Assembly (NCBI RefSeq): GCF_032854445.1
Contig: NC_088297.1
Span: 17,619,127-17,683,126 of the forward strand
DNA length: 64,000 bases
Direction of reading: 5' to 3'
Origin: Liolophura sinensis
Taxonomy: Eukaryota > Mollusca > Polyplacophora > Chitonida > Chitonidae
The notes beneath the pieces are model-generated. The model was given only the letters and a program-made list of their open reading frames with translations. It made no database searches and was not told where the DNA came from. This document shows, piece after piece, positions 1-64,000 of this stretch. The number at the start of each line of letters is the position of its first letter. Position 1 is the stretch's first letter. Made by a program: the position numbers and the translations under genes.

Positions 1-4
1 TGAG

Positions 5-361
5 GTGTATTACCGCAGGTATCTGGAGGAAATGGAGATGGAGCCGAGGTATTTCCGCGGAGTACCCCTCAGTACGCTGGACACGGTGGAAAGCCAGTTT
101 CAAGTGAACATTCAAGTCTACCAGCTCATCCCCATGGATAGGTCGTACTCAGCACAACTCATTCACCGTAGTGCCGAGCGCTATTCTCCCCCTACCCTGC
201 GGTTAAACCTGTACCAGCGGCATTTCAGCTATATCAAAGACATGGGGCGTTATGCTCGATCTTTCACCTGCCAGGTGTGCCAGAAGAGTTTTCGGACACT
301 GTGGGAGTTACGACGGCACGGTCAAACGTGCACCGACGCCATTCGACGACCACCTATTTAG
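5..361 (+). pseudogene. N-terminal zinc-finger fragment of a protein-primed-type DNA polymerase B-like protein (deletion derivative)
   Basis: The open frame runs in from the window edge, so the true start is not visible. Its residues resemble the N-terminal region of the large PolB-like proteins of Polinton/adintovirus-type elements: a GVPLSTLDTVE segment, a strand-rich NIQVYQLIPM segment, then LYQRHFSYIKDM followed by one C2H2 finger (CQVC ... HGQTC). Right after the finger the frame jumps into a sequence that is also present at the extreme 3' end of the second polymerase copy (ACCTATTTAGATCT, 350-363 here and minus strand near 8698-8711). That copy reads it in another frame as the last codons of the polymerase. 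So the whole exonuclease and polymerase core has been lost by an internal deletion. The family call is from memory of such proteins. The deletion junction is seen directly. Confidence 0.6.
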
Positions 362-442
362 ATCTGTAGAACGGTGCTATGGATACTCTACACACCCTGC
401 TCCTGTGCTCCTGTGCTCCTGTGCTCTTGTGACACTTCCGAC

Positions 443-486
443 GGCCCTTTTCAGGGCCAACCAACTCTTCCCGAAAGAGTACTTTC
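443..486 (+). terminator. Histone-mRNA-type 3' stem-loop plus downstream purine element, copy 1
   Basis: GGCCCT-TTTC-AGGGCC at 443-458 is a six-base-pair stem with a four-base TTTC loop. This fits the metazoan histone 3' processing hairpin (GGYYYT-TYTN-ARRRCC). It is followed by AACCAAC and, 12 bases after the stem, by CCGAAAGAGT. That block resembles the histone downstream element that pairs with U7 snRNA. It lies about 85 bases after the stop of the polymerase-like frame, which is a normal place for a histone-type 3' end. The same block recurs on the minus strand at 8593-8629 and 11196-11234. Function is inferred from the consensus match. Confidence 0.75.
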
Positions 487-561
487 TCAATCTAAGCACT
501 AAAAAAAAGTGGATAGGTTTTTTTCCACTTCATGTAGATAAGCGTGCGAGAACGAGTTATG

Positions 562-1030
562 TAAGGAGGACTATTTAGCGTGGGCGGATGGTGATGGGAG
601 TGGTTAGGTCATGGGTGATATCACTACGCGTGTCTCAGACAACGTAATGATGCTTGTTTTATTTTTGCATATGTATACTTTTTAATTCAAGCATTAAGTC
701 ATTTGAAAACCTGTAGCTGGAAGGTGGGTTATTCCACATTCTTGTTAACATTTGGCAGTGAAGTGGAAGTACAGATTTATTTTTGTTGTCCCCTATATCA
801 CATATGGTCTTATCGCTACATGTACGACTCAACATTATTCAAGAATTTATGAGACACGCGCATAAATGGTTATTCATTCTTGAATTGCCTTCGTCATTCA
901 AAGGTTAATCAGGAGCTTTTCGGTAATTTGGGCTGCCCTTCCCAAGATGCAGTCATTTTAATCTGCTCTGCTGTGTTTGCCTTATTTGCGCATGGCTGGG
1001 AGTGAAGTCACACTTGTGACGTGTCAGGTG
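562..1030. other. Non-coding stretch, nothing recognised
   Basis: This AT-rich DNA has no open frame with coding character on either strand. I see no repeat shared with other parts of the window. It lies between the 3' end of polymerase copy 1 and a promoter-like block. Confidence 0.4.
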
Positions 1031-1034
1031 TGTG

Positions 1035-1310
1035 TCAGGTAGTGGTGGTGGTGGGTTTTTTCCACGACGGGGTGTGTATACTAGAGTAGAGTGTAGTATA
1101 ATAGAGTATAGTATAGGGGCAGTGGTGGTAGTGGGAGTGAAAAAAAGAGGCAAAACGTCGGCTTGTAAAGTTGAGTGGGACAGCTCGAAAAGAGCTCTTT
1201 GTCGCCAAAAACGAACCAATGGGTGAGCGGGATTTGCCCCAAAACGGACCAATGGATGGCCCCCAAAACGGACCTATCCGCGCGCGAGAATGGTTGGAGA
1301 TGGAGATTGC
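1035..1310 (+). promoter_or_regulatory. Promoter-like block of the virus-like element
   Basis: A segment GGTGGGTTTTTTCCACGACG followed by TATACTAGAGTAGAGTGTAGT (1048-1100) is closely matched at 10793-10865, in the second cluster of the same element. Further on are two CCAAT motifs (1215 and 1248) and the phrase CTTGTAAAGTTG, also found at 10446. The clustering of CCAAT motifs before an exon-like segment suggests a promoter. No clear TATA box with a fixed spacing to an ATG can be assigned. Confidence 0.35.
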
Positions 1311-1332
1311 TTTTTTTTTTTTTTTTTTTTTT
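1311..1332. repeat. Poly-T tract
   Basis: An unbroken run of 22 T. It lies about 60 bases before a TTTTTTACAG acceptor-like site at 1390, so it may be part of the pyrimidine tract of an intron. Confidence 0.8.
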
Positions 1333-1390
1333 GTTTTGTTTTTCCCTTCATACATTCTCGTTTTGTTTTTACCTATGTGTGTTTTTTACA

Positions 1391-1488
1391 GGGAGATGAC
1401 TAGGGTGGTGCGCGTTATAAACATTGACCAATGTCGGGACTTTCATATTGGCGATACAATCGTCATCACGAGACATATCTCACCGTGA
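1391..1488 (+). CDS. Terminal exon-like ORF with a RHIM-like motif
   Basis: An excellent 3' splice site (TTTTTTACAG) ends at 1390. The exon then opens with GAGATGACT and codes for about 30 residues ending at TGA 1488. The residues INIDQCRDFHIGD line up with the RIP-homotypic interaction motif core. In animal RIPK1/RIPK3 and in herpesvirus inhibitors this core is a V/I-Q-V/I-G-D/A/S centre with an N-C or S-T pair upstream. Here the central Q is H (FHIGD), while the IN-I, the C and the IGD are in place. RHIMs form amyloid-like complexes in necroptosis and innate signalling. The exon sits in the virus-like cluster. The upstream exon is not identified, and translation from ATG 1396 alone would give a 30-residue peptide. 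The motif call is by eye. Confidence 0.4.
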
Positions 1489-1642
1489 CACCAAAATAAT
1501 GGACACTTACAGCATGTATTTATTCGTTCATTCGTTGATGTGTTCACTGTTCGAGTTCGAAAAAAATAAATAAAAAAAGTTTTCAGGTTGACGACCCTGG
1601 TCTTTGTGTTGGTTATTGTCTTTAACTGTTGGTGAAGGGATA

Positions 1643-1669
1643 GTCTATCTATCTATCTATCCATCTATC
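1643..1669. repeat. (ATCT)n microsatellite
   Basis: About six imperfect tetranucleotide units CTAT/CATC between two exon-like segments of the virus-like cluster. Confidence 0.8.
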
Positions 1670-1748
1670 GTTTTGATTGATGTGGCTAGGGTTCGGTCGG
1701 TGACGGCATTAGAATGACGACGGTGTCTTCCTTTATGTCTTTTCTAGC

Positions 1749-2045
1749 CTGGCGAAGCTCCGTACAACACCGCAATGGAAAGACTGGGTAGCTGTCGTCA
1801 CCGACCTGCAAAGCTACACCAGGGTACTTCGTAGTATGTTTGCGGATGGTAGGGTGAACGAGAGCCGACTGCAGGTGCTGCGAGCGTACACTGAAGACGT
1901 CTGTCAGCATGTCGAGGATTCCCGACCTATTCAAGCGTATTACGTAGAGATTGTTCGTCCCACGTTAATGTACGAAGTGCGACTCCCTCCCAACCACACA
2001 GAGGTCTATCAACGCTCCGTGTTACATACCTGTACATTGCTGTAA
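1749..2045 (+). CDS. Exon-like open frame, unknown protein, virus-like cluster
   Basis: A strong acceptor (CTTTTCTAG) ends at 1748. The following frame stays open for 98 codons to TAA 2045. In-frame upstream of the acceptor there is a stop, so splicing or an internal ATG at 1836 is needed. The peptide starts near AKLRTTPQWKDWVAVV, is rich in predicted helices, carries acidic and Trp residues, and ends in CTLL. Codon use looks coding (many G/C third positions) and differs from the AT-rich flanks. I do not recognise the family. Position after the RHIM-like exon suggests it belongs to the same element. Whether both are in one transcript cannot be told. Confidence 0.4.
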   Translation: MAKLRTTPQWKDWVAVVTDLQSYTRVLRSMFADGRVNESRLQVLRAYTEDVCQHVEDSRPIQAYYVEIVRPTLMYEVRLPPNHTEVYQRSVLHTCTLL

Positions 2046-2123
2046 ATAATAATACTGTTACCTTACTATGGAATCCATCCCCTGTTTTTGTGTTTTCTTT
2101 TTTTTTATATGGACTGGGTCAGT

Positions 2124-2186
2124 GTGTCAGTGTGTCAGGCTAGGGCTGGTATCTATCCCGATAGCTCCTATGTATTATGTATGGAC
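2124..2186 (+). repeat. Left terminal inverted repeat
   Basis: This is the partner of 7943-8009. The outer 16 bases are identical except the last. The block GGGTCAGTGTGTCAGGCTA also occurs at 8397-8415, and its reverse complement at 8258-8275. So this terminus belongs to a small repeat family. Confidence 0.65.
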
Positions 2187-2482
2187 GCACCAGCTGGCTG
2201 GAAGAACTGGAATCTCGTACACGTTTCTGGTAGAGTAACTTCCCCTGAAGAAACTGAAGAGGGCGTTCGAACACTGAAACAGCGCCCTCTGCTCGGCGTG
2301 GAAAAAAATTGTGCGGTGGTTTGGATACAGATTTGACCGATACGGTAGTGTATTTCACATTGACGACTGCGCCTTTAATATTACGTTGTTCAAGCGCAAT
2401 GGAATTTAACGGTCTATGCGAGTAGATTCAAGAGTTGCGGCACTTACACTGGGCGTCTCTGAGTTGTCTGAAAAAAGACTTC

Positions 2483-2506
2483 CGCCACGAGGTGGCGCTT
2501 TTTTAC
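2483..2506. other. GC hairpin followed by T-run
   Basis: CGCCAC-GAG-GTGGCG (2483-2497) is a perfect six-base-pair hairpin followed by CTTTTTT. It sits about 50 bases before an unclassified ORF. A further inverted pair, AGAGGGCG (2258) and CGCCCTCT (2284), lies upstream. The role is unknown: an RNA structure, a polymerase III stop or a chance palindrome are all possible. Confidence 0.45.
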
Positions 2507-2555
2507 CCTATGTATTCTGTGTCAAGCATTTACATACAAGATTTATCAGAAACTT

Positions 2556-2903
2556 TTGAATATGGTTGAGGTCTTTCAACCATCAGCTACTGTAACAATT
2601 TTTTGCAATTTAAAAAAACTGAATAACAAGTTCAAGGCAAGGAATGTCCATAAAAGGCTAGATGAATATGATTTAAAAAGTTTTGTTAGCGGATTGTGGT
2701 CTTTTGAATTAGCTTTGCCACAATCACTGCGAATGGATGTAGTGCTGCATGATGGCACCTTCACTCCGATATTATTTCATGGTCACTATTATACAATCAT
2801 GCATCCTTGTGTTTTCTGTCGATGCACACCTGAGGCACTTACAGGGTGTCTCCCAGTGAGTCTGAAAGACAGACCTCAACAAATATGCGCGCAACGATTT
2901 TGA
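2556..2903 (+). CDS. Unclassified ORF, weak resemblance to rolling-circle replication proteins
   Basis: An open frame of 115 codons. The stretch TIFCNLKKLNNKFKARN, then KRLDEYDLKSFVSGLWSFEL and ALPQSLRMD, is arranged like the central part of gene II/X-type (Phage_CRI-like) replication initiators. In those a YNK-LKE segment precedes a helix and a LRFEV(R/T)LRS strand. Eukaryotic Replitron transposons carry relatives. No HUH motif is visible in this frame, and the start is arbitrary. The resemblance is at the edge of what can be seen by eye. It may equally be random open DNA. Confidence 0.2.
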   Translation: MNMVEVFQPSATVTIFCNLKKLNNKFKARNVHKRLDEYDLKSFVSGLWSFELALPQSLRMDVVLHDGTFTPILFHGHYYTIMHPCVFCRCTPEALTGCLPVSLKDRPQQICAQRF

Positions 2904-4860
2904 TAGCCTGACATATTTATTAGCAGCCTTCCAGTCTCGAGGATCATCTCCACATGTTGAAATGAAACCAACCTTTAATGGCGACCATGCCCTGTATTTG
3001 ACCAATGCCTTACATACTAATTCATACCATTCGATTCTGTTTAAAATTTTACAAAAGTGAACTAGTGAGTTTTGACCAGTCAAGGAGAACGCTAATGATT
3101 AGGAGTATTGATAAGACTACTCGACTCTTACATTGGTTGCATAAACTGCTAGAACTTATGTGGAACTGAGGGCCTCACCATCGACAGCCATTTTGAAATG
3201 TCAAATGATTTGCATATGGGTTTGAATTGTAACCAAGCTCTGGCATTGAAATCCTCCAGAAAACTGTCATATTTTCACTGCTGTCTGCAGGCACAACTTC
3301 AGTCTTCATAATCCAACCCAGAAGGGCGTAAAAAGAACGAGTGGCATCAGCATGGACCTCATGGTGCCATCAGTTTGACGTTCAGAAGTGTGCAGCACAT
3401 TTCTTGAGAGTAATGGAAAGATGAAGTTAAATTTGAAAAAAACATACCAGATGGACTAGGGTGCTGTAAAAGCGACAGATGAGCCGAACAAAGTAGTAAT
3501 AGCATGAAGTCCATCTGATTGTATTAAGACAATCCCTACAAATCTGTTTAGTAGATGTGTACATGAATATTAAGTCCTTGTTTCTGGTCATCAGATTTAT
3601 GTAAGAGGATGTGGACAGACCAGGGTCACAGCCTTCACTATTGATTTTTTCACGACTCAAAGTACAAAGTCCCATTATCACACACATCAGCACCTGGAAT
3701 TATTTATGAATGTATTTATGGACACTGTGTAAGTTACCTGCTCTGAAGTGTGACCCAACAAGTAGTCTTGAACCAGACTGTGCAAGTGGGTGCAGGTGTA
3801 CCTACCTTGAATTTCCGTCCCTAATGATGGATGCAATCAGTTGTGTTGCTACTGTAACAACTCTCTTCTAGGCAACAGAATGGAAAAAACAAAACAAAAC
3901 AGGACATCCATTGAAAGCCACGCCAAGAGATTCACATGCCTACACACAAAAAACATAACTAATAAAAGTTTATCGTTAAATAATGAACTTTCATTTGTAT
4001 TCAGGTGATAGCGAGCTTTCTGATTGGTTATTTTTTTGCATTCCTACCATGATGAACCCCAAAAAATATTTATGCTCTGCCACGTCCAGATTACTTTTAC
4101 TAAAAATATACAGGACCAGGCCCATGTAAAACATGTATTTTCAATCTGTCGTATACAAACTTTTCAAAAATAATTCAAACCACCAGCAATCTTCATACCT
4201 CATTTGTGCAAATAAATTTGATGACCATAAGTACATTCATACAGTTCACACAGCATTATTTTTGTTCATAACAAAAAAATTACATTCAATCCTTAAATAA
4301 CTTCTAAGGTAGACTCCATGTTGGTAAACTCAGGGGAGGTAATTCAGTGGCATCCTGTACATTATTACCAAAATGTGGTCATGTTTTGAGTGAAAGTATA
4401 GTTTTTCGATCAGCTGTATAAAAAGATGGAGACTTCAAAAGCAATTTAATCCTCAAGCTTTGCCTCTTGTATGCATTCCATGATTCTGACTGGATATTGG
4501 TTTTTGTACTGCTCATTATATAGTCTAATTTTATTTAATTTTGTATGTTGCTTCATTTTGGGAACCCTTAGATTTGATTTGCATATTTTTTGCTGTAATA
4601 TGATTATCAAAAACGGTGGAGGGTGGGTCGGGCTAATTCATATTCGCAATATGAGATTGTAACAAAGATTGAAACTCATTATTTGTGTGTCATACTGGGT
4701 ATATAACCAAAAATTTTAAGGAAATTCAGAATACAGTGTGTTTAGTGTCATTATGTATGTATGGTTTAGACAGATTTAGACAGCGCAATATGTTCCATTT
4801 TCTTAAGCTGTTACAGATCTGGTCTACTGTAAAATCATTGACTGTTTTTATTGTTGACAG
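2904..4860. other. AT-rich stretch, probably upstream or intronic to the BTB gene
   Basis: No convincing gene. On the minus strand 3180-3365 stays open for about 60 codons with coding-like composition (for instance ADATRSFYALLGWIMK, then PADSSENMTVFWRISM). Neighbouring minus-strand frames at 2772-3083 and 3427-3693 are also open. They may be remnants of one decayed minus-strand gene that I do not recognise. The rest of 3700-4860 shows nothing. A TTTTTATTGTTGACAG acceptor closes the stretch at 4860. Confidence 0.35.
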
Positions 4861-7838
4861 AAGTCTAGCGGCAACATGGCTGGTATTGACCTCAACTGGT
4901 GTTGAGAATCAGCAGTACCAGAATATTTTGCCGACCAATGTACAGAAACTATGGAATAACAAACAGATGCTGGACATAACATTCCGGGCCGATGGTCAGG
5001 AAGTGCAAGTAAGCTTTTAGAGGCTTTCTAACTTATCGACCAGTGGTATTTAGTAGTAAACCTATAATAGCTTGCTTCACAAAATCACTCCTAGCATTCT
5101 AAACTTTTTATAATACTGCGCCAGTATAATGCATTCTGTATTTGTAATCAAGGTAATTTTTAGTGTTCATAACACTAAGTTTGCTTTGTGAATCATGCGT
5201 TGGTCAGTGGGAATTTTGAAATGGGACGTATTACATCGTTCTAGTGATGTAAACATTTTACTGTATGAGCTGACTATGCAGGTCATAAATAGAACTGTAG
5301 CATGCAACATGTTTGACATTGTGCGGTATAAATCTACAAGTCCTGATTGACTGCATCACCCCTTCTGTGATAGAAACAGCCATTGATATCCCATTGCCAC
5401 ATAAATAATGCGCATGTGAGATCAGCAGTGAGATGATAGGACATGGCCACCTGTTTAATTACAAGATAGGTGTGTTTAAGTTTCACATAAATTTTTGGCT
5501 AATTTCAGACAGGGAACTGTTTTGTTGTACTTCCGCGCCTCCTTTATTCTTTGAGCATTGGTAGTACACGGTAATGTTAACATAAGTCATAACATTGAAC
5601 AGCATAAAATACCAGTCAAATAAATAGATAAGATGTAACATTGATGATTTTTAAGAAGTGTGTTTTCTGTTGCAGGCACATCAGCTGGTTCTGGCAGCGG
5701 CGAGTAACGATCTCTGTGATGCCCTCAGTCAGATCCGGAAAACCACAAAACATGCTGTGCTGGATCTGAACAGATCAGGTATTACTATGGCAGACCTCAA
5801 GGAACTTCTTAACTATCTTTACTGTGGTAAGATGCAGTTAAACCCACAGACGTGTCAGGGTGTAGCCAAGGCAGCCAAAACCCTTCACATCCCTCAGGTG
5901 GTGGCTCTCTGTGCACTTTTCAAAGCCACATTCATGCCAGGAACTCCACTAGCAGACTCTCAGATAGGTGTGACCAGTCAGACTCCATTTTAAATGACAT
6001 GTGGAAAGTAGGGCAGACAAAGGAAGTAGCTACAACACATGCATCAAGTACCAAGTCCAGCCCTAAGCCTGGCCCCAGCTTTGTACCCGCACCGCCGGTC
6101 ATTGACCAGTCCACGGTCACAAGCCTGACAGAAAGTAAGATCTCACCCCCTGTGGATAAAGTGGAGCTATACAGAGAACTGACAAGTCACAAACAGAAGT
6201 GGATGGCTGATGCCAGGCCTCTACCCGTTCCCAACAAGATAGAGCCAGCTGATGAATCTTCCGAGAACTTTGCTGGGGCTAAACCAGGTAAGAATTCCAC
6301 CGCGGTAAAACCTACCCAGGATTTCAAAATGGTAAAAGTTAAAGAAGAGCCTGTTGACGATTTTCCAGACATGTCCCCAGCTGCCAGTGTCACCCAGTCT
6401 AATGAGTCTGCTGGTAAAAGTGGAACAAGTCCCAACATCGTACAACAGGTCACAGACATGAACTCAGTCATTCCAAAGGTAGATCCCAGCTTCTTGGCTG
6501 ACATTGGTGATGTCAGTGACTCAGATTCCATAGGCTTGGGAGGTGACACTGCTGATTTGAGTAACAAGGAGAAGGCCACCACAGTTAATCCGCTACCTTG
6601 CCTTGTTAAGCAGGTCGCTGCATTCGGTGCAGCAGCAACTAAACCGCACACGCCTCCTGTGTACTACAAATATAAGCGAAGGAAGCAAAGGCGAGGAAGA
6701 ACTCACTATGTTAAACCTCAAACCATAGAGCCTGTGGATTCTGAGCCTGTCAAAAAGCAGAAGAGAGATACAGAGCAGACTAATAACCAGTCTGTGAGAA
6801 TTGTACATGCGCCTCTACCAACAGGTGCTACTCTCGTCAAACCATTTGCTGTCACCTCGAATGGCAAGACAACAACAGCAGTAGAGAAGTCTATTGACGT
6901 AAGAAACACAGAAGAGGAGACTCTACCAAAGTACCCCTCCTTTCCTTCTACCAGCGGCGACGCCCAGCTCAAGACCTATGTTCAAGTTGTAAAGCAGCAA
7001 GCTACAACGACCACAGAAGTGAAACAGTCTAAAGATCCTGCCACTCTTATCAGCAAGGGCGTGATCAAAACCACGATACCTGCAGCACCAGCAGCTGCGG
7101 CAGCTATAACTGCTGTCCCGTCAACCTCTGACACAGATCACCAGGGAAGTACTGAAGCTTTGGCGTCGTGCTTTGTACGGGCACGGGGCATAAAAAATTA
7201 CAAAAGTTCGTACAGCACACCGCATTCATTGAGAAATTATGATGCCCCCAACTCAAAATACAGGGATGTTAGCCTGGGAAAAGATGCAATGGACAAAATA
7301 GCAAACAAGGATGGGAAAAAACTGATACTACCATCATCTGTTGTGAGAAATGGTTGCAAAGGGGGATTTCATATCTCCTGTATCCTCTGTCATTTTTTGT
7401 TTAGTTCTGTGGAAAGTTGTGAGAAGCACATTCTTCGTAAACATTTCCCAGGTGAGCTGATCTTTGCAGACACTAAGGAAGGACAAGAAAAAGTCGAGCT
7501 GGAAAAGAACACTCCTGAAGATAAAAAAGTGATGTTTCTCTGCTCTTGTTGCTGGTATGTCACCCACAATGAGAGGTTTTATCCACCTCCACAGATTCTA
7601 CCAACATGAGGTGCCCATTCTCAAGAACATGATAGAGCCGTACTGTGAGGCTTGCGAGCTGTTACTGAACAATGACACGGACATGGAGGCTCATCAGAAG
7701 CTGCACTGTAATCACTACATTTGTAACACCTGCTACAAACGCTACATTTGCCTTGATGCCCTCCGCCATCATGTCAGGGAGGCACATAACATCCAGGGCA
7801 ATACTGAGCTGTCCATTCGTCAGGTTACGTATGACTGA
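4861..7838 (+). CDS. BTB/POZ and C2H2 zinc-finger protein gene, frame broken in three places
   Basis: Likely nuclear transcription regulator. Exon 4861-5010 and exon 5676-7838 join at a phase-0 GTAAGC...TTGCAG intron. The BTB domain runs from NILPTNVQKLW across the junction (VQ|AHQLVLAAAS) to LCALFKATF. A long Ser/Pro/Thr-rich linker follows, with a SUMO-type site (VKVKEEP near 6335) and a basic nuclear signal (KYKRRKQRRGR near 6668). The C-terminus has four C2H2 fingers: C-x2-C-x12-H-x4-H near 7375-7440, a second across 7540-7600, a third near 7645-7710 and a fourth near 7730-7790. Breaks: the natural-looking start MAGIDLNW at 4875 is out of frame with the BTB. The frame also shifts at a T-run near 5990 and at another T-run near 7580. 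Either it is a recent pseudogene or the homopolymers are miscounted. It lies between inverted repeats (2124 and 8009). Confidence 0.75.
5011..5675 (+). other. Intron of the BTB gene
   Basis: The donor is GTAAGC directly after GAAGTGCAA and the acceptor is TGTTGCAG before GCACATCAG. It interrupts the BTB fold in phase 0. Nothing else is recognisable in its 665 bases. Confidence 0.75.
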
Positions 7839-7942
7839 ATAGGAACAGCCAATAAGTGCTCTCAGTCATTTAGGGCTCTCCATCACTTACAATCACATCT
7901 TTTTACATATGTGCATATGTACATATGTTCCGCTAAAAATTT

Positions 7943-8009
7943 ATATAATACATATAATACATAGGACCCATTCCGATAGATATCAACCCTAGCATGACAC
8001 ACTGACCCA
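7943..8009 (-). repeat. Right terminal inverted repeat
   Basis: The reverse complement matches 2124-2186 in order and spacing. It starts about 105 bases after the stop of the BTB/zinc-finger frame. Confidence 0.65.
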
Positions 8010-8011
8010 TA

Positions 8012-8160
8012 CTATTGGCGATCGTCTCAAGGATGGTAAATGAGTACCCGATTTAAATAACAACAAATCATAATTAATTTTCATGGGATATTGTAAATTA
8101 AGTGAAATAAAGTAATACAATGTGTTTAAATGAATTGTGACATGAGTTTGTATAAAATTA
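8012..8160. repeat. Repeat shared with 36830-37600 in permuted order
   Basis: 8017-8050 (CGTCTCAAGGATGGTAAATG) matches 37549-37585. The adjacent 8062-8150 (AACAACAAATCATAATTAAT onward) matches 36831-36918 almost base for base. In the second locus the two blocks are 700 bases apart and in the opposite order. Confidence 0.7.
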
Positions 8161-8239
8161 AAAAAGAGACTATGAGACTCACATACCGTGGTGGTTTGAC
8201 TTCTTTCTTTTTTTATTATGAGGACTACCACAACAGCAT

Positions 8240-8425
8240 GCAGGCCAGCTATAGCACACTGACACACTGACCCAGTCACCGCCTGTTACATCGTCATACA
8301 TTGTTGCGTCATACATTGTTACCAGGCCGTCTGCGGTATACCGGCAAGGCACCGCTCGGCAACAATGTATGACGATGTAGCAGGCACGGCAAGTCGGGTC
8401 AGTGTGTCAGGCTATTACGGCTGCC
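8240..8425. repeat. Inverted-repeat (MITE-like) cluster
   Basis: The outer parts are CACACTGACACACTGACCC (from 8259) and GGGTCAGTGTGTCAGGCTA (8397-8415). The inner arms are GCCTGTTACATCGTCATACA (from 8281) and its near reverse complement TGTATGACGATGTAGCAGGC ending near 8387. A second CATACATTGTT copy lies between. The outer part is the same terminus family as 2124 and 8009. It may be a foldback element or two abutting element ends. Confidence 0.6.
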
Positions 8426-8592
8426 GGCCCGCCGCCCCCCGCTAGGCGTTTTTAACTTTTTAACGTATGTACCACTGCGAATGATAAAACACATGAAAAA
8501 AAATTGTACAATTAAAAAAAATGGGAAGACTGTGTCTGGTGTGGGGCTTCTTTCTTTCTTTCTTTTTTTTTAGTGCTTAGATTGAGAAAGTA

Positions 8593-8629
8593 CTCTTTCG
8601 GGAAGAGTTGGTTGGCCCTGAAAAGGGCC
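8593..8629 (-). terminator. Histone-mRNA-type 3' stem-loop plus downstream element, copy 2
   Basis: On the minus strand the hairpin GGCCCT-TTTC-AGGGCC occupies 8629-8614. It is preceded by CCAAC and followed by AACCAACTCTTCCCGAAAGA. It lies about 70 bases after the stop of the polymerase C-terminal frame. Sequence around it (CTATGGATACTCTACACACC before, TCAATCTAAGCACTAAAAAA after) is shared with copy 1, so the two polymerase copies had the same 3' end. Confidence 0.75.
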
Positions 8630-8697
8630 GTTGGAAGTGTCACAAGAGCACAAGAGCACAGGAGCCGGGTGTGTAGAGTATCCATAGCACCGTTCTA

Positions 8698-9345
8698 TAG
8701 ATCTAAATAGGTGGTGCTCACCCCGTCGGGGAGCACTTTTCGCTTCCCGTAAAAGTATGTGAATGCGTCTTTGTGTTGGGTATACGAGTACATCGTATTG
8801 CCCCGCATCCGCATTCCCCGATTCACACCACTCGCGCATTGGTGGTCGCGCAACCCAGAGAGGTACAGAGCCTTGTCCACACCTCGTGCGCTCACACCTT
8901 TGCAGGAGAGTTTGTCTTGTTGGATGTGTTGGATGCCCCGTCGTAACAATAATAAGTCTTGGAACACAAACTGACGATGGCATCACCGGTCCACTCGACT
9001 TTGAAAAGCCCCGGTGTGCGCTTATCGTGGTCGTAATGGTCGCGACGGGGTAACCACGCATCCCGCTCGGTCTCGTACAGGGCTCGCAGCTCGGGTTTGA
9101 CGAGGGATTCCCAGTCTGGATCAGACCAAGCCATGTACGCAGAGTCTGTGTCCATCTCACAGTACTGCCAATCCGCCTTGTCGAAAAAACGAGCCATGAA
9201 ATCGTAATAAAATTCCAGCATGCGGAGTTTGGCATACTGGTAGACCATGCACCCTATTTGCTAGGGGAGATTGTAGCGAATGGTCTTCTTGCTACTCGTC
9301 ACTTCAAAAGTGGTCTCGTCGATGGGGTCGACGGATGCAGGGTAG
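8698..9345 (-). pseudogene. C-terminal part of a protein-primed-type family B DNA polymerase
   Basis: Read from 9345 towards 8698, the frame contains VYQYAKLRMLEFYYDFMARF and then CEMDTDSAYMAWS. DTDS is the metal-binding motif C of family B polymerases. Downstream are the segments LFKVEWTGDAI and, after a frame change near 8900, GNTMYSYTQHKDAFTYFYGK, ending at a stop in TAG 8698-8700. These segments are typical of the C-terminus of Polinton/adintovirus-like and related protein-primed polymerases found in many invertebrate genomes. Damage: an in-frame TAG just before the VYQYAK segment and at least one frameshift between 8890 and 8970. The upstream end stops at a terminal repeat (9340), so motifs A and B are absent. 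It would replicate the element's linear DNA if intact. A dead copy here. Confidence 0.7.
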
Positions 9346-10697
9346 GCTTGTCAGTATTAGACATATATACATAGCAGGTGTGTTGAACATAACCGCGGCT
9401 GGGAACAATGTAGCGTCACGCGCACGGCTCAGCCAGGCCGACGATCATGATCTATGATGTCCAATAATTATTGTTTTATTCCAATTTACATAGAAAAGGC
9501 ACCAAATCCAGAGAATAGGACCACAGAAACGTGTAAGGCAACATATAGGTAAAAAATAAGCTGATTGAAAGCTGGTTGAACGATTACCTGGAACTGTTGA
9601 CATTTCTTAATGGATATTAATACACTCGCTCATAACTACATACATGTATATACTGAATACGTTGTACGTGCAGGCCTGTGTACATGTACATGATTTATAT
9701 ATGTACATTTATTGTGCGCATGATTTTTTTGGAAACGGACCCTGAGATGACCAACGCTGAATGCGGAAAGCAACTACTCATACATGCACATGATTCAACA
9801 TTTGGACTTCAAAGACTATCCCCAAAGTCAACATACTCGTCGTTATTTAAAACGAAATAGTATGCAAAGAAACGAAAATGAAAAAAACTCAATGCCTACC
9901 AACAAAAATGAAAAATGTCAACTGGCCGGTATGGGGCTCGAACCCGTGACATTCGCGTTATTAGCCCATTCGCGTCATTCGCTCTGCCGATTGAGCCAAC
10001 CGGCCATTCGTGCAATACGGTGGCTTTTCAATCTCCATAATCAAGCAGCGCCTGCTGTATACGTATATCAGGCAGCGGAAGATCAGGTCTCCGTGTTTTA
10101 AAAAGATAATTTTTAAATAAATTAAAATAAAAATTGATTCTCATCAAGAATGTTATTTATTTTCTGGGCCGTTTATTCGCGTACCTCTAGGCTGGAATAT
10201 TCGACCTTATAGACGGGTTGATTATATGAAAGAACCCACAAAGAACTAACAAAACCAGTAGAGCATTATAATCCTGGTTTATTGTCCGTGTAGACAAGGC
10301 GAGTGTATACATCAGACTGATACGGAGTTTGTTTGACTTCAGTTTTGGATCCACTGTCTATACATCAAAACCTGAGTCTTAGAAAAGATAGCGCTGTAGA
10401 GTGACGTACCACCGAGGTGATCGACCTTTTATAGGACAACCCCGGCTTGTAAAGTTGGAGGGAAACGCAGGGCGCGGGCCTAAGTGAGAGCACTAAAAGT
10501 GATGTATCATTGGCGGGCATGTTTTCATATATCCATCTCGGCTACATTTTCCCGCGCGTTTCATACAGAATCCTCCGCCTGGCAGAGCTGTGCGCGTGAC
10601 GCTACATTGTTGTCAGCCGGGGTTGTGTTCACCTCGCCTGCTATGTATATATGTAATATATGTATATATGTCTAATACTGACAACCCTACCCTGCAC
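9340..10697. mobile_element. Non-autonomous element bounded by CAGTATTAGAC inverted repeats
   Basis: The left end (9340-9440) reads GCAGGGTAGG, then TTGTCAGTATTAGACATATA, then CATAGCAGG, and GAACAATGTAGCGTCACGCG. The reverse complement of the right end (10545-10697) gives the same order, with a GTATATATG insertion. The body holds a tRNA-Ile-like sequence and no coding frame. A third copy of the right-end sequence is at 12835-12969. It abuts the truncated polymerase, so it could be a deletion derivative of the same virus-like element. Confidence 0.5.
9924..10005 (-). tRNA. tRNA-Ile(AAT)-like sequence, probably a pseudogene or SINE head
   Basis: On the minus strand, acceptor arms GGCCGGT and ACCGGCC pair over seven bases. 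The D arm is GCTC-AATCGGCA-GAGC, the anticodon loop reads CTAATAA (anticodon AAT), and the T arm holds GGGTTCGAGCCC (B box). This matches the known animal tRNA-Ile plan. But about eight extra bases (GAATGACGC) before the anticodon stem, seemingly a local duplication of the later CGCGAATG, spoil the anticodon stem. It lacks an encoded CCA, as expected. Confidence 0.5.
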
Positions 10698-11118
10698 CGG
10701 CTGCACCGACTGACCTGCCTGCCTACCTCCCACCAGCCTGCATTGGAAATACATAAGTAACAGCAATACGTTATACACACACAAGAAATTTTGGTGGGTG
10801 TTTTCCACGCCGCGGGATGTATGTGTATATACTAGCGTGATATAGCGTGTAGTAGACTAGAGTACAGTATAACAGTATATGGAATATAGATATAGATAGA
10901 TAAATAGAGAAAACAGTGGTTTGTTTGTTTCAGGCTGGGTATAAATTAGGCAGAGTTTTAAGTAACACCAATACATTACGTAAATACACAAGACAAGGGG
11001 ATGTAGATATAGATAGATAAATAGAGAAAACAGTGGTTTGTTTGTTTCAGGCGGGTATGAATTAGGCAGAGTTTTAGGTGGAGTAGAAGGTTAGGAAGAC
11101 TTTGAGGATTTGGGATTA
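10698..11118. repeat. Promoter-like block and a 120-bp tandem duplication
   Basis: 10793-10865 resembles the block at 1048-1110 (GGTGGGTGTTTTCCACGCCG, then ATACTAG...AGAGTACAGTATA). Next, a segment with GATATAGATAGATAAATAGA, GAAAACAGTGGTTTGTTTGT and TTAGGCAGAGTTTTA occurs twice (10886-10962 and 11004-11074). No gene is seen. Confidence 0.55.
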
Positions 11119-11195
11119 AAAAAATAAAAAGGGAGACTGTGTCTGGTGTGGGGCTTCTTTTTTCTTTTCTTTTTTTAGTGCTTAGATTGAGAAAG

Positions 11196-11234
11196 TACTC
11201 TTTCGGGGAGAGTTGGGTGGCCCTGAAAAGGGCC
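11196..11234 (-). terminator. Histone-mRNA-type 3' stem-loop plus downstream element, copy 3
   Basis: Minus strand: AAC before GGCCCT-TTTC-AGGGCC (11234-11219), then ACCCAACTCTCCCCGAAAGA. It lies about 120 bases after the stop of the RING-finger ORF, with the same flank AATCTAAGCACTAAAAAA as copies 1 and 2. So two different genes of this element family, polymerase and RING protein, end in the same hairpin. Confidence 0.75.
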
Positions 11235-11264
11235 GTTGGACAGTGCTGCTGTTTTCTTTCTTTT

Positions 11265-11358
11265 TTTTTTCTTTTTTTTAAACAGCCATTTTTTTCTTTT
11301 TTTAAACAGCCATTTTTTTCTTTTTTTCTTTTTTTAAACAGCCATTTTTTTTTTTTAA
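11265..11358. repeat. T-rich tandem repeat
   Basis: Four units of roughly 25 bases, each with TTTAAACAGCCATTTTTT. It sits between the RING stop and the stem-loop, so it would lie in the 3' untranslated region on the minus strand. Confidence 0.75.
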
Positions 11359-12065
11359 ACAACAAATACGAATAAAAAACGATTAAAACAAGACTGACAA
11401 ACAATTAAAAAAAAGAGAGGAATAATACGTAAAATGTACAAATTACAAAATGGGCACCGCTGGGGTGCGAGACGACGAGCACAGGTAAGGCAGATCGCTG
11501 CATGCCCACAGGGTAAGAGACACGCATCGGACACTCTTACATAACAAATCCGACACTCACGTGTCGGAAAACCGTCGGATGTGTGTCTCCTCCTCCTCCC
11601 CTGTGGGGAGGCAGCAAGTGCCTCACCTGCACCGCTCTCAGGTGATGGTGGGTTGGTTGGTGGTGGGTCGGCTGTTGTTGATGACGCTGGTGCTGGTGCT
11701 GGTGTGGGTGGTGCGGTTGGTGGTGGTGGTGGTGGGATCGACCCCGGAGCTGGCGTCAATGGTATCGCTCCCACCGCCGAGGGGATTAAAAACCACTGCA
11801 GAGGAGGGTCGACTCGCAATCGAGCCTCAGTGTGGCGAACTAAGGCTCGCCTATCCTCTAGGCTGATATAATTTTGGGAATTGACAGGCCTCACCTCCCC
11901 CGCTTGCTCGACTGGTATCTGTGGCTGTGGAGCTGTCGCTGTTGGTTCTTCAACCCCACGGCGGGTGTCACCACCCCGAGGCTGGGGTGGGACGTGAGCT
12001 CGGGGCCGACCCCGACGAGCGGATAGCCAGCCAGGTGGTGGTGGAGTTGGTGTTACTTCCATCAA
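11355..12065 (-). CDS. Proline-rich protein with C-terminal RING finger
   Basis: 236 codons from ATG 12065. Residues 1-150 are Pro/Ala/Thr-rich with low complexity. Residues about 168-210 form a C3HC4 RING: CRIC, LLPCGHAAICLTC and CPFC, closest in spacing to IAP/MDM2-class E3 ligase RINGs, which many large DNA viruses carry. A basic patch QGRRRRHTS precedes the RING. Expected role: a ubiquitin ligase acting on a host factor, by family knowledge only. It follows an acidic ORF on the same strand with a 45-base gap and is followed by histone-type stem-loop copy 3. G/C-rich codons contrast with the AT-rich flanks, in line with a foreign origin. The frame is intact. Confidence 0.6.
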   Translation of the reverse strand: MMEVTPTPPPPGWLSARRGRPRAHVPPQPRGGDTRRGVEEPTATAPQPQIPVEQAGEVRPVNSQNYISLEDRRALVRHTEARLRVDPPLQWFLIPSAVGAIPLTPAPGSIPPPPPPTAPPTPAPAPASSTTADPPPTNPPSPESGAGEALAASPQGRRRRHTSDGFPTRECRICYVRVSDACLLPCGHAAICLTCARRLAPQRCPFCNLYILRIIPLFFLIVCQSCFNRFLFVFVV

Positions 12066-12110
12066 CCGCTCACTCTCGCCGTGGTCTGGATTTGGACTCC
12101 CACGTAGTCG

Positions 12111-12689
12111 TTATTCATCCTCCCATTCGGTTATATCGTCCAGGTCAAGCCGCCGGGGTAGCCGCCGCCCGACGCCTCGCCCCCGGGAACTCCTCGGTCT
12201 GAAGAACCGATTAATATTCGGTTGGGTTAAACGCCCCTCCCGGACGAGGGTTATTAATTCGGCTAATCTACCTCGCCCACGCCCGCCCTGGGTGTTTGGT
12301 GATGGTGGTTCGGTGGTGGTGGTGCTGGGAGATGTCACCATAACTCCCTCCCTCACTCGACCGCACCCGGCGCAGGTGCAGGGCTCAGCTCGTCTTCCCC
12401 GGTTGGGGTTCAATTCCAGCTGGGGCTGTTGCTCGGGTCGTTCTGTATTTTCCAGCTGGTGGTGTTGTTGTTCGGTTGTCGGTTCGACATTTTGGGTAGT
12501 AGGTTGTTGTTGCTGTTCTGGTGACTCTGGTGACTCTGGTATGACGATTGTTGGGTCGGACGGGGGAGACCAAACCCAAGCTTCTTCGTCGTCACTATCC
12601 CATGGTGATTCCTCACTCTCTGAGGTTGTGGCCCACTCATCGTCGAGATCTCCCAAAAAAAGAGCCATAATAATAAACTGTCGATACAA
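12111..12689 (-). CDS. Acidic, glutamine-rich protein of the virus-like element
   Basis: 192 codons. The N-terminus is strongly acidic (SESEESPWDSDDEEAWVW), like an activation domain. The middle is Gln/Thr/Pro-rich. A short CTCAGCGR cluster could bind zinc only with a partner. The C-terminus has basic Arg-Gly stretches (GGRGRGR, RSSRGRGVGRRL) and ends acidic (ITEWEDE). The better start may be the second Met (position 8, MALFLGD). A TATA box at 12740-12748 and a CCAAT box at 12801-12805 lie correctly upstream on the minus strand. I do not recognise a family. The acidic-basic layout suggests a nucleic-acid or chromatin-binding regulator. Confidence 0.5.
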   Translation of the reverse strand: MYRQFIIMALFLGDLDDEWATTSESEESPWDSDDEEAWVWSPPSDPTIVIPESPESPEQQQQPTTQNVEPTTEQQHHQLENTERPEQQPQLELNPNRGRRAEPCTCAGCGRVREGVMVTSPSTTTTEPPSPNTQGGRGRGRLAELITLVREGRLTQPNINRFFRPRSSRGRGVGRRLPRRLDLDDITEWEDE

Positions 12690-12737
12690 GCTGTCGATAA
12701 TTTGTACTCAGTCTGACCAACTCAAATCCGCGGTTAT

Positions 12738-12806
12738 GCGATATATACTTCTAACCCTGGCCTGGGCGAAAGCACGACAAAAGGAATTATCAGCCCACTG
12801 ATTGGA
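12738..12806 (-). promoter_or_regulatory. TATA and CCAAT promoter for the acidic/RING genes
   Basis: On the minus strand ATTGG on the plus side (12801-12805) gives CCAAT, and 53 bases downstream GTATATATC (12748-12740) gives a TATA box. The first ATG follows about 50 bases after the TATA box. The spacing is that of a compact polymerase II promoter. Confidence 0.5.
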
Positions 12807-12834
12807 TGATGAGTGCGAGCGGGCTTTTATGTTT

Positions 12835-12969
12835 TCTCCCGCCCGTTTCATACAGAATCATCAGCCCGGCAGAGCTGTGCGCGTGACGCTACATTGTTGT
12901 CAGCCGGGGTTGTGTTCAACTCGCCTGCTATGTATATATCTTATATATATGCAATATGTCTAATACTGC
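12835..12969. repeat. Third terminal-repeat copy of the virus-like element
   Basis: The segments CCCGTTTCATACAGAATC, GGCAGAGCTGTGCGCGTGAC, GCTACATTGTTGTCAGCCGG and CCTGCTATGTATATAT, ending in TGTCTAATACTG, match 10551-10681 nearly base for base. It caps the RING/acidic unit on its promoter side. Confidence 0.75.
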
Positions 12970-13513
12970 ATCGGCTGGTGGTTGTGATTTCTACGTGTAT
13001 AAGTGTCAATTAAATAAGTGGTCATTGTAGGCTTAGATGTCTTCTTTTCTTCCCTGAACCCGCTTTGCTTCTTGAAAGTTAATTTAAGACAGTAAGAGCT
13101 ATCTCATGTTACATGTTTGTAACAGTATATGAAAAAGTATGAAAAACTTTTTTACTGGATAATTTACTATCCACAGCTGAGATCGTTAGATTTCTTATTG
13201 AAATAACAGTAGTTTTAGTTCAATATATTTAAGGATAGTTGTGTCTTTTAATAGTTTGTAACTCCAGTAAAGCTAGACAGAAAGCCTGAGTAGCTTAGAG
13301 GATATTTCCTTATTTATTTCGTAGTAGAAATCCACGAATGTGTGCGGTGTCAAATGTATGTAAACAAGGGGGCTAACTCCTGATGGAATACGCTTAGCAG
13401 GGGCGACTACTTTTGTTGGAATAATGGAAATAAGGGGATATTTGAAGTTAAAAACAAGTGAGAAGCGATTGCTTAATTTTAACGGTGAATGATTCAGTGG
13501 CTAAATATTTACA
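12970..13513 (+). other. 5' leader or remnant LTR region of the gypsy element
   Basis: No gene. 13188-13450 is repeated in reverse orientation at 37090-37310, for example GTAAACAAGGGGG with AACTCCTGATGGAATACG. This marks it as part of a retrotransposon leader or LTR. A clear LTR boundary or primer-binding site could not be fixed. Confidence 0.5.
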
Positions 13514-14837
13514 ATGGGAGATTTTGATCCTAAACAGTTTGTTAATGCGCCCGATCAGGATGTTTTTGAGAGTTTAAAGAAGGAAGACTTGGTTAAGTTA
13601 GGGACATTTTTAGGTTTGTCCGTAAAGTCTTCATGGAGGAAAAGAGATATGCAGTATACTTTGTTGAAAAATTTAGTGGACATAGGGAAGTTTGATAGTT
13701 CTGCATTATCTGATTATGAGTTCGAGGGTCAGTCTGATGCCGAGCTTAAGTTTAAACAGTTTGAGTTAGAAAAGTTGAGATTGGAGAAAGAGGAAAGGGA
13801 AAGAGAGAAAGAGAGGGAATATGAGGAAAAAAGAGAAAGAGAGGGAACATGAGTTACAGTTAGAGAAGTTGAAAATGCAGAGAGAGGAGAGAGAGAGGCA
13901 AGAAAGAGAGAGGGAAAGAGAATTGGAGTTCGAAATGAAAAAGTTAGAGGTAGAGAGAGGTGAGAAACCGGGTCCTTCCGGTAGACAGGATTCAGGATTT
14001 GATGTGACCAAATACATTCGGTTAGTTCCATCCTTTCAGGAAAAAGAGGTGGATAAGTATTTTCTGCATTTTGAGAAAATTGCAAATAGTTTGAAGTGGC
14101 CTAAAGAGGTCTGGACTATGTTATTACAGAGTGTGCTAATTGGAAAGGCTAGGGAAATTTACACTCAGTTAAGTGTAGAGAATGCTTCCAATTATGACTA
14201 TGTGAAAGAGGTAATTTTGAAGGGTTATGAATTGGTGCCTGAAGCTTACCGCCAGAAATTTCGTAACTATGAAAAAGGTAGAGATCAGACATACGTTGAG
14301 TTCGGTCGAGCTAAGGAGCAGTTGTTCGATCGCTGGTGTACAGCCAAGAAAATAGGCAAGGATTTTGAAAGTTTGCGTCAGCTTGTGCTGGTAGAAGAGT
14401 TCAAGCGTTGTATTCATAATGATGTAAAGGTGTTTGTTGATGAGCAGAAGGCTAGTACACTTGAAGAGGCAGCCAGTTTAGCTGATGATTATTCCTTGAC
14501 ACATAAGGTTACATACACGGGTAAGCCATTTAATTCATTTATACGTAGAAATACCCAGTCACATGCAACAGGTAGAGGTAGCTCTATACAGAAGAGTTCT
14601 ACACCAGGCTCCAATGGTTCTACAGCTCATGGTTCACGTAGTTCAGATTGGAATGGTAGTCCTCGAAATAGGGTCACTTTTAATTTTTGCAAGCGGGTAG
14701 GTCACGTGATGAGTGAATGTTACAAGTTGAAAAGGATACGGGAAGCTCAGAATGAGCCTAAGCCCACAGGTCTTTGTGTTACAATGCACAAAACATTGCC
14801 GGAAGTTACATCAGCAGTTAAAAGCAGATCTGAGTAA
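13514..14837 (+). pseudogene. gag of the gypsy element (one frameshift)
   Basis: The N-terminal part (13514-13850) has a SAP-like helix pair (SLKKEDLVKLGTFLGL) and then a long Glu/Arg/Lys coiled coil. The frame slips by one base in the GA-rich tract around 13825-13850. The second frame to 14837 carries the capsid-type domain (KYIRLVPSFQEKEVDKYFL, MLLQSVLIGKAREIY, EEFKRCIHNDVKVFV) resembling SCAN/gag domains. A zinc knuckle at about 14685-14725 reads FCKRVGHVMSEC. Its first cysteine is replaced by Phe, so the CCHC box is incomplete. Gag packages the RNA in cytoplasmic particles. Confidence 0.7.
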
Positions 14838-14843
14838 GCTGAT

Positions 14844-16004
14844 ATGGGATTGGATAAGATTCCCAAATGCTCTATGGATAGCTTCGCTCCGTTTATCAAT
14901 TCTGGTTCAGTGTCGCTTAGAAGCGACATGTCTGGTGCTACCCCTATAAAGATATTAAGGGATACTGGGGCATCTCAGTCTCTGTTGTTGATGAATACTC
15001 TGCCCTTTTCTGAAGAGTCGTACTCTGGGGTTCGTGCCCTTATTAGAGGTGTAGAGTCTAGTGACTTTGTCAGTGTTCCCCTTCATGATATTTATTTGTC
15101 ATCAGATTTGATATCTGGACCTGTCAGGGTAGGCATTAAGCCTTCATTACCTTTTGAGGGTATTCATTTGTTGTTGGGAAATGACTTAGCGCATGATAAA
15201 GTTACTGTTGATCTCTTAATGGTTGATAAGCCTTCTCTGAATTCAGTCACAGAGCCAGTTGAAAGCGAGATAGCGGGTTTATATCCGTCCTGTGTTGTTA
15301 CAAGAGCTATGTCTAGAAAAGTCAGTACGGACCAGGGTAGTACTGTTGATTTGAGCGAGACTTTTCTCAACAACATGTTGGATGGAGATTCTTCCAAATT
15401 AGACAGCCAGCAGGAAGTAGATACTAATTTTGTTAGTGGTGATCAGCCATTTTGTAGGACTGAGTTGATTGCTGAACAACACAGTGATCCAAGTATTTCT
15501 TGCTTGTTTAATGATGCAGCTAAAGATGGTGAGTCTTTACCTGACCCATGCTACTACTATGTCAAGTCTGGCATATTGATGCGGCAGTGGAGGCCTCCCG
15601 ATGTTTCGTTGGAGGATGAATGGGCAGTTAAGCATCAGGTAGTTGTGCCCAAGTCTTATCGTAAAGACATACTGACTATAGCGCATGAAACGCCGTTAGC
15701 AGGTCATTTAGGTGTTAATAAGACCTATCATAAGATTCTCAGTCATTTTTATTGGCCAGGAATAAGGAAAGATGTTACTGAATTTTGCAGGTCTTGTCAT
15801 GCATGTCAGTTAGTGGGGAAACCTAACCAGACAATCCCCAAGGCAGCCTTGAGGCCTATTCCTGCAATTGGTGAGCCATTCAGTAGAATCTTAATAGATT
15901 GTGTTGGTCCGCTACCTAAGACAAAGTCTGGAAATCAGTATATGTTAACTATAATGTGTACTTCAACTCGTTTCCCTGAGGCAATTCCACTAAGGAATAT
16001 TACT
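14844..16004 (+). pseudogene. Protease and N-terminal integrase of the gypsy element
   Basis: A retropepsin with LRDTGASQSLLL (DTGA active site, near 14955) and the flap-like LLLGNDLAHDKV. It is followed by a linker and, with no RT in between, the integrase zinc domain (HETPLAGHLG, then HFYWPGIRKDV and CRSCHAC near 15680-15810) and the start of the core (RILIDCVGPLPKT, first catalytic Asp near 15898). The frame is cut at 16005 by an inserted LTR. Frame relation to gag: a stop and shift at 14835-14844. Confidence 0.75.
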
Positions 16005-17027
16005 TGTTATGTATGACTATTTAACGTTTTCATGTACTGTTAGTCTGCGGACCTTTGTGTTATATGTTGAAAGCATAACAGGCCGTGTTATATATGTACA
16101 GCGCGGACCTGGCCGAAAGCACCTTGTTCAATGCTCTGTTTATTTAACTGGCTGTTCATTGGCTGTTAAACTCTGTGTTTAAAAATAGTTGAATCCACCT
16201 GGCACGTATATAAGCCGTGTTTTCTGTGCAGAGAGGAGATTTTTTTGCTGCATCCACTGGGAGCCAGGAGAGTGTGCGACGCTCTCGTATCGAGTCCATT
16301 ATATTTATATGAGCTGGTGATGCCAGTTTCATTTGGGAGGACAGATTTTTATGCCGGCACCGTTTGTGTACCACAGTAGTACTGATGTCTGGTTTATGTG
16401 AATTTCTGCGGAAGTCACGTTTATTGGTGTTCGGATCTTTATTATGACTATACAGTGTGGACTGTGTAATTTGTTTAACACGCTGACCGCACCTGACCGA
16501 CAAGGTCGTCAAGGACTCTAAACTGAAGTTTTCAGTTTTGCAAAGGACGTTCGTTCTGCCACAAGGTGACATTACTCTACGTCTCTGAACGGCTCGTTTG
16601 TGAGCTTCTGCGGGAGCTGTGACTGATCTGAAGTGGATTATACCTCCATGCCTGTATTTACCCTGTGTTGTGCTCTGCGGGTGTGACGTCATTCAAAGGC
16701 TTGACTGTTCCAGTTCTGTGTAACCTGTGTACTGTGTTCGCGTTCGCTAACCTGGCGAAGTACCTGTCTGGGACAATTTGTAACTTGTGTGAATTGTGTG
16801 TTTATCCCATGGTCTTTACGTTGGAGCTCCTGGAACACGTTCCTTGGGATGCAAAGGTGAACTGGAAACTTTTAAAGACCGGTAATACTGATGTGTATGT
16901 TTTTTTATGTTGTTGTTGTTGAACTGTCTGTAAAACTGTACGTCTCATTTTATATATATAGCATTGTTTACATTGTAATATTGAGTCACTGAGTCTGTTT
17001 TCTGTTGCCGTTTTCAATACCGTAACA
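16005..17027 (+). mobile_element. Solo LTR inserted in the integrase
   Basis: It starts TGTTATGTATGAC and ends CGTAACA (TG...CA), 1023 bp, flanked by the direct repeat TACT at 16001-16004 and 17028-17031. Its first 35 bases equal the start of the host element's 3' LTR at 18504, so it is a relative. It contains a reversed CCAAT box (16158-16162) and a TATA box (TATATAAG, 16207-16214). The integrase reading resumes directly after the second TACT. Frames inside the LTR are not genes. Confidence 0.85.
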
Positions 17028-17819
17028 TACTGCCAAGACTGTAATTAAGGCTTTAGTTAAGTTCTTCACCATGTTTGGTCTGCCTAAATCAGTACAGTCA
17101 GTTGGTGTGTTCCAACAAGTTATGCATGAGCTAGGTATTAGCCAGCATAAGTCCTCAGCTTATCACCCACAAAGTCAAGGAGCACTAGAGAGATTCCATC
17201 AGACACTGAAAAGTATGATAAGAACTTACTGCTTTGAGACAGGGAAAGATTGGGATGAGGGTGTACCTTTGTTAATGTTTGCTGTAAGAGAGTCTACAAG
17301 AGTCACTTGGATTTAGTCCATTTGAGCTTGTGTTTGGCCATACTGTGCGTGGCCCACTACAGTTGTTCAAGGAAAAGTTTGTGTCTGGTGATAGTGACAA
17401 TGTTAACCTATTACAATATGTGTCAAGTTTTCGTACTAAGCTCAACAGAGTATGTGAGTTAGCCAGAGAGAATCTTACAGCTTCTCAGAAGAGTATGAAA
17501 ACTAAGTATGACAAAGACAGTAAGACGCAGATTTGAAGTTGGTCAGAAGGTATTGGCCTTACTTCCAGTTAGTGGTAAGCCACTTGAGGCTCGTTATTTT
17601 GGACCCTATGTAGTAGACAAGAGGCTAAGTGATCTTAATTATATTATTTTCACTCCTGATCGGCGCAAATCTAGACAACTTTGTCACATTAACATGTTAA
17701 AGCCATATGTAGACAAAGATAGCACTGATCTCAATGTTGTACATCCTAGTGGAGTTGCTATCTCTTGTTTTCCAGTGCCAAGTTGTAAGAGCGCCATAAG
17801 AGTTGTAAGAGAGAATTAA
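17028..17819 (+). pseudogene. C-terminal integrase of the gypsy element
   Basis: The core continues as LVKFFTMFGLPKSVQS, but the usual DxGxxF segment with the second catalytic Asp is missing between KSVQS and VFQQVMHEL. HPQSQGALERFHQTLKSM holds the catalytic Glu. A frameshift near 17305 breaks the frame and another lies near 17520. The end has the GPY/F module (GKPLEARYFGPYVVDKRL, about 17575-17625). The frame ends at TAA 17819. Confidence 0.75.
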
Positions 17820-18387
17820 AGCGTTTTTTGGGCATGGCAGGTTATTATCGTAAGTTCTGTAGGAACTTTTTATTTGTTAGTGAGCCATTAACTCAGCTGT
17901 TAAAGAAAGGTGCTAAATTCTTGTGGTCCATTGAGTGTCAGAGATCTTTTGATAGATTAAAGGCCATGCTAAGCAGCGGCCCCATACTTGTAGCACCTGA
18001 TTTTAATTTACCATTTAAGCTAGCTGTTGATGCTAGTGATATATCTGCTGGGGCAGTTTTGTTACAAGAAAGTGAAACAGATCACGTTGATCACCCTGTA
18101 TGTTTTTTCTCTCGCAAATTTGACAAGTGCCAGAGAAATTATTCGACAATAGAAAAGAAGTGTCTGTCCTTGATTCTAGCATTACAGCATTTTGAAGTAT
18201 ACGTGACTTCGTCAAGTTACCCCATTGTTGTGTATACAGATCACAATCCCTTATCCTTCTTGCACAAGCTAAAAGGTAAAAACCGAAGATTGCTACGGTG
18301 GAGTTTGCTTTTGCAAGAATTTAATCTAGAGATTAGACACAAAAGGGAAAGATAATGTGATTGCTGATTGTTTGTCACGTGTCTAGT
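17820..18387 (+). pseudogene. RT thumb and RNase H of the gypsy element
   Basis: It begins at the RT thumb boundary, MAGYYRKFCRNF and EPLTQLLKKGAKFLW. The RNase H follows, with LAVDASDISAGAVLL (Asp), YSTIEKKCLSLILAL (Glu) and YTDHNPLSFLHKL (Asp). The RT fingers and palm with the YxDD box are absent: the integrase frame stops six bases before the thumb sequence starts. A one-base slip near 18345 separates the conserved end (VIADCLSRV). Confidence 0.8.
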
Positions 18388-18491
18388 TGGTTTTCTGCAG
18401 CTTTGTTTTTAAAGACTGTGGTAAACGTTATTATTATTATTCATGATTATGAATATGTTAAAGAAAGTTTTATGCAAAACTTTCTTTCTCT

Positions 18492-18760
18492 GAAGGGTGG
18501 GGGTGTTATGTATGACTATTTAACGTTTTCATGTACTGCGGACCTTTGTGAAAGGGGGGGGGGGTGTTGTTTTTGATTTGCACTGGCGCTTTTCCGGCCC
18601 AAAGGGCCGATGCGCGCCAAAACTTGGCGTCATTGAAAATGCTTTTAAGCTGGATAGTATATAAAGGAAGAGTATATTATTTAGGACAAGAAGAAGTTTC
18701 ATTACTAGTGCTATGGACATTTTAGCATTATAGCCGACGAATTTTGGGCTTGATGACTAA
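18492..18760 (+). repeat. Polypurine tract and 3' LTR (partial)
   Basis: GAAGGGTGGGGG (18492-18503) is a polypurine tract, and TGTTATGTATGACTATTTAA starts the LTR at 18504. After about 50 bases it diverges from the solo LTR and holds a G-run (18555-18566), the palindrome GGCCCAAAGGGCC (18597-18609) and a TATA box (TATATAAAGG, 18658-18667). No CA end with a matching target duplication was found. Confidence 0.65.
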
Positions 18761-18779
18761 AAGAATAAAAAAAAAAAGT

Positions 18780-19103
18780 GTTTGCAGAGGGTCATTATTC
18801 ACTATGATGACCGTTTCTTAATGTACAATCCATATTTACAGTACAAGATGGGCAGGTACATGGGTTAAAGAGAGATTTTGGGAAAGGTGGGCCTTAGAAC
18901 ACTCAAGATGTTATAAAATATACGGAACACAGAGTATAGTACAGGAAGAGCTGAACAGTATACATACACAATACCTGGACAAAAAAACAGTAGAAGCGTC
19001 AGCTCATATCAGTTCTGTTCGGGTAGAAAAACGACAACAACCACTTTAAAAGCAACAGATAGGCCGATCCAACCATGTTAACATTAAAAAAAAAAACGGA
19101 TTA
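18780..19103 (-). other. 3' untranslated region of the non-LTR element
   Basis: No frame. It follows the stop after LSRCRRF. An A/T homopolymer sits at either end (18768-18778 and 19086-19097). The exact 3' terminus cannot be fixed. Confidence 0.4.
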
Positions 19104-19948
19104 TTAAAAACGACGACATCTGCTAAGAAAATTGGCCAGGGCCTGGAAAGTCTTATTTCGGTTGGCTTTAGGATTTAAAACAGATGCTAACGTAAAATGC
19201 TGAAGGCCAATGGAGCGTAAGTCCCGGTAAAGAACACGGCGAGCGTTAGAGTGCCGGGTACACGTAAATAAGAGATGAGCGATATCATCGTTAACTAGGC
19301 ATATGTCACATAACCCAGATGGGTGCAGATTCATTCTGAATAAATAGGTATTTGTAGGTACATGTCCAGAAATAAGGCGGAACGTCGGGAACGTAATGAT
19401 ATTGGCGAATTTAACAAGATAGAACGATTATACTCGTGAAAAAACCTCCCCTTATTAGCTTCATCCCACTGCCGCTGCCAAATATCCACAAATTTAGGTG
19501 CGACATGACTCATAATTTCATTAATGTTTAAGGGCACGTGTATGGATATATCTAAAAAGGATAAAGCTCTCTTCGCCAGGGAGTCTGCCATTTCGTTCCC
19601 CACAATACCGACATGAGCTGGTACCCAGTCAAAACTCACAGAGACGCCCTGGTAACGAAGAGTGGTGCATAAATGTAGTATTTCAAACACAAGTGATGAA
19701 GAATTATACCAGACATAATTTGACATGGCCTGCAAGGAAGATAAAGAATCGGTAAGTATAACAGCCCTGGAAGGTTTTAGGTCGGGGAGAAACTGAAGAG
19801 CACAGATGATAGCTGTAAGTTCTGCTGTAAATACTGAGACAAAATTGGATAATCTAAGGGATTTGGAATATTTTAACTCTGGAACACAAAAAGCTGCACC
19901 AACTCTGTTGCTGTCTGGACACTTGGAGGCATCAGTGTATACCTGCAA
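19104..19948 (-). pseudogene. RNase H and zinc-knuckle region of the non-LTR element
   Basis: The RNase H has all key residues: VYTDASK, VFTAELTAIICAL, ILTDSLSSLQ and WVPAHVGIVGNEMADSLA. The frame breaks near 19331 and then resumes with the C-terminal knuckle LCDICLVNDDIAHLLFTC (C-x2-C-x7-H-x4-C) and ends at 19104. RNase H removes the RNA strand after target-primed synthesis. Confidence 0.8.
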
Positions 19949-20387
19949 GTACTGGGATAGGCTTGTATGTATATATTCCGTAGGACATAGTAAGGAAACA
20001 TTCGGATTATCAGATTTTTTTCTATATCATCGTTCAGAGTAGTCGAAATATAGGGAGGTTCTAGATTCCATGTGGGGAAATCAGGAACACGGGATGACTG
20101 CAAAGCAACATTATCACAATCTAAAGACGAAGATATGTTCTTTGATCTCAAACTAAATGGTAACCCAGCATAACTATTTAAGTCATGCAAGTTGTCATAA
20201 AAGGAAGGCTCGAGCAAACGAGACGAAGCATTATTAACCGAACATTTGAGCCTGAAAAAGAACTTGAGGATGCGCAGGCGCCGACGGATAGACAATGGCC
20301 ATTCGTTACAGAATACCTGCAGAACGTTAAGTGGTGTGGTGCGCATGCCTCCTGTACATATCCGAAGCGCTGCGCACTGAACAGAAT
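19873..20387 (-). pseudogene. RT-RNase H connection of the non-LTR element
   Basis: This continues the RT reading after a slip in the A-run near 20388 (MRTTPLNVLQVFCNEWPLSI, RRRLRILKFFFRLKC). The frame changes again near 19965 before the RNase H. The segments GGMRTTP and PLSIRRRL are typical of the linker in mollusc and arthropod Jockey/I elements. Confidence 0.65.
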
Positions 20388-22160
20388 CTAATTTTTTTCT
20401 TTAAGCGTAATGCAAGCAGAATCATAGGCTTCACAACAATAATCAAGTTTGGTACGGATGAGAGAGCGATATAGCAGTAGTAATGATTTTTTCTCAGCCC
20501 CCCCCCCCCAAGATTTGCCCGATACACACCTCATTAAATTTAGAACTTTATCACATCTTGCTATCAAATAGTCAATATGTCTACCCCAAGTAAGCCTATT
20601 ATCGAATATAACCGCGAGATACTTAAAAGAAGAGGAGATTTTGATCGTCGAGTTATTAAGGGTTAGACAAACATTACCAGTATGGCGCCGTGTAAACACA
20701 ACAGCTTCTGTTTTAACAGAAGAAAACTTAAACCCCCAGTCCCGGCTCCATTTCATTATATCATCTAGACCTTGCTGAATATGCTTGACACAAGAGGCAA
20801 GGGACCTAGAGCAAAACCACATGGATTTATCATCAGCGAAAAGCGTGCAATTTAATTTAGGGGATATGGCATTGGGTAAGTCATTTATGGCTACGTAAAA
20901 TAAAGTGGGAGATAAGACACTTCCCTGGGGAACCCCATTCTCCACCGGAACCATGCGAGAATAACTCTGTCCCCCTCGAACTTTAATAAAACGTCCGGAC
21001 AGGAAATCTTTTAAAAAACCCAACATTTTCCCACCAATGCCAATATTACGCAGCTTAATTAACACCCCAGTCCTCCAAACCATATCGTACGCTTTTTCTA
21101 TATCGAGAAACACGGCAAGTAGATAATCTTTATATTTAAAAGAGTGTCTGATGGAGGTTTCTAAATTAACCACATGGTCAGTAGTACAACGTTTGTTTCT
21201 AAAACCGCTCTGTACTAGACTAAGTATATTGTGTTTCTCCAAAAACCACATCAATCTAGAATTTATCATACGCTCCATGACCTTGCAGAGACAGGACGTG
21301 AGGGCTATAGGCCTGTACGAAGATGTGAACGAGGGATCCTTACCTGGTTTAGCAACGGGCACAACAATTGCCGTTTTCCATTTAGCCGGGAGTTTCATAC
21401 TAGACCAAACGGCATTGTAGAGCAATAGTAATATAGTCATACAGTGATATGGCAAATTGTACAACATGGAGTACGTAATAGTATCCTCACCCGGTGACGA
21501 ATCCGAACATGAGGATAAGGCCTGCTTTAATTCTAGTAAAGAAAAATCATTGTTAATTGGCATGTCATCAAAAAGAATATTATTAAAAGGATGCATTTCT
21601 TCAATGTTTTCCTTATGGGATATAAACTCAGGAGAATAATTGTTTGAACTGGAAACGAAAGAGAAACTGTCTGCCAAAATATTGGCTTTGTCAATATTAG
21701 TAACATAATTACTATTATTATGAACAATAGTTGGGGTGTTATTTGATTTTCTTTTACCTTTAATCGAGTTTATTTTATTCCAGACTTCTTTGGTATTTGT
21801 ATTTTCAGATAAATTCGAACAGTATTGTCGCCAGTGATCTCTCTGAGCTGTTTTAATCACCCGCTGTGCTACAGCTTTAGCTTGTTTAAATAAAATAATG
21901 TCTTGGTATAGGCGAGTGTGTTTTGCACGATTTTTTAAACGTTTCCGATTTTTTATAGCATTAGAACAATCGTCGTTCCACCAAGGAACAGGTATTCTAC
22001 TAGACACCTTACCTGAGGATTTTAGAATGCATTTTTGTGCAGCCACATCAATGGCATTAAGTACATTATCTGCAAAAATATCAACATCATTATTATACAC
22101 ATCCTGAGAAAAAGACCTCAAACATTCTTCTTTGTATACATCCCACTTTGCCCTTTTCAC
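20388..22160 (-). pseudogene. Reverse transcriptase of the non-LTR element
   Basis: 590 codons. RT blocks seen: SSYRPIALTSCLCKVMERM, VQSGFRNKRCTTDHV, LAVFLDIEKAYDMVW (motif A Asp), GVPQGSVLSPTLF, and CTLFADDKSMWFC, the FADD form of the catalytic box. A G-run (20509-20518 on the plus strand as C) is part of the frame. It is separated from the endonuclease only by an in-frame TAG near 22179. Confidence 0.85.
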
Positions 22161-22175
22161 ACACCATCTGGGAGG

Positions 22176-22868
22176 CTAGCCTACAGGATTCACATGGTGG
22201 TCTATATTACAGGTGACTAGAACTGGTAAGTGGTCGCTAGGACAAGGGCTTATGGTATCAACGAACCAATTAAAAGACAGGCCTATATCTGCTGAGCAAA
22301 GAGTAAGGTCTAAGTGAGACAGATTACCAGAATGAGGATCTACACGAGTGCCCGTCCCATCATTTAAAACACACATTTCATAATCATTAACTAGAGCAGT
22401 CATTACCCTTCCATTGAAATTCGTTGTAATGCTACCCCATAAGGGTCCGTAAGCGTTAAAATCCCCACACAATATATAAGTGCTATTAATATAAGACATA
22501 AGAGTATCAAAATCTTTTCTATCAATACGACTAGAAGGATTGTATATATTAACAACACTTGTGGGTGCACCAGACCTCGAAGCAATATTAAAACATTGTG
22601 CCTCAATACTGTTAAAGGGAGGTAACTTTAGTTCTGAAAAGGATAGGCCGTCTTTTAGAAGCATGGCCAGGCCCCCTCTCCCGTCTGTATTCCTATCCAT
22701 TCTACCTATAAAATACCCAGGGTAAGTAAAATCCATATGTGGCTTTAAAAAAGTTTCTTGAAGACATATAACATGAGGAGCGGGCTTAAGATTTTGAATA
22801 TAACACTTGAATTCCTCTCCATGAGCGCCAAGACCGCAAATATTCTGATGTAACATGTTAAAAGTCAT
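22176..22868 (-). pseudogene. APE-type endonuclease of the non-LTR element
   Basis: From ATG 22868: LHQNICGL, VICLQETFL (catalytic Glu), VVNIYNPSS, LCGDFNAYGPLWGS, SHLDLTLCS and CPSDHLPVL (Asp-His pair). It nicks target DNA to prime reverse transcription. All expected motifs are present. The frame stops at TAG and the RT continues in the same frame. Confidence 0.85.
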
Positions 22869-22924
22869 TGATAAAAAAGGTAAAACAAGATAGGAATATA
22901 TATTTATATTTTATAAAGGATACA

Positions 22925-23326
22925 TTATGAATGTTCATCATCCGAGGACACAGTAAATAGAATATTGTTCAGTCTTTTAAAATCAACAGCCTCAGAGCCA
23001 AGACGACTCTGAGCGATGCTAAACACTACTTGTACCAAACTCTTAGGGTCTTCGATTTCGAAGACGTTTATTAGTATTTCCGAAAAGATGGCGATAAGCC
23101 TTGTGGCCATTGTGAAAGACATATCGTCTATCTGAGTGGGTTCACCACGTGGGGTTTGAGTAGCTATGGTCCTAAGGATTGGCTTGACGGGTGTAATCGT
23201 AATGCAATGATTACAAACAATCATTAGGTCTTTACCGTTAATTTTCTTTACTTGTTTTACATTGCCAATTTTGTAGTGGATCGCGTTTCCACGACTTCCA
23301 TGTCGTCTCCTTCTGCGTCATCCATG
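22925..23326 (-). pseudogene. C-terminal fragment of ORF1 of the non-LTR element
   Basis: The frame is open from about 23326 to a stop at 22925, 57 bases before the endonuclease start, as expected for ORF1. Segments: IHYKIGNVKQVKKING, MIVCNHCITITPV, FEIEDPKSLVQVVFSIAQS. No zinc knuckle or RRM is visible in this part. The assignment rests mainly on position. Confidence 0.5.
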
Positions 23327-23339
23327 GCTGTAACTAATG

Positions 23340-24092
23340 ACTATAGTGGTGTATGCACAGGGGAGTTATTACAAGACGACAGTTAAAAATAGCAGAAGTT
23401 GCTCGGGAGCTGCTCCGAGCCAGGGAGAAAAGACGAAAGGCGCTCTGTTAGGTGTGGAAGAGACAGTGTAAGTACAGGATTTCCTATCCCACAATTGTAC
23501 ACTATACCTAAAGTATAGTAACTTATAGCCCTATGCTACTACATAATACAAATAAATCCAAAAAATATCAAATATACAACACTATGAAAACCACTCTCAA
23601 TGAACGCCTGTACAAGAAAGGGGGTTAAGTTGACCTTTGCCTCCTTTACCGCGTCCAGACATATCTATACCTTCTATCGAGCTGAGCAAGTAGAAATATC
23701 CTTTATGCTATCGTTCATTTGTACCCATGTACGTATAGGCCTATATAGCGTTTCTAAACCTCTTTGTTACTTACTGCACCGCAGGAGATTGCATTTCTCT
23801 ATTTCACCGCTTTCAGTTTGCGTAAATCCATCTTTTTTCGTTTACTTATCTCTCCTAGTTTACATGTTTTCACTCATTTTGGCAAATCAGTTTTCTTTTT
23901 TGACTTTCATCATACACGTTTAGTCAATGAGCAAATAAAAAAGTGTCTCAGTGTGAAAGGATCTGGATACAAGTGAGGAATGTTTGGAGGAAAATATGTT
24001 CAAAGGGAGATAATACAGCATCCGCTAAGCATTATGGGAAAACAGATGGGCTACAGGATGACAGCCGCAGTGTCTTCTGCAAAGAGCTGGAT
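23340..24092. other. Non-coding stretch
   Basis: No gene or repeat recognised. Small open frames here have no coding character. Confidence 0.4.
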
Positions 24093-24094
24093 TC

Positions 24095-24346
24095 TTATTT
24101 ATTTATTTATTTATTTGATTATGATTTAATTTTTTACACGACGTTGGCCAGCATCATTGTGGTAGAAAACATGGCAGTGCCCTAGGGTAACCCATGGCCA
24201 TCCGCAGGTTGCTGACAGACCCTATCTCGTAAGAACGGAGAGGAAACCAGCATAAGCTGGATTTGAACACTCAGCCACTGCTTTTCTGGAGGCTCTTTGG
24301 TCATTGCGCCGCCCTGGCATGCTAACCTCTTGGCCACGGAGGCCCC
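24095..24346 (-). mobile_element. tRNA-headed SINE, full-length, old
   Basis: This is the first of the dominant SINE family. On the minus strand the head GGGGCCTCCGTGGCCAAGAG carries an A box and GTTCAAATCC a B box. The shared core (CAACCTGCGGATGG, AATGATGCTGGCC) follows, with an AAATAAATAAAT tail. It is diverged from the others by about a fifth. Confidence 0.75.
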
Positions 24347-24349
24347 CTA

Positions 24350-25605
24350 AGAAAACAATTTCAAGCTGAATGCTCAAACTTGTCTGAATTTCCGCTACTA
24401 CCACAGCACAATCTGATTTGATACACATGTTTAAGGGTTTCTTGTGGATTTCAATTTTAGGATAAGTTCGAAATAGCTACGTGAAACGGGATCCTCGTCG
24501 TTTCCGTTGAGTTTTTCTCGAGTAAGATGTTGGACAGTCCATCAATTAAATAATCTATCAGTTCAGTTAAATTTCGGCCCTCAAAACATAAGCTCTTCTT
24601 GAATGCTTGTGTGAGTTATCTGTGTTTTATCCTAAAAAATGCGTTAATGTCGGTTGTCTGAGTCATGCTAGAATGTGATCTGCTTTTATAACATAATACT
24701 ATGTTGTATTTAACATAATATTCTGTTGAATCTATGTGTTGAAATAATACAATATGCTACGGGATATTTTTAATGGAATAACCTGCTGCAACATCAGAAT
24801 ACTTTCCACCATCACTTGGATAACAAGTTTTCTTTAAAATTTACCAGATTCTTTCATATTTAGTGTGTTTGATCGTTGTTTTAGGACGTACGGAAATACA
24901 TATAATTTCTGTTTATAGGCTCTGGCAACCTGCATATCGACTTGCACTGGAGTTTATTCATACGTGAAAGCACCTGCTACAAAATTTCAGATAGGGTTTC
25001 CTACAGCCAGGTGTCCAGAGAACAGTCAAATTATCGGTTGTTGGATTTCCAGCTTGTGAGTATATGCCAACACACCCAATTTTCCTTTGTTGGTTGCTCA
25101 CAGCTTATAGCTGACAAATGTACTGGTAATAAGTGTGCAACTTATACAAACAAAGAAAATACTAAAATGAAGTATAAATCCGATGAAGGACCATTAAACA
25201 CTGTCCATGCGGGAAAATGGACGGATTTATTTTTTCACAGTGTTTCCAATCGAGTAAGATGGTTTCAACACATCAGATTCTGCGGTGGTCTGTAGTGACC
25301 CCTACGGCATCAGTGGCGTTACATCTATATTTTTTGCTTAAAATTATTTGTTTGAAAGTCCATTTGGCGAATGTATTTATAGATATGTATTTAGATATGC
25401 ATTTAACTGGGATGATTCAATATATAGCAATCTGTGTGTGAGTCAAAAACATGATGTGGCGTCACTGGCCTCGATATGGTCAGAACGGGCCACCGAAGAA
25501 TCCAAACATCCTCTCCACCACCCCCCACCCCCCCACCCCCCAAAAAAACTTTATTTCTGGACAGTGTTTAATGGTCTTTCATCTGACATTGAACATTGTG
25601 GACCT
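24350..25605. other. Non-coding stretch
   Basis: Nothing recognised apart from a C-rich run (25516-25546). Small open frames look random. Confidence 0.4.
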
Positions 25606-25612
25606 TCCAGGC

Positions 25613-25905
25613 TCGGGGCTCTATGACCAAGTGGTTAGCGTGCTGGTCTCACCAATGTGGCGGCTGTGAGTTCAAGCTCAATCTGTCTTCCTCACTGGCC
25701 ATACGTGAGAAGGTCTGGCAGCAACCTGCGGATGTCGTGGGTTTCCCCCGGGCTCTGTCCAGTTTCCTCCCACTATAATGCTGGTTACCGTTGTAAAAGT
25801 GAAATACTGAGTATGACGTAAAATATAAATCAAATAAATCAAGCCAGGCTCATGCTGGCTTTCTCTCCTGTCGTACGTGTGAAGGTAGGTTAGTTGCAGA
25901 GTGTG
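25613..25905 (+). mobile_element. SINE, full-length, followed by a partial second copy
   Basis: The head has an A box (GACCAAGTGGTTAGCGTGCT) and B box (GAGTTCAAGCTC). The core and AAATAAATC tail end near 25840. From 25841 another SINE segment (CAGGCTCATGCTGGC, TCCTGTCGTACGTGTGAAGG) follows without a head. Confidence 0.75.
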
Positions 25906-26950
25906 ACTCACATCGATCACGTGACTTGTATGTACGCCTATCAGAACGATATGGCGGTCACACTAGGTGTAATGTCTGAATATATATATATTTTTGTGAA
26001 TCTGTGAGGTTGTCATGAATAGTTTTTGGTTCTGCGAGAATCAGAACAGGTTAGTTGATTATGGGTTCTATTCGGTTTACATGGATTTACGCCAGGGAAG
26101 TTTAATTAGCGTGTGAAGATAGGGTAAATGTGGCTTACCGTCGATCCGACACATTAGAAGCAGTTTGGTCGGTTTCAGAGTTACACTCCGCAACAAGTGG
26201 GAAGGTCTGTCAGCAAACTAGGGACGAGTGAAGACACTCAGGACACTTCTGTGAGAGTGTTGACTGGTAGTTTTACGCAGCAGTTTGTTTTTGTTTTATT
26301 TATTCATTTGATTATATTTATATGAACTCGAGAATATTTTATTATTTTGTTCTAATTTTGAGGCTATTGACTTGATTTTCAGGTGGGTTGGACCATCATT
26401 CGTGACTACAACCATCGATCCTCTGGAAAATACGTGCAGACCCACAACGGCGTGTAAAAACGGCAAGGGCTGTTTCGTTCAAGCTGTGTGTAGGAGATAG
26501 GTCTTTGAAAAGAAAATGAAGAAAAAATTTGTATATTTGTACGTCTGTTCACCAGAAAAAAATATATTAATGAAAATATATCAAATATATGTTCTGACCG
26601 AAACTGGCGGAAGTAAAGCCCTATGAGGGATTTTTCTGTCCTGTTCTATGATGCGATAGAATTTCCGTAGTTCAGGTGTAAACACGCAATCAGTTTAAAC
26701 TACGACAGAGTATAATACCCTGCGTTAACAGTGACAAAGCCGAAGGAAAAATAAGATAAAAAGAAAAAAGCGTGAACCAATTTTGTGTTCATGATGTATG
26801 TTTTTGTGGCAAAATAAAGGGCATAAAACTGAATGACCCTATTTCTCTTTGCTTGAGTTCGCCTGAGTTCGGACTAACTTGAAAAATGGCGGCATTTCTC
26901 GTGGTTCCTTCGCCTTGCTTAAGCATTTAAGAGAAAATAGGCCTACCCAT
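25906..26950. other. Non-coding stretch
   Basis: AT-rich, no coding frame and no repeat recognised in the window. Confidence 0.4.
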
Positions 26951-26954
26951 GATT

Positions 26955-27236
26955 GGTAACATGGCCCTTCGGCTAAGGTATCGTGTTACTGCCGACGATA
27001 TAGTCGTGGATGAACGAGGTCGGTTACGAGTTCGAATCTCTCTTCAGATTGCACTTCATACCCCGTCTACGTCAGAAGCTTTCTCAGGTACCCTGCAGGG
27101 CCTATACGCACCATAACTTGCGAGGGACAAGAGCTTCTTATACGGTTTTATCTGGTTTCTTCCATCCATAAACCCAGTATCCATCATATGAGTAAGCACA
27201 CTTGAATACAACATATATAAATCACGAATAAAGAAT
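26955..27236 (+). repeat. Second tRNA-like SINE type (tentative)
   Basis: GGCTAAGGTATCGTGTT resembles an A box and GGTTACGAGTTCGAATCTC contains a perfect B box about 50 bases later. The unit ends in AATCACGAATAAAG. There is no second copy in this window, so the family status is unproven. Confidence 0.35.
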
Positions 27237-27590
27237 CAAGAACTTTGAAAATGTTGCAACACTGTTACTGTGGTAAACAATATATCTATTATTTTGTGCT
27301 ATGATGTATGTGTGACGTAATATATGTGAGCGCAGCGCCACAGCCAGAGTGAGTCGACATGGCAGGTGAGCTGGGATGCCACGAGTGATGGTGGAATTTA
27401 TTAGAACTTGCAACAGTCTGTCTGCATTGTTTTTATTCAACCAAGAAGTCGTAAGGCTGATATGCTCCTTTTTATAGTTCTTTCGGGAATATGACCATTA
27501 CATGCACATCTCCACAGACTAAACTTACACTCTACAGGACTATCTGACCATTGCCAAGTGGAAGAATCTTTGGACCACTTTTTACTTTTT

Positions 27591-27681
27591 ACTCCCACTA
27601 TAATGCTGTTCACCTTCGTATAAGTGAAACATTCTTGAGTACGACGTAAATCACCAATCAAATAAATAAATAAATAAATAC
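27591..27681 (+). mobile_element. SINE 3' part
   Basis: Holds only the distal core (CTCCCACTATAATGCTG, GTATAAGTGAAACATTCTTG) and the AAATAAATAAATAAAT tail. Confidence 0.8.
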
Positions 27682-27689
27682 ATTATATA

Positions 27690-28426
27690 AACCGTTGTTA
27701 ATTGTTTACTTGAATAAACTGTTAGAAACTTACAGTAGGACTAGTAAGCCCAGAAATAGTCAGTTGAGTTTTTCATGCAGGACTTTATATTCACCGTGGT
27801 GCAAAGAGACCGCAATTATATCATCGTAACTCATCAGGTCGATTTTATATTTTCAATATAAAGTTAGCGACTATTGTTGGATACCTTTGTAAATACAGGG
27901 ATTTAAGAATGTGTTAAATAGTTACCACCTTCTTGAATCTAATGTATGGAAATCAGACTAACTGGATTTATCAACGACAGCTGAAACTGGCAACTTGGAT
28001 GGCCTTAAATTATATTAGCTTATAGCAATAAGCGGTCGATGTCGCTCGCGCGTTCGTTTACGCTGCCTTATCTTTCATTCAAGATCATTTGCCTTCCATC
28101 ACGGAGTGCTAATCCTTATGCCACACTTGAGAAAATTTATACATTTAAGTGACTTGCCACAATTTTACCCAGGTTTCCTTAGTATACATTAATGTGGGCC
28201 CTCGTACAGTCGAACAAGTATGGCGTTAACAGCAAATAAATAAAATGGTTACTATAGGGCAAGAGGAATCCATTTCTCTAAATTTAACGTCAGCCGCTTT
28301 GGTTGGTGATGACTTAAGACGTTATGTGACAATATATCAGTGACTCTCTGAGTGCTTGTATATGGTAGGGATTGAGACTATGTTGTTCCAATGTACATGT
28401 GCTTCGGCCATTAGAAAATGTCACCG

Positions 28427-28428
<2 letters not shown>
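27690..28428. other. Non-coding stretch
   Basis: No gene or repeat seen. Confidence 0.4.
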
Positions 28429-28429
<1 letters not shown>

Positions 28430-28488
<59 letters not shown>

Positions 28489-28493
28489 TACAC
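28430..28493. repeat. (TA)n microsatellite
   Basis: About 25 TA units ending in CACATATATACACA. Confidence 0.95.
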
Positions 28494-28499
28494 AGGAAA

Positions 28500-29685
28500 A
28501 TGTGACAGGCGCTTCCTACAATCATGGGGAAATGTGACAGATGCTTGCCCCAGAGATAGGACAATGTGACATATACAAAAAACAGACATGGGCAAATGCC
28601 ACAGATGCTTAGGCTACTAAAGACACTGAAAAATGAGACAGACAGAATTGTATCTTGACTAAGAGCAGAATTCACTTTACCATGATTAGGCGATGTTTCA
28701 TGATAAGGCGCGTCATTTTAACACGATAGTTTTTATTCATTTTATTCGTATTTTAGTAATTACGAATATTTCACAGACACCAACAGAATGGAGGGCGAAA
28801 AGTGGAGACATAGTTTTTAATTTGGTTCCATTTTCTCGCTAAGTTCATGGCAAATTGTTTCAGATTATATCTTTTTTAATGTATCTTTGTGCACCGAATC
28901 CAAATATGCCAATATTATTTACAGAAAGTTTCAATTTTTTACACTAAGGGGAAACTTAATGAAACATGGTTGAAATATAGATTTGCGACATCTCAGATAG
29001 ATGATGGTTCTATTTGTGATTTCTCCTAGCTAGTCCATGGTGCTTGTCCCATGTCTATTTTCCAAACACCGCCATTTTAAAAGAATTACATTTTGACCAA
29101 CAAAAAGAGAATAATACAAGTTAGAATGATGGGACCGTTACTATATGTTACCTTATTATTTGGACTTCCATGCGAATGTATACGACTTGTGACCTTCTTT
29201 CTACAGATTTTGGTGAATAAAAATCTTGTCCGTCAGTACCCGTACAGCCACGCTATGTGTTTTACCTGGTCCAAGTGTTGTGGATTGAGTACGCACTAAA
29301 AAGACCGAAATTCAGTCAGACTTAAGTCTGCAGGTCAACTTTAACTAACCTGATAGGACATCATCAAAGATCGTATATCCTTTGTAAATATCCTTATAGA
29401 CGAGGAATCGTCTTGTTTTTGGTATGTTTTTGAATACAGACACGAAGTGGGGCCATCCAACCTGCAACTGCAAGCCCGAACCAGTAGCTGGTGTCCTGGA
29501 CATCTTTACCTATTATCATTCTTGTTATTTATATTTGTACTTATACGTCTCGGTTTAGAAAAAAAGGTCATGACAGAATACTGATCGCAATATATATACA
29601 CGCGTTGCAAGTGTCTGTGGTTATCTGTTGCATTCATATACGTCTGTAACCACATAGTAAGCGTTCATTACATATCTACCTGCCT
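28500..29685. other. Non-coding stretch
   Basis: Short ATGTGACA-type motifs recur near 28500-28600 (AAATGTGACAGATGCTTG). Otherwise nothing is recognised. Confidence 0.4.
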
Positions 29686-29689
29686 AAAG

Positions 29690-30210
29690 TAAGCACCAGA
29701 TAGCCTCATTTCCTCATGTGTCTAACAAGCGCGAATCATATTTCGCCATGCGCGTAACAAGCACGAACCTCATTTCCTCATGTGTCTAACAAGAACGAAT
29801 CACATTTCCCCATGCGTATAACAAGCACGAGCCACATTTCCCAATGCGTATAACAAGCACGAACCACATTTCCCCATGCGTATAACAAGCACGAACCACA
29901 TTTCCCCATTAGTGTGGCAAGCAACAAATACATGTCTGCAGGTGCCATATGTCCCATTTCTTTCGTGTCTGTACTAAACATCTGTCACTTCTGTATGTCT
30001 GTACTAAGCACCTGCGGCATTTGTTCTTGTCTGTGATAAGCATCTGTTAAACTTCTACATGTCTGTAGTGAGCATATGTCTTATTTCCCCATTTTGGTAG
30101 TAAGCGTCTGATACATTTTCCCATGTCTATATATAGCAAAATGTCACTTTTCTATGTGCCTATAGTAACCACCAATCATATTTTCCAATGCCGGTAGTAC
30201 ATATACATTG
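29690..30210. repeat. Minisatellite, 32-bp units decaying outward
   Basis: Clear units CATTTCCCCATGCGTATAAC + AAGCACGAACCA at 29775-29910. Upstream units carry TGTGTCTAACAAG. Downstream to 30210 are more diverged units of 33-38 bases with ATGTCTGTA and TAAGCATCTG. It is not a CRISPR array: the units are contiguous without unique spacers. Confidence 0.8.
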
Positions 30211-31262
30211 GAACAGCATAGTCACACTCCCCAGCACACTCTAGCACATTACGTCTTTAGTTAGCACCAATCAGAGTGGCGGGCATTAATGTAGAGAAAT
30301 TGATACGTGTTGGCCTATGGTTGCTATTTTATTGATTTGCTGTTATTGCCGTGCCCGTTCTCCTACACCATGGCCCATACATATATGGACGGAGGAAATC
30401 TGAGTAAAATGACATGTACAAACTCTCTCAAATGTGGCACGCAATGATGAAAGGCACGTAAGACTGTGTAAACGAACTCGCGTGCGTCATAGAGCGCTTT
30501 TTCACAAACTAATATATGCCTAATTTAACCTCCCCAACGCAGTCAGTGAAATTCCCTGTTTATTTACCTGTTTAGTTACAGCTGAGACACGTCTCAGTAT
30601 CTCTTGCCATTTTGAACGTTGTTTATAATCTCAGATGGCTGTATGTGGGATACCAGAACAGTTTTTAATAAATCTCCTCTCATTTCCATATTTCACTATT
30701 TACCAGATTCTTAAATTCCTATTCTTTACATAGATATCTAACAATAGTAACTAACTTTGTAACGCAAATATCAACGTGACCTGATCTCTTTGTGCCACAG
30801 TAAAGATTTGAATAACATAACTCTGTTTAATTTTCCTGATCGTACCGTTATTTTTTGTTTTCCCTAACAAGTTAATATGATTGATCTGTCAGCATCACCA
30901 TTTTAAACAGGCTAGGCATTATTTTAGGATTAGCGAGGTTCCACAATTAAGCGTGCCTTTTTCCCATTTTGGACGCCGTTAGACGGTTAGGCGCAGTAAC
31001 ACGATTAGGTGCAGCGTTTTACCATGATTAGGTCCTGTCACACGATTAGACGTAGCGTTTTGCCATGATTACACGCTGTTACTCCATTAGGCAAAATACA
31101 CGATTAGGCGCCAGACAGCCCTCACTACACGTACTGGTATACGAGCATGGCTCCTGTGGTATATAGTGAACACCCATATGTATTACACTAGATACGCACA
31201 TGTACGTACACGTAATAGATGTCCTTTTCACCTGATCATGAAAGAGTACATGTACTTTATTT
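30211..31262. other. Non-coding stretch with a degenerate short tandem region
   Basis: 30950-31110 holds about four imperfect units with ACGATTAGG(C/T)GCAG and TTTTACCATGATTAGG. A similar CCATGATTAGGCG occurs at 28680. No gene. Confidence 0.5.
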
Positions 31263-31266
31263 CATT

Positions 31267-31443
31267 GTTATGAGGTCGTTGTGAGTTCAAGTCCAGCTCA
31301 TGCTGGCTTCCTGTCCGGCCGTACGTGGGAAGGTCTGCCAGCAACCTGCGGATGATCGTGGGTTTCCCCCGGGCTCTGCCCGGTTTCCTCCCAAGATTAT
31401 GCTGGCCGCCGTCGTATAAGTGAAATATTCTTGAGTACGCCAA
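31267..31443 (+). mobile_element. SINE lacking the A-box end
   Basis: Starts at the B-box region (GTGAGTTCAAGTCCAGCTC). The core is very close to the consensus, and it stops at GAGTACGCC without the AAAT tail. Confidence 0.85.
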
Positions 31444-32460
31444 AATCCGCTGTGGGCGACTCCATTTTGCCTGTGAACTAATCCTGAAGTCTTCTGTGTT
31501 AGAAGGAGAATTGCCGTCGGAAACCGCCGAAGTGAAGTTCGTGCATTTCCGGTGGAACTCTTCTTCTCAGAAGGTAGCGAACAGCACAGTTCGTTTTCCG
31601 CTTGATGATCGGGAAACCGGAATGTTGGACGTAGGTTCCGAGTTCACACGAACAAAACCGGCAGTTTTATCGTCTCTCATTGGCTGAGAGGCAACACACC
31701 CCCAGCATAAATTACAGGGTGTTAAAGATGGAGGACGCGATGGACGCAATTTATGCCAGCTTTGGCGTTTTCAGGCTTTACGAGGATGGCGAGGAAAAAT
31801 CGCAAAATTATGCAGCAGGCACCACCAGACAGAAGAAAATGTGCTCTTTTCAGCTTATAGTGTCATAGTTTTAAATTTTCTTCTCCTTTAAATGTGCCAT
31901 AGTTTTAAGTTTTCATCTTTAAAAATTCTGATGTGAGAGCATTCGAATGTTTTGAGATTTTCATCCACGGGCATATGAACTACACAAAATTTGACCATGT
32001 TCATATATAAAGCCAGTACAGAACAAAGCGGCTATTTATTACCTCTTCAATCCAACAGTCTCCATATAATTTCTAGACAATAAAACAAAGAAATTAAGGC
32101 TTTGAGAAAAAATCTTTGACAAATCCATTGCGCTCAATGCTTATATATCCTGCATGTTATTTTTTTATGTTTTCCGAAAGTATTCGAGAACAAACTGTTT
32201 CTTTATTTCTCGTTAACTTGGAAGTACTGCGAGTACAGACAGAAGACTGCTTGGAAGTTCTCTAGTGAACTTATGTCATTGTGTGTACAGTTTTACTAGG
32301 GAGTGCCCCGATTAAATCAACTCCGCTCAACAGGTACCTGAGGAACCTACTGAATTAAAGCTGCAGCCGTTGGAATCGAGACGGCGATTTCATTGGTTAG
32401 AGAGGCAGGTCGGCTGTGACAAGAAAACATTTCCAGCCAACCAATAGTAGTTTAGTATAT
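31444..32460. other. Non-coding stretch
   Basis: A frame at 31728-31868 (MEDAMDAIYASFGVFRLYED) has some coding character but is short and unsupported. Nothing else seen. Confidence 0.35.
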
Positions 32461-32464
32461 AAAC

Positions 32465-32662
32465 CTTAAATTCTCTAAAGGAGCACATCTCTACATGTTC
32501 CTTATCTGTGTACCCAATCCAGTTATGTGATTCACCGTAGATGTCGCGTTTGTTTGTAAGGAACTCCAGTGAACGGAACGTCTTATCAGAGTCAGTTTCA
32601 AACGAGTAACAGTCATCCTCCTGTTGGTGAGGAAAATCTGGTGGACAAAAATCTGAAAGGGA
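32465..32662 (-). pseudogene. Possible C-type-lectin-like domain exon
   Basis: On the minus strand, after a CTCCCTTTCAG acceptor-like site near 32655, the frame reads CPPDFPHQQEDDCYSFETDS, then EFLTNKRDIYGESHNWIGYT and DKEHVEMCSF. The order C...CYSF...WIGYTD follows the first half of a C-type lectin domain, but the stretch that normally holds the W-x-x-A-x-x-x-C helix is missing. It may be one exon of a gene, or a decayed copy. No neighbouring exon was found. Confidence 0.3.
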
Positions 32663-33680
32663 GAGTGGCAAAAAGCTTCCTTCGTTTGATCTAAGTGAGC
32701 TGGGTGTCAGCTATGATGGTGTTGAAAACAGTGCTCAGACACCAAAAATTGTGAGGGACAAATGGAAAGAAATATAGGGAAAAGTCACCATATGTGGGCG
32801 TTAGAATTGTGTAGAAAGTAAGCATAACTAACGTGGAGTGTGTTTAAAAACTAAACCCGAGGAAGGTCGGGTCTTTCTGGTATGTATTCGGGTTTAATCT
32901 ACAGTCATTTGGCGAAGTATATGTTTCTAACGCATTTCACCGGTCCACTGAGATATTTTCAGTCATTAAAATTCAACATGATCATGGTTTAAAGGTTTTA
33001 ACATTTATTAATTTTGACAGCACATCGAGACACCATGTAAGTGCACATTAGCTTTATTTCCACTAAAACGTTTCCCGTCCTGAGTTTAGGGTAGGTGGCT
33101 AGGGTGCAACGTCTCACAACATGCGGATAACAAGCTTAATTAATTCATTTTATTTTGTCATATTCACTGTGTTTCTTCCAGTTATTTGTCAATCGTGATT
33201 TGCACATAGCCGCTTACCCACTCTGTTCACGTCAGTGACGCCTAAAGGGCAGACAACTCCTACCCAAGTCTAATTACAAGCCGATGAACGGTGAAAAATC
33301 TAGAAGTTGTGACCGAGTACTGAGTTAATACCATAAAAATCAAAGATTGTGGCAAAAGCTGTACAGCTATTTTTAGTACGCTACTCATGTGTATTAGGCA
33401 TAAACATCTTTTTGGGTTTTCCAGCTGGTTTTCATTTTTTGTTTTTATGGTGGGTGTACACTATCATTAATCCCAGGCTCAACCATTCAGTGTGTGCATT
33501 TCCTTGCTACAAAAATATGCATTCAACTTTTTACTGTACTGTGTGTTATAACACAAACAGCACAAAGTAAATGAACAATCTTACATCACGCTGGCACAAA
33601 AATGACCCCAGCTTTACAGTATCCTGTCCTTGTGAAGGATGTGAGTTCATGCACATAGGATTCATTCTAGTAGATTGACG
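32663..33680. other. Non-coding stretch
   Basis: No gene or repeat recognised. Confidence 0.4.
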
Positions 33681-33690
33681 CACAACCAAG

Positions 33691-34022
33691 CCCGGATAGC
33701 ACAGTTGGTAGAGCGTCCGCTTCGGGACCGGTAGATCCAGGATCAATCCTTGATCGAGTCATACCTAAGGCTTTAAAAGTCTTAACTTCCTCGCTTGGCG
33801 TTCAGCATGAAGGGGATAGTGCAACGACTGGTTGACCCGTGTCAGTATAATGGCGGCTTGCTTGCCTTCGGTAAATCGTCTCAGTGAGGCAGCACTAAAT
33901 AATAGAGCGGTGGAAATCCGTCCTGCAACAAGGAGGCACATTACACGTACATGCACCCTAATGATTCCTTCGTCGTCATATGACTGAAAAATTGTTGAGA
34001 ACGACGTTAAACCCCAAGCACT
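33691..34022 (+). mobile_element. Third SINE type, tRNA-Arg-like head, with target duplication
   Basis: The head CCCGGATAGCACAGTTGGTA (A box) and GGATCAATCCTTGATC (decayed B box) has an anticodon-like loop CTTCGGG (TCG). A non-tRNA body of about 260 bases ends in GAGAACGACGTTAAACCCC. It is flanked by the direct repeat CACAACCAAG at 33681-33690 and 34023-34032, proving insertion of exactly this unit. Confidence 0.8.
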
Positions 34023-34032
34023 CACAACCAAG

Positions 34033-34750
34033 CACTGACTGTGCAGAGGAGCCTTAGTTGATCGACTCCGACTGCCTTGTAAATCACAGTGACACAGAGT
34101 CCCCTGATCAGGATCACCTTCAGCTGAAAGCTGAAGAGAGAACGATCAGCTCTAAAAGACAGTATGTATTATCACTTCAGACATTTATGACTAGGATGAA
34201 TGTGCGAATATTGTAAGCATGCTAGCCGACGTAGTTTGACGTCCTGATCATGAATCTGAACTTACTTGCCGCAAATTGCAAAAAGCACAAATACCACCAT
34301 ATTTGGAGGTCTCGTGACAGAAAACTGTTACAGCTGTAAAGATGAAAATCACTGAGTGCAAAGCGCTGCATATGTTCTCTATGTATGCTGAAAATGCTAT
34401 AGCTGTGTTGAAACAGAGGGGAAGTGCACGCATTCAAATATTGTCCACAGGTGGATTTACTCCGTTTGGCACATCTACATATACATGCTATACAGTGTAC
34501 TCACAATGCATTAATGACTGCCAAGAATGTAGGTTTTCTAATTAAGTTGGTTATGTATCTGTACATGGACACCTTTAAGGTAACCAGAAGTGACACTGTA
34601 TAAGCCGGCTCGAACCGCGGAATCGCTGCTTTATAGCAGCTATATTTTTATTTTTGATTTTTAATTTGATTTTTTCAATTATCATTCTGTCTATATACTC
34701 CTCTAAGTTATAAAAGTTCTGTAGTTATATTACAGACAGAGCCTTCACTG
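34033..34750. other. Non-coding stretch
   Basis: No gene or repeat recognised. Confidence 0.4.
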
Positions 34751-34751
34751 C

Positions 34752-34966
34752 TTAAGATGGTTAAAGCCCTGACTCGCGTCTTTCAATCCAGCTCTTCCTT
34801 CTAGTCAGGAGGTTTGTCAGGTACCTAGGGGAGGGCGGTGGTTTATTCGAGGCATTCCGGTTTTCTCCACCTATACCTGACCGTCGACATATATTACATG
34901 TATACAAGTGAAAAATTCTTGAGTACGGTGTTACACAGCCTGTAATCAAATAAATGTGTGTGTATG
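34752..34966 (+). mobile_element. SINE, strongly diverged
   Basis: Only the tail region is clear (GTGAAAAATTCTTGAGTACGG, TCAAATAAAT). The B box (TTTCAATCC) and core are worn. Confidence 0.5.
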
Positions 34967-34999
34967 TGTACGTGGAGTTTAAAGTCGTACTTCTCAATT

Positions 35000-35220
35000 T
35001 TCTAGTCATATGACGACGAAAAGTCATTTGGTGTGTGTACATATATTGAGGCAGAGTGAGTCCATGCTGTTAGTCCTGCCGCCCATGAAGCATCATGCCG
35101 AAAACACCAGACATGACATCCCATTCAGTCACATTATACTGACACAGGGCTAACCAGTGATGTTTCCTTGCTCTAACCTCTCAGTTCTGAGCGCCAAGAG
35201 AGGCAGCAGCAAGTACCATC
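35000..35220. repeat. Interspersed repeat B, copy 1
   Basis: Shares AAGTCATTTGGTGTGTGTAC, GAAGCATCATGCCGAAAACA and TTTCCTTGCTCTAACCTC with 42640-42840 and 49488-49606. It probably derives from one transposon family. No coding capacity is seen. Confidence 0.7.
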
Positions 35221-35224
35221 TTTT

Positions 35225-35254
35225 AAATAAATAAATAAATAAATAAATAATAAA
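35225..35254. repeat. (AAAT)n microsatellite
   Basis: Six to seven units. Confidence 0.9.
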
Positions 35255-35510
35255 GGAACATATTTATATAGTACATGGTGTGTATAGTCGATAATACATT
35301 ACACAGTTAAACAAGGTCACTTAGTGACTTTTGTGACAAATTTCGAAGACATTCGTTTGCCTGTGTACACCATGTAACGTTCGACATTTTTCCCCTCAAT
35401 GTAGGCGCGTTTTTCATTGTATAAGGCTGCATGTCGCAAATCTGAGCCAAGCGCATTTACTGTGATAATGTTGACATGGAAGCTACGCCAGATTTATATT
35501 GAGATTGCTA

Positions 35511-35760
35511 CGTATAACGGGTCAGGATATGATACACATACCTGTACCTAAAGGGTTAGCCGTATAACGGGTCAGGGTATGATACACATACCTGTACCTA
35601 AAGGGTTAGCCGTATAACGGGTCAGGGTATGATACACATACCTGTACCTAAAGGGTTAGCCGTATAACGGGTCAGGGTATGATACACATACCTGTACCTA
35701 AAGGGTTAGCCGTATAACGGGTCAGGGTATGATACACATACCTGTACCTAAAGGGTTAGC
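35511..35760. repeat. Minisatellite, five 50-bp units
   Basis: Units CGTATAACGGGTCAGGGTAT + GATACACATACCTGTACCTA + AAGGGTTAGC follow each other without gaps. Units 2-5 are identical and unit 1 differs by one base (GGATAT). Confidence 0.95.
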
Positions 35761-35992
35761 CCGGGCACTGTTTTTCTTCCACCAATAAAACTGACAGTCT
35801 CCCATAATTATAAACGTTATGTAGAATTGTGATTTATTACTCATTCACCTTTTGCTTTATTTCATTTAACGGATTAAGGCATACCTCCCTTCATATGAGG
35901 ACCGACTGGCAAGTAGCACATATTGTAAATCCAAGACTAAGGACAGACACGATGAGGCAGTTCCTGAATCTACGAGCTTGCTGGAAAAATTT

Positions 35993-36261
35993 TATTTATT
36001 TATTTTATTTGATTGGTGTTTTACGCTGTACTCAAGAATATTTCACTTATCCGACGGCGGCCAGCATTATGGTGGGAGGAAACCGGGCAGAGCCCGGGGG
36101 AAACCCACGACCATCCGCAGGTTGCTGGCAGACCTTCCCACGTACAGCCAGAGAGGAAGCCAGCATGAGCTGGACTTGAACTCACAGCGACCGCATTGGT
36201 GGGAGACTCCAGGGTCATTGCGCTGCGCTGGCGCGCTAACCGACTGAGCCAGGGAGGCCCC
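35993..36261 (-). mobile_element. SINE, full-length reference copy with 13-bp target duplication
   Basis: Flanked by GCTGGAAAAATTT at 35980-35992 and 36262-36274. On the minus strand: head GGGGCCTCCCTGGCTCAGTC (A box), GTGAGTTCAAGTCCAGCTC (B box), core CAACCTGCGGATGGTCGTGG and TTTCCTCCCACCATAATGCT, tail AAATAAATAAA. This copy defines the family limits: 269 bp, pol III promoter inside, tail at the AAAT end. Confidence 0.95.
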
Positions 36262-36274
36262 GCTGGAAAAATTT

Positions 36275-36828
36275 AAAAAAACAAATCAGGAAACATTTTT
36301 TATAAACATTTCATCGAAGAATGATGCAAATATTCCAATAAGAGAAATAAAATGTTACTTTTCATGGAGTAGACGCGTCCAGTGAAGACGATTTTGAAGG
36401 ATCAGTGAGCGACTTGAATGAGATCACGCACTCATTTGGCACAGTGCGGAGATCTCTGAGTATGACAAGAAAGCACAAACTTGCATTTGCTATGACAAAG
36501 TTCATACTCATTGAAAGAAAAAGGGAGCCCTTTCAAATGTTAATTCGCCTTACGGGTTATTCAAAATATGAAATGAATCTAAGCTGAGATCTCATGAACA
36601 TTACATATGATCGTGAGCTGTTATAAACTATCTCTATGAATCTCTGGCATGTATTTACAGTAAAAAAATTGAAAGGATGCGCAAGTCTATTGAACTTGGC
36701 ATGTTTCAAAATATAATTTTTCTCAGAGTAATGTTATTGCCTTTTAAATTATATTTTTCCTGGGGATTAGGTGGAAATGATTGTTTGGTGATTGACTGAT
36801 TGTTGTACTACGATTCTTTCACCTATAT
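36275..36828. other. Non-coding stretch
   Basis: No gene or repeat recognised. Confidence 0.4.
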
Positions 36829-36829
36829 A

Positions 36830-37600
36830 TAACAACAAATCATAATTAATTTTCATGGGAAACTGTAAATTAAGTGAAATAAAGTAATATAATGTGTTTA
36901 AATGAATTGTGACATGAGTTCGCTTTATACAAATATGAAATAAATGAAATAAATCTATATATACTTATACAATTGTTAACTCTGCAAAACCCATATACTG
37001 TTTTGGAACAAAAATATAGAAAGTTACAATATATTACACTTTCCAGACACATATTGTCTTTTGACATTTAGAGTTAAGCCCCTTATTTCCATTATTCCAT
37101 CGTATTCCATCAGGAGTTATCCCCCTTGTTTACATAATTTTGACATCGCACACGTTCGTGGATTTCTACTACGAAATACGTAAGGAAATATTCCTCTAAA
37201 CCACTCAGGCTTTCTATCTAGCTTTACTGGTATTACAAACTATTAAAAGACAACTATCGTTAAATATACTGAACTGAAATTACTGTTATTTCAATCAGAA
37301 ATCTAGCGAATACGAAGCGTAACATTACGTAATGTTAATTAAATGGAAACAACAACGACGTCTGAAGGTGACCGAAAGACAACTATTTTGTAAGCTAATC
37401 TACTAATTAGTACAACGATGTGCTCATTCGGCATAACTATACAAGTAACTAAGCATTCAACATCTATCATATCGCTAAAGGAATCTGCATGATTACATAC
37501 CTGAAGAAGAATAAAAAGGAAATTTCGTTAGGACATAATCAAAACGTGGCGACGTCTCAAGGATGGTAAATGAGTGCGGGATCCCACAATTACTTGCGTC
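36830..37600 (-). mobile_element. Retrotransposon leader/LTR fragment, reverse orientation
   Basis: 37090-37310 is the reverse complement of 13188-13450 of the gypsy element. The two outer blocks match 8062-8150 and 8017-8050. So this is a remnant of a related element in inverted orientation, without coding sequence. Confidence 0.6.
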
Positions 37601-38053
37601 TTAAGTCACGCTGTCCCAAACACACGAACACTCGTTCCTTATGTTATTCATTACAGGTTATGAAAAATACTAACGGAAAATTGTGCCACAATGATAGTTA
37701 ACAAAAAAATGTTACAAAAGATGGTTACTTCACTGTGGTGAGATTGCACATGCATATGGTGCCACAGACTGAAGATGAAGACTCAGACGATTTTTTGCGA
37801 AACTGGCTTCAAGACTGTGAATGTTGTTAACAGTAGTTTTCATCTTGCACGAATATCAGGAACTATCAATGCTCATACTTTAACCGTAATAAATGCAAAG
37901 TCATGAGAGTAAATTTCACCATGGCTATCGTATATGTTTAGCCTAAGCTTGTAAACAGTACTGATTTTACTCGTGCGTTCCCAGCTATATAAAAGCCACA
38001 GTGCAAGAAAATAAAGCAGTCTTTCTCTAACCGGCATGCGCATGCATGAAAGA

Positions 38054-38190
38054 TTTATTTATTTATTTATTTGATTGGTGTTTTTACGTCGTACTCAGGA
38101 ATATTTCACTTATACGACGGCGCCCAGCATTATGGTGGGAGGAAACCGGGCAGGGCTCGGCGGAAACCCACGACCATCCGCAGGTTGCTG
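38054..38190 (-). mobile_element. Headless SINE with 10-bp target duplication
   Basis: GCATGAAAGA flanks it at 38044-38053 and 38191-38200. It contains the tail and core but ends exactly after GCAGGTTGCTG, lacking the tRNA head. Confidence 0.9.
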
Positions 38191-38200
38191 GCATGAAAGA

Positions 38201-38905
38201 AGTTTCTTTATAACCTTATGCTACAATACAAACTTGAGTTCTTACAAAACCTTTTATGCATATGGTACGTGTATATAAAAGCATTGAAGATGACGCGTAG
38301 TTCAGAGACAAACTATTTAACAAAGGATATCATGAATGTTAATACTATGCAGTCAAGAACTTGTTTTAACATGTAAAAGTAAATTGCAAGTCTTTATCGA
38401 TACACTGTGATACGTCTATTATGGATTGCAGTTTTGATATGCTAAATGTTGTCATCTAAATAGAGGATATGTAATGGGTGACCCGATATCAAATTAATCA
38501 TATCCTATTTATCCCATAAATTTGTAATTTATAGCGGAAAAAATCATAGCGATTTAAACTTTTCGGAAACTGCGCCGACGTCTAACCGCGTAGTGATATC
38601 ACACATATAGGTCAAGTGAAGCGTCATCAATGACAAGTGACAAGTAAAATTTATTTACATAACGACTTTTTTTTATGTGCCATAGACATGTCAAAAGGTT
38701 AATATCGTTAATATTTATAACAAGAATGTTAAATTATATTACAGAAAGAATTAATGTATAAAAAAGAGTTAATGTCCAGACAAATTTCCCGTGCGCTGAG
38801 TACACGCCGTGCAACTTTCAAAACACAACTGACAGTTTAACTTAGCGAAGGTTGAACAAGCGAAACAGTGTACATAATTGTAACGGCTAATTGGAATTTA
38901 GGCAT
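38201..38905. other. Non-coding stretch
   Basis: No gene or repeat recognised. Confidence 0.4.
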
Positions 38906-38908
38906 CAG

Positions 38909-40518
38909 CTAGTGTTCTTGTGAAGATTCGGATGACGATTCGATAACACAAACACGTCGTCGTTTGGGTGCTTCGTGATTGTAATGAACAGGCACGTGAA
39001 AGACATCTCCCGATATGGGATCGCCAACTTCAGAACTTCACGAAATGGCTATCACGTGGGACATGGACTGACTGAAACTAGACGTCACGCACGATGGCTG
39101 CTTAGAATTTATTTCGGAAAGGTGGCATGGAGATAAAATTTTATTTTGAGAAGCTGACGTTGAGTTGAGAATTCCGGAATTTTGCGTATGCTGGTTTTAT
39201 GAAATGGAATTATAAGAGTTTACGGACTGAATATTTCTGTGGCTGGAAATTTACATGATCTGAGTCGGAGGGATATTTTCTTCTCTTAGTTTCTGGAGGT
39301 TTCTGGTAGTTTCCTGGCACTGCTATTTCGTCTGACTTCGGATTTTCACGTGTGTTGGTGGCAATTTAGAACGGTCTTCATCTTTGCAAAAATCCGAGAG
39401 TCGAAGTGAGGAATACTTCTTGTAAATGTGGATTGGGCACCTAGCTGTGTTTTGAGGGGCATCCCATATCTTCGGTTTGACCTCAGGCGTATCACGATGA
39501 TTTATACCGGTCCTAGCTTTTGTCTGTCGCTCGGTAAACTCTAGGTACTGTCGAGCATTGCTATCGGCACGAAGAGTAACATCACCTCAACACATGTTAC
39601 TGTGCTCTATACCACGAAGACCAATCTGAAGCGCTGTGAAAAACCACAGAGAATTTATAATGGCATTTGAAGAATGCGAACCTAATTGACCGGATTCCCA
39701 CGGGCAGTCAGTGTCTTGATCACTAGGAAGTCTTGCTTTGTTTGGTAACTTACCTTTCCCCTCTCTCTTCAACGCTTTTTGTTTGGATTTCATTGTTTCT
39801 CCTAAGGTATAGAAGGAGAGATCTGTAATTACGGAGTGTCAGTATCCATGTTTCTTCAAATATCTCACGATGCTTCACAACACTGAGCGCAACTAAGCAA
39901 ACACATAATTTTCTCCGTTTGCCTTTAGCACACTTACGAAAAATTCATATTTAAATCCAATGGTGGGATGCCGTATATTTGTCGCCATTCGTTTATTTCA
40001 GGGCCTCGGAGAAACTGATTCAACAGCTTGATGTCGTACATCGATTTTTTGGCAGTGTTATGGTTTTCCTCAATCAGTATCAGTTGTGAGGCATAGTCAT
40101 CGCACACTCGGACTAATCGAGCAGACGTGTTTTCCTGAGGCGATGGGTTTCTTCTCCGGGAGGTCAGCTGCTCACCGGTCCAGTCAATCGCTTCTACATG
40201 TTGATATTTTGATCTTATGAATAAAAAATATTGATTTCTAACAGAATTTAAGTACTGTAGATATTATTGGTTTCATCTGGATAATGTCAAAATTAGCGAA
40301 GCACAAAGTTTTAGGCCTATAGAGTAATGTTAAGAAAAATAATGGCCTACCCGATGTTTCCGTTTTTGGGATTTTACTTAGCCTTCGTTGCGAAAGCTTT
40401 ATGTCGTTGTCAATGCCGAGGATTTCCACATTGATTCGATCATCTGTTGTCACATTTATAACTCTGGGGCGTCCTTTTTGTCAAATTTTACGATATCTCC
40501 TGGTCGAAAGTCGGCCAT
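38909..40518 (-). pseudogene. KIAA1958/ZMYM-like, Crypton-derived DUF3504 gene, decayed
   Basis: On the minus strand a start ATG at 40518 opens MADFRPGDIVKFDKK. After a shift the frame reads INVEILGIDNDIKLSQRRL. 39960-40170 gives QLILIEENHNTAKKSMYD and LNQFLRGPEINEWRQIYG. The best part, 39370-39793, reads ETMKSKQKALKREGKGKLPN, INSLWFFTALQIGLRGIEHS, then, after an in-frame TGA, GDVTLRADSNARQYLEFTER and QTKARTG. This order is the DUF3504 fold of KIAA1958/QRICH1/ZMYM proteins, derived from Crypton tyrosine recombinases and multiplied in many marine invertebrates. The C-terminus (HYNHEAPKRRRVCVIESSSE, stop at 38909) is a nuclear-type tail. Many stops and shifts show decay. The catalytic Arg/Tyr region is not recoverable. 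Confidence 0.7.
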
Positions 40519-41668
40519 GTTGACATTTGCAGACGACAACAAATAGTTGTAAAAAAAAAATTGGGCCTGTACAGCGAGTTGTAACTTTTGATTGGTCGAT
40601 TTGATGAATTAAAAGATACACGGACCAATCAAAATGTCGGAATTTATATTACACGTGGTACATATCAAAACGATATATCATGCCTTTATTACCCGGAAAA
40701 ATGAACATTTATGGGATAAACGGTGATATTTTCAGAGCAAAAGATGCTGGAGAAAGTGTTGGTATTTGCCACAGGACTGGATTTCGTTCCACATTTAGGC
40801 TTCGATCAGCAGCCAGCATTGAGACTTAACCCTTCAGAGGACTGTAAGTAAGCCAGAAGGCCACGGACTGGACTATCCAACAGCTAACACCTGTAGCATG
40901 ACTCTATACCTTCCCTCATTCAGGGTTATGAACAATTCACTATGGTGATGACGAAATGTGTCAAACTAGTCATCGTCTTCACACATGAGTAGACGGCAAG
41001 CTGACAATAAGCCATTCAGTTTTAGAGGAGAAAGTTCGTTTTATACATACTGCAGTTTAAAGAGCGATTGAAACTGTAAAGAAATATTACGTACATGTAT
41101 TGTCTGTAAGTTTATATGAAACGGTCGGTCTATATAAATGCAGATTATGTTTGTTTGTGTTAATGTGTAATGTGTTTGTCAAATGGATACATAAAATGTG
41201 TTTGTAAATACTCATGTGAGATACAGCTATGACATAAAGGATATTTCAAAACATATAAAGCATTTTTCAAACCCAAGGAAACAAATAGTTGTGGAAAATA
41301 CAGATGGCAGAATATTTTAGTATACGGATATCACGTTATGAAATAAGAGTATTGTGGAGTATCAGACTACTAGCCAAACATGTCTTTGAATGAGAGAATT
41401 AATTGTGTGTTTAAATCGCGTTCTGTAGAGTCGCAGCGGGTTAAGGCTTCAGCCGTCTGAGCAAGTGTGACTGGATTCCTTATGTATATCGTAACTAAGA
41501 ACTACATATAAAGCTCGGTAGCACTAAAAGGCTAAAAGCAACCAGAGAAATACTGTGGCTACAAGACCACAAGGCTCCACATATACATACATATAGGGAA
41601 CACGTCATCTTGTTGGACAGTGATTGTATCAGTCAAGTAGTCATTTCTATTACAACATATATATTTGA
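40519..41668. other. Non-coding stretch
   Basis: No gene or repeat recognised. Confidence 0.4.
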
Positions 41669-41670
41669 TT

Positions 41671-41933
41671 GATTTATTTATTTATTTGATCGGTGGTTTA
41701 CGCCGCACTCAAGAATATTTCACTAATATGACGATGGCCATCATTATGGTGGGAGGAAACCGGGCGCAGCTCCGGGAATGCCCCCGACCATCTGCAGATT
41801 GCTGAAGGCCTTCCCGCGTGCAGCCGGAGAGGAAGGTAGAATGACTTGAACTCACAGCGACCGCATTGACGAGAGGCTCCTGGGTCATTGCGCCACGCTA
41901 GATGCGTTAATCCCCACGGTCACAGAAGCCCCT
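41671..41933 (-). mobile_element. SINE, full-length, worn head
   Basis: Core and B box (GAGTTCAAGTC) are clear. The A-box end (GTGACCGTGGGGATTAACGC) is diverged. Confidence 0.85.
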
Positions 41934-41939
41934 CCACGT

Positions 41940-44900
41940 GTATATTCACTCCCCACTGTCTGTCCCAAACGATTGAATTTGAAACAACCTTTGCCATGTA
42001 AAAGACTACAAAGTAGGTAGTAAAACCAGAGCAGCGACGACAGTGTGATAACTGACAAATGGTCACACGTAACTTGTGAAATAAAACGTCCTATTGATGT
42101 ACCTCTGATGGGTTTTATAAAGACATACCATCCGTAACAGACGAGCTCTCATCCATAACAGTTTGAATGCTGTTAGGTAATTAAAGCATTGGATGCGTTA
42201 CCTGTGGGGACCATTTGCGCGGTCATGCACGAAAGCCCGTAATGCATGCGATATTTCTTTAAAGTATGTAGCTATGCACATTTGTACCTATACGTACCTG
42301 TCTATATGTATTGCATTAATTTCAAGCATAGACAAATTTTACATGGGAGAGTACACACAGATGCTTACATGTACCATGCTAAGTGTTTTTAGTGCAGCCG
42401 TTTAAACCGCATACCTGGTGGCTATTGGATGAGGCTGTGTGATGAGGTTGAGTCGCAAGACACAGCACAAGGTTTGTATTTTTTCCAATTTACTCAATGA
42501 TTTTGTGAAACATTAGGCGTTAGCCTGAACAGTTCTTTTGGTATCATTCGCCTTCCACTAATTTGAAAGAGACATCAAGATCGTCCTGTGGATGTATGTA
42601 TGTACGTACGTCTTTTACGTGGTTCTTTACGCAAATTTTCAGTCAGTTGACGACGAGAAGTCATTTGGTGTGTGTACATATACTGTGACTTCTTGTGGCT
42701 CAGTGAGTCCATGTCACCGAAGTGCTAGCGCCACTGAAGTATCATGTCGAAAACACCAGACTTGAGACCTCAACCAGCCACATTACACTGACCTGCCACC
42801 CAGTCCTGTTTCCTTGCTCTAACCTCACAGTGCTTTAGCCCATCTGGGGATGAAAATATATTTTAATTCTTATTCATAATGCTAAACGTCAATCATAAAC
42901 ACGTTCGAGACTGTTGCTCAGTTTTGAACAATATTTAGGCTAAACATATAGAAAATTGTGTAACTGGGAAGTCAATATACGTCATTAAAACGTTGTTATG
43001 AAAGCACACAAATTATTTGCAGAACTTTCTTTTTTCGCAAGATTGCAGTTAGGCAACGTGATAACCTATCATACATTTTCTTTTCACATTGTGACATAAT
43101 TGCCCTTTTTCCGAAAATGATCCAAATACTGTATCTGCACTCTGTGAGGGCAGGAGTTAGTAAAAAGTGAAATTTACGTTTTGACAGTGAACACTGCTCT
43201 ATACAGAAACTACCGTCATTCTGGCGGACAATAAATGAGAAGACAGCACCTGGCTAAAACATATTTCATTCCAAAGAAGGATAGGTAAGCTTTCTAAAAT
43301 CTGTCATACTTTATTATTTTTATGAGATTTCATCGAATGACATGTAGGACAGAGTGACAATACTGAACAAAGGGCTGGCATGAATGGAGGCAACCATCTT
43401 AAAAGTTTTAACCAACCAAACAGTTTGCTATCAGGTTGAGCGACTTAAGCTGTGACGTAGGTTTTACCCATCCACTCAATGAAGTGAGACATGATAACAC
43501 AGAATTACTGCATTTGACATCATTTTGAGATCGTTTACAGCAATGTTACAGGTGTGTATCATTAAATGGACCACCACATTAGTTCATTTACAAACCGTGT
43601 AATATTCAACGATGGCATCATAAATTATGTCAGACAGCAGCATAACGTCTCGGCCCAAACTGCACTCATCTCCACAGTAGACCTTAGGCGTACTTAGACA
43701 CGCTGTTCAAATTATACCAATACATTTTTTATCGTTCATATTAGCGTTTAGTCAGCATGCAGTTGCTAAATAACAAATGTCAGTCAGTGAAAGATTCATT
43801 AAAAATGCCGCAGGTTTATGGGAATGAGAAGAAGGTATCACATCAGACAATGCTTAAAATTAAATCTTCTGATATAACATTTTTTTTTCTCTGAATTTAT
43901 TAAAACTAACAAATTTAAATTTTGCCCTTTGCCTTTCTTTATACAAAGGCTTTCATACAAAGGATGTTTTTTCTGTTTTCTTTATAAAATAGAGTAAAAT
44001 TATTGAAACGCCGTGTTTAAGCCGAGGCGCTTATCTTAGATGTCACCACTACAAAACTGAAGTATAAAATCCAGCGACAGTCAAATGCCTAAATCAGCCT
44101 CAGTGCCGCTTAGATCTCTTTCCATTCAGGGGATCAAAATCGCCAGCACAACCCCACCGGGGGGCAACGACCTGAATCAGGAATACCCCGGCCGTGCATC
44201 TGTAGGCTACTTGTAAACTGTATAAATGACATAGCTGATCTACTATATGAACAGCTCAAGCGGCGGAAGAAATATCCTTTCAGTTTGTCCAATTTCCCAG
44301 AAAGCTATTTATCACTTGGTCTTTCATCGCCAATGTACACAACATTAATCTGCCATAGGCTACTGCTTAGAGCGTTATTCGGGAAATACCGTCGACGTTA
44401 GAGAGCTAGAGTAAACGTGACTTCACATTGCTGTCGATAATGGAGACGTTCTGAAGCTGTGTCAAGATCGAGTTTCACTAAACCTTTACTGGGTTGAAAA
44501 AAATCTAAAAAAATATCAAATAAAAAGATACTTTGCATGGTAGTCTTTCAGTGAGCTTGAACATGAGTCAGGTGATGCCTAGCTAAATTGTTAGCCTCTT
44601 TAAAATCATTTGAAATATACGGTTATAATTGGAATCCTACAACAAAATTAAACATCACCTATTTTTTAAAAATCTTTTAAAAGAAAAATCTCCGAAATGT
44701 TTTCAACTCAACAACAAACAGTCAGTATCTCGGTGCTATACATATTCATTGTAGGTAGTTTTTGCTACTTTCGTGTTACATAAAGTTAAATATTACCGCA
44801 TTTTAGTGTCAGCCATTAGGTATTTTAAAAGACCGGTTGATTGCGTTATTTGTGATTTACTCCCAAAGTCATTAGACTACCGGGTGGAATTTTACACTCG

Positions 44901-44990
44901 GGTTTAAAAACAGTTATTTTTCATAATCCAGAAATGTTGCAATTTGTGATAATTTTTGAACTGGACAAGTTTGAGCAACAATTTTTTGAT
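41940..44990. other. Mostly non-coding, holds repeats B and C
   Basis: 41950-42085 (repeat C) shares GACGACAGTGTGATA and ATGGTCACACGTAAC with 49980-50070 and 50350-50410. 42640-42840 is repeat B copy 2. The remainder (42850-44990) is AT-rich with no recognisable gene. Confidence 0.5.
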
Positions 44991-45126
44991 TAATTTATTT
45001 GATTTATTTGATTGGTGTTTACGCCGTACTCAAGAATATTTCACTTATACGACGGCGGCCAGCATTATGGTGGGTGGAAACCGGGCATAGCTCGGGGGAA
45101 ACCCACGACCATCCGCAGGTTGCTGC
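44991..45126 (-). mobile_element. Headless SINE, second copy
   Basis: Ends after GCAGGTTGCTG like the copy at 38054. It is flanked by CAACAATTTTTTGA on the left and AGAACAATTTTTGA on the right, an imperfect target duplication. Confidence 0.85.
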
Positions 45127-45269
45127 AGAACAATTTTTGAACCTTTAATCAAAACAGAAGCCACGCACAGTTACCATGGTTACGAGTTATGCATGGCGAG
45201 TTCTTTATTATTTCGCTCAGCATTTCGGTCACGAACTGGTGAGCGAGCAGTGACTGCAAAGCACGATTA

Positions 45270-45520
45270 TCCACAGGTTGCAGACAGAACGTCCCACGTA
45301 CGACAGCGGAGAAAGCCAGCGTGAACTAGGCTTGAACTCACAGCAAGCGCATTGGTCAGAGGCTCCTGAACCATTCTGAGTGCATATTAGGGATGTTGTT
45401 AGATTATCTTTTTTTATTTGATTGGCTTTACGCCATAGTCAAGAATATTTCACTTATACGAAGACGGCCAGCATTATGGCACACAGAGGGGAGAAACCCT
45501 AGACCATCTGTATGTAATAG
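45270..45520 (-). mobile_element. Two partial SINE pieces
   Basis: 45275-45375 holds a head half (AGCCAGCGTGAACTAGGC, CTCACAGCAAGCGCATTGG). 45408-45515 holds a tail and core half. A third insertion seems to have separated or rearranged them. Confidence 0.6.
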
Positions 45521-45553
45521 GAGTATTGTCAGTACAGGTATTATCCAGGTTTA

Positions 45554-45806
45554 TTTATTTATTTATTTGAAGCACTCAAGAATATTTCACATATACGACG
45601 GTTGCCAGCATTATGGTGGGAGGAAACCGGGCAGAGCCCGGGGGAAACCCACGACTATCCGCAGGTTGCTGCAGGACATCCCCACTTACGGCCGGAGAGG
45701 AAACCAGCATGAGCTGGACTTGAGCTCACAGCGACCACATTGGTGAGAGGCTCCTGGGTCTTTACGCTGTGCTAGCGCGCTAACCAACTGAGCCCAGGAG
45801 TCTCCT
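45554..45806 (-). mobile_element. SINE, full-length, 11-bp target duplication
   Basis: ATCCAGGTTTA at 45543-45553 and 45807-45817. Some bases between tail and core (GATTGGTGTTTTACGCC) are missing. Confidence 0.9.
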
Positions 45807-45817
45807 ATCCAGGTTTA

Positions 45818-46262
45818 GGTATTAGGTTTATCTGACTGCCATCCTTGGATACATGTGTTAAATCTCTTGTACTAGCTCATGTTGTTTGAGTCACAAAAAT
45901 GAACTGTGAATTGTTTTCATATATCGCAACCACTCAAAAAATAAACCGAGACAGTCATTGTGTTTTCTTTATTTCCAACAGGACTTGATGCGGTAATTAC
46001 GCAGACGGGTAAGATCATGCCACATCACGTCTATGAGGTTTTGGAATCGGCGAGGTACAACTTAAAGCAACAGGCGGGCAAAGGTTTAATAAGTTACAAA
46101 GGTTCGAGCTGAAAGAGCACAAGCCTGAAAACTTGGGCATAGGATAACAAACGCACAAGTGTTGTTTACTGTGCAATTCTTGAATAACTCACACTGCGTG
46201 TGTCAACAGACCAGATGTGACAGCAAGACACATTCTGTTGCTATTCTAAAAGCACAATAATA
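45818..46262. other. Non-coding stretch
   Basis: No gene or repeat recognised. Confidence 0.4.
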
Positions 46263-46284
46263 TTGGGAGTGCACATATATATGT

Positions 46285-47126
46285 ATATTATTCTGAAGGA
46301 AGATCCTGTCGGGACCACACAGACATATGTGGTCAATCCTGTTGTGAAAGGAGACACAGTCGGAAACACACAGATATATGCCGACAATCCTATTCTGAAA
46401 GAAGATCCAATTGGGAGCACACAGGCATATGTCGCCAGTTCTAACCTGAAAGAAGATCTAATTGGGAGCACACAGGCATATGTCGCCAGTTCTATCCTGA
46501 AAGAAGATCTAATTGGGAGCACACAGGCATATGTCGCCAGTTCTATCCTGAAAAAAAGATCCAGTTGGGAGCACACAGGAATTTGTCGCCAGTTCTATTC
46601 TGAAAGAAGATGCAGTTGGGAGCACACAGACATATGTCGCCAGTCCTATTCTGAAAGAAGATCCAGTTGGGTGGACACAGACCTATGTCCTATTCTGAAA
46701 GAAGATCCAGTTGGGAGCACAGGGACCTATGTCCTATTCTGAAAGAAGATCCAGTTGGGAGCACGCAGGCCTATGTCGCCAGTTCTAACCTGAAAGAAGA
46801 TCCAGTTAGGAGCACGCAGACCTATGTCATATTCTGAAAGAAAATCCAGTTGGGAGCACGCAGGCCTATGTCGCCAGTTCTAACCTGAAAGAAGATCCAT
46901 TTCGGAGCACACAGACCTATGTCCTATTCTGAAAGAAGATCCAGTTGGGAGCACGCAGGCCTATGTCGCCAGTTCTAACCTGAAAGAAGATCCATTTCGG
47001 AACACACAGACCTATGTCCTATTCTGAAAGAAGATCCAGTTGGGAGCACGCAGGCCTATGTCGCCAGTTCTAACCTGAAAGAAGATCTAGTTGGGAGCAC
47101 ACAGACCTATGTCCTATTCTGAAAGA
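46285..47126. repeat. Minisatellite of 51-bp and shorter units, open in reading frame
   Basis: Units TATTCTGAAAGAAGATCCAG + TTGGGAGCACACAGACATAT + GTCGCCAGTTC repeat about 18 times. From 46670 on, a higher-order form alternates short units (CCTATGTCCTATTCTGAAAG) with full ones. Because 51 is a multiple of three, both strands stay open for 110-160 codons in the first part (plus: ILKEDPIGSTQAYVASS per unit). The later part breaks the frame. It ends about 190 bases before the transporter start. Confidence 0.9.
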
Positions 47127-47316
47127 ACACAAACATGGGAAAATATCACGACAACGAGTAGGAACTTTGCACTGACCTCAAATGCTTATCTCATTTCAAT
47201 GCTTCTTTAGTTCAGATAAGATTGGATTATTTTACTTAAAACTGAAAGAGCAAACACGGTAAAAGAAAAAAACAGACGAAGGGGTCCATTTTGAAAGCCG
47301 GAGATCAGAGGTAAAT

Positions 47317-50300
47317 ATGTTACCCTTTAAAATTGGGTTTTTCACCTATTACGGGACCGTTGGCATACTTACGTATCTCCTACCTCTTTATTTGAAACAC
47401 ATAGGGTTTTCGCCAAGTCAAATCGGGATAGTCGCTTGCTCTAGATCATTGGGAGCTCTGGTCGGAGGAACTGTCTTTTCTATGTGGTTCTTTATGCTAG
47501 CAAAATTCAAATATCTCATGCGAATGATTTGTGGACTGTTACTGCTGTTTATTCTTCCGGTTGGAATGGTCAGTCCTTCTCCAAAGGACGATTGTATCAA
47601 GAATATGACAAGTGGGCTTGTGGACGATCTTGCATTTTCTGATCGTTCATGGATGTTTCGGTATGATGAAGTGACTTTAATGTTTATTGCCTTTAGTATT
47701 TTAGTGTTTTGTGCCGATGTGTTTGCTCTAAGTTACCTAACTGCGCTACAAGGAGGATGTATGGTTCAGCTAGGGAAAGAGAATAGCAAGGACTACGGGA
47801 AGATAAGAGCATGGGGAGCTATAGCCCAGTCTACAGAGTATGTATAATTATATCTCCTCGCACCTGATTTGTTCATTTATTTAATTGGTGTTTACGCCGT
47901 ACTCGAGAATATTTCACTTATACGACGGCGGCCAGCATTATGTTGGGTGGAAACCGCACAGAGAGTCCTCCCACCTGAAGATATATACTGTGTATTGTGG
48001 ATATTATTTTGTGACTGTCAAACCTAACACAAATTAATTGTATGTTTCGTGACAGTGTATATTAGCAATTCTCTCACGAGAACTGGACGTAGAGAACAGA
48101 TTGACTCTGCTCTTATGCGAGGTGATTTCCAATTTTAATAATGCAACAAGGTTTAGTCAACTAGAAGTCAACAAGCTGTATTTTAAAAACAAAATCAAGA
48201 AGATCAGCGCCGTGCGTTAAAAGTTCCCTAGAGCTATTTTCCATAACATTTTACAGCATAAAATAAATGTCATCAAGTGATAACTGATCCTTAGTCAGTT
48301 AGATCATCAGACGTCACTGGTCCAGATGTACTCAAAATGTTGTGTTGTCACCACACCAGCATGCAATAACATTAAAACGGTGGGAAGGGGCCGGGCCTTG
48401 GAAATGCTTAGTTCATCAGTAGAATACTGACCTTTGTAGGGATACCTCATTGGTGTCTTAACTCTACTCCATTTTATTGGCATTGTCCAAAAAAATAAGG
48501 ATTAATTCGTTGTTTTCTTTGTTTTAAGATCACCAAAATTGCCCAAAAGCCTGACTGGTACTTATCCATTCACTCTTGTTTGCAGGTTCTTGATTATAGG
48601 GGCGATTGTTTCGTCAACAGTGACCAGAAGCAAAATCTGTGGAGGTTGGTCAGTTGCGGCCGACTACCATTACATGTTTTACTTTATCATTTGGCTTTCT
48701 GTTGTGGGCATCATCAACAGTGGATACATCCCCATTGTATGTATATATGGTCATTTTCCAAACCTAAGATACACCTGTTAGGGCCTGGGCCGGATATTTC
48801 GCAAAAAGCGTTACTCCATTTAGCTTTGTATGACTCTCACAGCTATGCCGAATTCTCAGAATTCACCTGTTGGAAGAGAACTCATAGCAATTTGTCACCT
48901 TGGTAACCTCCAGGTCCAAGCGTTTTGATTTCTATCTAAAGCAGACAAAATTATGATATGTTTTGACAGAGTGCAAAATAACAGTGCAGACATTTATTGC
49001 GTATCAACAGCATATATTGTTTATGTGGCTGAATTATCCAGTCGGTGGCAAATCTTAAGACACGATTGGACGAACTGCGCATGTATAATGTTAAACGGTT
49101 GTGGCTTGATGTTAATTGTTTTGTCCGGTACTAGGTCCAAATTCCGCCACTCGTTCTTCTTTTACCACCATCGTATAAAATGAGACAGTCACCAGTGAAA
49201 TTAATCTTTCCAGGAGGCTCCTACCCACAAAGAGTCCAATTCGGCGGCGTCTCCGATGACTCAGACCTTGACATCTCTGAAGACATTCAAGAACATCAGC
49301 TGGCTGGTCGTACAATTTTGTCGGAGCATGTTTTTCTCAGCGACTCACGGCTTTTTAACATGGCACGTCGAAAATATAGGTAATAGGCGCCCATGATATT
49401 GAGTAAAAGTAGATCAATATCTTAGTTAGACATGATTAATATTGTCAAACTTAGGTAACATATATGCAAGCATTAATGCTTTTGTCTTCCATGCTGCCAC
49501 TGAAGCATCATGCCGAAAACACCAGCCATGACACTCAACCTAGTCATATTTTACTGACACCGGGCCAACCAGTGCTGTTTCCTTGCTCTAACCTCTCAGT
49601 GCTGATTATAACATACGAAAGCAAGACATATTTTAAGATCAGAGAACTGGGTCAGGAATTCATGCCAAACTCTGTATTTGATCTGTAGTATACAGACTTT
49701 TTTTTACAGTCGCGTTCTTCTTTGTTGAGCATAGATCTTCCAACAGACACGACGGTCGTGTATACAGCGGTGTCACTCTACACGTACGCATGCCTCAAAA
49801 TGTCGAAAGGCCAAAGTGACGTCAGATATATAATACGAGCTAAAACACAACCAATTCTTATTTTTCTGGCCTGCATCGAGACACTAGTTGTAAAATATAC
49901 AGGAACCATTTTAATGTGATGCCATTCACCCTGTTGTGACGACCTTCACGCAGGCTCTCTGTCTTCACAAGTCATATCACCATACTACAAAAGACTATGT
50001 CATTAAGAGTGAAAACAGAGCACCGACGACAGCTTTGTATATGGCAAATGGTCACACGTAACCGTTGAAATTCCTGAAAACAATGCAATGTCGCACGTGC
50101 GAAGGTCTGCGGCAACTTGCGGATGGTCGTGGGTTTACCTTGGGCTCTATTCGGTTTCTTTCCAACATAAAGCTGGCTATCTCCGTATTAGATAAATATT
50201 TTTTCGTGCGGCCTTTAACACCAGTCCAATAAATAAATCAATGAGAAAACAATACAAAGGGACCAGGCCTCGGGGATTCGTATAGTCCTTCTGTAGAATG

Positions 50301-53300
50301 CTAGATAAGCAGGACTACAACATAAAATACTGCACTATGGACAGTATCGCCATAGCAAAGACGACAGTGTGATATCTGACACATGGTCATACGTAACCGG
50401 CGAAGACTGGTCTCTTGACGTGTTACCTCAGGTCTTCAGGTCTTTGTTTCACTCCCCAGCACCACGATTTAAGCAGAATACCATTAGCACTAATCAACCA
50501 ACAATATTTAAAACTAAAATTTTAACAAGTCGCCCCTTCAAAAAAAAATAATGTTGCAAACACAAGGAATATTTAAGCGGTGAAAGACTCACAGTATGTA
50601 TGTTTGGTCGGATGGTCAAACATGTCTACTGGCGTGAGAGAGGCCAGAGTGTCGGAAAGGAACAATCTAAAGTAGAGCCAGTTTTACTTCCGGTGTCGAT
50701 ACATTAGATCCATGGTATTGTAATGCGATGACACTTTTATCCCTAGTATATGACAGGACAAAATCCAAGAACATTTCCCAAAATGCACATTTTACAAATT
50801 TATCCCTTTGTAATCTTTATGACGCATGTTATAAAAAGTATAGGCATCTAAATTAGCCTTCCTTCTCTCAAACATCACATTTCTTGGCATTAGTACAACC
50901 ATGCCCACCAAGTTTCTCCATCTTCCCAAAACGTCCGAAAAGTTTTCCAGTGCTTAAGAATAATACACATCAATCATAAAACAGCATTAAAATGTGAAGT
51001 TTTCGATATTAAATCGGATTAAAAGTTCAAGTGTTTTGGAACACCGGCTCACTGCACCTGGTATGGGTTGAAATACTTCACTGAAGTAGACAAATAAGGG
51101 AGGCTACTCTACAAACAAAAACAACCCGTCAGCGGAGACCCAACAACGCCCTCCAATAATCCTATGTACCTTTAGGTGTCTGCCAAGCCCTGGTAGACGC
51201 CTCTGGGCGTTTATTGCCAAATACCACTTTTTACAAGGTCATTTATATAGCCCTCGTGGCCTGGGTATATAATTTGGAATTTAAAGAACTGATCAAAATT
51301 CAAATAGACGTTTGAAATCAACTGCGATACTTGGTAACATTTACCAGGGGACAGTATACACAAACCTGTCCCCACCCCTTCCCACATATACAACTAATAA
51401 TTAAATATAGCATAGAGTGATGATAGTTTTACACTATCATAAACTAGGACATCATTCAATAGTGTAATTTTATAAACTATATTATGGAATAATTGAACAC
51501 ATGAGGGAAAACATCTAAACTACCAGGCAAAAGAAAGGTTTCACCCACTTCTTGAGCCCATAAAACAAAAACAAAGTCAGATATAAGAATGAAGAAGATT
51601 GGTTTATAAACAGGAATCATTGTAAAATATTCTCTCAAAAAGGCTTTAAAATATTGGCATTCAATTGGCCACAAAACACAATGAAAGAGACAAGGGGTGA
51701 GAAGAAAAAATTACACAAATGTAAAGTTAACTGACAAGTGCATGTAAAGTCACAGTATCCACAGAAATGAAGGACTACAGTCATCAGTAGCGAGTGTGGC
51801 CACCCTGGGCATCAATGCATGCAAGCACACGCCTCCGTATTGACGTCGTCCGTCGTCGGATGACGTCAGCTGGGGTAACGTTCCATAGGTTTAACAGAGC
51901 TTGCTCAAGTTCCTGTTGGTTAGTTGGAGGAGGCACCAACTGTCTCAAACGGCGGTCAAGGTGATCCCAGAGATGGTCAATGGGGTTCATGTCTGGTGAG
52001 TTGGCTGGCCAGGGCAACACGATGACGTTTGCGGTCTCGAGGTAGTCTGTAAAAATGCGGGCAGTGTGAGGTCTTGCGTTGTCGTGTTGCAAGATCGATC
52101 CTTTTGGCTGTCATTAAAGGAAAGGAACGACGACAGGTCTCAGTACCTCATCAAGGCATCGCTGGCCAGTCAGATTACCTCGCACAATAACCAGCTGCGT
52201 CTTCATTTGGTCACAAATCCCTCCCCAAACCATGACGCCTCCGCCTCCAAACGGATAAACCTCTCTTACGCAGTTTGGCGCGAGACACTCGCCTCTTCGT
52301 CGGAAAACTCGAATTCTGCCATCGTTCCTGAATAGACAGAACCTGCTCTCTTCTGTAAACAGCACTCTCGCCCAGTCACGTCGCTGCCACCGACGTACAA
52401 TACGTGCCCATCGCAATCTGCGTTGACGGTGTAAAAGGGTCAAGGCCATCTTACGGAAGGGGCGGTAAGGTCGTAAACCAGCTGAACGAAGACAACGCAG
52501 TGTTGTCCTGGGGCTGATGACAAGGCCTAGTGCCGTCCCCGCTGTTGACGTCGCCATGACGAATCGGTTTCGGAGGTGGATCTGCCGGATGTAGCGATCT
52601 TCAGCCGCAGTTGTTACCCTCGGTCTTCCCGATCTTGGTCTGTCTTGGGTCTGGCCTGTCTGCTGATAGCGTATCAACAACCTCCTGATGGTGGTTTGGC
52701 TGCAGTTGAACGTTCTTGCAATGTGACGTTGCGAGACTCCCATGGTGGACATACCGATGGCCTGGTCTCGTTACGCTTGCGTAAGTCTTGGCATACTGTT
52801 GGTGTTTTTTCGGTCACTGAATGTCTGCTCTTTCGAGCAAGAGTATTTATGCAACATTACCGCACGTGCATCACGAGCCATGCCTCAAAAGGACGTTTTG
52901 CATGTTATCGCAATTTCACAATTCCAATTGCTGCGTTCGTGACGATGCGTTCTGGTAGAGGAAACGATGCAGTCATACACCATGTCCTGCTTAGAATCAA
53001 ATCCGGAACCTCGCTTTTATTTTTTTTATGACAAAAAATACGGTGAAACCTTTCTTTTGCCTGGTAGTTTACTTTATTATTACCATACAACGAAGAATAT
53101 AGATTGAACCTTATTATATACTTGCATATATATAGTATTTAGCGTACAAGATGCAAAAGTTGCATTTCTTGAAAGAAATCCTCCTTGAAATAACCAGATC
53201 TCCTGTTCCTTAGAAAGCATTATATTAACGTTCTGGCAATGAGACAACCACTGTTGGAATAAATCCCAAAACTGTGTTTTAGCTGAGCAAGCAACAGTAT

Positions 53301-55677
53301 TGCGCTCAATACGATGTATCTGGTCACACAAGGTACAGGTATGGTATTCCAAGACTGTTAATGGAAACAAATATCTGTTACAGGGATAAACACAATGTAA
53401 CAGTTTAAACTGCACACACTGAAGTTTGTTATTTACACCAACCTTGTTTGGCAGAGTCGACAATAAATCGTCAGTAACAAGAAAATTATTAGGTATATTC
53501 TTAATATCAACTTTGAGGGAATATTTTTCGACACGGAGCTTGTAGAAAAATTTTGGTTTCATTTTATAGCTATCTAAGCTAGTATCATTTATTTTGTGAC
53601 GTCAAACAACAATTCTAGACTATCTGTATTTCCTGATAATTTATCAGTGAGAAGGATTTTGGTCAAAGCTGTTTTCAGAGATTTCCCAAATTTATAATTT
53701 TCAGTCCAAAGAAATTCGAAATTCATTTGCCAAAACATTCAGTGGTTTAACATTCCCATTTTTTCTGTATTTATTTATTTATTTGATTGGTGTGTTACGT
53801 CGCACTCATGAATATTTCACATATACGATGGCGGCCAGCATTATGGTGGGAGGAAACCGGGCAGAGCCCGGGGGAATCCCACGACCACCGCAGGTTGCTC
53901 TCAACCTTATCTCTACCCATATTCCATATGAATTTATACAGTTTACTGTTAACCTGTTTACAATACTTCTTTTGTCAACAAATCATACTAGCCAGGTAAA
54001 CTAATCGTGATATACCCTCGGACTTTGAAATAAGGATTTCCCCAGAAAAAAGGTAAACCTCGGCAAGACCATATTTGTAGTTGTGTCCTGAATTTCTTAA
54101 TATTTGGAAATAAATTTTCCTTCTGCACTCCATTGTAGTCTAGGGAAAATTTAATTCTAAGATAAACGATTTCCTTAACAATGGGTAAGCAATACTTATT
54201 GCTTCATCAGAAGAAGTAAATATAAATGCTCTTTCCATTTTCAGGTGCCACGCCATTCTTGATAGGCGTACTGAACGGACTTGCCACGTTCTCCCAGTTT
54301 ATATCTTTTCTCGTTGCAACGAAGATGATTGACGTGTGCGGCCACGCCCTCGTCATTGTAGCAGATCTGGTTAGCCAAGTGGGCCGATTTCTAGCCTTTG
54401 CTTTGATATCCAACCCAGACTACATCCTCCCTTTACTAGCTGTTGAAGGTAATTTGTAGTTGCCATTTTAGTTCCATCCATGAAGTATCGCCTACATAGA
54501 TGAAGTCCAGGTTTATCCAGACACATAGCTGATCACCGTCGTTTATTTAGTCATGGATTTCATTGGTGTTTTACAGCGTACACCAGAATATTTCACTTAT
54601 ACGATTGAGGCCAGAAATATGGTGAAAGCAAAACGGACAGAACCCAAGAGAAACCCACGACCATCTGTAGGTTGCCGCCACATCTTCCCATGTACGACCG
54701 GAGAGGAAGCCAGCATGAACTAGACTTGAACTCACAGCGATTGCATTGGTGAGAGGCGCCTGCGTCATTCTGCTTCCCTACCACGCTAACCACCAGGCCA
54801 CGGGAGGGCCCCTGACCACCGTCACAAACACACTGTATTCTCCACGGGTATAGATAAATAAAATAGAAGCGCCGTTTAAAAAACAGGTCTGTAGTCTCTG
54901 AATTTGTATTTGAATTGTCTACCCATGTAACGTAACATCTTTTGGACCCCGCTTACACTGCTTGTGGAGCTTTGCTGAAATTAAGCGACTCTTTTGTCTA
55001 TTGCACGTGGAAAAGGTTGTCAGTAACGTCCCAAAGTTCGTTGACCTGGCCTGGGAATTCCGGTTTCCTTCATTCCTTCGCGTGTAAAAATCCTGAAAAT
55101 TCTTTGAAACATTCTTTAGCAGGCTATAGCGTTAAACAACAGCCAAATAAGTAAACGATTCCAACCGGTAGCCTCGAGGCTGTATACATTCCAATATATT
55201 AAGTCTTTTATATCTACGCATGCAGTCCACATGAACACTCTTGGTTATGTATTCATTTCCCTCTAGTGTAGGTGATAAGTTGAATGTGTCTTATAAAAAT
55301 TTTTTACTTGGGGAAACTCTACAAACGATAGGGCATTTGTTGTTTATATCTTATTCAGCGAGACCTTCATCATAATCCTTTACGTCATCCCAGTTGTTAT
55401 TGTTGTTTTTATTACAGGACTGATGTTTGGCGGCTCGTGGAGTGCCACAGCTACTTACCTAAGTAACCAAGTACCGGAAGGGAGTCAGACGGAAGTGCAA
55501 GGTGTCTTTCAGACGGTGCACACCACTGGCAAGGCAGTCGGCTTTCTCTTTAGCGGTTATCTGACTCAAGCACTGGGGGCACCGGCCATGTTCACTATCT
55601 TCACTGCTGTTGCCTGTGGGGCATTAATTCTTTTTATCAGTGCTCACATCGTGAAAACGGAACGAAGAGTGTTGTGA
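47317..55677 (+). CDS. MFSD6-like major facilitator transporter, five exons
   Basis: Exons 47317-47837, 48586-48736, 49214-49379, 54245-54448 and 55418-55677 join in phase (2, 0, 1, 1) through GT-AG introns to 1302 bases: 433 residues plus stop. ATG 47317 is followed by a first membrane helix (FFTYYGTVGILTYLLPLYL), and GFSPSQIGIVACSRSLGALV gives the loop 2-3 pattern. An N-glycosylation site NMTSG lies in the first long loop. KDYGKIRAWGAIAQ is the R-x-W-G-A signature of the MFSD6 branch. A cytoplasmic loop (EAPTHKESNSAASP) separates two six-helix halves. The second half has THGFLTWHVENIG, TPFLIGVLNGLATFSQF and GVFQTVHTTGKAVGFLFSGY. About 12 helices in all. The plasma-membrane or endosomal location and substrate are unknown. 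It is the only intact host gene in the window. Upstream non-coding exons were not found. Confidence 0.85.
47873..47968 (-). mobile_element. SINE fragment in intron 1 of the transporter
   Basis: The tail and distal core (TTGGTGTTTACGCCGTACTC, GGCGGCCAGCATTATG) are present, cut after GGAAACCG. Confidence 0.8.
47970..48585 (+). other. Rest of intron 1 of the transporter
   Basis: No gene. It ends in CACTCTTGTTTGCAG. Confidence 0.6.
49380..51700 (+). other. First part of the large intron 3 of the transporter
   Basis: Contains repeat B copy 3 (49488-49606), a worn SINE piece (50094-50240, plus) and repeat C copies (49980-50070, 50270-50460). An open frame at 49722-49919 after a TTTTTTTACAG site looked exon-like but does not fit the protein. 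Exon 3 joins exon 4 directly and in phase. Confidence 0.55.
51784..52795 (-). pseudogene. Tc1-like transposase, dead
   Basis: From near 52795 on the minus strand: an ATG, an in-frame TAA, then the paired helix-turn-helix region (MGVSQRHIARTFNCSQTTIR, GRPRVTTAAEDRYIRQIHLR). The catalytic domain has RVLFTEESRFCLF, GGGGVMVWGGI, then, after a frameshift near 52100, MQHDNARPHTA and PANSPDMNPIDHLWD. Tc1 family members have D in FTDESRF and E in NPIEHLWD. Here they are E and D, with 34 residues between second and third catalytic positions. The C-terminus AQGGHTRY is typical. Terminal inverted repeats were not identified. It lies inside the transporter's third intron, opposite to the gene. Confidence 0.85.
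53014..54180 (-). pseudogene. LINE ORF2 C-terminal fragment, split by a SINE
   Basis: 54180-53905 (minus) gives VKEIVYLRIKFSLDYNGVQ, then KFRTQLQIWSCRGLPFFWGN, the region after the RT of L1/CR1-like elements. After the SINE, 53760-53080 gives NYKFGKSLKTALTKILLTDK and the zinc-binding end FKLLHCVYPCNRYLF, YHTCTLCDQIHRIE, TQFWDLFQQWL. An A-rich run on the minus strand at 53028-53014 may be the tail. This is a different family from the element at 19-23 kb (no RNase H). Confidence 0.7.
53770..53899 (-). mobile_element. Headless SINE, third copy, inside the LINE fragment
   Basis: Tail, core, end after GCAGGTTGCT, the same breakpoint as at 38190 and 45126. It interrupts the LINE reading. Confidence 0.85.
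54543..54812 (-). mobile_element. SINE, full-length, in intron 4 of the transporter
   Basis: Tail eroded (no AAAT array). Core and B box (GAGTTCAAGTCTAG) and head GGCCCTCCCGTGGCC are present. Confidence 0.85.
54935..55150 (+). repeat. Possible 3' part of a further SINE family
   Basis: Ends in TATAGCGTTAAACAACAGCC + AAATAAG, a tail layout common to SINEs with a GTTAAAC end. No head was found. Confidence 0.35.
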
Positions 55678-57335
55678 TTATCGGATAATTCAAGAATTTT
55701 CATGGAAACGTGTTTTTGTATTCCAAAATGAACGCATCTAAATCTTCAAGGAATGATTGAATGAATGTTTTGGGGTTTACGTCAGACCGCATATTTTTAC
55801 CTCAATACACGAGGTTTGATTGGATAATTCCAGTAAAAAGTAAATATAATAAGGATATTCATTAAAATTACTGTATTTGAAATACGACTTCCTTCTGACG
55901 TCTTATGTGTGTGTCCTTCATATACGACCAAGATTGTTTGTAGCGCAGTTTTCTTGTAAACACCCCAGATGTATTCATTGCATTTATTGTATGTCAAATC
56001 ATGTCATTTAGAGTCATTTGTTGAAAATATTAATTTGACAACAGAGGTTGTTCGTGACATCTCGGTTTGCCGTAGTCCTTTGACAAGCCTTTCTTGGTTG
56101 CATTTTAAGGAGAACAAACAGATTGATGGCTTTCATAGCGATAGAGTTAAGCCCCTTCCTTAAAGTTAGCTCCCGTCTGTGAACGAGAGCTCTTAAGGCT
56201 TGGAAGTCCATTGATTCAGATAATTAGGGCAGGCGCTCTTTGGCAGACGGGACGTTCCGTCAGTAACTTGGTCTAAGGGTGAATTTCTAATATGCTTCAG
56301 AGATAATTTGTCTTCCAGCAATATATGGTGTAAACGTACAAGGAGTACCATTAAAGTACCATTAATGTCTTTCGAGGACATCTATGTGAAATTCCACAAT
56401 TGCTGGATATAAAGGAAACCACAGTCTCTCCAGATGGTACATCTTATCTGGACCTCTATGTCTGCAAAGACCAAACTGGTTTCGTTTCTTGCAAACTTTA
56501 CAGAGAGATAGTTTTAATTTTTACAATGAAAATTTTCTTTACTTGAACAGCAATATCCCGAAGGCTTTCGCATTTGACGATTTCAATTAACGTCACAAGC
56601 TATTACTGAAAAACTAATACATCAAAGTCATTCCATTCACTCTAAGTTTCTTAAGTTGTACAATGAGTATAATCCAGAATCTCCAGCACTCTGCTTTATG
56701 ATTGTGTCTAACTGATAGGCTACCATGGTGCATGTAGACGGTTTGAATACTGATTTCTGTCCTTCACGCAGAACACACCTAGCGTCTTTCCAACATCACT
56801 GAAAACTGCTGGCTGCTTTTCTTTTTGTGATTCCGTCCTAATTTCGTGCTTTGCAAACTTTCATAGTTTTTTGGTGATAGGTGTTAAAGGTCGTTTTGAG
56901 AATTGGCCTTGCCATATTGACCTGGAACGTCCTTACTGATTGACAGCTGGTATATGAATGTCTATTTTGACACATAGATATAAATCTTTAGGTCACAGGT
57001 GGAAAAATTTCTCAATGACTAGCCACAGGTGGATGGTTTACATCTGACACTCTTGCTTCCTCACCTAAAAAGCTGACGTTCAGCGTCCATCGTACAGGTG
57101 AAAAAATTACCAGCATCGTGCTAGGGAGCAATTCAATAGATAAATCAACCAACAAAATAGTACATGTACACGACGTTTAGGTCTTCATTGGTAAGCGCAT
57201 AAGCGCGTAGGAGAGTTCTGGACACAATCCCAAGGTCATGACCTGGAGAAGCCGACGATGGAATTGGGTTGCGAAGCAGAAAACTACACTTACAAAAGGC
57301 ATAAACTACACTTACTCTCTGCTAGGTGTGGCAGT
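55678..57335. other. Downstream of the transporter, non-coding
   Basis: No clear polyadenylation signal just after the stop. 56760-56960 is repeat D in reverse orientation (compare 60480-60690). No gene. Confidence 0.45.
56760..56960 (-). repeat. Interspersed repeat D
   Basis: The reverse complement shares CAAGGCCAATTC, AAAGTACGAAATTA and TTTTCAGTGATG-type words with 60480-60690, and in part with 61110-61190 and 63190-63295. Four pieces in 6.5 kb. Confidence 0.6.
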
Positions 57336-57339
57336 TCGC

Positions 57340-58140
57340 TTTCGGATTCGCTCTCAGACGAGCGAATCCCTCGTCCGATGATAAAGTATGGAAAGGTAAG
57401 ATTAACAGTAATTACCGCCTGTTCTGAATATTCTTTATATAACCATGAAGCCGGAGCAATATCACTGTAATCAGATGGATGAATCCTTCGTGCGACGCTA
57501 AACTATGGTTAGGTAAGATTCACAGCAACTACGGCTCGTTCTAAATACACTTTTATAACCATGGAATCGGAGCCTTATCGCTACTCATCCGATGCTAAAG
57601 TATGGACAGGCTTTATTTGAATACTTTGTTTAACCATTTCAACCGGGTACATATCACTGCCATGAGACCAACGAATCTCTCATCCGATGCTAAAGTATGG
57701 ACAGGCTTTATTTGAATACTTTGTTTAACCATTTTAACCGGAGACATATCACTGTCATGAGACCAGCGAATCCCTCATCCGGTGCTAAAATATGGACAGG
57801 CTTTATTTGAATACTCTATTTAACCTTTTCAACATATCATTGTCGTGAGACCAACGAATCGCTCATCTGATGCTGAAGTATAGACAGGCTTTATTTGAAT
57901 ACTCTATTTAACCATTTCAACGGGGTACATATCCCTCACCGGGTGTTAAAGTATGGATATGTTAGATTCACAGTAATTATGGCTTGATTTCATTATTCCT
58001 TCTATAATTGTTCAACACGAACAATATCACTGCTCTCAGACAAGCGAATCTTTCCCCAGAGGTTAAAGTATAGATATAGATGACCTATGTTAGATTCACG
58101 ATAACTGCGGCTTGATTTGAATACTCGTTTATCATCCATT
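57340..58140. repeat. Degenerate tandem repeat, about 95-bp units
   Basis: Units start near GACCAACGAATCTCTCATCC and hold GATGCTAAAGTATGGACAGG and CTTTATTTGAATACTTTGTT. Roughly seven units, the middle three well conserved. Confidence 0.8.
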
Positions 58141-58149
58141 CCGACTATA

Positions 58150-58420
58150 ATGAATTAATATTGCTTAGTATTATTACTAATAATAACATTAGATTCTTAG
58201 TTCAAGCTGTTACACGTTACATCGGCTTTGGTTGTGAGTTTGGAGGTTTGTTATTTAGCCACACATCCTAAAACCAGTGACAATCATTGTAACAGTAGAC
58301 AATGGCTGGGTTTTGTAGATAGACTAACTTTGGCGGTGCTGACTTAATTTCTGTGTTATATCTGAATTTAGGAATAAAAGTCCGGATGTAGTTTACCTTG
58401 TTCTGAATATTTAAGCGGAT
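58150..58420. other. Non-coding stretch
   Basis: Nothing recognised. Confidence 0.4.
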
Positions 58421-58666
58421 TTATTTATTTATTTATTTGATTGGTGTTTTACGCCGTACTCAAGAATATTTCACTTATACGACGGCGGCCAGCATTATGG
58501 TGGGAAGAAACCGGGCATCCGCAGGTTGGTGGCAGACATTCCCACGTACGACCCGAAGAGGAAGCCAGCATGAGTTGGACTTGAACTCACAGCCACCGCA
58601 TTGGTGAGAGACTTCTGGGTCATTAAGCTGCGCTAGCGCGCTAACCAACTGAGCCAGAGAAGACTC
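58421..58666 (-). mobile_element. SINE, near full-length, internal deletion
   Basis: The core lacks the GCAGAGCCCGGGGGAAACCCACGA-type block (GGGCATCCGCAGG junction at 58513). Head and tail are present. Confidence 0.85.
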
Positions 58667-58729
58667 CGTGAAGCATAAAGTTGTGCCTGCATGTATATAG
58701 CAGGTTGACTAAATTTGGCAGTGCCGGCT

Positions 58730-59040
58730 ACAATTATGTGCACAATCCCAACCTCTGGTGATAATTTTTCTTAACATTAGACCAAAGATCTATGTCTATG
58801 TTGTGGACACATTAATTCTGGCTTCATTGTGGTGTAAAATCCCATCCTCTTACTGAAAAAAACCTTGATGTAGATGATGTATTTTTCTTAACATTAAACA
58901 ACATTTTGACACGTACTAATTTTAACAGTGCTGGTTTCGGTTTGGTGTACAGTCCAAACCTCTGATGAAAAACTTTGATTTAGATGATGTTCATCTTAAC
59001 ATTAAACTACAATTTTATGTGTATATTGTAGACGAAAAAG
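58730..59040. repeat. Degenerate tandem repeat, about 110-bp units
   Basis: Three units with TTGATGTAGATGATGT, CTTAACATTAAAC and GGTGTAAAATCCCATCCTCT-type words. No gene. Confidence 0.6.
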
Positions 59041-59162
59041 ATATTGGTAGTGCTCAACGGGTTCAGTTTGAAAAAAAAAAACAAAAAAAAAAAAAACGTC
59101 TGCATATATACACGGTTCAGCTAGATGTACTTCATAAAGTACGAATACGTTAATATCACTTT

Positions 59163-59306
59163 AATTTATTTATTTGCTTGGTGTTTTACGTCGTACTCAA
59201 GAATATTTCACACATGCTGACGGATTGACGTGCAACAGTTTCGCCTATCTGTGATCTCACCGCGACCGCATTGGTGAGAAGCTTCGAGATCACTGCCTAC
59301 GATAAC
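59163..59306 (-). mobile_element. SINE fragment with deleted core
   Basis: Tail (AATTTATTTATTTGCTTGG) and TACTCAAGAATATTTCACAC, then the head side (CACCGCGACCGCATTGGTGA). Confidence 0.7.
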
Positions 59307-59488
59307 CCCTGGATATGGCTTTCGTTAGCATTCAAACAAATAAATGACGTGGTTAATGTTTAAATTCCGAATGTACTTCGTACCCGAAAGGTATGTGGAA
59401 TCTTAAGTGATTTGATACTAAGGTGTAATAGTTTAAAATGAGCTATTAGTCGTCCGCTTCTGTATATGGTGACATTTCCTTACTCTAT

Positions 59489-59828
59489 AGTTATAAACAC
59501 TTACAAGTAGCTGAGAGTAATGTTCAGCTATGAACAGTTATAAACACTTACATGTAGCTGAGAGTAATGTTAAGCTATGAACAGTTATAAACACTTACAT
59601 GTAGCTGAGAATAATGTTCAGCTATGATCAGTTATAAACACTTACATGTATCTGAGAGTAATGTTCAGCTATGAACAGTTATAAACACTTACATGTAGCT
59701 GAGAGTAATGTTCAGCTATGAACAGTTATAAACACTTACATGTAGCTGAGAATAATGTTCAGCTATGAACAGTTATAAACACTTACAAGTAGCTGAGAAT
59801 AATGTTCAGCTATGAACAGTTATAAACA
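59489..59828. repeat. Minisatellite, seven 47-bp units
   Basis: Units AGTTATAAACACTTACATGT + AGCTGAGAGTAATGTTCAGC + TATGAAC start at 59489, 59536, 59583, 59630, 59677, 59724 and 59771, with a partial eighth at 59818. Unit sequences differ at only one to three positions. Confidence 0.95.
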
Positions 59829-59829
59829 A

Positions 59830-60135
59830 TATTAACTCTAATTGTTAATCCTCTCTAAATATAGATATATTTATTCCTTAGTTGATTAGATTACATTAAA
59901 TTTAACTTTTTTCTTCAATTCTTTCTAATTCTTTTAACTTAAGTCATTTTTTAAAATCTTTCTGTTTTTTAAAGTGCCTAATCCTGTTTAAATCTTTATG
60001 ATTTGTTTTTCCTCATACAATGTTCCGGGACACATGAGATAAAAAATAATATCATCTCCGCGTAAGTTTAAACAACAGCTAAAACAATGATAGTTGTGTG
60101 AACAAGGTTTTGTTACTTACTTCCTCGCATTTATC
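59830..60135. other. Non-coding, AT-rich
   Basis: Nothing recognised. Confidence 0.4.
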
Positions 60136-60137
60136 CA

Positions 60138-60340
60138 CAGGGGTCGCTGTGAATTCAAGACCAGCTCATGCTGGTTTCCTTTCCGGCCTTGCGTGGGAAG
60201 GTCTTCCAGCAACCTGCGGATGGTCGTGGTTTCACCCGGGCTCTGCCCGGTTTCCTTTCACCATAATGCTGGCCGCCGTCGTATAAGTAAAATATTCTTC
60301 AGTACAGCTTAAAACACCAATCAAATAAATAAATAAATGT
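60138..60340 (+). mobile_element. SINE without A-box end
   Basis: Starts at GGGGTCGCTGTGAATTCAAG (decayed B box). Core close to consensus, tail AAATAAATAAATAAAT. Confidence 0.9.
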
Positions 60341-61204
60341 ATCCACCAGTTTATCAGAGGAGAGCTTCTTGCGGCTGTTGAAGATGATGATCGTCTCCAG
60401 TATGATTTCAGGTATTTTGTAACTTTCTTACTCATACATGCGCGTGTAAGTATTGTGAATACGGATCAATAGACAATCACATACCAGTCGTCAACCAAAA
60501 TGAACGTTTCAGGTCAATAATCGCAAGGCCAATTCCCAAAACAAGGTTCAACACAAATCATCAAAGGACTAAGGCAGCATATAAAGTACGAAATTAAGAC
60601 GAATTCATGCGAAGAGAAGCTATCAACGGTTTTCAGTGATGATGGAAAGACGCAAGGAATGTTGTATGCAAATTTATGAAATCAGTATTCAAGTCATGTA
60701 CCATGCTAGTTTAGAAGTTGTCAAAATATGGTTCTCACTTGTGCTTTAGTGCAATAGTTTTACCTATCTGTGTGCTGAGTGTCTTTGGTGTTTGTCCATT
60801 TATTGATTGTTGTATCATTTATTGATTTATGATTACTGATTAACACCGCTTTAAAAAGTTCTCACTTATCGTATGACAGGGGAACCTGGTTTAAACCACT
60901 GCTCTTTGTCAGTTACCTGACAAAACTGTTGACTTGAGGCCTCGACCAAACCAGCAGTAGTTGGATTCGAACCGTGTCCTTATTGATCATTGCCTTTAAT
61001 CGGTTGACCCAGGAGATCTTAAATTACAATTAACATTAATTAATCAAATTAACATTTTGTTTCTACTTTTCAATAAGCTGTGGCGTTGAAATTTGTGCGT
61101 CAGAAATTCGTATACCAACCGTAAATCAAAATGGACGTTCCGCGGCAATTCCAAAAACAAGGTTAACAAACAAACGACTGATGAACGAAGAAAGAATATG
61201 GACT
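60341..61204. other. Non-coding, repeat D copies and a tRNA-like piece
   Basis: 60480-60690 and 61110-61190 are repeat D. 60950-61015 (minus) has CTGGGTCAACCGATT and GGTTCGAATCC, an A and B box pair of a worn tRNA-derived sequence. Confidence 0.5.
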
Positions 61205-61219
61205 AAAATATTTATTTTT

Positions 61220-61262
<43 letters not shown>

Positions 61263-61745
61263 TTTGATCGGTCTTTTACGCCGTACTCAAGAATATTTCA
61301 CCTATACGACGGCAGTCAGCAATATGGCGGGAGGAAACCGGGCAGAGCCCGGCGAAACCCACGACCAGCCGCAGGTTGCTTCCAGACTTTCCCACGTACG
61401 GCTCGAGAGGAAGGCAGCCAACACCAATTAAAAGTGTTGACTTGTTTCTCTTTTATTTGATCGGTGTTTTACGCCGGTTGCTGGCAAACCTTCCCACGCC
61501 CGGGGGATTGACGTGCAGCAGTTTCACCTATCTGTGTGCTGAGAACTCACCGCAACCACATTGGTAAGTTCTCAGTACGGCTGGAGAGGAAGGCAGTCAA
61601 CACCACTTTAAAATGTTTAAACTGGTGTTGGTACGGCCAGAGAGGATGTCAGCATGAGCTGACTTCAACTCACAACGACCACATTTTTGAGATGCCCCTG
61701 TGTCATTGCGCGCCCTGACTTGTTAAACACCTCGGCCTCGGGTAA
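61205..61745 (-). mobile_element. SINE mosaic behind a (TATT)n array
   Basis: 61205-61266 is a TATT array of about 14 units, the overgrown tail of a SINE whose core runs to 61415. 61445-61570 and 61580-61740 are further core and head pieces out of normal order. Confidence 0.7.
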
Positions 61746-64000
61746 TGAAATCAGTATTCAGGCTGTCTACCATGATAATTCGTTGCCTGTACTCTGCACC
61801 TTAATATTTATTTATCAGATCCCCTGATATATTACAAAAGCTCAGATGATACATTGGCTGGTGCTATTTCCTCACTCTACATGTACGACCTCTCTGGACC
61901 CCGATCTAATGGTGAGATCAGTTCGATCGCTCTCGGCTAAATCCTCGCCACAACCCTGACTCGGCTGTATCTTCGGCATTATCCTGGCGGTGACAATCAA
62001 ATCAGGTAACAACAACAACAATAATGATAAGGATGAAAACAAAAACAACAAGGACAAACACAACGCTGCTAGCTTCATGCCATGGCCGGGTGATGGAATG
62101 ATGGTTCGATGATGGCCTTATCCGGTTTCCTTAGAATGGAAGTCAGTGGCTTAAAATACATCAGAATACGTCAAGGTTTAATCAAAAAGCTTTTGTGGCG
62201 TCATATTTTCGACCACTCGCGAGCCTTAAAAGTTGTGAACAAATTTTGACACCTTTCTCAAACTTTATGTATCTAGAGTCAGTGTACAAGAATATGAAAT
62301 ATTAGAACAACCCGCTCATTAGTTGTTCAAAAAAAGACTTCTAAAGAGAGAAAAGTTTCACGAAATCCAATATCGCCTCCAAACCACGTGACCAACTTTG
62401 CCCCGTATTTTCACAACACTGCTCCTAGGCATGCCCTGAAATAGTCCTATGTGTCATTAAAATCTGATGGAATTTACTACCACTTTTAGCGGTAATAAAA
62501 TCTGCGTAAATTTCATAAAGTATTACACAAAACCCACATGTTAAATCCTGAAACGTTTTTTCGCGATTACATGAAACTTCAACGGAATAATTCTGTGAAA
62601 TTCATAACCCAGCGGTCAAGGGAGATCTCACAAATGTTTTTGATCGATCCAACTGTGCAGCTGACCTATATTTGTGTTATTGTCCATTTACATATGGAAA
62701 GGAATCATACTGAGCAGTTTTAATTGCCGCCTAACAAATTGCCACAAATCTGTTCCGTGTTTACACAGAAGAAGGTTCTTAAAAGGTTTTCATATAAATC
62801 CAATATGGCCGTCAAGCCATTCGACATAGGGCAACACGCTTTTGATTTGCACTATGTGTTTTTCTCTGTAGCCGGCCGACAAAATTATGGTTAATAATCC
62901 GGACAAATTAATATCCTATCGCCTAGAGGGTCGATCCCCTGACAATGACGAAAACGACAACAATAAAAAAAAATGTGTTTGCGTGCAAAGGGCCCAGACG
63001 TAAGCCAAAGATAATACATGTGTGTCCAAAAAAATACAAGCCATCCGACACGAACGACACTATGTGATATAATACAAGAACACGAGTGGCAAATTTGCAT
63101 CACGTGTATGTGGCTTTATCTATCACAGGAACATTTGGGAGATTTTACATTTTCAAGTTTCCGTGATCCACGAAATATCTGACCTGATCTGAACAACCAC
63201 AGAACTAAGAAAGTATATCAAGTACGAAAAGTGCAAGTGCTAAGAGAAACTATCAGCAGTTTTCAGTGATGTTGGAACGAAACCCACAATGGAGCATTAA
63301 GCGAAAAAATTCTAAAAACAAGAAAGCAAGTGTAATTTTACGCATAGGTGTACAGTAGTTTTGTGTAATGAGGCACACTTTGTTTGTCTGTGCGGGAGGG
63401 GGGGGGGGGGCATTAAATCATAAAACAAATCTTAAATGAAGAATTTCAACTACAGCCTGAAATGACCAATTAATGCTACATGTATCTAAACAATCTTCTC
63501 ATGTTGACGATATTTGAACCAATCCAAGTCTCTGGTCACCCCCCCCCCCCCCCCAACCCCCCATGCCCACCCACCCCGTGCCAGTAGACAGTAGTTAACA
63601 CCCCCTGTCCCCAGTACCCAGGATATACAGACTCAGGACGTATTTGCCGACCTAATAAGGTAAGTATCGACACCAAAAAATATGTGTTCATCTGTAAGGA
63701 TACGTCTTTATATAAGTGATCTTTTAGCTTAGCCTTGCTTACTGTTTATATACTATTTCTTACATATTCCTTTGGGAACTTGTGTTTTAGATTTTTGTGA
63801 TCTTAGGGTCATCGACTTGGAAAAGCTCTTCATGGTTTCCGAAGTTGAGATACACAACCTTAAACTTCTACCGAGGCTTGCATCATTCTGACAGCTTTTT
63901 TTCTTAGTTTAACTTGAAGACGTTTGTCATGTGCTTTGCAAAGATTTGTTTCGTCTGCGGGATCTGCTCAAAGTCATTGCGATGAAAAACACAATTTAAA
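61746..64000. other. Non-coding end of the window
   Basis: No gene seen. 63190-63295 is a repeat D piece. A G-run (63396-63410) and a C-run (63539-63554) lie 130 bases apart and could pair with each other. Confidence 0.4.

Follow-up and report, generated by a model that had tools for sequence, protein, structure and literature searches.

In the chiton Liolophura sinensis, a Maverick/Polinton element probably uses a full histone 3'-processing site, replication-dependent and of the host type, to end two of its genes, those for PolB and a RING-finger protein. The evidence for such histone-type 3' ends comes from the DNA sequence of one genome, that of Liolophura sinensis, and largely supports this reading.

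Histone-type hairpins in the window and the genome

The window, by which we mean the whole 64-kb stretch of DNA that was analyzed, holds three exact copies of GGCCCTTTTCAGGGCC (GGCCCT-TTTC-AGGGCC), at the positions and on the strands that an earlier sequence-only reading had given. Allowing up to 3 mismatches, we counted 4 matches against 0.15 expected, and none of 100 shuffles reached 4. The features are as follows; L028 is an element copy with the hairpin at both its PolB and RING ends.

2..361, plus strand: PolB N-terminal stretch with a C2H2 finger, fused to the final codons of PolB and its 3' UTR (matches L028 4029-4373 and 1052-1202)
443..458, plus strand: histone-type hairpin, copy 1 (exact match; 6-bp stem and 4-nt loop by folding)
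471..479, plus strand: CCGAAAGAG, a histone-downstream-element (HDE)-like block, copy 1 (similar words in host histone genes)
492-499, plus strand: CTAAGCAC, after CCGAAAGAG of copy 1
8259..8410, minus strand: imperfect palindrome past the 3' end of PolB, where transcription units converge (self-inverted match, 71%)
8593..8601, minus strand: CCGAAAGAG, copy 2
8614..8629, minus strand: histone-type hairpin, copy 2 (exact match; Rfam RF00032, 34.6 bits)
8695..9330, minus strand: PolB C-terminal fragment with a broken frame, ending in TTYLDL (similarity to L028, whose PolB half matches polymerase profiles)
11198..11206, minus strand: CCGAAAGAG, copy 3
11219..11234, minus strand: histone-type hairpin, copy 3 (exact match; Rfam RF00032, 38.4 bits)
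11355..12110, minus strand: RING-finger ORF, covering the C-terminal part of the gene (PF13920, 9.8e-11)
12111..12707, minus strand: acidic ORF directly upstream of the RING ORF (ORF comparison with L028)

The local anatomy is also as the earlier reading described it, with AC or AAC before each hairpin, AACCA, AACCA and ACCCA after copies 1, 2 and 3, respectively, and CCGAAAGAG starting 12 nt past the hairpin, at HDE distance. The distance from stop codon to hairpin, put at 70 to 120 bases, came out slightly wider: 81 nt for copy 1, 65 nt for copy 2 (using the frame that ends in TTYLDL) and 120 nt for copy 3. Copies 1 and 2 have 160 bp of 3' UTR in common (92.5%), and copies 2 and 3 have 127 bp in common (92.9%). 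The gathering score of Rfam Histone3 (RF00032), 34 bits, was passed by copies 2 and 3; copy 1 was unlisted.

The window genes are remnants. The stretch at 2..361, whose C2H2 finger gave sub-threshold Pfam matches, is a deletion derivative of PolB; window 8152-9334 is 95.7% identical to L028 629-1816; and the acidic and RING parts, which are separate here, lie within a single ORF in L028 (6453-7778). Sequence like the palindrome at 8259..8410 is also present in L028. The window copies are decayed fragments from more than one element copy, so that the proposed polymerase- and RING-encoding mobile element survives as the carrier, now placed as Maverick/Polinton, but not as a single element spanning 443-11234.

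Across the 609-Mb genome, the exact hairpin occurs 146 times (77 + 69), while a backwards control gave 0. Sixty-three of the 146 were classified: 26 are host histone ends, 31 belong to the Maverick/Polinton family, 4 to a second repeat family, and 2 look accidental. Within the Maverick/Polinton set, 17 hairpins stand at the 3' end of PolB and 14 at that of the RING-finger gene, and five copies (L023, L024, L027, L028 and L029) have one at both ends. Among 11 loci scanned with RF00032, 8 RING ends passed, and all 7 PolB ends scored below the cut-off. The suggestion that replication and regulatory genes carry the hairpin stands for PolB, a replication gene, but the role of the RING gene is a guess.

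The earlier reading had called for a comparison of hairpin and downstream element with the species' own histone genes, and both agree. Host H1, H2A, H2B, H3 and H4 genes have the same exact hairpin, a CCGAAAGAG-type block at similar spacing and a CTAAGCAC/CTGAGCAC-type word, and the element cassette is 74-88% similar to these histone ends over 66 nt. Judged by sequence, the putative element signal matches the host's entire histone-processing site (hairpin, cleavage region, CCGAAAGAG and CTAAGCAC), and thus resembles the known replication-dependent signal composed of an SLBP hairpin and a U7 HDE. Unlike histone genes, the two genes concerned code for a DNA polymerase of viral type and for a RING protein, and their stop-to-hairpin distances (65 nt for PolB in its commonest form; 90-186 nt for RING genes with a whole C-terminus) exceed the 24-50 nt of the host histone genes measured. 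We consider it highly improbable that the hairpin is a viral DNA or RNA element for packaging, replication or export that resembles histone ends by convergence; a second palindrome does adjoin the PolB end, but the likeness to host histones runs through hairpin, spacer, HDE and CTAAGCAC, and Rfam Histone3 matches are found.

A Maverick/Polinton carrier

The carrier of the hairpin is a Maverick/Polinton (polintovirus-type) element with PolB and a RING gene. A full-length copy of ~19.8 kb encodes an integrase with a chromodomain (rve, 4.6e-11; Chromo, 4.2e-10), an ATPase-like protein, a capsid-family protein, PolB and the RING protein. Its terminal inverted repeats (TIRs), which start at L034:493 with AGTAGTTAGG and finish at L035:332 with CTAACTACT, are identical over 332 of 332 aligned bases in this one copy, have AGTAGT//ACTACT ends, and are flanked on both sides by CAGGCC, a 6-bp target duplication. 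TIRs with (AGT)2//(ACT)2 ends and a 6-bp target site duplication are given as Maverick/Polinton hallmarks in the relevant passages of PMC8097293, and the full-length copy has both.

Other proteins are assigned with varying strength. The ATPase-like protein matches Adeno_IVa2 (2.2e-4) and Pox_A32 (3.8e-4), both under curated cut-offs, and a PHROG terminase (0.0035). The PolB C-terminal half of L028 matches DNA_pol_B_2 (2.7e-5; 23.7 bits, under the curated 25.8) and a PHROG DNA polymerase (2.1e-5), and a PDB sequence search with it returned Vsr endonucleases only. The capsid-family protein (L034 8583-9947) is a member of the F54H12.2-like family; DJR-like_dom (PF21738, 1.5e-7) was found in one of four family members scanned, the chiton member having no match, and a 15-member profile gave no PDB match. 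In a search for an adenovirus-like cysteine protease, nine L034 ORFs gave no Pfam protease match and two of these gave no PHROG match. The LXCXE motif is absent from four RING-gene ORFs. PolB, the integrase with its chromodomain, the TIRs and the duplication resemble those of Maverick/Polinton (polintovirus, adintovirus-type) elements, as may the F54H12.2-like capsid protein and the ATPase with its sub-threshold A32/IVa2 similarity. This element is set apart by the histone-type ends of its PolB and RING genes.

In the full-length copy, these two genes are the only ones so marked: the 10-kb structural side (L034) and L035 have no hairpin even allowing 2 substitutions. AATAAA occurs on the late strand, ahead of the convergent PolB end. 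TATA and CCAAT words are present near the shared center and are uninformative.

The second repeat family with the same site (L016, L058, L059 and L064) is probably related to the first. L064 resembles the PolB N-terminus (42% over residues 56-167; 5e-20), with in-frame stops and in an orientation away from its own hairpin, and two pieces nearby (L076 and L077) have no hairpin. In IMG/VR, PolB and hairpin patterns found no relative: the PolB C-terminal half gave no match, a PolB C-terminal piece gave 2 pattern matches with 0 confirmed, the hairpin-plus-HDE pattern gave 5 matches, none with the 5' arm, and a generic hairpin pattern gave 11, none reaching Rfam Histone3. Two IMG/VR candidates, L041 and L045, were rejected, having the exact 16-mer but no GAAAGA within the 46 nt inspected.

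Conservation of the site and alternative readings

As sites were collected through the exact hairpin, the hairpin's own conservation is not readable from this set, and only the bases after it form an independent test. At the RING end, the processing site has changed far less than the sequence on either side. Over 14 copies, the mean p-distance is 0.010 in the 42 nt past the hairpin, compared with 0.255 upstream of it; at 54-94 nt past the hairpin, the value is 0.096; in the 54 pairs with an upstream distance >0.2, the core mean is 0.0155 (maximum, 0.048). PolB copies (n = 12) show a diversity of 0.008-0.030 in the block versus 0.105-0.115 past it, and just upstream of the hairpin (-100 to -11) diversity is low too, at 0.020-0.047. 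The 14 distant PolB pairs, each involving the fused copy L049 and with L048 left out, have a core mean of 0.007; the 91 pairs without L048 or L049 have 0.023 upstream and 0.014 in the core. Because the PolB copies are mostly young and vary little upstream, they add little to the conservation case. Over both ends, GAAAGAG is unbroken in 28 of 31 first-family sites.

Some copies have lost or altered the site, a point against a working signal. L048 has a deleted downstream block (core distance to other PolB copies, 0.41). Eight expected opposite element ends without an exact hairpin (L067-L074) were inspected and, having been picked for that absence, yield no unbiased rate of loss. Among them, the RING end L069 has a C-A mismatch in the stem with GAAAGAG intact, and the PolB end L074 has lost the site in a ~410-bp deletion. 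L067 (with L075) is an element form without RING; L068, L070 and L071 have element-end sequence at the expected place, consistent with that form, and L072 and L073 have no such end there.

Such absences would suit a functionless histone 3' fragment, picked up and copied passively with the element, as would the similarity to host histone ends and that between the PolB and RING cassettes of L028 (94.5% over 109 bp), which makes one capture followed by duplication inside the element likely. We nevertheless judge passive carriage, raised as a rival by the earlier reading, quite unlikely: in many copies, the cassette is oriented with the transcript and follows the stop codon of only two genes, at a distance of 65 to about 186 nt; the RING block is near invariant while both flanks diverge; and the second family has the site too.

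Poly(A)-type signals past the hairpin leave room for a poly(A) route. Measured from the hairpin start, 10 of 12 PolB copies have AATAAA or ATTAAA at 402-425 nt downstream, and 5 of 10 RING copies have one at 206-250 nt; in L028, such a signal also precedes the RING hairpin by 116 nt. PolB, moreover, has a convergent neighbor, and human H2AC18 uses both 3'-end routes, according to the passages of PMC9756948 that concern it. The site might therefore act only as a back-up terminator where genes converge, or supply one of a pair of alternative ends, with most PolB and RING mRNA polyadenylated downstream. We regard this as unlikely, since a mere terminator would not need a conserved whole histone block with a U7-type part, and the downstream signals carry little weight because close copies may share them by descent.

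Predicted mRNA classes and their meaning

Under the histone-processing reading, SLBP would bind the hairpin of PolB and RING transcripts, U7 snRNP would pair with CCGAAAGAG (the predicted chiton U7 5' end being CUCUUUCGG or close to it), and the histone cleavage complex would cut past the hairpin. The mRNAs would then leave without poly(A), and their stability and translation would fall mainly in S phase or, alternatively, in cells of the germ line and early embryo that are rich in SLBP. Use of the hairpin would suggest that PolB and its companion are made chiefly during host DNA copying. As the structural side has ordinary AATAAA signals in place of the hairpin site, each element might produce two mRNA classes, one replication-linked and one ordinary. 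We give an even chance to the broader proposal that this Maverick lineage divides its genes by mRNA 3'-end class, with PolB and a fast-evolving companion using the S-phase histone pathway, structural genes using poly(A), and the second family sharing the arrangement.

Among animal mRNAs, those of replication-dependent histones are, to our knowledge, almost alone in lacking poly(A). No histone-type 3' end in a Maverick/Polinton element was found in the literature searched, including passages of PMC11071296, PMC8097293 and PMC4028283. If the reading is correct, key element mRNAs would be invisible to poly(A)-selected RNA-seq, and a histone 3' end borrowed for the polymerase would tie the element's own copying to host DNA synthesis. 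The element would then offer a direct test of S-phase sensing by nuclear DNA elements, and may represent a cell-cycle-gated early/late program built on 3'-end processing.

Hairpins and element remnants in the window

The window contains three exact GGCCCTTTTCAGGGCC hairpins, bearing out the perfect hairpins first reported from the sequence. All are parts of longer blocks common to the copies, and two of the three exceed the Rfam Histone3 cut-off.

Features of the window
443-458 (+): hairpin copy 1, in a deletion derivative that fuses an N-terminal stretch of PolB to the last PolB codons and PolB 3' UTR
5655-7609 (+): BTB/POZ stretch (PF00651, 1.4e-11) leading into a long open frame; this is probably a host gene with element pieces on either side
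8259-8410: imperfect palindrome, with the late-gene poly(A) signal on one side and the PolB hairpin on the other, and with similar sequence in locus L028 (~730-930); possible roles are origin, insulator or terminator
8614-8629 (-): hairpin copy 2, with a broken PolB C-terminus upstream
9923-10005 (-): tRNA-like sequence (Rfam tRNA, 36.9 bits; no ARAGORN call), probably a SINE head
11219-11234 (-): hairpin copy 3, with a RING-finger ORF upstream
13505-18355 and 19104-22910: retroelement ORFs, named by reading them as Gypsy-like in one region and of non-LTR type (reverse transcriptase plus endonuclease) in the other

The sequence-only reading had proposed a single polymerase- and RING-encoding element. 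PolB and RING sequences do lie upstream of the hairpins; the single element did not hold up, as the element sequences here are decayed remains of several insertions.

Genome-wide census and the full-length element

The search for further hairpins proposed at the outset gave 146 exact copies (77 + 69) in the 609-Mb L. sinensis genome, in which the window is C3:17619127-17683126, and none in a backwards control; upstream genes were listed, and the classes drawn, at 63 distinct sites out of the 146. Host histone gene ends (H1, H2A, H2B, H3 and H4), named from short motifs or by eye, account for 26 of the 63; at L022 the H3 frame is broken, and L013 was classed as H1 because its site is identical to that of L011. 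PolB or RING ends of one element family make up 31 (17 PolB, of which window copy 1 and L049 are fused derivatives, and 14 RING). Four sites (L016, L058, L059 and L064, at C1:80.83 Mb and C6:2.42, 4.75 and 34.57 Mb) belong to a second repeat family, in which the hairpin is accompanied by a block like the histone downstream element (HDE). This family is probably a diverged Maverick lineage, since L064 contains broken N-terminal PolB sequence (42% over residues 56-167), which points away from the hairpin. At L051 (C4:6297973) and L060 (C6:8885598), the exact hairpin has neither downstream element nor recognized histone or element gene, and is probably there by chance.

The PolB and RING ends at L028 belong to a full-length copy of ~19.8 kb (C4:17768492-17788331). 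Its inverted ends, AGTAGT//ACTACT, are identical across 332 aligned bases, with CAGGCC on either side; it has both the end motif and the 6-bp duplication reported for Mavericks (PMC8097293). Besides PolB and the RING gene, it carries genes for an rve integrase with chromodomain, a protein in the F54H12.2-like capsid family and, with matches below threshold, an ATPase with IVa2/A32 likeness and an Adeno_PX-like protein. PolB contains a Vsr mismatch-endonuclease-like stretch (residues 137-236 of the PolB half, L028 1182-3086 (-); PDB 1odg/1vsr/1cw0, E ~1e-5; PHROG endonuclease, 0.00039). PolB and RING diverge from a common center, the PolB 3' end faces a convergent neighbor gene, and past the RING end there are C2H2-finger ORFs on the minus strand. 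Among the 7987 candidates with the most words in common with the RING protein, scoring found at least five relatives of it, all named Liolophura (34-54% identity). A Maverick form without the RING gene, its PolB end still with the hairpin, occurs at L067 and L075 (C3:16.32 Mb), and probably also at L068, L070 and L071.

Likeness to host histone sites and constraint

Comparison with the species' own histone hairpins and downstream elements, likewise proposed earlier, showed the L028 PolB and RING sites to be 74-88% alike over 66 nt to 22 compared rows (21 distinct sites, including L016 of the second family), and closest to one H2A and two H2B genes. They contain the hairpin, AACCA or ACCCA, CCGAAAGAG and CTAAGCAC. 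Five element copies have the site at both PolB and RING ends, with the RING frame broken in some. On the structural side (L034, 10 kb), no hairpin was found allowing up to 2 substitutions, and AATAAA follows ORF469, the integrase and the late end.

As the copies had been found via the hairpin, conservation was tested on the next 42 nt (the core). Among 14 RING copies, mean distance was 0.010 in the core versus 0.255 upstream (coding plus 3' UTR), and 0.096 at 54 to 94 nt past the hairpin; in pairs with upstream distance >0.2 (n=54), the core averaged 0.0155 (maximum, 0.048). Among 17 PolB copies, such distant pairs (n=29) had a core mean of 0.217. All 29 include L048, in which the block is deleted (core mean, 0.41), or L049; those without L048 (n=14) averaged 0.007. 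The remaining PolB pairs (n=91) are young (upstream, 0.023; core, 0.014). Diversity in a 12-copy PolB set was 0.008-0.030 in the block versus 0.105-0.115 beyond, and 0.020-0.067 upstream (-150 to -11). GAAAGAG is unbroken in 28 of the 31 family sites (exceptions, L020, L029 and L048).

Some results run the other way. On whether other copies keep the hairpin, a point on which the sequence-only reading had staked its idea, one stem mismatch was seen at L069, and at L074 the site is gone. AATAAA or ATTAAA lies downstream of the hairpin in 10/12 PolB and 5/10 RING copies, and ahead of it in the L028 and L033 RING ends. None of the seven PolB ends scanned is listed as an Rfam Histone3 match.

Proposed histone-type processing in a Maverick

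Among the matches listed from the open literature searched, none described Mavericks, Polintons or adintoviruses with 3' ends of histone type, and the accessible parts of three Maverick/adintovirus papers (PMC11071296, PMC8097293 and PMC4028283) had nothing relevant on histone or stem-loop. Replication-dependent histone pre-mRNA is processed at the hairpin and downstream element by SLBP, the hairpin binder, and the U7 snRNP, mainly in S phase, yielding cleaved mRNA without poly(A) (PMC9756948). Judged by their sequence, genes that carry this host site in full would be expected to undergo histone-type processing. For a virus encoding its own polymerase, the advantage would be expression at times when nucleotides and replication factors are available; expression in SLBP-rich oocytes or early embryos would fit just as well.
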